This document shows positions 1 to 64,000 of a DNA stretch of 64,000 bases, piece by piece. Origin of the DNA: Selaginella tamariscina. Lineage: Eukaryota; Streptophyta; Lycopodiopsida; Selaginellales; Selaginellaceae. The translations under genes were made by a program, and so were the position numbers. The notes under the pieces are model-generated. The model searched no databases and had not been told where the DNA came from. It was given only the letters and a program-made list of their open reading frames with translations. The stretch is from positions 124,001-188,000 of the forward strand of contig PUQB01000453.1 of NCBI GenBank assembly GCA_003024785.1. Direction: 5' to 3'. Within the stretch, counting starts at the first letter, position 1. Every line of letters begins with the position of its first letter.

Positions 1-1600
1 TAAACTACTATTACAAGAATATTATAATAGGTTTGTAAAAAAAATAAATCACTTGTTTTACTAAGTATGTGATATATGTATTACATACATTTAGTTTTAA
101 AGGCAAAACTATTTTGTCTTTTAAAATAAATAAATAAATTTGTGTATATACATACACAAAATATAATATTAATTAATTAATTTATTTTATGTTTAAGCAA
201 ATATTGCTTAATATACTTACACATGTAGTTTTAACACTTTTAACCATCCCTTCGTTTCACTAAACTCCTATTCAAATTAAGCCCATGTAGTGTTTTATAC
301 ACAATGTTATGGATTATTTTTTTACTAAACCCATTGTCTAGAATGCTTATATTAAGAAATATATTTCCTCTGTGACATTATCAACTTGGTTTGTAGTAAA
401 TGTAAACATCAACTAAAGTAAATATTTATGACAAACTCTAGTTTGTAATAATTCTCAATTTAAAATTCTAATTCGGAAATAATTCCAAATATATATTAAT
501 AATTTATAAACATTGAATCAATCCTTTATCATGTATATAAAGTCAAAATGTACACAAGCATCTTCTAAATTATCTTCTAATTACACTAGTATACATGTCC
601 ATTGTTAACTATTTAATAATAATTTATTATTTACTTAATTATTATCTTTAACTTAGTAAATTTATCTTTAAATTAAATATTTAATGTAGTTATTATTCTT
701 AACATTATGAGTTTATGTTCAAGATTTTAACTTGATTATTTAATGATTCTTAATCGAATTATTATCCTTAACATAGTGATTAAATTCTTTCTTAATTTAG
801 TGAGTTTATCCATAAGAAACTCAATTATTTAATTAATTTAAAAGTCTTATTCTTAACTTGGTGAGTTTATCTATAAGAAAATCAATTATTATCATTAACT
901 TTAATTAATTTAAAGGTAATTAAATTCTTAATTTAAAGGTTTTATATTCATTGCAAATCACAAGATCCTACACAATTTTGAGCCGGGACTTAGTGAGCTA
1001 CTCATCTTCCTTCTTGGAGAAGTTTTTGTACTTCTTCCCATTTACTTAAGGGCATGTGGCAAGCAAATGTAGCCCCAAAAATCAATTTTAATTTTACATA
1101 AAATATACTCACACATTTAATAATACTACTGGCAGAGATCTTTTAATAATTTTAGTAAAACCACTTCTCATTAATATATAGAAAATGACATTTCAACTCA
1201 AAAAATCAACACTATGTGGTTGTCAGCAAGTTAAGTTCATATACCCAAGCAGACAAGTGTTTATTCTCTCATGACCCTTTCCCCCAACACTCAAGAAACA
1301 TGTGTTTAACACATACCACATCACATAGTTAAGACATTATTTTGTTTTAAAAACAACCCATGTAGGTAAACCTTAAAAACGTCTATGTTTAAATTAATAT
1401 GAAAGTTTACATGGTCAATTGTCATATTGTGAATTATAAGGACTTTTAAAAAAATTTAATTAAAAGTAGATTTTCAACCGTGTAAATATCCTTTGTTTGT
1501 TTTTCATTGATATTAATATTGTCTAAGACATATACGTTTTTTACATTATTAAAAAAGAAATTTTATATAATTTCTTAATTTTATTTTTCTTTGACAATAT
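1..1600. other. AT-rich intergenic DNA
   Basis: No gene can be supported here. The sequence is strongly AT-rich. Between about 780 and 905 a roughly 65-base unit ending in a 'gtgagtttat..ataagaaa' phrase is repeated about twice in tandem with divergence. Confidence 0.7.
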
Positions 1601-1604
1601 CTCC

Positions 1605-2978
1605 TTATAAGAAAATATTTCTTATATTTATAAGAAAATGGTATGCATCAAGAACACGTGAAACTGTATATTGGAGAGTTTGCAATTGTGATCTCCACGT
1701 ACTAAGCCTTAAGTTGAATCCCCCATGGCAAGTCCTGGCAATCCGGACGTCGTTCTGCATGCTCTTGGCGTCCTCGGGGGAGCGACACTCACACTCATAG
1801 GAAACGTAAGCCTGCAGGCATGGATTAATGGAAAACCCTCTAGAACAACTCTTTCCCTTATCAAGTGGGAGTATCCAGGGCCTCACCCCAGCAAGTCCAT
1901 AAGCAACATACCCAAACGTCGAAGCAGAACTCACCACAATCTCATCGCCGAAAGACAGCAGTAGCATTTCCATCAACGCCTTGACATCGTGCTCCAGACT
2001 ATCTGTCTTTTGCACTTTCTCTTTGCTTGGTCAGTATATCTTGAGTCGGGACTTTCATAGTTCCGGTAGTGCTCCTGAAGATTATCATAGTAAGAGCTAT
2101 CAAGGGAAGTAACAAGAATAGATGTAGAATTTGAAAGAGTGTTGTTCTCCAGACCGCACTCGAGGTTCTCAAACAAGCTGTGGTCGGACTGTTCGTATTG
2201 TCTATAAACCCACCTGGATGTCCTATAATACGAAACTGAACCCCGAATCTGCTAAGTAGTCCTTGTAAAATCTCTCAGTCTTCTCCCAGACTTATCTGAA
2301 AGTACCTTCCTAGGTGATGAAATGTTGCCTTCTGTTCCTCTGGGAACATCCGTTCCAGCTCGGCTCTGAAGCTCGGTATAGAGTACAAGCTGGTTGCAAA
2401 GTAGAGATTTGTTTTGAGGAACAACCAGTCGAGCTCTCTTACCACACGCTGCTGTCTCTCGCAGAAGAACATGGTATCCAGCGCATTGTAAGTGTTTTCA
2501 ATGCTTACAAAAGCATGCCTTGATTGTAATCTCAAAGACTCGTTGCAGATTCATGCGATTCATCAAACGTGAGTAACTGCTGGATTCCTCCAGCTTGCCG
2601 ACTGAAATTTCCTCCGGAAGAACACGACGTGTTAGCAAATGGCTCGCACAGGAGCTGTTTCCTAGTCCATGGTTGTTTATCCACACTAGATATTGACACG
2701 AGCTCTTGTTTCCAGTAGCAGCACTGAATCCATCCTTGCTAAGCACCTTATTAATTTCTGGGGCACATTTCTTCGTACCTTTGTAACCTGTCCTTGAGGT
2801 ACTTCGAAGGTATGTGTTCTTCTGTATAAATGAATCTCATCGCGATGAGGCAAGAGTTTCTGTTTTGGGGTCTCCCTTTTGATATCTCCAAACCCATGAA
2901 GAACAATAACAAAATTCCCATTACTTCCATGCATCCTCGTACTACCCCACAATTAAAATTAGGCTTTACCAATGTCAC
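1605..2978 (-). pseudogene. GT37 alpha-1,2-fucosyltransferase-like gene, interrupted
   Basis: Read on the minus strand from about 2978, pieces in changing frames match plant family GT37, the Golgi enzymes that add fucose to xyloglucan and arabinogalactan sidechains. In order: a short basic N-terminus with a hydrophobic anchor (MGILLLFFMGLEIS), as in type II Golgi proteins; LKDRLQRYEEMCPRN; YLVWINNHGLGN (GDP-fucose-binding motif region); LDWLFLKTNLYF and FHHLGRYF; and the C-terminal block LLLSFGDEIVVSSASTFGYV, then RPWIL and CHGGF. Block order and spacing fit a full-length GT37 catalytic domain, and the terminal block is well preserved. Several frame changes separate the pieces, with no convincing splice sites to account for all of them, so I call it broken, or damaged by base-calling gaps. 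Family assignment is firm; acceptor specificity cannot be told. Confidence 0.75.
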
Positions 2979-3029
2979 GTTGTTATATATTCCGAAGAGA
3001 TATATAGAATCACTTATTTTTTAATGTTC

Positions 3030-3159
3030 TCGTGACTAATTCAAAGATTAATCAACGAAATAATTAATTAATAAGTTAACCAATGAAATTAATGAAAAGG
3101 GTCGTATACTTTTTATTAAGTTCCACCTTGACTTAAGTATAATATGTACGACTCTCTCT

Positions 3160-3200
<41 letters not shown>

Positions 3201-4680
3201 ACACACACACACACACAACACACATGCTATCAGAAATGTGTTAGAATTAGTGTTTTATAGTTCTCTGCTTGTTTCCAGCGGAATTATATTAAATATATGT
3301 TTTTCGTTCTCTTTAAATGGATTTGTAATATATTGAGTTATATATAATGTCATAAGCCTGCGTTTCTAGAAGTTAGTTAAATAATAGGAATACTTACATA
3401 TATCTCTCTCAAATTCATATATTTACATATATACATTTAGAAATTTTAATTTTACATATATGAAAGTTTTAATTTATATTTATATCTTTGAAAAGCTTCA
3501 ATTCTTATATTTTAATTTTTAAATATTAATACTTAATAAAAAAAATGTATATTAAGAAATGACAAATTTGAATAGCCTAATAGTACGTCATCAAACTATG
3601 CAAATGTGAATGACGTATTATTTAAAATAATTATGTTATGTTGCAATATTTATGTTTAATTGATTGTATTTTAAAATTAAATATAGTAAATTATAAATTA
3701 ATTAAATTTTCTTGATTTTTTAAAATATAATTTATTTAATTTTAAAATGTATAAAGCTATAAAATTTTAAGGGATATATTTGTAAATATGATAAATTTCA
3801 AAATATATATGAAAATTTCCTTATATAACTAAATTAAAATATTTTTTGTTTAAATTCAAAAAAGCTTTATAATTATTTTTTATTTTATATATTTAGTTTT
3901 CAAAATGCAATTAATGAAAGATATATATTACAATATAATATAATTATTTTTAAAAATATGTTAATTCTTAATATTTACTATTATGACATTTTTAATATTT
4001 AACAATTAATAATTATTTCATCATAAATATGTTATAAATTAAATATATATTTCTTGTTAAGTAATATTATTTAAAAATTAAAATACAAGGATTGAAGTTT
4101 TTTAAGGTGTAAATGTAAATTTAAGATTTTCACAAAGGCATATATGTAAAATTAAGATTTCTAAAAGTATATATAGTAAATATAATACATTGAAGGGTAC
4201 ATATGTAAATTTTCCCAAATAATAAATAATTATTATTTATATTGATTCCTTGTATTCTTTGAGGATATTCCATATAGTTATAAAATTTAACTATGAAGTT
4301 TGTTATATATATATATATATATATGATTAAAATTTAGAAAGCTATCGGTACATTCTATATAACAAATAATAATGAGCCCCAATGAAAGTAAAAATATAAG
4401 AATCTGTAATTATACAAAAATGTAGGATATTCAAAATTAAAAATAATAAACTCACCTTGTATTTATATACTTCGCTTCATAACATGAATATATGGTTTTA
4501 CATAAACAATATTTACATTATTTTCATATGAAAGAATCAATCAGAGTAATTAAAGTTGAGTTTTAAAAAAACATAAAAATTCTATTTCAAATTTCCATAT
4601 TAAAATTTTATTTTTAGATAGAACTTTATTTACTAAAATAGCCATGAATTAATTTTCATACAATCATTTTAAAGGCATTA
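3030..4680. other. AT-rich intergenic DNA
   Basis: No gene seen. It is extremely AT-rich, with a TA run near 4305-4324 and the microsatellite listed separately. Confidence 0.7.
3151..3225. repeat. (CT)n(CA)n microsatellite
   Basis: A long CT dinucleotide run is followed by a CA run. Confidence 0.9.
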
Positions 4681-4856
4681 ATTGATACCAACGGCTGAGA
4701 TGAGATCCTGTTTGCCGCCGCCGAATGGGCGCCCAATTGGTTGCCGCGCTCGGGTATATTCTCCAGTTCAAATTCTAATATGCTACTCTCTCATTGGTCC
4801 TAGGCTAAACACACTGCTCCTGCTTAAACCAGAGTGTTTTACGAGTGTTTAACAAA

Positions 4857-5493
4857 ATGTCCAATCCTGGCAAGACATACGACGAGTCCGATCACCCCAG
4901 AATGGGCACAGTTCGCAAATCCTCTGCCAAGAACGACCTTCTCGTCAAGCCCAGGCTCGGCATGGTACGCACACATATACCGTGCGCTAAGAGCGTGTGT
5001 GTCTGCCAACGATTTTATTTATTTTTATTATTTTCAGCCCAAAAGAATCACCCAAGACATGCCACCGGAGAACTTCATATATGGAGTATTGAACGATTAT
5101 TCAAATACAGTCGCACAGTTGATGATATTCAGAGAGAATGTTCCCGATCCTAGTGCCGCTAAAGGCTCTGAGCTATGAATAAAAGAGCTCCCAGAATGTG
5201 AGTGTGCGTGCGTGCGCGTGTGTATGTGTGGTTATGGTGTGACTGCAGGCACGTATCTCGCTCTGATGAGCAGAGAAAATACAGAAGAGAACATCCCATA
5301 AATCTCAAAGTGAAACAGCGATTAGTAAGAGAATCGCATACCATACACACGCACACACGCACGCATGTGTACATGTACATATAAATACACAGAAAGCTAT
5401 TAGTTTCTCATCTGGAAATCTTACAGGCCAATGTTCGTCCACTGCCATCAGTTATAAACCCAGACCATGTCTACGGAGTTCCCCTGCCAAGGT

Positions 5494-5549
<56 letters not shown>

Positions 5550-5867
5550 ATATATATTTAGGAACCACAACATGGACGAGGTTATACAATACGCATACGC
5601 AAACGACTTCATAAGAATGAATCAGCAACACGAGCATGATTTCCATTTCATAACACACGTCTTCGTCCCGTTAAGACTACTAAAACAGTTGGTTTGCGTA
5701 AGCAAGCTTGTAACGAGCAGAAGAGGCCCCCAACACCGAGGAAGAGGTTTATTCTTTCCAAGTTCAAGAATATTCCTCGGAGGATTGATAATGTGCAGAC
5801 TACTCCCTTCCTCAGAGATGAAAGGCCTCCTGTGTTTCATAAGACACAGAAGAAGAAAAGTACATAA
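4857..5867 (+). CDS. CFAP77-like ciliary protein, five exons
   Basis: The start ATG at 4857 opens MSNPGKTYDESDHPRMG. Exons with GT-AG borders: 4857-4964, 5038-5197, 5249-5324, 5427-5491 and 5562-5867. Recognisable pieces are NDLLVKPRLGMPKRITQDMP, then PPENFIYGVLND; SDEQRKYRREHPINLK; RPLPSVINPDHVYGVPLPR; NHNMDEVIQYAYANDF; and a basic tail with RFILSKFKNIPRRIDN. The order (NPLLxKPxLG, PxxxFxYG, a basic EQRxYRxxH segment, a YGxPxRPS-like segment before a VIQY helix, then a KFKxxPxR tail) fits what I recall of CFAP77, a microtubule inner protein of motile cilia. Exon 2 needs about one base to stay in frame near 5174, and exon 5 changes frame near 5655, so single-base gaps are likely. If right, it should be expressed with sperm cilia. 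Identity is from memory, moderate confidence. Confidence 0.6.
5492..5549. repeat. (CT)n(TA)n microsatellite in CFAP77-like intron 4
   Basis: A CT run passes directly into a TA run within the intron between 5491 and 5562. Confidence 0.9.
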
Positions 5868-5939
5868 AAATAGTTTATTTATTAGTATTGCACGAGTAAT
5901 TCAGTATATTAGTTTATATTTATATTTTAAACATTAATA

Positions 5940-7190
5940 AATAAACTAAAAGCTGCCTTTGTCCTAATTATAAATTTTACATAACTTATTTTATTAAAAG
6001 CATATATATTCAGTACATTAAATATAATATTTCCAACTCATTGCACAAAAGCAAGTTTCTGACATTCTGATATGTTACCTTCTTACATTAACAATAATAC
6101 ACAAAAATATTTAGATTGCTTTATGTAACACAATAATATAATATAATGTGTGAGAACCCGAGACACAACACAATAAATATGTGAAAAGATGTAAAAACTT
6201 AGATATATCCTTTGTATTTAAGATCTTGATTTATATATACAAAAGAAAATGTATAATTTAATTATATTTGGACTTCCTATTAAGAATTTAGTCACACCAT
6301 AAATATCTTTAATAACTTTTATAATATATTATGGTTAACCTTTGTAATTACTTTACATTATCCCCTCATGAAGAATTTTTTTTTTATTATGTAAAATGTG
6401 AGTAACAAAGGTGCTTATTGAAACTCAACATCTTGTACATGAATAAATTTAAGAGCTAACTTAATGAAGAATCTTATAAAAATCAAGCCATTTTTAGAGT
6501 GAGCCCTTTTTTATGAAGTTTTAGAAAATGCACAAAAACAAGGTCGTAAATAACAAATTAAAAAGGTGGCCAATGATAAGAATTATAATTCTATTATTAT
6601 TGAATTTATGCCCAACCCAAATGTTTTGTTAGTGCAGTAAAAAGGAAGAGCGATCTAAGTAAATCATTCAATATCGAGCTTTAATGCAAGTTGTAACTAA
6701 AATGGGCATGGCTATAGTCCCATTTCCTAATAATTAGCAATTTTAGCTATTTAATTAGCATTTTCTAATATTAAAGGAATATTCTTTAGAATATATGTTT
6801 GAAAAGAGAATATTCTTTAGAATATTCTATTTTGTATTCTACCCTTTAATAAATTATAGCATTCATTGAACAAAAATTAATAACATTATAAAAGTAGAAT
6901 GTATTAAATTATATAATATATTGCCTAATATAACAATTAAGGAAGAGCATAAGAGGTACATTATATAAATATTGATGTTGTTATTAAAATATTAATATTT
7001 AAATATAACATTATTAATTAAAAATTTGTAGTAGTAATAATATATATATAAAATCCTATAATAATATAGTCAATCTTCCATATCATTTTTTAAATTTATA
7101 TAGTTAAGTATACAATTTGGTACTATTATTAAAGAGTTTATAATAATTATGAATATTAAATATATGATATTTTATAATTTTGTAATTGCT
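5940..7190. other. AT-rich intergenic DNA with an LTR-like remnant
   Basis: Nothing coding is supported apart from the LTR-like repeat at 6148-6365. Around 6770-6830 the phrase 'gaatattctttagaatat' occurs twice as an imperfect inverted word. Confidence 0.6.
6148..6365 (+). mobile_element. LTR-like remnant, copy 1 of 3
   Basis: The sequence beginning TGTGAGAACCCGAGACA recurs, diverged, near 24408-24605 and 40485-40690. In those two places it follows Ty3/Gypsy-like gag and pol debris. The length and TG start suggest a solo LTR or LTR fragment of that old family. No target duplication was identified. Confidence 0.5.
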
Positions 7191-10100
7191 TTAAGCTTCA
7201 GAAAACATACATTCCCTTGCAGTTTTGTTAATCGTGACTTTATCAACGCTTCTTGACATCCACCCATATCGAATGGATTTAACATTTATAAAACATGCTG
7301 GGTCTTTTTGATTGGGAGACCATGTTTTCTCTAGGCATCCATTATATCTTTCGCTCTCCTTCTCGTGTCGCCTTTTTTGTGGTTTGAACCATGCAACCTT
7401 AACAATACTATTTTTTGTGATTACTTCAGGTGTGTCGATAATTTGACCCATCCAAATAGGCTGATTATATGACGCATCTGGAGTAATGAGAACCATCATT
7501 AGTTTTTGAAGATCCTTGCAGCAATCAAAGTATGCTTTAGGTTTTTGGTTCCTTTGTCCAACAAAGTGTGGGGTTTGCACTTCCACATCACTACTGGCTT
7601 CTATGTCGTCTGTGCTCAGTGATGTCATTTCAATCTCCTCTCGCCACCTTGTTTTAGGCCAAAAGGGTGTTGCAATTCTGTACTTGTGACAGTAGGCCCT
7701 TCCAACTCTCGAACAACAGTCTCCCAATAGTTGACCACATGCTTATATAGTTCTGAGTAACCAGTTGCCTTATCAGAATTCTTTGGCATCGATTTTTGAA
7801 CCCATGCCACATATTTTTTGATGCCATCAATAATAACCTCTTGTTCCTTGAGCTGGGCACTCAATGGAATAGGGTCTGGTTGTCCTTCTGGGAGAAGTGG
7901 CTTTCCATCCTCTCCACTTTTGAAGAGCATTAAGCCCTCTTTCGGTAACCACTCCTGCTCTGATGGCCGTAACTTGTACTGCATAATAGGTATACCATCT
8001 CGTATGGAGAAAAAGAATTGTAGCGGCACAAGGTGACCAACTAAAGAATCACTCCCTTCTTTTATATACTCCTTGAGAAATTTTTTGAAGTCTGGCACCT
8101 CAGTCACAAGCAAAGCACAACTTTTTTTGGAGATGCAATTTTCAAAAAGATTCATCATATGCGGTAAGGTAAGTGCACTTGTCCTTTTTGTAGAGTTGGA
8201 GACCTTGCTGAAGAACGCATCAATATCTTCATGAGTGTGACCAACCATAAGGAAACTGAGCGTGATTGTTTCAAACACACCTTTGGCAACAAGCATTGAC
8301 AAGTATGCTAGCACATATCTAGAAAATAAAAGTAAGTATGAGCTTGAGAAACCCTTAAGTAAAATGATTTACCTATTTTTGTTCTCGCCTGCACAATTAT
8401 CCATCTGTAAAAGCAAATGACGAGGAAGCTTATTTGATGTTGAGGACACATGTACACTATTTGAGCTAGATCCCTCCACTGAACCTGAACTCTCAACAGG
8501 GCCATCTGTTTTTTGTGCAGGTTGCTGACAATGCCTCTCATATTCCCAAGTAGCCTCAAGTGCAGACGTGTTCATGAGAGCATTATGTAAAGGTTGAAGG
8601 TGTTGTTTCTTCACTTTGAGATCACTGATAGGACTTGTCTGTGAGTGGGCTTCAAGGTTTCTGAAACACATGGCTAACGACCCAATAGTGAAATTGGAGT
8701 CGCTAGACCAATGTGGAAGTGAAAAGTGTCCATATGACTCACAACCGTGTCCATGTGTTAGCACACCTGTCAATGAAATCGGAAGTTTCATGACATTTCC
8801 AAGGCACTTTGGTGTTGCAAAGAGCTTTGGAATGCTGGTCTTTGAATGATCCATCTTGTCATGGATCAAGCACAGGTACTCTGATGGGCGTGACACAGAA
8901 AGCATGCGGTGTGCATAGTACTGAGACCGGCAAGTTTGTTGTGCAATCATGTGGGCCTCCATCTTCCTTTGAATGGTAGTGATCTCCACCAAGGTTTTTG
9001 CACAAGCCTCTGCAGCCTTCAATGATGTACAAGTGTCACACTTAGAAAAGCTAGAGTGTTTTGCAATCTCCACATCCTTAAAATGAGTATTCCATATGTT
9101 GTTGAAGGTACCAGTGCAGATTGCTTGGAGCCCCATCAAACTGAGGCACTTGTTCACATGTTCACACAGTTTCAATTGAGTGTAGATTGAAGGTAAAACC
9201 TTGAGATTTTCCCTGACCCCTGCATTTGTGGTTCGGCATTTGTGAGGCATCCTGTCTGCATTTGCTTCCACAAAAGCCTTGAGTATCTCTATGGCTGCCA
9301 TGATGTGAGAGCGGGTTTTGACCAAGCAGTGTTCCCATGAACTGAGGTTCGCGCTCCATCTAGCCACTCATCCCTCCGACGGTAGAACGTGGTCTTTGGG
9401 ATCCCGTATATACTGTACCAAGCTTTGAAGCAGATGGCCACCTTATTAAATACCATGGATGTACTCTGATAACCTGTGTCCGAGGCCATTCCATCAATAC
9501 ACCCAGTTAGTGCAGCATATACAAACTCATGCCTTTGCTTTTGGGTGAGCATACGAAAGACATGTCTACATTGGGTAATTTCATTCCGGTCTGCCATCTG
9601 ACAACACTTCTTCTTGCAACAGTCAATCGTGGAAATGCTCGTAACACTTTCGGAAGATGTAGGATCCATCTTTACCCTCTTGCTGAAACTTGCAGGGGAA
9701 GATCTACAACCCATGAATCGCCTTTTTCTTACAATAGGACCAATGCAAGGAACCTCTTCAAATATGAGTTGTTCTTCCGGGTTGTTATTATTGAAATCCA
9801 ACCCAGAATATGTTGAACCATCTTGCCGTCTTAATTCAGATGTTCGCCACCTCACGAGGGATCCAGGATACAATGTGCCATTAGGTGAAACCTCTGTCAC
9901 AACTACACCCACGAAGTCGGACCCTAGTTTCTCTTCTGACACTGCTTCCATTGGATTTATAGCTGTGATGATGCCTCTTCCGACTTCAATCTCACGAAGA
10001 AAGAGAATCACCTCATCCATCACAGCAGGCAAGCCATCATCTGGTAAACTCGTGCTACTATTTGTTTGTGACTCTGCATATTCTGTGTCAGCCTTGACTT

Positions 10101-10307
10101 CATCCAAATTCCACAATACAGGAGAACCCTCCTCAAATTCCATTCCCAGAACCTTGTTAAATGGTGTTCACCCATACGTACACACAAGATCCTTGGGCAA
10201 TATTGTGACATGATGCATTATTATCTCGAACTTCCACAGTTCCAGTGCCAACTATCTCGTTGTTCCGAAGAAGACATACTTTATCTCCAGTATTAAACAT
10301 ATTGTCC
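7191..10307 (-). CDS. DUF7869-like, transposase-like protein
   Basis: The minus-strand exon starts at 10307 after a TGTGCAG acceptor (first ATG at 10301) and runs to the stop at 7191. One clear GT-AG intron, 8319-8372, splits the conserved GENKN-RYVLAYL segment. The N-terminus holds two copies of a beta-type module: GDKVCLLRNNEIVGTGTV near 10250-10290, and DEVILFLREIEVGRGII near 9960-10020, followed by VGVVVTEV. Next come a Cys-rich segment (CCKKKCC), a PKTTFYRRRDEW segment, and a C-terminal domain with HDKMDHSKTSIPK (about 8838-8868), QMDNCAGENKN (8376-8404) and VGHTHEDIDAFFS (8210-8248). The last three fit the family I recall as DUF7869. The spaced acidic residues suggest an RNase-H-fold (DDE-type) transposase, which is inference. 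Frame slips lie near 10155, 9325 and 7690: decay or base-calling gaps. An upstream 5' exon is likely, because the palindrome array at 10452 lies in front. Confidence 0.7.
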
Positions 10308-10451
10308 TGCACATAAATAATTGTATTATTTATGATATCTGTTTATGCAATATTTCTAAGAAATCTGAATTACGGTTACTTAATAATATGCATATGCAAT
10401 AATACATAATTATGTTTAGAGATAATATCTCATGTTTGATTAATACAACTG

Positions 10452-10880
10452 ATGGGCGGGATTAATCCCGCCCACGAATCCCTCCGACGAGGAACGGTCG
10501 GCGGGATTAATCCCGCCGCCGACTCAACCCCTTCGGAGAGAGTCGGCGGGATTAATCCCGCCTTGGACTCCCTCCGACAAGGAAGAGCCGGCGGGATTAA
10601 TCCCGCCGCCTCTTCCTCCTCGGGGGGAGTCGGCGGGATAATCCCGCCGACAACTCTTTCTAATAAATTCTGGTAACTCCTCATCAGTTGAGAAGGTTAT
10701 CGACGGGATTAATCCCGCCACTCTTTTTCAGTGGCGGAGAAGCATTGCCCGGGAGATGGTGGCGGGATTAATCCCGCCACCTCTTCGAAGAGGCCAAAAA
10801 GAAATGGCCGGATTAATCCCGCCGGCCCGGTTAACCTAGAATATTAAGTTAAAAGGATATTTAAACGGGATAAATCCCTA
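10452..10880. repeat. Palindrome array 1 (18-bp unit, about 8-9 sites)
   Basis: The perfect palindrome GGCGGGATTAATCCCGCC, or a close variant, occurs at about 10456, 10500, 10545, 10590, 10632, 10702, 10761 and 10807, with a decayed site at 10866. The first five are about 45 bases apart. Because the word is its own reverse complement and the period is a multiple of three, both strands show open 'GGINPA' reading frames, which I treat as by-products. The array lies 5' of the DUF7869-like gene. Confidence 0.9.
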
Positions 10881-11454
10881 ACGGAATATATTATAATCCT
10901 AATGCATTCCTAAACCCCTAAATTGTAATTTTAAGAGAGAATGTAAGAGAGTGAATCTTTATAAGTATTTTTAAATTTGTTTATAATACTTACTTGTAAA
11001 CAGTACTGAAGGCCGTGCTTTCCTATAAAGAATAGCACCCAATTTAATCTCGCCCCTGAGATGATCACTATGAAGAAAAAAGAAGATCTAAAGAGTGAAA
11101 AATACAGAAATGAAGAAACCTTTGCCGGAGAAAGAACCAGATCTGAATTTGAGTGGGAAATTAAATGCATTTTCAAATTTACATGTCAGACCGACAATAC
11201 ATATGTCAGAAATTCAAATTTTTTAAAAAAGAACAGAAAAATAAAATTTAAGATGAGTTGACACAAATATCCGACACTCTGACATATATACTCTCCAGTT
11301 CCAATGAATATTTTAAAATTGCATTTAATGTTATTCAAGTGATTCAAGCTGTTTAATATTACGAAATTTTAGACTATATTCTACATTTTTAGTATTCAAG
11401 TATCTTTATATTATATATATATATATATATACTTATACAATAAATAAATTGATA

Positions 11455-12160
11455 TATTATTATGTATCATTTAAATATATTCATAGTCTGTTTATTATTA
11501 TTATTCTTAATTACTCGAGTATTTAGTTTTCATTTCCTAGTATCAATGGGATATTCTTTAATATTTTATTAATATTTGAAGAATATTCTAATATTAAACC
11601 TGATTATCATAATTAAATTAGTCTTGTTCTTAATTATTGCAGTAATTATTCTACATTTGTATATATTAATGGGATTTTCTCAATTAATTTGTTATTATTT
11701 CAAGAATATTCATGTGTTAAACCTTATTATCAATATTAAATTAATACACACTATGAACATATTTTAAATTATACATAATAATACATCATTTTATCTAATA
11801 TATAGTCATATATAGTTTTAATAATATATAATTAATATCATTTCCTTAATTACTTGAGTAATTAATCTTCTTTATATTAATGGGATATTCTTTATTATTT
11901 TCTTATTATTCTAAGAATATTCCAATATTAAACATGATTATGATAATTAATTTAGTTAATTATTTGAGTACTTAATTTACATTTGTATATATTAATGGGA
12001 TTTTCTCAATTAATTTCTTATTATTTCAAGAATATTTCAATGTTAAACCTTTTTATCAATATTAAATTAATATATATTATTAAAACTATATATGGCTATA
12101 TATTAGATAAAATCATATATTATTATGTATAATTTAAAATATGTTCCTAGTGTGTTTATT
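11455..12160. repeat. Fold-back element with internal tandem repeat
   Basis: About 76 bases at 11750-11825 are the near-perfect reverse complement of 12076-12150, so the two arms could pair around a loop of about 250 bases. A unit of about 330 bases, marked by 'atggga(t/t)attctt' and 'tgggattttctcaatta', is repeated at 11540-11770 and 11870-12070. The left border at 11455-11510 directly resembles 12115-12170. This suggests a decayed inverted-repeat transposon without coding capacity. Confidence 0.6.
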
Positions 12161-12423
12161 AATATTATTTTTCTTAATTATTCGATGTTTGTTTTGCACA
12201 CATATATAAACACAATCATAAATTTACACATGCATTACAAGAACTTACAAAAACACATATGCACACACATGCACAACCCTAAACCAAACTGAAGAAATAG
12301 GTTGCTTCTTTATTGAAAACATCATGTTCAACGCATGTATGATATATGTACTCAATCTGTGTGATTGTATGTAACACATTGAATTTACATGTGTAATATT
12401 TATATTAAGCTTGTTGGGAGCAA

Positions 12424-12451
12424 ACCCTAAACCCTAAACCCTAAACCCTAA
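12424..12451 (-). repeat. Interstitial telomere-like repeat
   Basis: About four CCCTAAA units stand in tandem, the Arabidopsis-type plant telomere repeat read on the opposite strand. Scattered TTTAGGG-like words follow at 12890-13010. Confidence 0.85.
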
Positions 12452-13039
12452 TATGTAACACAATGAATTTACTCATGTAATATGTATGTATGTCTGTGTG
12501 TATACACGTGTGCATGTATATATGTGTACTCTGTATGTATATATGTGTACTTTCTGTCTTCTCTCATACATACACACCATGCATGACCCATGTTAATATG
12601 TACTGTCTCTCTTCTCTCAACACATATACACCATGCATGATCTATAATATGTACTCGGTCTCTCTAATATTATGTACTAATATGTTGTATGTCTGTGGAT
12701 ACACGTGTGTATGTATATATTATGTGTATTAATATATGCAATGTGTATGTATGTATTGATACACATGAAACTTTAACACTCTCATGGACACACACATGTT
12801 AAATCCCTGCATGATTTATATTTTTGAGGTGTATGTGATACACCCACGCACACGCACGCGCTAATAATATAATGAAAGAATATTCGTTTAGGGCGAATCT
12901 ATATTTTATTCTTTTTAGGGTTTAAGTATATTCTCAAAAGGAATATTCTATTAGGGTTAATATATATATTTAATTCCTTTAGGGTTTAGGTATATTCTTA
13001 GGGTTTCAAGAGGCGGCGGCTGTGAAATCGGCGGGCGGC

Positions 13040-13063
13040 GGCTGTGCACACAGGTGAGATCTC

Positions 13064-13094
<31 letters not shown>

Positions 13095-13381
13095 ATATGT
13101 ATAGGAGTGTGCGTATAAATTTATTTATTAGTTTTATCTCTCGCACACACACGTACACTCCTGTGTATGTATAGTGTGTGTGGGTGTGTGTTTGTTTATC
13201 TGTATGATTTTATTTGTTTCGCTCACACACGCATACACACGATATACATATACACATATAATATATACCTATATACATATATACATACATATATTATGTT
13301 ACCAGTATCTGTAAATTTTTTTTATTGATATATCTCTCCCACACACAGCACACTGCTTTACACACACACACACACACACAC

Positions 13382-13442
<61 letters not shown>

Positions 13443-14125
13443 CAATGCATATTAACAAATAGTATACAACACTAGTTTATATATATGCTATATATTCATA
13501 TGGGTTAATATCTATATACACACATATATATATGTGTGTGTTTATCTGTATAAATTTTATTTATTTATTAGTTTTATCTCTCGCACACACACGCACACTC
13601 CTGTGTATGTATATGTGTGTGTGTGTGTGTTTATCTGTATGATTTTATTTGTTTCGCTCACACACGCATACACACAATATACATATACACATATATATAT
13701 ACCATAACATATATACATACATACAACACTAGTTTATATATTATATACACAGACTCTCTCTCTTTCTCTATAGATTATATATCTATATACACACATATAT
13801 ATTGTGTGTTTATCTGTATAATTTATTTATTTATTAGTTTTATCTTTCGCACACACACGCACACTCCTGTGTATATATATGTGTGGTGTTGTGTTTATCT
13901 GTATGATTTTATTTGTTTCGCTCACACGCATACACACGATATACATATACACACATATATATACCTATGTACACACATATATTAGGTGTACCAGTACTGT
14001 ATATAATTTTATTATTTATCTATCTCTTGCACACACACGTACACTCCTATACATACATACATACATACATATATATATATATATACACACACACACATAT
14101 ATATATGTGTGTTTTTTATCTCGCT
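13040..14125. repeat. Tandem microsatellite-rich block, 3-4 diverged units
   Basis: A composite unit is repeated from about 13120, 13550 and 13820, with a partial unit near 14000. Each holds 'ttagttttatct', 'cgcacacacacg', 'cactcctgtgta', 'gtttatctgtatgatttta' and 'gtttcgctcaca'. Between the units lie TG, CA and TA runs, the longest being TA at about 13388-13440. Open frames here are low-complexity artefacts. Confidence 0.8.
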
Positions 14126-14852
14126 AAGCCCCTCGAGCGACGGGATTAATCCCGCCGCTATGGTTTATAGCCTCGGCGGCGGGATTAATCCCGCCGCTAT
14201 ATGGTTGGGGCCATGGCGGCGGGATTAATCCCGCCGCCGAGGCCCCTCACGCAAGTTATGGGCGGCGGGATTAATCCCGCCACTCTACGACAAACCGAAG
14301 AGCGGCGGGATTCATCCCGCCGCCCATAACCTGCGTGAGGGGCCTCGGCGACGGGATTAATCCCGCCGCTCACCCATAACCTGCGCGGAATGCGGCGGGA
14401 TTTATCTCGCCGGCAATGGCCTGTGTGAAGGTTCTAATGGGCGGGATAAATCCCGCCGGATTCCGCGCAGGGCATTTACAGGGATGGGCGGCGGGATTAA
14501 TCCCGCCGCCGAGGCCCCTCACGCAGGCCATGGGCGGGATTAATCCCGCCGCTCTTCGGTTTGTCGTAGAGCGGCGGGATTAATCCCGCCGCCCAGGGAA
14601 TTCACGCAGGACATGAACGGCGGGATTAATCCGGCCCACGCTCATGCCCTTCGCGGAGGGCGGCGGGATTAATCCCGCCGCTCAGGCACTTCCGCAGGAT
14701 ATAAGCGGCGGGATTAATCCCGCCCCCACCATCCCTGTTCAAAAATGCCGCAGCCAATATATATGTGTGAGCGCATGATTTACGAGAGGGCGGCGGGATT
14801 AGCCTCCGAACCTTCATTACCCGGTGGCGAGATTAATCTCCGAACCTTCATT

Positions 14853-14927
14853 ACCCCATTGGTATGTTGAATCAATCCCGACTAACTCTGTCTGAGACGG
14901 AGAAGGTTTACAAAATACCAATGGAGG
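14853..14927. repeat. Short inverted-end insert in the array, copy 1 of 3
   Basis: A block of about 73 bases starts CCATTGGTATGTTG and ends with a matching ATACCAATGG. It carries 'ctgtctgagacggagaaggtt' in its middle. Related blocks lie at 15714-15787 and, with a changed left arm, at 15400-15475. All three interrupt the palindrome array at comparable places. Confidence 0.6.
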
Positions 14928-15399
14928 GAACTGAGAAGGGTGGTGGGATTAATTTCACCATCCCTTACATGGTGGGTGGGATTAATCCCGCCGCGTACGC
15001 ATGCCCTGCGCGGAATCGGGCGGGATTTATCCCGCCGCCATTGGCCTGCCTGAAGGGCCTAGGCGGCGGGATTAATCCCGCAAGATTTCGCACAGGGCAT
15101 TGGCGTTCGGCGGGATTAATCCCGCCGACTAAGGCCCAAGTGAAGGGCCTGGGAGGCGGGATTAATCCCGCCGGACGCCAATTCCTGCTCGGAATCGGGC
15201 GGGATTAATCCCGCTGCCATTGGCCTGTCTGAAGTGCCTAGGCGGCGGGATTAATCCCGCCCGATTTCCGAGCAGGGAATTGGCGTCCGGCGGGATTAAT
15301 CCCGCCGCATAGGGACCGAGTGAAGCCCTGGGCGGCGTGATTAATCCCGCCGAGTCTCAATGCCTGTTGGAGGAATGAATCCCGCCACCCTTCCTTTGT

Positions 15400-15475
15400 T
15401 TCTCCATTGGTGAGTCGGACCAAATCCCAAACGTTTCTGTCTGAGACGTAGAAGGTTTTCAACATACCAATGGAG
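15400..15475. repeat. Short inverted-end insert in the array, copy 2 of 3
   Basis: It resembles 14853-14927, with CCATTGGTGAG on the left and ATACCAATGG on the right. Confidence 0.6.
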
Positions 15476-15713
15476 AGAATTGGGAAGAGTGGGGAAATTC
15501 ATTTAACCATCACTTACATGGTGGGCGAGATTAATCCCGCCTCCTTTCTGGAGTCACTGAAGGGGTGTGAGAAATAAATCGCGCAGGGAATTGGCGTCCG
15601 GCGGGATTAATCCCGCCGCATAGGGATGGAGTGAAGGCCCTGGGCGGCGGGATTAATCCCGCCGAGTCTTCAATGCCTGTTGGAGAAATGAATCTCCCCA
15701 CCCTTCCCTTTTT

Positions 15714-15787
15714 CCTCCATTGGTGAGTTGGACCAATCCCAAACGTTTCTGTCTAAGACGTAGAAGGTTTACAACATACCAATGGAG
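15714..15787. repeat. Short inverted-end insert in the array, copy 3 of 3
   Basis: It is nearly identical to 15400-15475. The two lie in a local direct duplication of about 310 bases within the array. Confidence 0.6.
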
Positions 15788-16131
15788 GGGACTGGGAAGG
15801 GTGGCGAGATTCATTTAACCATCCCTTACAGGTGGGCAAGATTAATCCCGCCTCCTTTCTGGAGTCACTGAAGGGGTGTGAGAAATAAAATCCTGCCCAG
15901 TTCTCTCTGAGACCGAGAAGGGTGGCAAGATTAATTCCGCACTCCCGTTCAAGGCCTCCAGAAAGGTGGCGAGATTAATCCCGCCCCACTCTTTCAGGAG
16001 GCATTGAAGGGGTGGCGAGATTAATTTTTCATGTGAATATATATGTGTAGTATATATAAGTTGCATATCTCATTTTATTTACTTTTATCATCTTATCATA
16101 ATATTTCGAGTAAAAGCTAGGAATCTATGTA

Positions 16132-16222
16132 AAACTGTCCAGAGCTCACATTTGTGGTGGTTCTAAAACGAAAATGTTATCTTTCTTTTGCACTAACACA
16201 AATGTGAGCTTCGGACAGTTAA
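16132..16222 (+). ncRNA. Conserved hairpin, copy A (miRNA-like, unproven)
   Basis: Arms at 16134-16157 and 16196-16219 pair over about 24 bases with one mismatch and one G-U pair, and the loop is about 40 bases. The copy in unit B keeps the stem with compensating changes (see findings). It stands between the palindrome array and the ParB-methylase-like gene. It could be a small-RNA precursor, a leader structure or a tiny inverted-repeat element; the sequence alone does not decide. Confidence 0.4.
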
Positions 16223-16249
16223 TTACGTCTACTTCTCTCTATGTATTAT

Positions 16250-16382
16250 TTTTGTATATTCGGGTTTTATACAAGTGTGTGTGCGTTTTTTATATAATTT
16301 ATATTTATAGTGTATATTTTGCTTGTATATTCGGGTTTATACAAGTGTGTGTGCGTTTTTATATAATTTATATTTATAGTGA
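16250..16382 (+). repeat. Tandem repeat of about 66 bases in the leader or 5' intron
   Basis: A unit with 'tgtatattcgggtttta', then 'acaagtgtgtgtgcg', then 'tatataatttatatttatag' occurs twice in a row. It lies just before the acceptor that opens the first recognisable exon at 16393. Unit B has only one copy. Confidence 0.8.
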
Positions 16383-16392
16383 TTATTTTGCA

Positions 16393-19300
16393 GAAGGACG
16401 ATTTGATCAAACAAGGAGATCGAGTCATTAGTATGGAGTCGTCGTCAAATTCTGGGGTAAGAATTAAAATAAAATCTGTTATACTCGGATACTTGAACTA
16501 ATCATTTTTGTATTCAGATGTGGAATTGAGGTGACATTAAAGACAAGAGCAGGAGAAGAGATGGGCAGGGGGATTCTGGAATCAACTTGGCCATATTTTA
16601 AGATAAATGGGAAGCGCATTGGAGCAACCATGGTTGCTGTCAAATTAACCTCTGTCACATCTCATGGACAAGCAAAACAATGGAAAGTAGATTCGCTAGT
16701 CAAGCACCCGAAAGCAGGCTGCGAACCCAGATTGGACGATGCTCGACACATATGCCTTGTTCCATCCAATGTCACGTTCTCGGATCCAGAGGTCGTCAGT
16801 TACAACATTAATTCGGGTGGTTTTGTCGACTTGTGGATAATGACGTTCACGTGTTCACTAATGATGTTGACCTTGGAGTTCTTCTTCAACTCAACGAAAG
16901 CCCATCTATGGAGGGGATCCATCTGGATGTCTACTTCGAAGATCTTCAGACTCATCGAGTAGGTGTATTGTCAGGAGATATTGCTTCACAATACAGAAAA
17001 TCAGCAAGTGGAGCAATCTTCCCTCTTCACATTGAAGAAGAACACAGCGACATCATAAGGGAGATTGAGAGGTGGCTCGGTCTCAGGTTCTCTACAGATC
17101 ACGTTCAATTTGCTTAGGAAGCTTCGGGAGCTGGAAGAGTGTGCCGAGAACACTAGAACAGCTGCAGTCGGGGATCACACATGTTGATTCGGATCGCAAA
17201 AGAAAATCATCAATCGTTTTGTCAGCTGCACCTGTGGCATCTCATGCTGCAATAAGTCACAAGGAAATGATGTTGGATGATAAGATTTATCCTTGTAGGG
17301 TTAAATATTGCAGCGTCAACCCAAACTTCAATTACAGGCCACTCAACCAGGAACGTGTAGCTGAGCTCATGGAGAAGATGAAGGACGACAATTCTTATAC
17401 CGTTCCACATAATGCTGTTTTGTGTCCATACTATGAAAGAAGGAAGGGTGCTGACAAAGTCTGGATCACAACACCAGAACAACTCATGAAGATTCAGACG
17501 GAGAATAAAAATCTATCAAGTACTACATCATTAGTGGCCAGCACACAATAACGGCAGCCCAACGACTTCTCGATGAACACAACAAAGGAACGATGGCAAC
17601 AAAACTTTCCGAGCATACCCGTGAGAAGCTGACAAAAAGATCGGCGTTTTTAGCTAAGCCGAATCTCACAATCGAGCAGTACCATAAGTTATCGGCGGAA
17701 TGGGACGCTGCCGACACCAACCACTACAACAGCAAAATATGGGAGAAGTTTAAACACACGCGAGCCGTGTGGGAATCTCTTCAGCGACCACAAAGAGCTA
17801 CCGCAGGGAATACACAATCTGCGGAATACCGGGTAAGCAAATTGTTTGGGCGGGATTTATCTCGCCGGTATATTAATCTGTCTTTTTCCTCAGAGAGTTG
17901 AAGAAATTGCAGCAGTTGATTTTGCCCAGGTGGGCGGGAAGGAAACATCATTTCTGATGATGTTGATTTCTTGCCCCGAAGATAGGATCTTTGCCAAATG
18001 GTTGGGGATTATGGAATCCTTTTCAAAAGGAACACTGAAGAAGAAGCAGACAAGTGAAGGGGAGCCCTCAGAAAAGTCTGCAAAGAAACCCAGTAAGACG
18101 CCGAAGGCTAAGTCTGTTCAATCTACAAAGGATGTAGACAACGATTTCAAGCTCACATGGTTGAAGCCTTTAAATGGAACAACGATGGAGGAGATGGAAG
18201 TCTTGGCTGATTTGGTGATCGATGGCAAACTACAAATTAATAACAGCAGCCCAACCTCTCCTTTTCATCTCAAGGCAATGGAGTTGAAGACGGTCAGGCA
18301 TTTCAAGGAGTGGTTGGGAATACACTGCCACAAACTGGGTTGGACCTCGACTTCAACATATGAAGAGGTCAGCAAATATTTGCATGTGACGAACGATGAT
18401 ATGCTTGTCGAATGGGTGAACCAATCGGAAGATCTAGGCAAGAATCTATTGCACGCCAACGCCAAAAAGGAGAACATTGGGATGACGCCTTCTCTTATGG
18501 CAGTCCTTCAGCAGCGGAGAACCGAATTGAACCTTATAAAGGAGGATGCTACGAATCACGACAAGCCCTACAGATGTTTGTTGTTAGATTCGGAGACTTT
18601 ATGGGGTAACATCACTGCTTGTAGGAAACCGTTTCAATTGTTCGTGATGGATCGGCGGGTGTCAAAAAATCTTTCGACAGATAGGGCACTAGAGGATCTG
18701 GTGGAGAAACTTAGCCGTGCAAGCATATACATAGAAGGTATTTATTATTGAATTCATGCTTGCGCTCTTCACTGATACCTACTTTTTCAGGTATTTATTT
18801 CTTGATTCTTGCTCATGTCACCGATACTTTTGCCTTCGCCTTCGCCAAGAAGAATAGACATCGTTGGACAGGATTTTATATGAACGATGCTAATCCCAAG
18901 TGCATTGATACTGTTGTTCACTTGGTTGTTAGGAATGCGCCAAACAATTTCAAGCTTCCAAATGACTGGCCAGGCATCTGTTTGCACTCCAACGGCCCTG
19001 AACCTCCATCCGATACACCGATAGGTATGAGTGACGTATTCGGCAATGTACGTTATCCAAACATTACAAGTCAAGCGGCACGGAGCATCGTCAACTTGAT
19101 CAGGGGTCCTCACAGTGATGCGTGGGTTTTTGACTACTGCACTAGGGGGTCCGTCTTGAAGGAGTGTTACCTTCGGCATACATGTGTGTTTGCCGTTGAA
19201 AGGATAAGACCATGGTTGAGGACCTGAACAAGTGGATAGATTGGGTCTCAACTGAGTACCCCAACGAATCCATAAAGGCGTATTTGAGAAAGTTCCCTCC

Positions 19301-19538
19301 AGATAAGTGCGATAGCTCTGAAGGTGAATCTGGTTCAATCTCGGAGTCTGAGAACGAACTTCAATCAGATATTAGACCGGAAGTTATCTCGAGGAGTACA
19401 GAACATTCGCACACTCCAGGACCCATGGAAACATCAATAGAAGATGCAGAAGATCTTGAACCATCTCACAAGCGGCTTAGACCTTCTTCGCCTCATTCAG
19501 AAGGTAATAGCGAAGAAGAATTGATAATGAATTGATAG
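16393..19538 (+). CDS. ParB-like / N4-N6-methylase-like fusion protein, copy A
   Basis: The first visible exon opens at 16393 after TTTTGCAG and reads KDDLIKQGDRVISMESS (ATG at 16433). Introns (GT-AG): 16457-16517, 17833-17893, 18738-18790. Domain order: a beta module with EEMGRGILESTWP and ATMVAVKLTSVTS; a ParB/sulfiredoxin-like domain (YRPLNQERVAELMEKM, then YYIISGQHTITAAQRLL at 17530-17559); a Lys-rich linker; then a methylase-like domain in beta-class order, with FQLFVMDRRVSKN where DPPY-type motif IV belongs (18650-18661) and FDYCTRGSVLKEC, then VFAVEKD, as motif I (about 19125-19200). An acidic Ser-rich tail ends at 19538. Bacterial and phage proteins join ParB_N to N6_N4 methylases in this order. 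DRRV for DPPY and GQHT for GxHR suggest lost or altered catalysis. Frame slips near 16456, 16830, 17100, 17515 and 19205 may be base-calling gaps. Role unknown. Confidence 0.65.
17849..17868. promoter_or_regulatory. Palindrome-array word inside an intron, copy A
   Basis: GGGCGGGATTTATCTCGCC, a variant of the array palindrome (also seen near 14392), occupies the 61-base intron 17833-17893. The same word is kept in the matching intron of unit B at about 32117. Confidence 0.7.
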
Positions 19539-19605
19539 AGTGATGAATAGTTGTAAATGAGTGTAACATAAGGCATTTTTGTATATTTCTTTTATATTTG
19601 TACAG

Positions 19606-20977
19606 AAAATAAATTCTCAAGGATTAATGAAGCTTTTAGTTCAAACATGGGTCACACATTAACAAGGTAAATAATATACCTTGATAATTTTAAGGTCAGC
19701 TAATTATCATTTTGCAGATGTAATGAAATAATTGAGAACATGGATTTTCAGCATTGCCATGAGGTAAGAGAGGGGTTTGGCGACAATTTCTTGTGCCACA
19801 TGTCAGAATGACAGAGTTCATGCAGGAAATGGATAATAATGCAGCTCAAAACATCGTTACCATGGGGGCCACTTCAGTTTTTCATCATCATTTTTATTGG
19901 CTTCAGTTCCGAAATCAATTTCTTCAGCGCATGCAATATCTGAATCTTGTAAGGATGATGTACAATTAAATGATGAAGGGATAGGCAACGAATAGTGGCA
20001 ACGGATAAATGTGAAAGGGAGCAAACAAGTGATTTGCAAAGTATTCAAGAGGCAACGCTATCTCATGTTACTCATGGCCATATTGTGTTGTTGGATGTCA
20101 ATGGTGTTCTGCTTCATCGACAAAGGCCCAGGATAGAAAAAAGAAATCAAACAAGGAGATTTCATTCCTTGTCATGGTAAATTTCGATATGATATTATTT
20201 TTCGTCCAGGGTTGGATCGTCTCTTTCAAAAGCTTAAGGAGATGGGTGCGCTTGTGGGGATTTGGTCATGCATGCAGATTCATAACTTAACACCGCTGTT
20301 GTTTACTTAAGAAACATTGTAGTGTTGCAGAAGAGGTGATTCGTAAAGATTGGATTTTTGACCAGCGAATGTGTCATAAACCTCTCGAATTTCACAATAT
20401 AAGAAAGGAAAGCAAGCCATACTTCTTCAAGAATGAAAGGAAATATTGGGCTCATGGGGAGATCAGTCGCTTAAGGATAACGAAGAATGCACATATCTTA
20501 GTAGTAGACGACTCTCCTCAGAAGGCTATGCTCAACCAAAACATTGCTTGTATTCATCCAATCACTTTCGATCCATATTCTGATACCGATATCATGGATG
20601 AGCTAGTGAACTACTTGGATACGTGCCTCAGAAAGAAGAATCTCGAAAATTTTTGTGAGCAGTATCCACCGTATCATACATTTCCTGAAGCTTTTCTTTC
20701 TCGTGATATTGAATTTTATAAAATGAAGGATAGCAACCGGGCGCTTTATAATATTATTCTTAAGGAACGTCAGTTTTTAGATGAGCCTTTATGCAGACCT
20801 TCTCTTATCACATCTTATGTATTAACAAGGATGGCAACTCCCAATTGCATTCGTGAGAGTGTTAAGTGGTGGCAACAACATCAAGATATTGACCAAAATG
20901 ATTTGATTAATCCGGAGAGTGATGATTTAGACAAAATGAAAAGATTTCTTTGTATGATAGAAAGAAAGTATTTATAA
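19606..20977 (+). CDS. HAD superfamily, FCP1/NIF-like phosphatase-like protein, copy A
   Basis: Candidate exons are 19606-19666, 19718-19763 and 19826-20977, with GT-AG borders; a possible own start is the ATG at 19647 (MGHTLTR). HAD signatures: HIVLLDVNGVLLHR (motif I, about 20094), FRPGLDRLFQKLKEMGALVG, then IWSCM (motif II), KPYFFKNERKYW, and HILVVDDSPQKAM (DD motif, 20507-20512). The tail (NLENFCEQYPPYHTF, FYKMKDSNRALYNIILKERQ) is open to 20977. Plant NIF/FCP1-like proteins use D-L-N-G in motif I; the second Asp of DxDx is Asn here, so the general acid may be missing. Frame slips near 20130 and 20290. The upstream frame can be joined to the ParB-methylase-like gene by a plausible splice (19503 to 19606), so this may be its C-terminal domain. 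Substrate unknown. Confidence 0.6.
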
Positions 20978-21283
20978 AAAATTAACATGTTGATAAGAAA
21001 ATGATTTCATTTGTAATTATGTTTGATAGTATTTCTTCATTATTGTAAACTATTTTTAGAATAATATGAATATTCTAAGATATTTTAGGAATATTCCTTA
21101 CTAAGTAAGGTTATTGAAGGATTAATTAATTAATTAATTAATATTTAAGGCTTAATTACATATTAATTAAATGATTAATTAATAATTAAAACTTAAGTAT
21201 TAATTAGTAATTTATTTTATATTCCCATTTTCACGTATCATGCCCTTTAGTTACAATGTGCATTTTAGTAGCAATTTCTTGGT

Positions 21284-24200
21284 AAGGTCACATATTTAGG
21301 ACGTTTTATACCTCGTTTGGTTGATGTTAATGCTCTTTTGCGAGCCTTGCTGCATAAGGATGTTCCTTTTATGTGGATTGATAATTGTGAAGATTCTTTT
21401 TGTAAATTACAAAAGTATTTGACATGCTTCATTATCCAAATTTTTTTGTTCTTTTATATTATGAACGAATGTTTTCTACTGTAGATATTGGTGGAATCCT
21501 AATATAGATTGAGGTATGTGATGAGTGGGACATTGCAAGGCCATAAACATAACTATTGTACCTCAAATCTTAAGTGTTTAGCTGTACTGTGGGCTTTTCA
21601 GCGTCTTCATGTGTATTTCTATGGTTTCGTACACTTTTGAAGTGTGATCATGCAGTTGTTTTTGCTTTACTGAAGAACAGGAAGTTGCTGGAACAGTCTA
21701 CCAGATGAACACTTTGGCTCCAGATGTATGATTTTGAAGTTAAACATCGTCCGAGGATAATATGGTGGATGTTGATGCTTTTTCTAGGGTTGCTTATGCA
21801 GTTATGGCCAATCAATTAGATTTTACAATTCCATCTCTCGTAGAGGTCTCAAGGGCTCAAGAAATATATGCTTGGATTTAACCTTATTTAACACTAACCA
21901 ATTCTTTTTTAATTGTCCAACTTTATTTTTCTTCATTTGTGACACAATTTCGAATATGATGATGTGGTTTATTTTATTATGATAAATGTTACAACTTCAC
22001 TACACTTGGCAATTCCAACAAATTTTGTTTCTAAGTATCTTTATAATATATCACAATTCATCATTTTCTAGTGGACATTTTGGTTATCGAAGAATTTTGA
22101 ATAGCTTACAACATTCTTTTTACTGGCCAAATATATAATGAAATGTGATCCAGTACGTACAAGTTGTTCATTATGTCAAATTGGTTTCTTTTCCCACTTT
22201 TGGTTGCAGGAAACCAATATGTTATGGTTTTAAAAAATTATCTAACACGTTGGGTGGAGGGTGGAGCTTTATTAGATGTTATAATCCATAGTGTTGCTGA
22301 TTTTTTACTCACTTAAGTAATTTTGTGCCATTCATATCCAGAATGGATTTTATCAGATCAATACCTGCCTTTATAGCTTAAGTTTTGAAGGTTCTTATTT
22401 TATGGATGGGAATTCAATAATCTTTTCACGTCTCTCTTTCATTACAAACAAATGAGCTAGTCAAGTGTTTGAATCAGACTTTTAAAGATATGTTTTCTAA
22501 GTATGTAAATCCTATTCAGGGTTGGTATTTGCGATACTTAAAATTTGCATATAACACTGGCATTTAGAGTTCCATTTGCATGTCTCCATTCAAAACATTA
22601 TATGGGCGAGACCCTCGAATGCCTTCAGAAGTTGATTTGAATTCTCAAAAACCTAAGTATGTAAATACCATACATCCATTGGACGAGGAAATTTCGCCAT
22701 AGCCTTCACCTTGAATGGATCCACACACAACCCCTCACAAGAAATCATGTACCCCAATACATAGTTTTAACTATGCCAAAACACTTGGGCTTCCTTCAAC
22801 TTGAACCCATACTCTCGTAAGAAATGAGCCAATCAACGTACATGTGTGTTTGATTTTTATTAATATTGCTATATATCATAGGTGGATAGTTACACATTGC
22901 CGTTGTGAGTTTTTAATGTGTCTTTTAAATGTTGTTCTTCAGTGGTATAATAGTCATCCACCACTAACAAGTTTACTCACAGATGAACATGTTGGTTCAC
23001 CCTTCAAGCAAAATTTAAATTAGCTTTTGGGAAATAAAAGATTTGACGATGCATTTCAACAGTTCCATAGTTTAAAACAAGCATCAAATGAGTATGTCAT
23101 GCAATTTATTATTAAATTTCATAATCTTTTGATGCATGCTAATTCCACCATGTCCAAGTGTAATAAATTATGGATGTTATGGCATGCTCTTTGATCGAAT
23201 CTTATTGATTATGTTTAAGCACTAGGTTTTATCACCTTGGGAGAGGCTTTCACTCATGCACAACATTTTAAAGCAATTCTAAGAGTACAATTACTCATTC
23301 TAGAGGCCATTACCCTCCAACCTTCAATGCTCATGTTGGTCTTATGCCTATGGAGGTGGAAGCTGCTTGCATTAATAGTGTTGGTCGTGTTCAAGGATAA
23401 AGACAACGACAATTGTCTTGTTAGGCTTGTGATGTACTTGGTCACACTTATTTAACATTGTTGAAGTTTCTCGATTGGCGACCATGGAGGGATACAATGC
23501 TTGAACATAACCGACAAGATCTGATCGAAAAGCAAGCCATAACATTTCTAATTTGCTATGCTTGGACATAGTGGAATCAGTCTGCATCAAAATTTAATAA
23601 CAAACTGCATGATAGACTCATTTGGTGCTTGCTTTAAACTATGAAGTAGTAGTTAAATTGCATCATCAGAATCTTTGCTTTCCGCAGAGCTAATTTAAAC
23701 TCTGTTTGAAGGGTGAAACATCATTGTTCATTTGTGAGTAAACTTGTTAGTGATGGACGACTATTATATCACTGAAGAGTAATATTTTAAAAGACACATT
23801 GGAAACTTATGAAGGTAATGCATAACTGTTCACCATGATATATAGCAATATTGATGAAATAAGCAAATCAATGGTGAACATCTATACCCATAACACCTCA
23901 AAAAGGTTGAGGAGGAAGAGTTGGAACTAAACTTGCAAGTGTTAAATGAGTTGATCATGTTGATGTGATGCAATTAGTTGTTTCAAAAGTTGCCACTTCA
24001 TACTATTCATATGAAAGGAAATAAGAAAAGAAAAAAAAAGGAAAGAACACATTGGAAACTTATGAAGGTAATGCATAACTGTTCACCCATGATATATAGC
24101 AATATTGATGAAATAAGCAAATCAATGGTGAACATCTATACCCATAACACCTCAAAAAGGTTGAGGAGAAAAGAGTTGGAACTAAACTTGCAAGTGTTAA

Positions 24201-24605
24201 ATGAGTTGATCATGTTGATGTGATGCAATTAGTTGTTTCAAAGGTTGCCACTTCATACTTTCATATGAAAGGAAATAAGAAAAGAAAAAAAAAGGAAAGA
24301 TTGAAAAGAAATAAAATAAAAATAAAAATAATAATAATAAAAAAAAGATCGAAAGAACTTTTCTCACAAATTGCCCGACTAGTGTTGAGAATCCAAGACA
24401 CAACAGTGTGAGAACCCGAAACATAACACAATAAATATATAAAAAAATAGAAAACTTAAATATTCTTTGTATTCAAAGTGAAAGTTTATATATACAAAAA
24501 TATATTCTAACTATATTTGGACTATTTATCATTATTTATATAAGATTTACACTCATAAATATCTCTAGTAACTTTTAAAATATAGCGTGGTTAAATATAA
24601 TTCTT
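21284..24605. mobile_element. Old Ty3/Gypsy-like LTR retrotransposon debris, unit A
   Basis: It is a fossil with many breaks. From about 21284 to 22640 the plus strand shows remnants of RT/RNase H and integrase. A short minus-oriented RT piece follows (about 22640-22840), then gag-like remnants on plus (about 22860-23700), and an LTR-like segment at 24408-24605 related to 6148-6365. Compared with unit B the main pol piece lies in the opposite orientation, so the locus was rearranged after or during duplication. Old; not functional. Confidence 0.75.
23800..24290. repeat. Local tandem duplication of about 246 bases
   Basis: The segment 23800-24045 is repeated almost exactly at 24046-24290, including the A-rich 'aagaaaagaaaaaaaagg' tract. 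It lies within retrotransposon debris and is single-copy in unit B. Confidence 0.85.
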
Positions 24606-26010
24606 ACATTCCAAAACAAAAGATTAATAATCCTAAATGAGAACATGAGATGTTAATAATCCTAATTGAATTTTGAAGAGTGTCAAGATAAACAATTTAA
24701 CAAGTGACAAAAGTAACTAAGATAATTAAATTTAAATATTTATTAAATATATTAATATATTGTCTACTATGGACAAAGTTGTTTATTAGATTTATCACAA
24801 AATAAAATTTGCGGTTTATAATAAATAAAAAAGAACCTCTTTTACAAAGTAAACATTTATAAGTTAAGTCATGTTGATGTTTACAATCTTGCTATATGTT
24901 AAATATTTAAATAAAACTGATTAATTATTTTAAATAAAAATTAATTAAGTATGAGAGAAATTCTAAGAAGTTATGTTAAGACAATATATAATTTATTTTC
25001 CATCTTATTCCAATTATATAAAATCTTTATTTATGTATTTGTTTATAACCAATATCAATCTATTAAGCATATGATTTCATCATAATTTAGATGCATACAC
25101 GCACGCATATATATTGATTATATTGGAATTCTCAATTAAATTATATTATATAAGCAATAAATTATATATTATATTAATAAACAGTGAAATAATCTATCAT
25201 GTGAGGTTATAATATATTACTAGCAAAATATTTTATACCTGACGTTATGAATATTTAATAATATTTTTCATTTTAATAAAATAATAAAATATATTAATAT
25301 ATAGTAATTAAAATAATAAAGTTTATGAATTAACAAGAAAAATCGATTACAAAAATCTATATTTATAATACTAAATATATTACTAACTTCCAGAAATGCA
25401 TCATAATTATAAATCCATTTAACAAAATGATTATACATATAATCACCGTAAGCAAATCTTAATAAAACCGATTTTCTTAAAATTTTAAATCTACAATAAA
25501 ATATTTATTATTATCTTCCGAACTTGTTAAGTTTTAAATCTACACAATAAAATAATCATTTTAAACTTAAATCTACAATAAAATAATTATTATCTTACGA
25601 ACTGGTACATGTATACATTGTAAGACCCTCTTACACACCTATATTGTGTACTGTGTACATATAGACACATACATACACACGCAACCCGTGTGAAAAAACA
25701 CACATGGAGTACAATGATGTATATATACACACATACATAATATAGCGTGGTATATGGGTGTTTATATACATGTGTGTACATAAAGAACAGACATACATAC
25801 AGCCTGAGTATGATGAAATAAAACTATATATATATAGCAAATCACCGTATACACATATATAAGCCTGTTTTGAGTGTGGGGACAAATGTATATATATTGT
25901 TGGATTATATTTGATTTATAGAATTTAATTTTCATGGCTATAATAACTTTTTACACACATCTGATATTGTGTGTGTTGTACAAACAAGAGTGTTTAATAA
26001 GGTTTATAGC
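24606..26010. other. AT-rich intergenic DNA
   Basis: No gene seen. It is shared with unit B at about 40690-42170. The CA/TA-rich part at 25600-25870 lies downstream of the AspRS stop and may include its 3' untranslated region. Confidence 0.6.
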
Positions 26011-26015
26011 TTATA

Positions 26016-28173
26016 TTAAGGTACCAGTCTATTCGGATCACGGGGGAACATTGAAGTCTTCCGATATTCCCAATGCAACAAAGCATGACCACGCGCTCTA
26101 AACCAACCCCAAAACCTCCGTGTGGCGCCGTCCCGTGGCTGCAACATACAGTAAGTATATAAGATTATTCAATTTATATCACTTATTTGTACTATATGCG
26201 TTTTTGTAACTTAAAGAAATATTTTCCTAAATAGATAAAACATATTAATATTAAATGTTTAAATTAACTGCGCACACATATCCGTATGTACATAACATAT
26301 ATACTTCTAAGTTAATATACATCCTTTCACGCACTAAAGACGTATATGTACGCTTAAGTGTTCCCAAACACACACACACACACACACACCACACCTGAAA
26401 GACTCAATATATGTTTTAAGGCCAGGAGAAGTTGCGATCTATACCCAGTTCCTTCGCAGTTTTTCCAGAAGCTCTTTATTGTGGATGCGCTCTGCTCCGG
26501 ATATGATCTCTTCGCCTGAAATTTAGAAATATATAATAGGCATGTGTACACATTACACATGACAACTTACCTCGGAATGAAAACATCAAAGGAATTCGAA
26601 TAATTGTCATCGTCAGCAGGCATCGTATAAACGGTCGTACAGCGAGAGGGTATCTGTGTAATATGTAGAAGTCCGTGTTATACCTGGAAATGTACCGTCT
26701 CAGTTTGTATACCCGTATATACACAATATATAATATATACTATACTGTATAGTACTTAGAAGTACAAAAACTGCTAATTTATATATACAAGTCATACCAC
26801 ATAAGCAAGACAGATGTGCATTAACATTAATATACTCACACATAAGAAATACACATACTTTTCTTTTACTAGCTGTCCAAGTTTTCTTTCGGGTTTTTGT
26901 GTCCAAGTCCCCAAGTGGATTCGCGTCAATCCCCGCTTCCTGAAAATAGATTAGTTAAGCACTAATATATTCTTGAATAAGTTTTATGTAATACACGATC
27001 CGTTATTAAATATGTATGTATACGCTAGTATTACCTTCAGTAGTTGGATGCCTTCAGCAAATGTGAGCATGAGTGTGTTATCAGGATACTGGCGAAACAA
27101 AGGCTTAATACCAAGTACCAAAAAGAATCTATATATACATGTGTGCGTGTTATATGTGTTTATACGTATGTGTAAATAGACGTGTCTGTGTGACCTGCAA
27201 TGGAGTGAAGGATGCTGCTTGTTGATAGCCTCAAGTTCTTTCGCACATTTCGTCTCAAGGCCTTTTGAAAATGTAAACAAAAAGTCTGCCCACTAAATCC
27301 ATAACCTGAAAATATAAATATGTAACTTTATACATGATCAGAAAGATAAGTGTATATTATTACAGAAAATACATACACATGTTATACTACATATATACAT
27401 ACATAGGGCGTAATTTATCATGAAATGTATAATCTATATTTACGTATACGGATAGTAGAAAATGTACTCTGACATCTATACATATTTTGCGCATCTCATA
27501 TGTACATCTGTATATATTTTTCTGAAGAGTGCATAAACTGTTGCTTAGCTAAATACAACGTATATATTTTAACTATTTGATATCCACGTTATATATATAC
27601 CTCAAAATAGTCTTCTTTGATCTCCATTTCGAGATCGAGGCCCACGAACTCACATAAATGGCGATGTGTATCAGATTTCTCAGCCCTGAATACGGGTCCA
27701 ATCTCATACACACGTCCGAAACCACCCGAAATGCACATTTGTTTATGCAGCTGTGGAGACTGTGCTAAACATGCTTTCTCGCCATTGGTATAATCGAGCT
27801 TAAACACCGCAGCTCCTCCTACATTTACAGTAGTGCGAAACATTTGTACACAAACACAGAGATAAATATATGTAAGTATATAAATGTTATACCAATTACC
27901 TTCACTAGCGCCTCCTATAAGCTTTGGCGTATGTATTTCAACAAAGCCTTCTTCGTCCAGATAGTTACGGAAGAGCTGCAAAATGAAAACACATAATATA
28001 TGAAACATACTCTTTCTCTAGTATATACATGAATACATTATACGTACTTTGGAGACTCCTGCCTGGACACTGAAGATTGCCTGGTTAGCAGGAGTACGGA
28101 GATCCAGCCATCTGTATCTAAGCCGTGTGTCCAACTTGATTCGTGCATATTGAACTCCTTCCTGGAAGGTATT

Positions 28174-28219
<46 letters not shown>

Positions 28220-29384
28220 CATTCATACGCACACATGACACACATACCTTTTCTGCTTTCTCAATTTCTTCCTCGCTACGAGCAGCATCTTCGAGATTGA
28301 AAGGCAATGGTTGAACCGACTTCGATACGCAATACAGCTTTCTTGCGTGCACTTCCACCTGCATGAAACAAACACATACATACACAAGATATGTAAATAA
28401 ATGTACAAACATATTCATACATACAGCTACACATGAATATATATCGACACACACATGCGTATGTACGCAGAATTACTGCTGTGTAGTTCTCTCGATGGGA
28501 TTCGCTGGGTTATACACAATACCTTCAACGACCACTATGGACTCCCTGTTGAGGGAGCTCGCATACTTTTACCATTCGTTTGCTAACTACATTCTCCTGG
28601 AAAGTAATCACGCATTGTACTGTGTAAAAAGTTCACGTATCTCTAAACGCGAGCTTTCCCTTTCCCCTGACGGAATGGACACTCCACGAAGATGAACAGT
28701 TTGGCCCTCCAATGAAATGTTCAAATCAGAGACCCTTGTCCACTTTCGACCTATAAATAGTATAAATATACATATGTATATGTGCATTCATATAACTTCA
28801 CATAAAACCGAAACAGATACATATAAACGAAAACGAGCAATATATTATACATGTGATTCACAAAATATAACTGACATAGAAATTAAACGCACTTTTTATG
28901 CAAAAAATCAAGAAAAAAGAACACAGATTTATGCGGCCGAAACATATAAATGTCATAAGACACAGATTAAACCCTAAAATATCACAATAAAAGGGGCAGA
29001 AAACATAACGTAAATACAAAGATCACATTTTTTTAGATATACGCCCTTTCATAAAAACGATGATTTACACAGAATGAACAACATTTTCAAACGGGGAAAT
29101 ACTAACCTGTAATCCCCTTGGATCGCAGCTCGGAGAGCACCAAATCCCCATAATTGCATGCCAACGGATCTTCTTCCTCCTGAGACGCCCCAGCCGCAAG
29201 CGAAGTATTCTTCGTTGCCTCTGCTTTCTTCGCAGCCCTGGCCATAGCCTTCTTACTCAGATTGCACGGACTTCTCCGATTCCTCAGATGTCGGCATTGC
29301 GCAGAGCCTGTACAAACCTCGTCCGCTCACGAGCGGCCTCAATCTCCACAGTGGTAACGCTGAACTGACCAAAGCCCTAGCCAT
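26016..29384 (-). CDS. Cytosolic-type aspartyl-tRNA synthetase, copy A
   Basis: Class IIb synthetase that charges tRNA(Asp). The ATG is at 29384 and the stop at 26016-26018. Twelve exons match copy B with GT-AG borders. Recognisable parts: YGDLVLSEL-type N-terminus; the OB-fold anticodon-binding region with [60 protein letters not shown] (motif 1 region); [25 protein letters not shown] (motif 2), where [12 protein letters not shown] follows; FDVFIRGEEI; and [11 protein letters not shown] (motif 3) before [10 protein letters not shown]. Oddities: exon 1 lacks about 32 bases present in copy B, which breaks the frame after the N-terminus. Single-base gaps also occur in exon 2 and near 26456. Exon 5 is better here than in copy B. 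It may be a decaying paralogue or partly mis-sequenced. Confidence 0.85.
28165..28218. repeat. (TA)n microsatellite in AspRS copy A intron 3
   Basis: A long TA run lies between exons 3 and 4. Unit B has only a few TA units at 44396-44407. Confidence 0.9.
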
Positions 29385-29449
29385 GAACCCTTACAACTTG
29401 ATAATTATACTGGCCGTCGATTGCCTCTTAGAACTAACGGTCAGAGACT

Positions 29450-30047
29450 TGTAATAGTTTTTTAATTCTGCACATAACTCTCTCTCAAGTTATTGAAATT
29501 TCCTGATGAAAATTAAATAATAATATGAATAATATTTTATATTCAATAATAATTCATTATATAGATAATAATAATTAAATTTCAAAATTTCAATTATATT
29601 TTTGTTATTACTAATTATTTAAATAAAATTTAACTAAGTACTTATAAATTATTATATTAAAAAGCCTTTTAATAAAGTGTAAATAAAAGTAATTTTATAT
29701 ATCTTCGTTCTAAGATTATATAAGCTAAAATATCTTAAAATAATGTGGTTTATCCTTAAATCATATAATCTTTATTAATGTATTTAATAATTTATATTTA
29801 TTATATAAGCGTGTGGTCATATTGTTATAATTTATTAGCTATAAAATTACACAATATTTTATTAATATTTTTCATAATCTGAAGAATATTAAGTAATATC
29901 GTATATTTACAAATAATATTAAAATAATAAAAAGTGGTTAACATACAATTATTAATAATATTTTAATTTAACTAAGCCAGAATACTAATTAAATATTTTC
30001 CTAGTTATTATATAGCTCATTATTAATTAAAATAGAACTGAAGAAAT
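29450..30047. other. AT-rich upstream region of AspRS copy A
   Basis: No gene seen. The matching region of unit B is 45700-46325. The likely AspRS promoter is at 29385-29460; no clear TATA element stands out. Confidence 0.5.
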
Positions 30048-30069
30048 AATTTAATTTTACCATTCCTTA

Positions 30070-30350
30070 CATGGTGGGCGAGATTAATTTTGGATAGTTT
30101 AAAACTGGAGAAATATGTTGCTTAATGATACTAATTTCACCATCCCTTACATGATGGGTGAGATTAATCCCGCCGCCTTTTTGGAGCCCCTGAAGGGGTG
30201 TGCCAAATAAATCCTTCTCAATTCTCTCTGAGATCGAGAAGGGTGATGGGATTAATCTCGCACACTCATTTAGGACCTCCAGAAAGGTGACGAGATTAAT
30301 ACTGCTCACCTTTCAGCAGGCATAGAAGGGGTGGCGAGATTAATCCGTCC
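30070..30350. repeat. Decayed palindrome array of unit B
   Basis: About six sites related to GGCGGGATTAATCCCGCC (near 30075, 30156, 30245, 30290, 30330) have lost one or both CCGCC arms. They correspond to 15830-16030 in unit A. Confidence 0.75.
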
Positions 30351-30459
30351 CACCTTCCATGTGAATATATATGTGTATTAATATATATAAGTTGCATATC
30401 TCATTTTATTACTTTTATCATCTTATCATAATATTTTGAGTAAAAGCCAATAAACTATA

Positions 30460-30553
30460 TGAAACTGTCTAAAGCTCACATTTGTAGTGATTCTAAAACC
30501 AAATGTTATTTGTCTTTTGCACTATCACAAAAGGTGAGCTTTAGACAGTTAAT
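30460..30553 (+). ncRNA. Conserved hairpin, copy B
   Basis: The arm starting AACTGTCTAAAGCTCAC (about 30463) pairs with the arm ending GTGAGCTTTAGACAGTT (about 30534-30550). The stem of about 17 bases is perfect, followed by a looser part. It has the same position relative to the gene as copy A. Confidence 0.4.
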
Positions 30554-30685
30554 CCCATTCACTTCTCTCTGATACAAAAGAGGGGTGTATGTGAATTTAT
30601 CTGTGTATTAATTTTGTTTATTTGGGTTTATATAGGTGTGTATGTGTTTTTATATGAATTATATTCATAGTGTATTATTTTGCAG

Positions 30686-33600
30686 AAGGACGATTTGATT
30701 AAGCAAGGAGATTCAGTCATTAGTATGGAGTCGTCATCAAATTCTGGGTAAGAATTAAAATAAAATCTGTTATACTTAGATATGTGCTTGAAGAAATATC
30801 ATTTTGTATTCAGATGTGGAATTGAGGTGACATTGAAGACGAGAGCAGGAGAAGAGATGGGCAGGGGGATTCTGGAATCAACTTGGCCATATTTCAAATA
30901 AACGGGAAGCGCATTGGAGCAACCATGGTTGCTGTCAAACTAACCTCTGTCACATCGCATGGACAAGCAAAACAATGGAAAGTACTAGTCAAGCACCGAA
31001 AGCAGTGCAACCCAGATTGGACGATGCTCGACACATATGCCTTGTTCCATCCAATGTCACGTTCTCGGATCCAGAGGTCGCCAGTTACAACATTAATCTC
31101 GGGTGGTTTGTCGACTTGTGGATAATGATGTTCACGTGTTCACTAATGATGTTGACCTGGAGTTCTTCTTCAACTCAACGAAAGCCCATCTATGGAGGGG
31201 ATCCAATTAGATGTCTACTTCGAAGATCTTCAGACTCATCGAGTAGGTGTATTCTCAGCAAGATTGCTTCACAATACAGAAATCCACAAGTGGAGCAATC
31301 GTCCCTCTTCACATTGAAGAAGAACACAGCGATCATAAGGAGATTGAGAGGGTGGCTCGGTCTCAGGTTCTTTACAGATCACGTTCAATTTGCTTAGAAT
31401 TTCGGGAGCTGGAAGAGTGTGCCGAGAACATTAGAACAGCTCAATCGGGGATCACACATGTTGATTCGGATCGTAGAAGAAAATCATCAATCGTTTTGTC
31501 AGCTGCACCTGTGGCATCCCATGCTGCAATAAGCCACAAGGAAATGATGTTGGATGATAGGATTTACGAGTGTAGGGTTAAGTATTGCAGCGTCAACCCA
31601 AACTTCAATTACAGGCCACTCAACCAGGAACGTGTAGCTGAGCTCATGGAGAAGATGAAGGACGACAATTCTTACACCGTTCCACATAATGCTGTTTTGT
31701 GCCATACTACGAAGAAAAAAGGCGCTGACAAAGTGTGGATCACAACACCAGAACAAATGAAGATTCAGACGGAGAATAGAAAATCAATCAAGTACTACAT
31801 CATTAGTGGCCAGCACACAATAACGGCAGCCCAACGACTTCTCGATGAACACAACAAAGGAACGATGGCAACAAAACTTTCCGAGCATACCCGTGAGAAG
31901 CTGACAAAAGATCGGCGTTTTTAGCTAAGCCGAATCTCACAATCGAGCAGTACCATAAGTTATCGGCGGAATGGGACGCTGCAGACACCAACCACTACAA
32001 CAGCAAAATATGGGAGAAGTTCAAACACACGCGAGCCGTGTGGGAATCTCTTCAGCGACCACAAAGAGCTACTGCAGGGAATACACAATCTGCGATACCG
32101 GGTAAGCAAATTGTTTGGGCGGGATTTATCTCGCCGGTATATTAATCTGTCTTTTTTTTCAGAGAGTTGAAGAAATTGTAGCAGTTGATTTTGCCCAGGT
32201 GGGCGGGAAGGAAACATCCTTTTTGATGATGTTGATTTCTTGTCCCGAGGATAGGATCTTTGCCAAATGGTTGGGGATTATGGAATCCTTTGCAAAAGGA
32301 ACACTGAAGAAGAAGCAGACAAGTGAAGGGAGCCCTCAGAAAGTCTGCAAAGAAACCCAGTAAGACGCCGAAGGCTAAGTCTGTTCAATCTACAAAGGAT
32401 GTAGACAACGATTTCAAGCTCACATGGTTGAAGCCTTTAAATGGAACAACGATGGAGGAGATGGAAGTCTTGGCTGATTTGGTGATTGATGGCAAACTAG
32501 ATTAACAACAGCAGCCCCACCTCTCCTTTTCATCTCAAGGCAATGGAGTTGAAGACGGTCAGGCACTTCAAGGAGTGGTTGGGAATACACTGCCACAAAC
32601 TGGGTTGGACCTCGGCTTCAACATACGAAGAGGTCAGCAAATATTTGCATGTGACAAACGATGATATGCTTGTCGAATGGGTGAATCAATCGGAAGATCT
32701 GGGCAAGAATCTATTGCACGCCAACAAAAAGGAGAACATTGCGATGACGCCTTCTCTTATGGCAGTCCTTCAGCAGCGGAGAACCGAGTTGAACCTTATA
32801 AAGGAGGATGCTACGAATCACGACAAGCCCTACAGATGTTTGTTGTTGGATTCGGAGACTTTATGGGGTAACATCACTGCTTGTAGGAAACCGTTTCAAT
32901 TGTTCGTGATGGATCGGCGGGTGTCAAAAAATCCTTCGACAGATAGGACACTAGAGGATTTGGTGGAGAAACTTAGCCGTGCAAGCATGTACAAAGAAGG
33001 TATTTATTATTGAATTCATGCTTGCACTCTTCTGATACTACGTTTTCAGGTATTTATTTCTTGATTCTTGCTCATGTCACCGATACTTTTGCCTTCGCCT
33101 TCCAAGAAGAATAAACATCGTTGGACAGGATTTTATATGAATGATGCTGATCCAAGTGCATTGATACGGTTGTTCACTTGGTTGTTAGGAATGCGCCAAA
33201 CAATTTCAAACTTCCAAATGACTGGCCAGGCATCTGTTTGCACTCCAACGGCCTGAACCTCCATCCGATACACCGATAGCTGAGAGGACGTATTCGGCAA
33301 TGTACGTTATCCAAACATTACAAGTCAAGCGGCACGGAGCATCGTCAACTTGATCAGGGGTCCTCACAGTGATGCGTGGGTTTTTGACTACTGCACTAGG
33401 GGGTCCGTCTTGAAGGAGTGTTACCTTCGGATACATGTGTGTTTGCCGTTGAAAAGGATAAGACCATGGTTGAGGACCTGAACAAGTGGATAGAGAGGTT
33501 CTCAACTGACTACCCCAACAAACCCATACAGGAGTATTTGAGAAAGTTCCCTCCAGAAGTGCGATAGCTCTGAAGACGAATCTGGTTCAATGTCGGAGTC

Positions 33601-33787
33601 TGAGGACGAACTTCAATCAGATATTAGACCGGAAGTTATCTCGAGGAGTACAGAACATTCACACTCCATTACCCATGGAAACATCAACAGAAGATACGAA
33701 GATCATGAACCATCTCACAAGCGGCTTAGACCTTCTTCGCCTCACTCAGAAGGTAATAGCGAAGAAGAATTGTTAATGAGTTCTTAG
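30686..33787 (+). CDS. ParB-like / N4-N6-methylase-like fusion protein, copy B
   Basis: The exon opens at 30686 after TTTTGCAG, with ATG at 30725; the intron layout is the same as copy A. The first donor reads cleanly here (TCTGG followed by GTAAG) and gives the continuous junction NSGCGIEVTLKTRAGEE, which supports the exon model. ParB-like signature SIKYYIISGQHTITAAQRLL is at about 31785-31830. Motif-IV-like FQLFVMDRRVSKN and motif-I-like FDYCTRGSVLKEC are unchanged from copy A, so the unusual DRRV is not a base-calling accident. Frame slips occur at several places, mostly different from those in copy A (for example near 30897, 31140, 31330, 31915, 32335, 32500, 33560). That pattern is expected if many are sequence errors, though decay is not excluded. 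The acidic Ser-rich tail ends at 33787. Confidence 0.65.
32116..32136. promoter_or_regulatory. Palindrome-array word inside an intron, copy B
   Basis: GGGCGGGATTTATCTCGCC lies within the short intron between about 32102 and 32161, identical to the word in unit A. Confidence 0.7.
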
Positions 33788-33853
33788 AGTGACGAATAGT
33801 TGTAAATGAGTGTAACATAAGGCATTTTTTATATTTCGTTTATATTTGTACAG

Positions 33854-35135
33854 AAAATAAATTCTCAAGGATTAATGAAGCTTTTAGTTCAAACATGGGT
33901 CACACATTAACAAGGTAAATAATATACCTTGATAATTATAAGGTCAGCTAACTATCATTTTGCAGATGTAATGAAACAGTTGAGAACATGGATTTTCAGC
34001 ATTGCCATGAGGTAAGAGAGGGGTTTGGCAAAAATTTCTTGTGCCACATGTCAGAATGACAGAGTTCATGCAGGAAATGGATAATAATGCAGCTCAAAAC
34101 ATCGTTACCATGGGGACCACTTCAGTTTTTTCATCACATTTTATTGGCTTCAGTTCCGAAATCAATTTCTTCAGCGCCTGCAATATCTGAATCTTGTAAG
34201 GATGATGTACAATTAAATGATAAAGGGATAGGCAACGATATAGTGTCAACAGATAAATGTGAAAGGGAGCAAACAAGTGAGTTGCAAAATTCAAGAGGCA
34301 ACGCTACCCATGTTACCATGGCCATATTGTGTTGTTGGATGTCAATGGTGTTCTGCTTCATCGACAAAGGCCCGAGGATAGAAAAAAGAAATCAAACAAG
34401 GAGATTTCATTCCTTGTCATGGTAAATTTCGATATGATATTATTTTTTGTCCAGGGTTGGATCGTCTCTTTCAAAAGCTTAAGGAGATGGGTGCTTGTGG
34501 GGATTTGGTCATGCATGCAGATTCACAAACTTGACACCGCTGTGAATTTGCTTAAGAAACATTGTAGTGTTGCAGAAGAGGTGATTCGTAAAATTGGATT
34601 TTTGACCAGCGAATGTGTTATAAACCTCTCGAATTTCAAATATAAGAAAGGAAAGCAAGCCATACTTCTTCAAGAATGAAAGATTAATTGGGCTTTATGG
34701 GGAGACAATTAGTTAAGGATAATGAAGAACGCACATATCTTAGTGGTAAATGACTCTCCTCTGAAGGCTATGCTTAACCAAACATTCAGAAGAGAGAATC
34801 TCGAAAACTTTTGTGAGCAGTATCCACCGTATCAAACATTTCCTGATATTTTTCTTTTTCGTGATTTTGAGTTTTATAAAATGAAGGATAGTAACCGGGC
34901 ACTTTACAATATTATTCTTAAGGAACGTCATTTTTTAGATGAGCCTTTATGCATACCTTGTCTTATTACATCTTATGTATTAACAAGGATGACAACTTCT
35001 AATACATTTGTGAGAGTGTTAGGTGGTGGTAACAACATTAAGATATCAACTAAAATGATTCGATTAATTCGGAGAGTGATGATTTAGACAAAATGAGGAG
35101 ATTTCTCTGTATGGTTAGGAAGAAAGTATTTATAA
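33854..35135 (+). pseudogene. HAD FCP1/NIF-like gene, copy B, with internal loss
   Basis: Exons match copy A (first exon from 33854 after TTTGTACAG). The segment VPKSISSAPAISESCKDDVQ and GHIVLLDVNGVLLHRQRP are readable, as is HILVVNDSPLKAML. Compared with copy A about 110 bases after that motif are missing (the part coding for the HPITFDPYSDTDIMDEL region), and the first Asp of the DD motif is Asn. The tail NLENFCEQYPPYQTF follows directly. With other frame slips this copy is probably not functional. The lost segment is still present in the two downstream partial copies. Confidence 0.6.
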
Positions 35136-35321
35136 AAAAATTAACATGTTGATAAGGAAATGATTTCATTTGTACTTATGTTTAATAGTATTTTTTAATT
35201 ATTGTAAACTATTTTTAGAATGAAGAATAATATGAATATTCTAAGATATTCTAGGAATATTCCTTACTAAGTAAGGTTATTGAAGGATTAATTTGTTAAT
35301 TAATTAATAATTAAAACTTAA

Positions 35322-35637
35322 GGCCCACTTTCCACTAGCGGGTGGTTATTTGGCCGGTGGTAAATTAAAATAATGCCACGTCATTAATTATTACTACCAC
35401 TGTGCTTTCCATTAAAGTGGTTAATTGAATTAAAAAATAAATTAGTAATGCATATTATTTATTTATCAATTATTATAAACATATATATATTTATATAATA
35501 TGTAATAAATGTGCACCTACTCAGTATTTTTAATTAAAAAAATATATTAAAACTCTAACTTTTCATTGTTATTTTTTTATATAGAATGATTAATTATAGT
35601 TTACTAATGTCTTTCTATATGTATGTGTATAACAATG

Positions 35638-35704
<67 letters not shown>

Positions 35705-36145
35705 ACAAAACATGTGAGTGTTTGAGAGAAAGAGAGATCTACAATAACTTATGTTTTTTCTGCAAAATAAGTATATTAACTGATGTGTCTAATATATATA
35801 TAATATTCTTACATGTAAATGAGTGATATTTTGCTAATTAAAGTTCTAATTTATTTATTTTTTCATTGATTTTTTTGAAAAGCTAAAAAAAGTAAAACCT
35901 AATTTCATTAATTGATACACGTGTCATTCAATTATGCCCGGTAGCCATACAACCGGGCAAAATTGCCCGGTTATTAGGCTACCACCGAAAAAGCCATGTA
36001 GGCGCCACATAGGTGCCACGTAAGTGCCATGTAGATTATAAATTATAAATAACCAGCAAGTGGAAAACCAAACCCATGGTAGAATAAATAATTTCTTTAT
36101 TTTGATTGGTTGAGGCAATTAACCACCGCTAGTGGAAAGTGGGCC
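35322..36145. mobile_element. PIF/Harbinger (Tourist-like) non-autonomous DNA transposon, 824 bp
   Basis: Terminal inverted repeats begin GGCCCACTTTCCACTAGCGG at both ends and continue to about 28 bases with small differences. TAA flanks both sides (35319-35321 and 36146-36148). The empty site aactTAAgtatt is preserved in the paralogous blocks near 21190, 36930 and 37715, which proves insertion and a TAA target duplication. No transposase frame is present. Confidence 0.92.
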
Positions 36146-36214
36146 TAAGTATTAATTAATAATTTATTTTATATTCCCATTTTCACGTATCATGCCCATT
36201 TTAGTTACAACGTG

Positions 36215-37003
36215 TATATAATGAAGAACGCACATATCTTAGTAGTAGACGACTCTCTTCAGAAGGCTATGCTTAACCAAACATTACTTGTATTCATTTA
36301 ATCACTTTCGACTTTATTTTGATACCAATACCATGGATGAGCTAATGAACTACTTGGATACGTGCCTCAGAAAGAAAAAATCTCGAAAACTTTTGTGAGC
36401 AATATCCACCGTATCAAACATTTCCTGACGTTTTTTTTTTTCGTGATTTTGAATTTTATAAAATGAAGGATAACAACCGGGCGCTTTACAATATTACTCT
36501 TAAGGAACGTCATTTTTTAGATGAGCCTTTAGTGCAGACCTTGTCTTATTACATCTTATGTATTAACAGGATGACAACTTTAACTACATTCGTGAGACTG
36601 TTAGGTGGTGGCAACAATCAACTAAAATGATTCAATTAATCCGGAGAGTGATGATTTAAACAAAATGAGGAGATTTCTTTGTATGGTTAAGAAGAAAGTA
36701 TTTAAAAAAAATTAACATATTGATAAGGAAATGATTTCATTTGTACTTATGTTTGATATAATTTTTTATTATTATAAACTATTTTTAGAACGAAGAATAA
36801 TATGAATATTCTAAGATATTTTAGGAATATTCCTTATTAAGTAAGGTTATTAAAGGATTAATTTGTTAATTAATTAATATTTAAGACTTAATTACATATT
36901 AATTAAATAATTAATTAATAATTAAAACTTAAGTATTAATTAGTAATTTATTTTATATTCCCATTTTCACGTATCATGCCCATTTTAGTTACACGTGTAT
37001 ATA
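36215..37003 (+). repeat. Tandem copy of HAD 3' end block, copy 2
   Basis: It begins with the phrase that codes for KNAHILVVDDS and runs through the tail of the HAD gene and its AT-rich 3' flank to 'ttttagttaca'. It lacks the 5' half of the gene and has frame breaks, so it is a pseudogene fragment. Confidence 0.85.
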
Positions 37004-37795
37004 ATGAAGAACGCACATATCTTAGTAGTAGACGACTCTCTTCAGAAGGCTATGCTTAACCAAAACATTACTTGTATTCATTTAATCACTTTCGACTTAT
37101 TTTTGATACCAATACCATGGATAAGCTAGTGAACTACTTGGATACGTGCCTCAGAAAGAAGAATCTCGAAAACTTTTGTGAACAGTATCCACCGTATCAA
37201 ACATTTTCTGACGCTTTTCTTTTCTCGTGATTTTGAATTTTATAAAATGAAGGATAGCAACCAGGGGATTATTAATATTATTCTTAAGGAACGTCATTTT
37301 TTAAATGAGCCTTTATGCAGACCTCGTCTTATTACATCTTATATTTAACAAGGATGGCAACTTTAACTGCATTCGTGAGAGTGTTAGGTGGTGGCAATAA
37401 TATCAAGATATTAACCAAAATGATTCGATTAATCTAGAAAGTGATGATTTAGACAAAATGAGGAGATTTCTCTGTATGGTTAGGAAGAAAGTATTTATAA
37501 AAAATTAACATGTTGATAAGGAAATGATTTTTTTATAATTATGTTTGATAGTTTTTTATTGTAAACTATTTTTAGAACAAAGAATAATATGAATATTCAA
37601 AAATATTTTAGGAATATTCCTTATTAAGTAAGGTTATTGAAGGATTAATTTATTAATTAATTAATATTTAAGGCTTAATTACATATTGATTAAATAATTG
37701 ATTAATAATTAAAACTTAAGTATTAATTAGTAATTTATTTTATATTCCCATTTTCACGTATCATGCCCATTTTAGTTACAACGTGCATATTTATT
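37004..37795 (+). repeat. Tandem copy of HAD 3' end block, copy 3
   Basis: It repeats the preceding block with minor divergence. With 34722-36214 (less the transposon) it makes three tandem copies in unit B, against one in unit A (from about 20485). Confidence 0.85.
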
Positions 37796-37799
37796 AAAA

Positions 37800-40690
37800 C
37801 CAGTTTCTTGCAGTAGAAAATGTCATAATGTTTTCTTCTCCCCTTAAGCCAGCTTGATAAAGGGCCAATTAGTGTTTATGAGAGGGCCTTTGGTCATGAT
37901 GACCTTTGTTTGCTTGGGTCTTTTTCTCAATCTTTACCCAAGTGGTCAGTCAACCCATCATGTTATAACTATGTCAAGAAAGAACCAATTAAACTCATGT
38001 TATAATTTCGAATGGTCGTTCCACCTGTAAAGCACTAGTTGACATTGAGGAGTTCTGAGTTTGACACAATGAACAACTTCATATGTACTAAATTGCATCT
38101 CGTCTCATATTCGGCCAATAAAAAAAATGTTGTAAACTGTCCAAAGTTCTTTGATAACTAAAATGTCCACCATAAAGTGGTGAATTATGATATATTGCAA
38201 GATATTTAAGAACAAAATTTGTTGGAATTGCCAATAATGAAGTTGTAACATCTGTGCCAATAAAATAAACCACACCGTCATATATACGAAATTGTGCCAC
38301 AAAACGAGAGTTGGACAATTGAGAAGAATTGATTAGTGATAAATGAATAAGTTGAATATAAGCATCTATTTCTTAAGTCCTTGAGACCTTTATGAGAGAT
38401 AAAATTATAAGATCCGATTGATTTGCCATAACCTCACAAGGAGCCTTAGAAAGAGCATTAACATCCACCATACTATCCCTTGAATAATGTTTGACTTCAA
38501 AGTCATACATCTGAAGCCGAAGTGCCCATCTAGCAGATTGTCCGAGCAACTTTCTATTCTTTAATAAGGTAGAAATAATTGTATGATCACACTCCAAAAG
38601 TGTACGAGACCCATAGCGATACACATGAAGACTCTAAAAAGCCTACACTGTAGCTAACAGTAAAGATTTGAGGCACAATAGCTGTGTTTAGGGCATTGTA
38701 ATGCCCTACTCACATATGCAATAAGATGTCAAACGAACTCATCACATACCTCAGTCTGCATTAAGACTCCACCAATACCTACAACAGAAGCATCCGTTCA
38801 TTAATATAAAATGACAAGAAAAATCCGAATAATGAAGCACTATAAGAAATGTTAAATATTTCCATAGCTTACAAAAAAATCTTCACAATCGTTAGTCCAC
38901 AAAAAAGGAACATCCTCGTATAGCAAGACTCGCAAAGGAGTATTGACATTAGCTAAATGAGGTATAAAATGTCTTAAATATGTTACCTTACCAAGAAACT
39001 GATGTAAAGACCATACATCCATTGGATGAGGAAATTTCACCATAGCCTTCACCTTGAATGGGTCCACACGTAGCCCCTCACGAGAAACCATGTACCCCAA
39101 ATACGTAGTTTCAACTGTGCCAGAAACACACTTGGGCTTGAGCCCATACTCCCATAAATGATAAACACACATGTATGACCTCAATCTTTTCGAGGTACTC
39201 TAAGTTACATTGATTAACTCATTTCATCAATATTATCACTATCATGGGTGGACAACTATGCATTGCCTTGCGAGTTTCCAACGTGTCTTTAAATGTTGCT
39301 TTTCAGTGGTGTAATAGTCATCCACCACTAACATGTTTACTCATGGATGAACAATGCTGGTTCACCCTTTAAGTGGAGTTTAAATTAGCTTTTGAAAAAG
39401 CAGAAGATTTTAACGATGCATTTCAGCAGTTCCATAGTTTGAAGCAAGTAACAAATGAGTATGTCATGTAATTTGTTATTAACTTTTGTGATCTCTTGAT
39501 GCGGGCTAATCCCACCAAGTTCGAGTATAATATATTAAGGATGTTATGGCCTATTCTTTGACAAGATCTTGTCGATGGGCACTAAGTTCTATCACTTTAG
39601 AAGAGGCTTTCACTCATGTATAACATTTTGAAGCGGCTTTAAGAGTACAATTACCCATTCCAGAGGCCATCACTCCTCCAACCTTCAATGCTCTTGTTAG
39701 TCTTGTGCCTATGGAGGTGGAAGCTGCTTGCATTAATGTGCTAGTTGTGGTCAAGGACAGAATGATAGTGATTGTTATTAGATTTGTGGTGTACTTGGTC
39801 ACACTTATCAACATTGTCGACGATTTCTCGATTTATAACTGTGGAGGGATACAATGCCCGAACATAACCAACAAGATCTAGTCAAAGAGCAAGCCATAAC
39901 ATCCCTAATTTTTTATGCTCGGACTGGTGAAATCAGCTCGCATCAAGACATCACGAAATTTAAGAACAAATTGCATAACAGACTCATTTGGTACTTGCTT
40001 CAAACTATGGAACTGTTGAAATGCATCGTCAAAATCTTTTGCTTTCCCAAAAAATAATTTAAACTTCGCTTGAAGGTGAACCAATATTGCTCATTCTCCG
40101 TGAGTAAACCTGTTGATGATGGACGACCATTATACCACTAAAGAACAACATCTAAAAGACACATTGGAAACTTGCGAAGCAATGTGTAGCTATCTACTTA
40201 TTATATGGCAATATTGATTAAATGAGTTAATCAATGATGAAGATCTGCACCCAGAACACCTCGAAAAGGTTAAGGCCGTACAAGTGGGTTTAATTGAGGA
40301 GGAAGAGTTGGAACTTGATTTTACAAGTGTTAAATGAGTTGATCATGCTAGTGTATGATGTGAATTAGTTGTTCTAAAAGTTGTTGCTTCATAATAATTA
40401 TATAAAAGAAGAAAAAAAGAAAAGATAAAAAAAAAATTTAAAAAATCAAAAGAAACTTCTCTCAAATTGTTTAGACTTCTCCATCCTAAGACATAACACA
40501 ATAAATATACGAAAAGATATGAAACTCATATATTCTTTGTTTAAGGTTAGGATTTATATATACAAAAAAAAAATATATCTTAACTATATTTGAACTATCC
40601 TATAAAGGATTTAATCACACCATAAATGTCTTTAATAATTTCTAAAATATACCATAGTTAATTTCCATAATTACCTTACAAATGTTAATT
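37800..40690. mobile_element. Old Ty3/Gypsy-like LTR retrotransposon debris, unit B
   Basis: It is a fossil with many breaks. The minus strand of about 37850-39200 shows integrase, RNase H and RT remnants in uninterrupted family order. Plus-oriented gag-like remnants lie at about 39240-40100, and an LTR-like end at about 40485-40690. It is the same family as the debris in unit A. Not functional. Confidence 0.75.
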
Positions 40691-42170
40691 CTTATGTTCC
40701 AAAACAAAAGATTAATAATCCTAAATAAGAAACATGAGATGCTAATAATCCTAATTGAATTTTGAGGACAAGTGCTAGTAAACAATTGAACAAGTGACAA
40801 AAGTACTAAGATAATTAAATTTATAATTAAATAATTTTAGTTTATTGTCTACTATGGACAAAGTTGTTTATTAGATTTATCATAGAATAAAATTGCGATT
40901 TATAATGAATAGAAAAAAACCTCTTTACAAAGTAAACATTTATAAGTTAAGTCACGTTGATGTTTACAATCTTGCTATATGTTAAATATTTTAAATAAAC
41001 TGATTAATTATTTTAAATAAAAATTAATTATTAAGTATGAGAGAAATTCTTTTAATTTTAAGAAGTTATGTTAAGACAATATATAATTTATTTTCCATCT
41101 TATTCCAATTATATAATAATCTTTATTTATGTATTTGTTTATAACCAATATCAATCTATTAAGCATATGATTCCATCATAATTTAGATGCATACACACAC
41201 GCATATATATTGATTATATTGGATTCTCAATTAAATTATATTATATAAGCAATAAAATTATATTTATATTAATAAAAACAGTGAAATAATCTATATCATG
41301 TGTATTAGTAGCAAACTATTTTATACCTGACGTTATAGAATATTTAATAATATTTTTTAATAAAATATAATAAATATTAATATAAATAGTATTATAAAAA
41401 GTGGTTTAAAGAGAGAGTGTGCTTAACCTTATTCACTACATTAAAATAATACTTACTACATAATTACTGCATTCTACATTTTTCTGAATGTTATGTATTC
41501 AAATATCAAAATATTCCTCAAGGTAATATAATTTCATTTATTATGAACTAACAAGAAAATCAATTACAAATATCTATTTATAATACAAAACTATATACAT
41601 TAATTATAAATCCATTTAACAAAATGATTATACATATAATCACCGTAAGCAAATGTTAATAAACTAATTTCTTAAAACTTTAAATCTACAATAAAATATT
41701 TATTATTATCTTCCGAACTTTGTTAAGTTTTAAATCTACAATAAAATAATCATTATCTACCAACTTTGTTAAATTTAAATCTACAATAAAATAATTATTA
41801 TCTTACGAACTAGTACTGTAAGACCCTCTTACACACCTATATTGTGTACTGTGTACATATAGACATACCAGAACACACATGGAGTACAAGGATGTATATA
41901 TACACACATACATAAATATAGCGTGTGTATATATATCTATATGGTGTTTATATACATATATGTGTGTATATAAAGAACAGACATACATACAGCCTTGAAA
42001 TAAAACTAATATATACACACACACATACAATACACCGTATACACATATATATGCCTGTTGTGAGTGTGGGGACACATGTATATATTGTTGGATTATATTT
42101 GATTTATAGAATTTAATTTTCATGGCTATAATTGTGTGTTGTACAAACAAGAGTGTTAATAAAGTTTATA
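40690..42170. other. AT-rich intergenic DNA
   Basis: It matches 24606-26010. An extra segment of about 130 bases at 41395-41530 is absent from unit A. Part of it ('cttattcactacattaaa') recurs at 46345, which hints at a small dispersed element. Confidence 0.55.
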
Positions 42171-42177
42171 GCTTATA

Positions 42178-45100
42178 TTAAGGTACCAGTCTATTCGGAT
42201 CACGGGGGAACATTGAAGTCTTCCGAATATTCCCCAATGCACAAAACAGCATAACCACGCGCTCTAAACCAACCCCAAAACCTCCGTGTGGCGCCGTCCC
42301 GTGGCTGCACATACAGTAAGTATATAAGATTATTCAAATTTTATTCACTATATGCGTTTTTGTAACTTAAGAAATGTTTCCTAAATAGATAAAACATATT
42401 AATATTAAATGTTAAATTAACTGCGCACACATATCCGTATGTACATAACATATATAATTCTAAGTTAATATACCTCCTTGCACGCACTTAAAGACGTATA
42501 TGTACGCTTAGGAGTTCCCAAACACACACACACACACACACACCTGAAAGACTCAATATATGTTGCAAGGCCAGGAGAGTTGCGATCTATACCCAGTTCC
42601 TCCGCACGTTTTTCCAGAAGCTCTTTATTGTGGATGCGCTCTGCTCCGGATATGATCTCTTCGCCTGAAATTTAGAATATATAATAGGCGTGTGTACACA
42701 TTGCACATATATACATGACAACTTACCTCGAATGAAAACATCAAAAGAATTCGAATAATTTGAATCATCGTCAGCAGGCATCGTATAAAACGGTCGTACA
42801 GCGAGAGGGTATCTGTGTAATATGTAAAGTCCGTGTTATACCTGGAAATGTACCGTATCAGTTTGTATACCGTCTATACACAATATATAATATATACTAT
42901 ACTGTATAGTACTTAAAAGTACAATAACTGCTAAAAATATATATACAAGTCCATACCATATAAGCAAGACAGATGTGCATTAACATTATATACTCACACA
43001 TAAGAATACACATACTTTTCTTTTACTAGCTGTCCAAGTTTTCTTTCGGTTTCTGTGTCCAAGTCCCCAAGTGGATTCGCGTCAATCCCCGCTTCCTGAA
43101 AATAGATTAGTTAAGCATTAATATAATCTTGAATAAGTTTTTCTGTAATACACGATCCGTTATTAAACATGTATACACTAGTATTACCTTCAGTAGTTGG
43201 ATGCCTTCAGCAAATGTGAGCATGAGTGTGTTATCAGGATACTGGAGAAAAAAAGGCTTAATACCAAGAACCAAAAAGAATCTATATATACATGTGTGTG
43301 TGTTATATGTGTTTATGTAAATAGACGTGTCTGTGTGACCTGCAATGGAGTGAAGGGATGCTGCTTGTTGATAGCCTCAAGTTCTTTCGCACATTTCGTC
43401 TCAAGGCCTTTGAAAATGTAAACAAAAAGTCTGCCCACTAAATCCATAACCTGAAAATACAAATATGTACACAAGGTGTGAATACCAGAAATAGGCATAT
43501 GTATCTTGAATACAGAATGTAAGATTTACATAACTCTATACATGATCAGAATATAAGTGTATATTATTACAGAAAATGTATACACATGTTATACTATATA
43601 CTTATTTATCATGAAATGTATAATCTATATTTATGTATACGGATAGTAGAAAATATACATATTTTGCGCATCTCATAAGTACATCTGTGTAAGTCCACGT
43701 ATATTTTGCCGAAGAGTGCATAAACTGTTGCTTTAGCTAAATACGACGTATATATTTTAACCATTTGATATCCACGTTATATATATACCTCAAAATAGTC
43801 TTCTTCGATCTCCATTTCGAGATCGAGGCCCACGAACTCACATAAATGGCGATGTGTATCAGATTTCTCAGCCCTGAATACGGGTCCAATCTCATACACA
43901 CGTCCGAGACCACCCGAAATGCACATTTGTTTATGCAGCTGTGGAGACTGTGCTAAACATGCTTTCTGGCCATTGGTATAATCGAGCTTAAACACCGCAG
44001 CTCCTCCTACATTTACAGTAGCGCGAAACATTAGTACACAAACACAGAGATAAATATACGTAAGTATATAAATGTTATACCAATTACCTTCACTAGCGCC
44101 TCCTATAAGCTTTGGCGTATGTATTTCAACAAAGCCTTCGTCATACAGAAAGTCACGAAGAGCTGCAAAATGAAAACACATAATATACAACCTATGCATA
44201 TGGACATGCTATAAACATACGCATATGAAACATATTCTTTCTGTAGTACAGGAATACATTATACGTACTTTGGAGACTCCTGCCTGGACACTGAAGATTG
44301 CCTGGTTAGCAGGAGTACGGAGATCCAGCCATCTGTATTTTAGCCGTGTGTCCAGCTTGACTCGTGCATATAGAACTCCTTCCTGAAAGGTATTCAATAT
44401 ATATATAACACATTCATACGCACATATGACACACACACCTTTTCTGCTTTCTCAATTTCTTCCTCGCTACGAGCAGCATCTTCGAGATTGAAAGGCAATT
44501 GTTGAACCGACTTCGATACGCAATACAGCTTTCTTGCGTGCACTTCCACCTGCATGAAACAAACACATACATACACAAGATAAATATATAAATAAATGTA
44601 CAAACATATCCATGTATATAAACCTCATACATACAGCTACGCATGAATATATATCGACATAACATGCGTATGTACGCATAATTACCTGCTGTGTAGTTCT
44701 CTCGATGGATTCGCTGGGTTATACACAATACCTTCAACGACCACTATGGACTCCCTGTTGAGGGAGCTCGCATACTTTACCATTCGTTTGCTTACTACAT
44801 TCTCCTGGAAAGTAATCACACATTGTACTGTGTAAAAAAGTTGACGTATCTCTAGAAACGTCAGCTTTCCTTTCCCCTGATGGAATGGACACTCCCACGA
44901 AGACGAACAGTTTGTCCCTCCAAAGACATGTTCAAATCGGAGACCCTTGTGCACTTTCGACCTATAAATAGTCATATATTGTATAAATATGCATTCATAT
45001 AACTTCACATAAAACTGAAACAGATACATATAAACGAAAACGAGCAAATTATACATGTGATTCACAAATATAACTGACATAGAAATTAAACGCACTTTTT

Positions 45101-45643
45101 ATGCAAAAAGAATCAAACACAGAACGTCACAGATTTATGCGGCCGAAACATATAAATGTCATAAGACACAGATTAAACCCAAAAATCACAATAAAAAAGG
45201 GGCAGAAAACATAACGTAAATACAAAGATCTACGCCCTTTCATAAAACAATCATAAAAACACGCATAAACTAGGATATAAATATATGATTTACACAGAAT
45301 GAACAACATTTTCAAACGGGGAAATACTAACCTGTAATCCCTTGGATCGCAGCTCGGAGAGCGCCAAATCCCCATAATTGCATGCCAACGGATCTTCTTC
45401 TTCCTGAGACGCCCCAGCCGCAAGCGAAGCATTCTTCGTTGCCTTCTCTGCTTTCTTCGCAGCCTTGGCCATAGCCTTCTTGCTCTTCGGAGGAGCTGCA
45501 TTACTCTCGGACGCCGTAGATTGCACGGACTTCTCCGATTCCTCAGATGTCGGCATTGCGTAGAGCCTGTACAAACCTCGTCCGCTCACGAGCGGCCTCA
45601 ATCTCCACAGTGGTAACGCTGAACTGACCAAAGCCCTAGCCAT
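42178..45643 (-). CDS. Cytosolic-type aspartyl-tRNA synthetase, copy B
   Basis: Class IIb enzyme that charges tRNA(Asp). Exons on minus: 45332-45643, 44686-44961, 44439-44549, 44269-44382, 44088-44162, 43789-44006, 43340-43450, 43188-43241, 43016-43095, 42727-42841, 42544-42664 and 42178-42304, all GT-AG with matching phases. Domains: a 29-residue Arg-rich leader without acidic residues before an internal Met (MPTSEES), a Lys/Ala-rich extension, [12 protein letters not shown]-fold ([33 protein letters not shown]), then motif 1 ([14 protein letters not shown]), motif 2 ([24 protein letters not shown]) and motif 3 ([11 protein letters not shown]). It is full length. One base appears missing in exon 2 (near 44873) and one in exon 5 (near 44155); copy A has the expected base at both. 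The better of the two copies overall. Probably the housekeeping enzyme, possibly dual-targeted (see findings). Confidence 0.93.
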
Positions 45644-46325
45644 GAACCCTTACAACTTGATAATTATACTGGCCGTCGATTGCCTTTTAGAACTAAAGGT
45701 CCAGATTCTAGGGCAGAGACTAATTCTGCATATATGAAATCTTCAAATAATAAATATTAAATAAAATTTTATATTCAATAATAATTTAATATATAGATAA
45801 AATTTCAATTTATATTCATGTTTTTGTTATTACTAATTATTTTAAATAAAATTTAACTAAGTACTTATAAATTATTATATTAAAAGAATCTTTTTAATAA
45901 AAGTGTAATCTTTATTAATGTATTTAATAATTTATATTTATCATATATCCTCGTTCTAAGATTATAAGATTATAGGTAGAGCGTGTGGTCATATTGTTAT
46001 AATTTATTAACTATAAAATTACACAATATTTTATTAATATTTCATATTGTTATAATTTATTAGCTATAAATTACACAATATTTTATTAATATTTTTCAGT
46101 GAGGTTATGAAGAATATTAAGTAATAACGTATATTTACAAATAATATTAAAATATAAAAAAGTGGTTAACATACATATACACAGATAAAAATTAAGTATA
46201 TAATTATTAATATATTGCCATACAGATAAGTATCATTTAACTAAGCCAGATAGTTTTAATCGTACTAATTAAATGTTTTCCTAGTTATTATATAGCTCAG
46301 TATTAATTAAAATAGAACTGAAAAT
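45644..46325. other. AT-rich upstream region of AspRS copy B
   Basis: No gene seen. It contains a short local duplication of 'attgttataatttatta..tacacaatattttattaatatt' at 45995-46100. Confidence 0.5.
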
Positions 46326-46399
46326 GTTATTTTTGACAAATAATCTTATTCACTACATTAAAAATAATATTTACTACATAATTACACGCCAAATAGATT

Positions 46400-46625
46400 A
46401 CAAACATATCCATGTATAAAAACCTCAGATATCGACATATAAATATGTATGTACGTATAATTACCTGCTGTGTAGTTCTCTCGATGGGATTCGGGGTTAT
46501 ACACAATACCTTCAACGTCCACAATGGAACTCCCTGTTGAGGGAGCTCGCATACTTTACCATTCGTTTGCTAACTACATTATCGTGCACAGTAACCACGC
46601 ATTGTATCTCTAAAAACGTGAGGTT
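46400..46625 (-). pseudogene. Third, truncated AspRS copy (exon 2 and adjoining intron)
   Basis: The segment 46465-46625 matches the 3' two-thirds of AspRS exon 2, including the phrase coding for [15 protein letters not shown]. 46400-46464 matches the following intron. Nothing of other exons is seen. It begins about 75 bases after the end of unit B, so it may be the edge of a third, mostly lost unit. Confidence 0.85.
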
Positions 46626-46879
46626 ACGAAAACGCGCCGTATATGTATCATTTGTACACCAATACTGTATCTAAACGACGCAGGTATAGTTGCACACGTT
46701 CCTACGTATGCATTTACATCATTTCTAATTGCAAAATACTGAAACATACGCATTGATATAAAAGTACATATACACAGAATGTGCGGCTTCATCACAGGAC
46801 CTTCCTCCAGAGAGTATATATGTACTACTCGTAGATACATTTGTACAAAATACATGTATGTGTTTGATGTGTGTAGATA

Positions 46880-47065
46880 CATGCACGCACGGCTACCTGT
46901 ATTTCGGGGCCCAGAGAAGAACTCGACAAATTGATCGGGGTAGATGCAATTGAGTGACACTCCCAGGAATGCGTCATTGCAGGCAGTGGAGGCTGGGATC
47001 CTACCTTGAGCCACAGCATTCGCACACCATTTATCCAAGATCCCAACACAACCCCATACTTTCAT
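46880..47065 (-). CDS. Unrecognised exon
   Basis: A higher-GC stretch on minus reads KVWGCVGILDKWCANAVAQG, then RIPASTACNDAFLGVSLNC, IYPDQFVEFFSGPRNTG, with a CAG/GTAGCC-like border near 46895. Composition and length suggest an exon, perhaps of the gene at 47900-49030 or its own gene. I do not recognise the family. Confidence 0.35.
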
Positions 47066-47097
47066 GTGTACGTATGCGTATTAGTACATAATACACA

Positions 47098-47104
47098 CAC
47101 ACAA

Positions 47105-47157
<53 letters not shown>
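47098..47157. repeat. (TG)n(AG)n microsatellite
   Basis: A TG run is followed by an AG run, with a short CA stretch just before. Confidence 0.9.
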
Positions 47158-47159
47158 TA

Positions 47160-47890
47160 CATACACTACACAGTATGGAAGATGTGTGATATATAAAGCG
47201 AAGCTCAGATACATCTTTAGAATTGAATATTGAATTTTTTCAAACGATTACAAATATTCAACTTACGAGAAATGAATTTTTTACCAATATCACTAAACCA
47301 GATTAACTCTACAACAACGAGATATTCCGTGCTTGAACATTATTCTTTCAACAACACACACACACACACACTTGCACTTGGAACATTATTCTTTCAAACG
47401 CTCCTCTCATAGATGACAAGTTATGCATAATTTTTATTAAGGATTTATATATCATGCAAAATATAAGAAGCATAGAAGCAAACATAGTAAGCATATCTAA
47501 CCTACTTGAAAGGAAAATAAGGAGCAAAACTTATTAACTTGAAAGGAAAATAAAGAGCAAAAGATTATTAACTACGTACCTCACACAGGAACTCACCGTC
47601 ACCGTCATATTCACCCGAGTTTAAAACGTGTTAACAAGAACGACATCGAACTCCGACTCGTCATCAATTGTCCATCGTCATAGTGTGTGTACACTCAATG
47701 CCGCTTGATTCATGACCTTCTGCAAATGAGTTCTGCATGTTTCCAAACTTAACAGGGTTGAAGACATGTAATTCTGTAATTGTCTGTAACGGTCCTTAAG
47801 ATTAACAGAGATGCACCAGGCAAGATATGAACCTGTTCCGGTGGCCTTCGTCCCCAGGCTTACGCTGTAATCCTGTTCAGTAGGTTCAAG
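47160..47890. other. Intergenic or intronic DNA
   Basis: No gene can be supported, although 47580-47700 and 47800-47890 are less AT-rich and could hold 3' exons of the unrecognised gene that follows. A (CA)n run is at 47355-47370. Confidence 0.4.
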
Positions 47891-47899
47891 AACAGAATT

Positions 47900-48683
47900 T
47901 GATTCTTATCACAAACAATCCGCCTACACGAGTCTTTAGAAGATAGCACGCAATTGATCGCTTTCAGGGCTTTCAGCAAGAACACGTTGAATGTCAGCTA
48001 CGTTTTTGCACCTTGTAAATTTATCTCCACCTTGTAAATATTATCTCCACCTTCCGTATATCAACGACATTGCCCCCAAGGCATATGGTTAGCTGTCCTT
48101 GACGAAGAGCTTTTTTCTTGTTGTTTGAAACCACCTTGGGCAGTAACTCCTCTACCTTCGTGTACCGTATAAGCTCCAGTAGCTGATCCATGGTTTGGAT
48201 CGTATTTAGGTAATTGACTAGGCACTTACCTTCCATCAACCCTTGGAGTATCTCCACTACTACCAGCCCCCTCAATGCTCCAGGAAGATTCGAGTTTGCT
48301 ACAAGGGTAAACCACGGGTGAAGTTGATGAGTCCTCGGGTCTAGAATGTACGATTTGAGAGGCGAGTTGAGAGGCTCCTCTAGTGTACGTCGTATGGATT
48401 CATGTCCTTCGTCCGGCAACCAAACTATGGACATATTAGGCGCTACTGTCGAACGACCGTCGACAACAAGCATATTTCCACCTTGAAACGGACATCCTAT
48501 GGTAGTGCTACGGATATACCGAAGACCATCCGCCACTGGTGAAAAGCCATCTAATTTAAACCATATCAGTATCACTACACATATACGTGTGTGTGCATTT
48601 ATACTTTTGTTAGCAAAATATAAGTGAAACGTAAATATACGATATGAAAACGTACACACGGACACGCATATACGCATAGACAT

Positions 48684-48716
<33 letters not shown>

Positions 48717-49030
48717 AACCTGTGGTCTCTGCACGAGCCGTCCCAATGCCGGCAGCCAGCGCGTCTCCGAACGTGTGTTCACTACTGTGGTTACCACCAT
48801 TCTGCAGTCATGAGGATGATGACCAGGGGCCGGGACACCATGCAGTGATAGTACTACATTCTATACAGGCAGGTGCTCTCTCTCTCTCTCTCTCTCTCTC
48901 TCTAAAACATATGTCTGTGTAAACAAACAACATGACTTGCCTTGTCATAGTGAATCCGAGTCGCTCCCATCCTCTTGAAAATTGGAAGAAAAGAAGCCGC
49001 GCTTGAGGAGAAGAGAGAGGAATCCATGAA
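47900..49030 (-). CDS. Unrecognised multi-exon gene
   Basis: Candidate coding parts on minus, in order: MDSSLFSSSAASFLPIFKRM, then GATRIHYDKA (start near 49022); after a short CT-rich intron, NVVLSLHGVPAPGHHPHDC (48788-48860); DGFSPVADGLRYIRSTTIG, then CPFQGGNMLVVDGRS, SIVWLPDEGHESIRRTLEEP and VVVEILQGLMEGKCLVNYL, closed near 48040; then NVADIQRVLAESPESDQLRAIF near 47935-48000. The acceptor TTAAATTAG at about 48555 and the donor CAG|GTTTATA near 48720 bound the main intron. Phases do not close without one base change, so the model is incomplete. The repeated short phrase N-V-V/A-D-I may mark a small internal duplication. Family not recognised; no function proposed. Confidence 0.4.
48880..48903. 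repeat. (CT)n microsatellite in an intron
   Basis: A CT run lies in the presumed first intron of the unrecognised gene. Confidence 0.85.
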
Positions 49031-49169
49031 GAAGAATCCGCCCTTGAATAGGGCGGCACTCTTACATTCACCGGAAATCGTTCGACATTGACTTTACAGT
49101 TTTTCCGTACGCGTGTTTTCTAACAGAATTTTATACATACATTGTACATGAAACTTGCTGCAGATTGTG

Positions 49170-49207
49170 TGTGTGTGTGTGTGTGTGTTGGGGGAAGAGA
49201 GAGAGAG
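49170..49207. repeat. (TG)n and (GA)n microsatellite
   Basis: A TG run is followed, after a short G-rich spacer, by a GA run. Confidence 0.85.
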
Positions 49208-49402
49208 TTTTAAGATGTGAAACTAATGAAAATCCTCAAAAATAACGAAAATAAAAAGGAAATATTTAAGACTGTAGAAGTGTGTACACACAACCTCCTT
49301 TCTTATATATTAATCTCCAGTCACCTTTCCATCTGCAAACACGTCAACCAATGTCAGGCTATTGTCGTCAAGTTCCTTCCCATCTGATTATCCGCAAATA
49401 TC

Positions 49403-49657
49403 TTAGTTGACGTATTCCAGAGGGGTGCAATCCCAGCGTAGACAGGCGCAGAAGATATCATCGATGGTGGGGGTATACTCCGTAGGCACAGCTCCATATA
49501 GTAAAGTATCCACACAGAACGTCACACATACACAAATTTGTGACTGTGTATCTGCAGAGGCTGCCTTCAAGAACACGTATGGAGTGGGAACAGTGAGATT
49601 GAACAGCAAAGTGTTTCCCATTTTCTTTTCCTGCATGGGATAATTAAATGGCAACAC
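49403..49657 (-). pseudogene. Cyclin-B-like fragment
   Basis: The minus strand reads MGNTLLFNLTVPTPYVFLKA. This closely resembles the start of the second cyclin fold of plant B-type cyclins (NTLxxNLTVPTPYVFLVRF). The expected next helix is missing; instead TFCVDTLLYGAVPTEYTPTI and IFCACLRWDCTPLEYVN follow to a stop. No other cyclin part was found nearby, so this is a fragment or a single exon of a broken gene. Confidence 0.45.
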
Positions 49658-49811
49658 ACGACGGCCTTGTACCGGATTTCTTTATATATATATCCGTGTG
49701 ACACCACAAAAGCCAGAGGAATCGAGTGTATAAATTGTTAATCATGCGAACTAAGTCTTTCGAGAGACTAGCGGTGAAACAAAATGTTTGTGTAATTCAT
49801 TGTTGGTATAT

Positions 49812-50570
49812 CTAAGGCGAATCTGTACGCCCTACCATGCCGTGTAACTCAGTGACATATGCTGGGAAGCTATTAGCAAAAACGCCACGAGCGCGCAACA
49901 CGCTCCCACATTTTCCATACATATCAATCAAAGTACTTGTCACAACCACATTGTTATCACATCCACATTCCTTACACTTGTCGTGTATATCCATCCCTTC
50001 TCTAAACAAACTTCCCTGCTTACACCGCCATTCTCCATAACCAAGCGTGTACACGCCTTGAGTGCAGCAACAAACGTGATGGAACTCCGCTACCGAGCTT
50101 TCGGCGTTTTTCGACGTACCCAAGGAGAAGATTATTTCACGAGACGAATGTACAATACTTCATCCCGTCGAATACAGCGCGTGCGTGTATACATATCTAT
50201 CAACGTACTTTCCACAAAGAGGTCGTCATTCTCTAGTTTGTTTATGAATAATCATCCCTTTCTCTAAACTGGTCTGAGCTTGCTAAGTCCGCACACGCCT
50301 TCAAGGCAGCAACGAATGTAATAGAGCTCGGTACGCAATCCAAAGCTACGAGACTTTCAGCATTGTCCACGTACCCTTGAATGAGACTCGTCCACGAAAC
50401 AGTGTCACGTCGACACATGTTATCGAAAACTTCACGAGCGTGCCGCATACTCCCACACGTGCGGTGCATATCCACCAAGGAGTTCGACACGTATATGTCT
50501 CCATCGATTCCACGCTCTTTGGATTCTCTATGAATGGGTATCCCCTCTGTCCCTTACGGAGCGGGAAGAG
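49812..50570 (-). pseudogene. PLS-class pentatricopeptide repeat protein, partial
   Basis: The minus strand carries PPR motifs: GIPIHRE-like start near 50555, DIYVSNSLVDMH, CGSMRHAREVFDNMCRRDTV, then SWTSLIQGYVDN (about 50375-50485), SSITFVAALKACADLAS (50290-50330), and a later repeat GMDIHDKCKECGCDNNVVVT, then STLIDMYGKCGSVLRARGVF and YVTELHGMVG (49830-49990). The spacing fits alternating P, L and S motifs of organellar RNA-editing or processing factors. Only about six motifs are present, and frames change between 50125 and 50240. There is no targeting peptide or E/DYW end, so this is a fragment or pseudogene. The product would act on organelle RNA. Confidence 0.75.
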
Positions 50571-51329
50571 AAATTTGAATTAGATCGAGATTAAAAGCCT
50601 CCGTTGGATGTAAAGTGCTCTCTCCAGATAATGCCACGTGGAAACTGTACCGTCTGCAGCTTCCTGGTTCGAATCTCTCCTCGTACAAATTACTAGCTTT
50701 TAACCATTACAAATTATATATCTACTAAAATGTGATTTAATTTACAGTAATAACGTACAATATAATTGTAGTTCTATCATATAAATATATAATTTTACAC
50801 AACTAAATCAAGTTGAATACCACTTATGAAATCAGATTGGCCACGTCAGCTAGTAAAATGAAGAGGGATAACAATTGAAAATGTTTCTAATGATTCAAAA
50901 TATTGAAAAGCTATTTAATATTAATTATTAGATATATACTGTTAAAACCAACGTTAAAAACAACATGGAATTACAAATATACACACTTACACTGTCCTAT
51001 TTAGAAAATTTTATAATATATTAATAATTTATATTTTTTTAGCTAAAAATTCTAAGCCATTAAAATGATTTTTATATTTACAGTTCTACTTCAGAAAAAT
51101 CCCAATACCCTAGAGATTCTTGATTCTTTTTTTTAAGAATATACAACTAAACTTATAGAAACCTTAACTTATAATTAAGAAAGTGAATTAAAACATGCCA
51201 CACAAAGATGTGTTGTGTGTGTGTGTGGGTGGGCGCAGGTGCTGGTTTATAACATACTTTTTAATGCAGACAAATAAATCTTTCTTATTAACAAGCCATA
51301 TGTAATGACATTTAAGCTCTCTAGTAGTA

Positions 51330-53990
51330 AGATATAATTAAAAAATTATCATAAAATACTATTTATTTAAAATCTTAAAGGTATAAAATTTAAATGATAA
51401 ATCATTTAAACTATAATAGTTTTTAAAACAATAGGTTCTATATAACTATGATATATTCCTAATTTATAACAATAAGTATATATAATTTTTACTTTTTTAA
51501 ACATTTGATATTGTTTAATCGTATTCATTATCATACAGCAGATAATTATACTTAATAATTAATGTATAATACACAAAAAATCATAGTTTATAAACAATAT
51601 TCAACATATCTATTAAAGAGTTTATAATTATTGCATAAAAGATCGTGGTTTGTAACCCATACTAACTAACAAATTATATTTATATCATAAATATTTACAT
51701 ATCAAGTATAAAGATTTATTCTTAATCATGTAATTTTTTGACATAATTCTTCACAAAAAATATTTTTCTCAACCCGTTTAAATCATGTGAAATTACATTT
51801 TTCATTTTCAATACTAGATTTGTTTATTTTTAAATTTAAAGAATTTTTATTTGTCTTTTACTTAAACAATATATTTTTTGAAATGCCACATTGAATATTT
51901 TTCAATTTTACCAAAACCACATAACCTAAAAGAAAATTTAGCATTTTTTGTTTTTATTGTCATTTTATATTTATTAACTATATTACTAGAAATACACATA
52001 TCTTCATATTATATCTTTCGCATTTTAAATTTTAATTCTTCATACGAACTTTTATTTTTCTTTTATAATATTAAATGGATTCCTTAATAATATCATACCA
52101 TTTGAATATGCTTTATTAAATCATTATTTATTATCATTATCACACTTTAAATCAGCTTCTTTAATAAACATTTATATTTTTAGAACCTATATATTACTTT
52201 AACATTATCGTACATAACATGTAAGTGGTAAAGGTTTTTTTAAAAGATTTTCATAAGTATATGTATAGGATATAGGTAAATATAAATAATAAATATTATT
52301 TTATGTCAAGTGTTTAATAATTTTATATAAAATTTTAAAATTAGTTTCAAAGTATAATGAATTTTTTGTAAGAAGTCATGTTTTATATAAGGCTCGTGAC
52401 AACATAATTTTTTAATAATGTATTTTCTTAAATATTTTTTATTTTAGAAGTTAAAATTTTGATTAATGGTTTTATTTATTTATTTAGTTAGTTTTATTTA
52501 AATTGGAATAAATCTAAGACATATTTATGCCATATATGTAATTTTATATTAAGGAGTAATATAATTTTAATGTTAAATTTATTGAATTTGTATTAAGGGT
52601 CTATATTAGTTTATATAAATTTTTATATATATGGAAAAAATTTATACATCTTGTGCATGCACGTGATACTGAAAATATTATTAAGTAATTTCTTTAGGTT
52701 TTGAACATGACGTAAATAATTAAAAATTGTATTATTCAAAATCTTTATATATACAATACATACACTTTACATAATAGTACATTCTTAAAAAAAATGCTTT
52801 CAACTCTTTCAAATATGAAAATTATTATTTTTTTCTTATTATGTTTCAACTAGTTTTTATAATGCACTTAATGCTATTACATTATAAACAATAGCATTTA
52901 ATTATAAAATTTGGTGTCATGATATGTTAAAATACATGGATTATTAATTAATTAATTTTTTATCATTATAAACCTTTTTTTTTGTAATGAATCATTTGAT
53001 TACAAGGCAATTATGATTACAAACTATTATTTAATTATTAAAACATAGCTTGTTAAAGATAATTTATAATTTTTAATATAAACACATGGTTATATTAAGG
53101 GTTTTGAGTTAAATAACTTAGTTATGTGAGATGATAATATAACATATTGGATAAATTAAATAAGCATAACAAATCAATAGAGCCTAAGTTTAAATTTATT
53201 ATAAAAAATATAAAGAATTAAATAATAAATTTGGAGAAATCGGATTTTATATTATGTTTGTACTATAATAATCAATAGCTTGTGTTTTATAGTTTTTATA
53301 TAATGTGTATGATATGAATAAGGTATCCAACTCTAGTCAACTTAATTTAAATCAATTATAATAAACATAACAATAAAACATAAATATAAATAATATAATA
53401 TGTATTTTGTTCATGTTTAACATACATATATAATACTTTTGTACACATGAATTCATATATATATAGATGTAAACACATATATTCCTATATATGTATGTAT
53501 ATGTGTGTGTGTGTGTACAATTTTTAATAAACAACATTGGTCAGTAAAATTTTACATTTGTTAAAATTTTAAATAATATTTAATTGAACAAGGTATTAAT
53601 TACGATGAAGATAATGAATAAAGAATTGATTTATCAAGGTTATTATAATAAAGTTATTATTAAATAATTTTTAAGTTGTTTTATGTGTTTCAATTGTTAT
53701 AGTTTTCTTAAACATGTTTATGTGTATTTCAATTGTTATAATTTTTTATATAGGGAAAGGAAAGTGGCTTGATTTTACCTCAAAGTGGAATTCAAACTCG
53801 TAATATTTATGTATTAGGACTATGTTTTTTAATACTTTATTATTTTAATTTACAATTAAATAATTAAATTTTATTTAATATGAAAATGAGTTTGATTAAA
53901 ATAAGAACTATTAACAATTGTCAAAAATTATATTATATCATACTATTATAAACTATCATCAAAGATTGTCGTATATTAAAAATTATGGTA
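51330..53990. repeat. Diverged direct repeat, copy 1
   Basis: 51441-51750 matches 54405-54720, and 52860-53980 matches 54775-55800. Shared phrases include 'tgatatattccta', 'cattacattataaacaatag' and 'gaaagtggct'. An extra segment of about 1.1 kb (51780-52860) is present only in this copy. Confidence 0.75.
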
Positions 53991-54284
53991 TTTCACATTG
54001 TCACAAATCATTAATAACAATAACAAAACTATCATATATATAAACTATCATAAAAAAACAAACATTTTAAAACTATATAAATAAATATTATGATTAATAG
54101 TTTCATAAACATCTATAAAGAGTATAAACTATTGATAATTTTATAAAACAAACTTTTCAAAAATATTATTAATAAATATAATTGGCTTATCCCATACTAT
54201 CTTTAGTAATAAACATAGTTTATGCAGATATATTTGAAAAAACTATTAATTTTTAAATTTGACTATCAAAATACTAATTTCAAA

Positions 54285-55850
54285 ACTATCATAGAATACT
54301 ATTTATTTAAAAATTTTAAAAGTAAAAATGATTGTTTACAGTGACTTAACTTTACATTTCACTTTAAACTATTAATAATTTTAGAATACAATAGCTTTGT
54401 ACAACTATGATATATTCCTAGTTTATAATAATAGACATATATAATAATTTTACTTTTTTTAAACATTTGTTAGTGTTTAATCATCATTATCATGCAATGG
54501 ATAGTTATACTTGGTAATAATGTATAGTACGTAAAAAATTATAATTTATAAATATACTCAACATAACTATTAAAGAATTTATAATTATTAAGTAAACGAT
54601 CATAGTTTGTAATTGATACTCAATTAAAAAATATAGTTATATAAAAAGTATTTACATATGGAGTATAAAGATTTTATTCTTGTATTACATAATTTTTTAA
54701 CATTATTTCATTTTTAATGCATTTCAATGCCATTACATTATAAACAATAACATTTAATTATGCACTTTAATGCCATTACATGGTTTTATAATGCATTTCA
54801 ATGTCATTACATTATAAACAATAGCATTTAATTATAAAATTTGGTGCATTTGATTACAGAGCAATTATGATTACAAACTATCATTTAATTATTAAAGCAT
54901 AATTTTTTTAAGATAATTTTTAATTTTTGAATTAAACACATGGTGTATTTAAGGTTTTGAATTAAATAATTTAGTCACGTGGATTATCGCGTGACACAAT
55001 GAATAAAGTAAATAAGCATACCAAATTAATAAAATATGCGAGAATTGAAGAATTCATATGAAATTAACAAGGATTAGAGAGATCGAATTTATTTATGTGA
55101 AGCTTTTACAATGTATAGATTCTTATGATTAAACCTGTCATGTTTGTTGCATATTAATCAATAAGTTTGTTTTTTATATTCTTATTAAAAAATAAATGTA
55201 TATGATTTGAATTAAGATATCCAACTCTAGTTAGTTTAATTAAAATCAATTTCAAAATAGTAACTAACATGGCAAAATATGTATTTTGGTTCTTATGTTT
55301 AACATAAATATATATTACTTTTCACACTAAGTTTGTACACTTCATTATGTATATTATGTAGGTGCACAATTTTAAGACAAACAACACTAACTAGTGACAA
55401 TTTTACATTTGTTAATCAATGTTATAAGGTACTAATTATGATAAAAGCGTTAAGCCAAAATAAAATTGGGGAGTAAGGTCTATAATTTTTAATAAAGAAT
55501 GAATAATTAATTTATGAAATAAATATTATGTATGCAATTGTTATAGTTTTTTAAAAACATATTTATGTGTGTTTTAACTGTTATAGTTTTCTTGGATAAG
55601 AAGAGGAAAGTGGCTCTAATTCTACCTCAAAGGATTCAAAACTCATAGTGTTTATGTATTAAGACTATGCTTTTTAATACTTATTTATATTTAATTTATA
55701 ATTAAACAATTAAATTTATTTAATATAAAAATGAGTTTGATTAAATAAGAACTATTAATAATTGATATTATATTATACTATTATAAACTATCATAAAGAT
55801 TATTGATAATACTAGTAAACTATGGTATTTCACATTTTCACAAAACTATT
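54285..55850. repeat. Diverged direct repeat, copy 2
   Basis: It is the shorter partner of 51330-53990, in the same orientation. It may be a pair of non-coding elements or an old tandem duplication. Confidence 0.75.
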
Positions 55851-55919
55851 AATAATTATAAAAATTATCATATATGTTATATATTAAATTATCATAAAAA
55901 CAAACATCTAAACTATTAT

Positions 55920-56444
55920 GATAAGTGCTGCAAATCGTTATTTCTCTTAAAAATTGGACAAATAGAAGAGAAGAACGCAATGCCGCAACTTGTATTAAGG
56001 AGGGTCAATCTTAAACTTTTTGAGGTGGATTTGGTGAAATCAGCCATGGCCAATGAGTTAAGTTTTTATATCAAATCCACCAAATTTAATGGATTTTAAA
56101 ATCTGCGCCTTTGGAGGTGTGTTTTTCCAAATCCACCAAACGTATAAGTGAAATCTGCAGCAAACTGCTCTCAGATTTCTCTCATATTTCTATTGATGTC
56201 ACCCTACGCAAACATCCCATAAATACGTAGAACTATGCCAAAAGCTTCCACTAAATGTCACTTCCTTTTTGTNGACGCGAAAGGAGATCCTAAAGTACAA
56301 GCCAACAAGTTATCAGGAATGTTAGGAGGCAGCTCAAAAGGTTGCTTATGGCATGTCATTAGAAGACGTATAATAAGGGGGAGGAAGCAAAACTTAAACT
56401 GAGGAGTTTTTCTCCAAAGTTTGGGTTTCGAAAGATTTGATAAC
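55920..56444. other. Left flank of the LTR element
   Basis: The sequence is less AT-rich than the DNA before it and includes one undetermined base (56273). It could be part of the older element that supplies the zinc knuckle on the other side, but I see no diagnostic motif. Confidence 0.3.
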
Positions 56445-58240
56445 TGTCATAGTTTTTATAACTCCTCTTACTTTGGACGTTGACTGTTGTTTACTACTGT
56501 ACTATGTTGACAAGCCCTAGATGTAGTGAGAAACAGCCCGCTTAGTGCACTTAGGTTTTAGGGGTAGTCCGGCCGGCTATCCTTAGATATCTCAAGAAAC
56601 TCTAAGCGAAGGTAGCACCTTCCTCTAGAAAACTCTTACCCGTTTTCCGTGTCCCGGTTGGATTAATGGCTAGTTCCGGTGAGTTCGGCAGTCGAATATG
56701 CTTAGAAACACCCCCAGGTTTGATAGGTTAGGGTTTAGGGGTCGATGGATACTCACCAAGTATGTTCCCTAGGAATGAGATTTCAGTGCTAGCCCACTTA
56801 TGTAAACAGGAAAACAGGGGGGGGGCCCTGTCACATAAAAAGGTAGTAATATAGGAGTGAGGGTTCCTGGGTTCATGATGAGCTCGTTAATCTTCTCCCG
56901 GTGCAAGCTCTAGCTTGTGTCGTCAAGGCACAACCCTCTGTTGTGCCGCCCTAACTTCCAGATGCCAGGGGTACGTCCCACCTTCGGGTAGCTTACCTTA
57001 ACGTTGGCGAATCCATGCCTGGGAGGTCTTGTCGGAATGCACGTTCCAAGAGGCAGAGGTTGAGACTTGTCTTCAGCCTCCTCCCACGTCAAGCTAGGTG
57101 TAACACTCACAGCCAAGCAAGGCACATCTGTGTCCTTGTCCAACTGTGGGCGTGGGATCTGTTTGACAGGTTCACAGTACCAATTCTTGAGGGTTCATTG
57201 AGGGTTCTAGAGTGGCATTTAGGACCACGTTTGTGGTACTTGGTGCAACTCTTGAATCTAAGGGCTATGGCATGATAGCCCACATCGGGGAAGGCAGTGT
57301 CACATGAAGAGTGACACTGGCTAAATGTCACATGGTACAACGTCTGAGGCACGCCCTTGGGGTTGTCATGGGTTTGTTGCCAAAGGGGTTGGATACTCTA
57401 GCCAATAGGCATGCTTGTGCTGCACTAGGGTGCTAAGCCTTGGGCATATGCTCAAGGGAGGTTAGGTTTTCGTAACTAGGTGTGCTTTGGCACACTTGGC
57501 TAGGGGAGTGTTCTCCTTGAAATCAGAGGTTGAACAACTAAGCTCATTAGCAGAAGCCCTTTCATGAGGCACTTGCAAGGTCATGTGCTTAGGTTATCCC
57601 AAACCTAGCCTTAGGGGGTTTGCTTAGCAGGACACTCGTGTTCGCTTACGGCACACACTTGTGTCCTCATTAAGTACTAGCTCTTGGTCTAGGGTATAAC
57701 TTGGCCACTCAAACCTTAGGGGTTAGTCGTGGTTTAGGGTACCCTTGTCGCCCTAAAGGGTTGTACTCCCGGATGAGGGTGATTCCTCAAGGGGTAAGTG
57801 ACATGCCTTAGCTCTGTCACGGGGTATGTGTGGAACACACGTCTCCTTAATGGGGGTTAGGGCATGAGCCTGTCTAGGTCTTCTAGGGCAAGACCCTAAG
57901 TCAACTAGGGTTATCCCTCAAGGGTTTTGGGGGTAGACACTCTAGGGAGACTTAGGCTAAACCCTAAGTCAACTAGGGTTATCCTCAAGGGTTTTGGGGG
58001 TAGACACTCTAGGGAGACTTAGGCTAAACCCTAAGTCAACTAGGGTTATCCCTCAAGGGTTCTGGGGCAGACATTCTAAGGAGACTTAGGCTAAACCCTA
58101 AGTCTCTGTCCACTTGGGCATTAGAGTCTAACCCTAGGGGTTGGGGTTGTTCTGGGAACTTAGCGTTGCTCACACAGGGTGATGACGCCAAATGGCCACA
58201 TGGCAGCCACGTGTTGGCCCTTTGGGTTAAAACTCTGACA
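56445..58240 (+). repeat. 5' LTR
   Basis: It is about 1.8 kb and GC-richer than its surroundings. It contains three tandem copies of a unit of about 67 bases (57890-58100) with 'cctaagtcaactagggttat'. Confidence 0.92.
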
Positions 58241-58242
58241 AT

Positions 58243-58255
58243 TGGTATCGGAGCC
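58243..58255 (+). promoter_or_regulatory. Primer-binding site, initiator tRNA-Met type
   Basis: TGGTATCGGAGCC starts two bases after the LTR. It differs by one base from the usual plant element site TGGTATCAGAGCC, complementary to the 3' end of initiator tRNA-Met. Confidence 0.85.
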
Positions 58256-61200
58256 TATTCTCTACGGTCAGTAGGACTACCTAAAGTGTAATGTATTTTA
58301 GGGTTTAGTTAGTTCTAAATTCTTGAAGTACTTTATCACTTTCGGCTAATGTCTGAATTCTGCGTGGAGAGTTGGTCCTGAGATCTATAACTCTTCAGAG
58401 TACACCTACTTCATAAGTGGGTGTGGGTTATGGACTTAGAAGGTAGCACTTGGAAGTCAGCTTCCAAGTTGTATGCCAGGTTATTTTACCTTATGGTTGT
58501 CCAGGTTACTTTACCATTTACTTCTACAAGACAAGGCATGTTAGTTTGTTCTGGCTTACAAACTAAGTCTTGTGAGGTGTGTCTTATGATATCCTAAGTC
58601 TACACATTATTGAAAATTTTTCTTTTTCTTTAAGGTGTTTGAATTTGGGATAACACATATTGAGAACGTAACAATGTCCTTTGAGTTTTGACCTATGTCA
58701 AGATTCAATATCAGGTTCAGCAATAGTGTTCAAACGGGGAAAGACTTATGTTCAGAAGTGCATCTTTGACTTCAGGGGAAGGGGCATATTCAAACATAAG
58801 AGTGAACACTACATTTTGACATAAAAGTGTAAAAAGCTCTCATTATAGTGCATGTTTCCGAGAGTGTAACTCTAGAAGCAAACTATGGTGTTGAACTTGT
58901 AATACAACAAAATGTCAAATATTAACATATGATGAATATGTTAAGCAGTTGGTTCGAAGATCCAATGTAATCAAAGTATTGTCCGATGGACGTAATACTT
59001 TGATGACGCTAGCTGCAAGTAACATTAGGTGAAATAGTTTACTAAGTTCAAGTCGTCTGATTTGAACAAAGTACAACTTGAAACCTTAGTTGGTTGTAGG
59101 CGCACTTTGTATTCAAGTTAGCTAACTCAACTAACTTGATTATGAAGTTATCTCATGTGGGATCTTAAGAATGGGATAGAATAATATATTTTGGCAGTAG
59201 ACGATTTAATGTTGCATCCCTATCAATGCAACTTTTGGGATAGATGGCATGATCTATCAGAAAGAGTAATGTTGGAAACATACGTTTACATTTTTAGTTT
59301 ACTGAGTAATGAAGAACTTGCATAGTGAAGGCGTTCGGCGCACACTTGTGCATTTTCATTGTTAACTCTTTAATCTTGGAAACTGTAACGTTGTTTGCAA
59401 TGTGAGAAGTTCTTGAACAAGGGTGATTCCTTGGTTAAGAAGAGCATGATTTGGGATTCTTCACTTTGTTTATCAACTAAGTAAGGAAACTTGCTAAGTT
59501 TGATAACTTATGTTGAGAATTACCAAAGCTAGTAATAGTCGGATTTCCATTGGAGGTTTAAGTGCATGTACCTCCTCAGAGAGTCGGTGTTCGATGAGAA
59601 TTAGAAGTTGATATTGATTTTCAATATCAATTTCATTTTAGAGTCGAATACGATTATTCAAAAGACGGTTTCTTGACTTGCATCATGGTCGCAAATGTGG
59701 GCACTTAAAGAACAAATAAAGTATGTATCTTCAATCTTTCGGAATATTGAAAAATAGAACTATTCTTGACTCAAGGTTTGATTGTATTCCTTGGGTTAGT
59801 TGTTAGTTTATCTCAAGGTTTGATGGTGTTCCTTGAGTTGGTTCAATATTCTTGAAGTATGATATTGTGTAGCGGGATTAGCTCAAGAAGATGGTGTCCC
59901 TTCTTGATGATTGTAGGTTCAATATCCGGTTCGAGAATATGAGGTTTCCTATCACCTCATCTGTTGAGATATTTATATTCTAAACTTTGGCAGAATTTGT
60001 GACAATCTTTTCAAGATTGGTTATAAATGACTTGTCAAAGTATGGTATGATATCTCTTCAATATTGAGTTTGGAGCGCTCAATATCAAACTTGGTTATGA
60101 TCACATGAGGTGGCCGTAATCATATAATATAAAGACTCAAGTGGATTTGAGTCTGACACTTTGGTAAGGCACTACCTTAGTGTTATAACTTGAAACGTGT
60201 TTTCAAGTTAGTTGAGAAATGAGACATTTCTCAATACATTGCTTGAGGGGCAATGTGATACTTTCTGGATTGCTAGGTGTCTAGAGTGAATAATGTATCT
60301 TAGTTCAATGTACTGAACTAGATATTTTATTCATGTTTGGGGAGATCTATTGAATTATAAGGTATGACTAAAACATGAAGTTGATCTAACACTTCAGTGT
60401 TATGATAACATTTATGTGGAGGTTATATCTTACTAAATCAATTAGATGAACCAGACTAGTTCATGATTCCTCTTAGTCTCTGAACAAAGTTCCTCGAAAT
60501 ACTGTCGTAACATTATATTTCCGTCTCAAAACTGAAGTTCGGTTCATGTAAACTAAACCATGTCTATATTGTAGTTGTAGCATTTCGATAAATTGATATG
60601 ATTGTAAGTTTATATCCGCTAGTATAACAACTAGTTGGTAAGCTTAGGATTTGAACGTTAAAACGATCATTATCCATTCGAGAGTATCAATATCGAAATT
60701 GCAACTGTTTATAGAATAAGGATTAGTTTAAAAAGATGTTTATCAAAAACTAATTGCTCAATTAGTGAAAACTATACTTCGGTATAGTGTTGAGAAACAT
60801 TTACGAAATCAATTTAAGAGTTGGAAATAAATATAATGTTACGGAGGTGCAGTATTCTGAGTTCAGAGAGACTCTTATGTGAAACTAAGTTTAAAATGTA
60901 TTTTTAACTTAGTGAGATAAAGAGTTAGGAAGTATTGAATGGCATCTAGTATGATGTGCTCTTTGGGAATGAGTACAATGAAGTGACAATTAAGAGACGT
61001 GTTATCTAAGGTCGATTGAGGCACTAGAGATGGGTTGAATTTCCTGGTTTCCACATTAGTTTTAAGAAAGGTATGTTAGCTTATCTGGTCCCTGAACTGG
61101 TCGGTGTTATGAAAGAGTACAAAGATGCAAAGAACAAATGTAAGGCTATCACACTTGGTCACGGATTTGACTGAATTTGATTCCTATCGGGAATAAATTT

Positions 61201-61973
61201 GTTAATAACACACCAAGTGAATGGCAGTTGATAGATTGGTAAGACCTTGTTGTATACATGTGTACAGCCATGCGCCTCTGTGATCGCCTCTGGCCAGATT
61301 GACATGTTTACAAAGAACAGGGTTTTAGACTTGTACTCTTATATCGGAAAAGAGCTTGATTCCGATAAAAGTCTCATACTTAGTCTGGCGTAGCTATATA
61401 CTAATGAGAGATAGGTATAGTAGCAGACCCTTATGAAAGGGGTAATGAGAAGCACCGAGGGATGCAGAGATGTAAGCTATAATATCGTAACATGTGGAGA
61501 TGTGGGACCATTGGAAAATCAAAAGAAATGCGAAGGTGTTTGGTCAAGCATTTGAAAGTGCTTGTTGTGTGTTAGACGACAGAGGTCGTCAACAGCATTT
61601 AATATAAAATAAAAGCAAGTCTTTATTTCTTATTAACCAAGGGGCCGGCAACAACACTAACTAGAGGCCTCCAATATAAATTCTAGTTAAGTAAAGAAAT
61701 TAACCAGTGTTGTGTGCGTCGGGTGACAGACTTTGCAGACGTGCAAAAGGTCTCCAAGTGACTTCATGTCGCAGGTGGTGCCTCCGGCAGCTGGGTTTAC
61801 GACTCAGTGAACGACGGTTCTGAAGTACTTGGTTTCGCGTAATGCAAGGGGGGTAATAAAACTTATGTGAACTTTTGGCTGACTCCACATAGAGTGATAT
61901 GTTAGTTTTGGTTAATTTTTTCTAACATTATCTAGTCTTGGAGTTGGACGTCAACGAGGACGTTGACATTTTC
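58256..61973 (+). other. Non-coding, hairpin-dense internal domain
   Basis: No gag or pol motif is seen. Short perfect inverted repeats with loops of 2-10 bases occur about every 50-80 bases. Examples (arm/arm): 58448-58456/58461-58469, 58541-58549/58558-58566, 58922-58930/58936-58944, 59113-59121/59131-59139, 59608-59617/59621-59630, 60133-60140/60147-60154, 60186-60195/60201-60210, 60212-60220/60226-60234, 60771-60777/60782-60788 (TTCG loop) and 61342-61349/61360-61367. The stems differ in sequence, so they are not copies of one unit. Confidence 0.85.
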
Positions 61974-61987
61974 AAAGGCGGGGAGTG
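61974..61987 (+). promoter_or_regulatory. Polypurine tract
   Basis: AAAGGCGGGGAGTG directly abuts the 3' LTR, as expected for plus-strand priming. Confidence 0.7.
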
Positions 61988-63756
61988 TGTCATAGTTTTT
62001 ACTATGACTCCTCTTTACTTTGGACGTTGACTGTTGTTACCTACTGTACTATGTTGACAAGCCCTAGATGTAGTGAGAAACAGCCCCGCTTAGTGCACTT
62101 AGGTGTTTAGGGGTAGTCCGGCCGGCTGTCCTTAGATATCTCGAGAAACTCTAAGCGAAGGTAGCACTTACCTTCTAGAAAACTCTTACCCTCGTTTTCC
62201 GTGTCCCGGTTGGATTAATGGCTAGTTCCGGTGAGTTCGGCATGTCGGATATGCTTAGAAATACCCCCAGGTTTGACAGGTTAGGGTTTAGGGGTCGATG
62301 GATAACTCACCAAGTATGTTCCCTCTGGGAATGAGATTTCAGTGCTAGCCCACTTATGTAAACAGGAAAACAGGGGGGGGGCCTCTGTCACATAAATAAG
62401 GTAGTATATAGGAGTGAGGGTTCCTGGGTTCATGACTGAGCTCGTTACTCTTCTCCCGGTGCAAGCTCTAGCTTGTGTCGTCAAGGCACAACCCTCTGTT
62501 GTGCCGCCCTAACTTCCAGATGCCAGGGGTACGTCCCACCTTCGGGGTAGCTTACCCTTAACGTTGGCGAATCCATGCCTGGGAGGTCTTGTCGGAATGC
62601 ACGTTCCAAGAGGCAGAGGTTGAGGCTTGTCTCCAGCCTCCTCCTCCACGTCAAGCTAGGTGTAGCACTCACAGCCAAGCAAGGCACATCCGTGTCCTTG
62701 TCCAACTGTGGGCGTGGGATCTTGTTTGACAGGTTCACAGTACCAATTCCTGAGGGTTCATTGAGGGGTTCTAGAGTTGGCATTTAGGAGCCACGTTTGT
62801 GGTACTTGGTGCAACTCTTGAATCTAAGGGCTATGGCATGATAGCCCACATCGGGGAAGGCAGTGTCACATGGAGATGTGACACTGGGCTAAATGTCACA
62901 TGGTACAACGCCTGAGGCACGCCCTTTGGGGTTGTGTCATGGGTTTGTCGCCAAGGGGTTGGATACTCTAGCAATAGGCATGCTTGTGCTTGCACTAGGG
63001 TGCTAAGCCTTGGGCATCTGCTCAAGGGAGGTTAGGTCTCGTAACTAGGTGTGCTTTGGCACACTTGGCTAGGGGAGTGTTCTCCTTGGAATCCAGAGGT
63101 TGAACAACCTAAGCTCATTAGCAGAAGCCCTTTCATGAGGCACTTGCAAGGTCATGTGCTTAGGGTTATCCCAAACCTAGCCTTAGGGAGTTTGCTTAGC
63201 AGGACACTCGTGTTCGCCTACGGCACACACTCGTGTCCTCATTAAGTACTAGCTCTAGGTCTAGGGTATAACTTGGCCACTCAAACCCTTAGGGGTTAGT
63301 CGTGGTTCAGGGTACCCCTTGTCGCCCTAAAGGGGTTGTACTCCCGGATGAGGGTGATTCCTCAAGGGGTAAGTGACAATGCCTTAGCTCTGTCACGGGG
63401 TATGTGTGGAACACACGTCTCCTTGAATGGGGGTTAGGGCATGAGCCTGTCTAGGTCTTCTAGGGCAAGACCCTAAGTCAACTAGGGTTATCCCTCAAGG
63501 GTTTTGGGGGTAGACACTCTAGGGAGACTTAGGCTAAACCCTAAGTCAACTAGGGTTATCCCTCAAGGGTTCTGGGGGCAGACATTCTAAGGAGACTTAG
63601 GCTAAACCCTAAGTCTCTTGTCCACTTGGGCATTAGAGTCTAACCCTAGGGGTTGTTGGGGTTGTTCTGGGATACTTAGCGTTGCTCACACAGGGTGATG
63701 ACGCCAAATGGCCACATGGCAGCCACGTGTTGGCCCTTTAGGTTAAAACTCTGACA
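61988..63756 (+). repeat. 3' LTR
   Basis: It is nearly identical to 56445-58240. The 67-base internal unit is present twice (63475-63610) rather than three times. Confidence 0.92.
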
Positions 63757-64000
63757 TAAACGATCGAATCAGTCACCAAATTTCAAAGTGCAAGTCCCTT
63801 TGTCGGCAGTTTCAAATTTTTGGATGCATCAAAACTCATCGGATCTCAGAAACCGTTAGCGTTACCACCACCTCAGCAGGCCAAGTTCTCAGCTCCAAAG
63901 TTTGCTCCTCACAATCCGTAAGAGGGGTTCGGACATGTCATAATTGTAACAAGCCTGGTCATTTTGCTAAAGAATGTCAAGCACCCTCATAACAATCGGG
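63757..64000 (+). mobile_element. Gag-like fragment of another LTR retrotransposon
   Basis: Right after the LTR element a reading frame ends with CHNCNKPGHFAKEC (63936-63977), a CX2CX4HX4C zinc knuckle typical of Gag. The window ends here, so family and state are not known. It suggests the LARD-like element inserted in or beside an older retrotransposon. Confidence 0.75.

Follow-up and report, generated by a model that had tools for sequence, protein, structure and literature searches.

The window (the whole 64-kb stretch of DNA analysed) contains a large, probably DDE-type DNA transposon with sharp ends, terminal inverted repeats and a 4-bp target-site duplication, and within this element lie two arrays of an 18-bp perfect palindrome, GGCGGGATTAATCCCGCC, set between a gene of the DUF7869 family and one that is ParB/methylase-like (Table 1). 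A second, truncated copy lies further to the right. That the arrays are part of a transposon with recognisable ends had been missed in the earlier, sequence-only reading of this DNA; a match to xyloglucan fucosyltransferase and an AAACCCT repeat, also present, point to a land plant.

Table 1. Features of the transposon and its surroundings (positions in the window; palindromes counted with ≤3 mismatches)
Feature	Position	Strand	Basis or remark
Left target-site duplication, TTTA	6680..6683		identical to 21264-21267
Transposon copy holding both arrays, 14,580 bp	6684..21263		homology to other copies begins and ends here
Left terminal inverted repeat	6684..6711	+	one of many such ends genome-wide
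DUF7869 gene, DDE-transposase-like	7191..10300	-	PF25273, ORFs, conserved acids, model; putative intron
Array 1	10455..10823		7 palindromes; upstream of DUF7869 gene
Array 2	14139..15985		29 palindromes; upstream of ParB-like gene
Long hairpin	16110..16240	+	between array 2 and ParB-like gene; -47.5 kcal/mol, z -7.5
ParB/methylase-like gene	16433..19535	+	start and end by inspection; putative introns; frame changes interrupt this copy
Single palindrome, 2 mismatches	17849..17866		putative intron between ParB-like and methylase-like exons
HAD/NIF phosphatase-like gene	19977..20977	+	ORFs; PF03031 match in another copy
Right terminal inverted repeat	21239..21263	-	one of many such ends genome-wide
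Right target-site duplication, TTTA	21264..21267		identical to 6680-6683
Second, truncated copy	30134..37788		ParB-like half and right end; decayed sites at 30157, 30333, 32118

Allowing ≤3 mismatches, 36 palindromes lie in 10452-16030, 19 of them exact, and 40 in the whole window, the extra four being the single site at 17849 and the three decayed ones of the truncated copy; none occurred in 100 shuffles. The original observation of two arrays is confirmed. The islands are indeed GC-rich within AT-rich DNA, with a GC fraction of ~0.55 in the bins of array 2 versus 0.22-0.31 between the arrays (1-kb bins). Ten complete or partial elements gave 263 neighbour distances of ≤150 bases, and 159 of these measure 43-46 bases, which bears out the proposed spacing of 44-45; with 10.5 bp to the turn this makes 4.1-4.4 turns, so its description as four helical turns is approximate only. 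Array sizes vary between copies, from 7-17 and from 12-31 sites (≤4 mismatches), and the lone palindrome at the intron place recurs at the matching position in all eight elements that include the ParB-like gene.

The palindromic cores are better conserved than the spacers between them, as had been claimed. Information per position is 1.2-2.0 bits in the core versus 0.01-0.49 outside, a contrast that is inflated because the sites were chosen by core similarity. Comparison between elements gave the same direction: in aligned blocks, mismatches run at 4.1% in cores versus 7.3% in spacers for array 1, and at 2.9% versus 4.1% for array 2, where core conservation is modest. The core rate falls below the spacer rate in 30 of the 31 element pairs listed, which are not independent of one another, and exceeds it in one (P2-P5, array 2). 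Among two-mismatch sites of the window family, 39 are asymmetric and a single one symmetric, so compensation between the arms is not seen inside this family.

Besides the window copy, seventeen pairs of element ends, 16 true and one deliberately mispaired, were examined for target-site duplications. Nine of the true pairs carry a 4-bp duplication (0.12 expected by chance), and among the 24 length and offset combinations tabulated none besides 4 bp rose above 3 of 17. Elements of the VANDAL/MULE type make target duplications of about 9 bp; here no pair was identical at 8 bp (0/17), and none showed a CACTA-type duplication, identical at 3 bp, at any of four offsets (0/17). The ends of the element are ATGCA, its copies are very alike, and its terminal inverted repeats and fixed-length duplication are traits of cut-and-paste DNA transposons. 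A pattern search of 300.7 Mb with ≤1 mismatch found 3,173 left and right ends, from which we estimate ~1,600 copies of the transposon; the exact 18-mer occurs 27,128 times in the same 300.7 Mb, and its reversed string not once.

Arrays spread through the genome with no tie to these gene families would have spoken against the sequence-only reading; the sites are indeed genome-wide, and wherever loci were examined the tie to the genes is kept. Both flanking genes surround the arrays in all six elements retrieved in full, and one of the two accompanies them in all three elements retrieved in part. On contig C1, each of nine retrieved site groups adjoins one or both genes, a count that leaves out the group C1:2057730-2059107 and an isolated site, C1:2071485, whose surrounding stretch matches neither gene.

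The DUF7869 protein looks like a DDE transposase. The PF25273 (DUF7869) profile scores 95.4 and 50.3 bits against a cut-off of 26, the likeness to DDE enzymes coming from conserved acids and a structure model; in the window copy the gene is interrupted by a frame change. A protein search for other DUF7869 families in the same genome scored 37 of 5,485 candidates, all at 32% identity to the query and with near-equal scores. The third gene appears to be HAD/NIF phosphatase-like, judging by above-cut-off matches to PF03031 in another element copy (E 3.1e-10) and in a relative (E 2.4e-14); the window's own pieces have no PF03031 match.

The right-hand gene may be ParB/methylase-like, on weak matches. 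A single piece, from the second copy in the window, matches phrog_1033 (ParB) at E 0.032. PHROGs returned no ParB match for relatives of the gene, Pfam no ParB domain in window pieces or relatives, and Pfam together with NCBIfam nothing near a cut-off for the gene's pieces. Aligned with hhalign, the ParB-like parts of window and relatives reach E 4.3e-4 at a probability of 34% and have a motif in common (YYIISGQH / FWIINGQH), whereas their methylase parts give no significant alignment (E 0.25). PF01555 matches one of two relatives under its cut-off (E 0.033), and no methylase-domain profile matches the window. Two protein searches with the ParB-like gene (6,925 and 344 candidates) yielded nothing at E<=0.001, neither the ParB-like part nor the relatives' alignments matched any PDB sequence, and a single-sequence model of that part (pLDDT 40) was not used.

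Distant relatives have palindromes of their own. In another assembly, a contig of only 4.3 kb encodes a DUF7869 protein 28.6% identical to that of the window, with no ParB-like gene, and carries 11 sites (≤9 mismatches; 0.32 in resampled sequence, maximum 2) of the palindrome AGTTTAGCTCGAsTCGAGCTAAACT, on both sides of the gene. Two further contigs of that assembly combine a ParB-like/methylase-like gene with a sister palindrome, TTCAGCTCGAsTCGAGCTGAA, and one of these also has a HAD/NIF gene; wherever the two forms disagree, a change in one arm is mirrored in the other. Within the window's own genome, a diverged ParB-like relic bears a third type of palindrome, with seven sites (≤6 mismatches) in 2.4 kb versus 0.19 in resampled sequence; the adjoining 7.4 kb have one site. 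Palindromes at the junction of the ParB-like and methylase-like exons, a putative intron position, are common to the window family, the relic and the other assembly. Viral contigs held no DUF7869 relatives, no match to the relatives' ParB-like and methylase-like alignments and no copy of the second palindrome; a lone copy of the 18-mer in a single viral contig we take as chance. The distant relatives' own palindromes suggest a private address tag that may be read by an element protein.

A protein-binding array is the best reading of these patterns, and of the three functions originally offered for it (transposase sites, a parS-like centromere or a regulatory cluster) regulation or marking of the element seems to fit best. 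We think it somewhat probable that the arrays are sites bound, family by family, by a protein that the element itself encodes, serving regulation, anti-silencing or the marking of the element's own DNA; binding, the identity of the binder and the effect are what we infer. The ParB-like protein is most likely the reader; alternative candidates are a host factor and the DUF7869 protein, the latter in view of the 4.3-kb contig, where palindromes accompany a DUF7869 gene alone. In such a mechanism, the ParB/methylase-like protein would form a symmetric dimer on the palindrome and occupy many noncoding sites, in both divergent promoters and the intron, and would coat the DNA of its own family only, so that promoters stay active or the DNA is marked; coating might counteract host silencing or set the level of transposition, much as VANC acts in VANDAL elements and TNPA in Spm. 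Since the palindrome changes from one examined family to another, the protein would have diverged in step with its site. More tentatively, and on balance doubtfully, a phage-type ParB-methyltransferase may have been taken over by a eukaryotic transposon lineage for self-recognition, loading on family palindromes while its methylase marks the element's DNA against silencing, with site and protein coevolving.

The sites might instead be those of a captured host transcription factor driving the element's promoters, given their place upstream of both genes and the motif GGCGGGA, presumably resembling an E2F half-site, of which 61 of the window's 66 occurrences (both strands) fall in the arrays. 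We consider this unlikely: the stricter E2F consensus TTTSSCGC is absent from the arrays (five in the window), the relatives' palindromes are quite different, and some sites lie in putative introns. It is likewise unlikely that the DUF7869 transposase uses the sites directly in excision, like subterminal repeats, even though array 1 adjoins its gene and the gene of the other assembly is flanked on both sides by its own palindrome. The arrays are internal, with ~3.8 kb separating them from the left end, and in none of five elements does a site lie within 3 kb of that end (≤5 mismatches), which also disfavours the earlier suggestion of transposase sites for end synapsis, while the 3.5 kb before the right end hold one site, at the intron place, in 5/5 (≤5 mismatches). 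The terminal repeats, moreover, look like cut signals.

Structural DNA (hairpins, cruciforms or tandem repeats expanded through slippage) acting without sequence-specific binding would agree with the perfect dyads, with the tandem periods of ~45 and ~90 in the arrays, with alike spacers that occur in both orientations within some copies, and with the strong adjoining hairpin, kept in all eight elements whose retrieved sequence extends that far. Yet it is an identical sequence and not symmetry alone that recurs genome-wide, cores change less than spacers, and the lone intron-place sites are kept in 8/8 elements; we regard this explanation as improbable. Least probable by far is a role in partition or as a parS-like centromere, for which nothing speaks beyond the weak ParB match of the adjoining gene: as in ParABS, palindromic sites cluster beside a ParB-like gene, but they belong to a transposon that is integrated at dispersed places, the scanned ORF pieces include no ParA match, and the array palindrome, we assume, differs from parS.

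If a family-specific element protein does read the palindromes, this abundant plant transposon, with its related gene sets and different palindromes, would offer a case for protein-palindrome coevolution; were the reader the ParB/methylase-like protein, components of prokaryotic type would here form a system for self-marking or anti-silencing. Literature searches for DUF7869 and for ATTAATCCCGCC returned no matches, titles and abstract openings described nothing like the element, and its gene set was, as far as this search goes, not found in print. Four-base-pair duplications are described for Ginger elements in the available part of PMC2836005. The accessible portion of PMC12704722 reports phage proteins that join a ParB fold to an N6/N4 methylase, and connects ParB folds with mobile elements; here, by contrast, the setting is a DNA transposon of a eukaryote, equipped with a palindrome array and a DDE-like gene, and the domain assignments are weak. 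CACTA/Spm elements, in the part of PMC2613891 available, carry repeated motifs that are bound by the accessory protein TNPA and differ between families. Those repeats are subterminal, with CACTA ends and a 3-bp duplication, whereas the present arrays are internal to an element with ATGCA ends and a 4-bp duplication. Also comparable, as set out in the available parts of PMC5735166 and PMC10398659, is VANC of the Arabidopsis VANDAL elements, a family-specific accessory protein that recognises a short motif in fast-changing noncoding tandem repeats, with different target motifs in related families. For VANC21 the motif has 9 bases, YAGTATTAY, against an 18-bp palindrome here, and the present element is unlike VANDAL in its 4-bp duplication and its DUF7869, ParB/methylase-like and HAD-like genes; the likeness, drawn from sequence alone, extends to the target repeats of VANC, which, like the arrays described here, vary in size between copies (PMC5735166, PMC10398659).

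Searching the window with the 18-bp palindrome GGCGGGATTAATCCCGCC at ≤3 mismatches, we find 40 matches against 0 in 100 shuffles, 36 of the 40 in two arrays (exact matches, 19), much as the sequence-only reading had it. The regular spacing of about 44-45 bases that it described is likewise recovered, with 159 of 263 neighbour distances (those up to 150 bases, from ten elements, some partial) falling at 43-46 bases. Sites per array vary between copies, from 7-17 in one and 12-31 in the other at ≤4 mismatches; the spacers are poorly conserved, and some copies hold like spacers in both orientations. The proposed comparison of core and spacer rates came out with the core slower in all but one of the 31 element pairs listed; this conservation is only moderate, and the sites had been selected for similarity to the core. 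Double changes within palindromes of the window family are asymmetric in 39 cases and symmetric in 1.

In the plant's own genome (300.7 Mb, 1,391 contigs searched) the 18-mer occurs exactly at 27,128 places, its reversed string at 0. All places listed lie on one contig, C1, in 11 groups, 6 of which are cluster pairs 3.0-3.8 kb apart with the layout seen in the window. Gene content was compared for nine of the 11 groups, a count that leaves out one group of four sites. The six retrieved in full are all flanked by a DUF7869 gene and, on the opposite side, by a ParB-like gene, and the three partial ones each have one of the two, upholding the suggested link to these gene families; an isolated single C1 site has neither match nearby.

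Aligned copies share sharp common ends, and the arrays sit inside a transposon. Of 17 further end pairs, one of them mispaired on purpose, 9 are flanked by identical 4-bp duplications, where permuting the pairs would give 0.12; among the 16 true pairs, 7 lack them. The end pattern occurs 1,620 + 1,553 times genome-wide at ≤1 mismatch, giving an estimate of ~1,600 elements. On C1 and a second contig, C25, some ends point away from each other at 13.8 and 15.2 kb, about one element length, which may reflect chance or a nested arrangement.

Features of the window
Feature	Position	Description
Transposon copy	6684-21263	inverted repeats starting ATGCA; TTTA duplication at both flanks
AAACCCT telomere-type repeat	12422-12451	short, internal, between both arrays
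Long tandem duplication	15813-29947 and 30134-46175	covers a class II aminoacyl-tRNA synthetase gene (PF00152) and a portion of the transposon; segments ~83-94% alike
Hairpin	16110-16240	directly upstream of the ParB-like gene; -47.5 kcal/mol, z -7.5
Duplicated ~1.6-kb block	56445-58037 and 61988-63615	67-68-bp tandem repeats starting ACCCTAAGTCAACTAGGG

The hairpin, 91-100% identical in 8/8 elements whose retrieved part extends there, may give rise to small RNA or offer another site for a protein. With a distant DUF7869 query, the best 37 of 5,485 candidates scored in the same genome span residues 279/280-1217 of 1250 in a single frame with one stop apiece, which we take to be intronic because the window copy's DUF7869 gene has an inferred intron.

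Among prokaryote genomes, scanning for DUF7869 returned one locus, the 4.3-kb contig L030 of a cyanobacterial assembly, probably contamination of eukaryotic origin; L067 and L068 of that assembly also carry eukaryotic-looking transposon genes and are probably contamination too. The L030 protein (963 aa, uninterrupted) is 28.6% identical to the window's, and its contig bears another palindrome, AGTTTAGCTCGAsTCGAGCTAAACT, with 3 sites at ≤3 mismatches and 11 at ≤9 (resampled sequence: mean 0.32, max 2). At ≤2 mismatches this palindrome matches only two other contigs of its assembly, C243 and C269, where a sister form, TTCAGCTCGAsTCGAGCTGAA, is present at three sites apiece. On each of these contigs a ParB-like protein is encoded, followed by a methylase-like exon across a gap that we read as an intron, and C243 also has a HAD/NIF gene (2.4e-14). 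Their ParB-like part matches the window's by hhalign (E 4.3e-4, probability 34%) and tblastn (E 0.011 and 0.028); the methylase-like parts show no significant match (E 0.25), and Pfam and PHROGs did not recognise ParB in these relatives. The three contigs hold 22 sites at ≤4 mismatches, with 11 perfect dyads, and in variants the arms change together (ATCAGC...GCTGAT). Being short, they may stem from several elements or organisms, and the gene package in this assembly would thus be one pieced together across its contigs rather than read from a continuous element.

Within the plant's genome, one retrieved stretch contains a diverged ParB-like relic (~33-52% identity over longer pieces). Palindromes around GGATAAATCC lie both upstream of this relic and within its inferred intron; at ≤6 mismatches 2.4 kb hold 7 of them (resampled sequence: 0.19), and the 7.4 kb that follow hold 1. 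The ParB-like/methylase-like exon junction, at the putative intron, bears palindromes in all three gene families.

We rank first the reading that an element-encoded protein would recognize the private palindrome of its own family. We take the ParB/methylase-like protein as the probable binder, because its gene comes with palindromes on contigs that show no DUF7869 gene; the DUF7869 protein remains a candidate because L030 presents the converse. Phage ParB folds fused to N6/N4 methylases are described in PMC12704722. Against this reading stand the weak ParB and methylase assignments, the mostly asymmetric double changes in the window family and a core conservation that is only moderate. Below an element-encoded reader we place three rivals, namely binding by a host factor, sites that the transposase uses directly, and structural DNA; a partition array, the parS-like centromere of the sequence-only reading, comes last.

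An element-encoded reader has parallels among plant transposons. According to PMC5735166 and PMC10398659, VANC proteins target tandem repeats that change quickly and lie in the noncoding DNA of VANDAL elements. VANDAL and CACTA elements differ from ours in their ends and duplication length, and it therefore belongs to neither; yet the placing of sites at the two divergent promoters and within an intron, the conserved cores, the varying copy number and the different palindromes beside different relatives match what is described for the VANC system and, in PMC2613891, for the TNPA-type proteins of CACTA elements.
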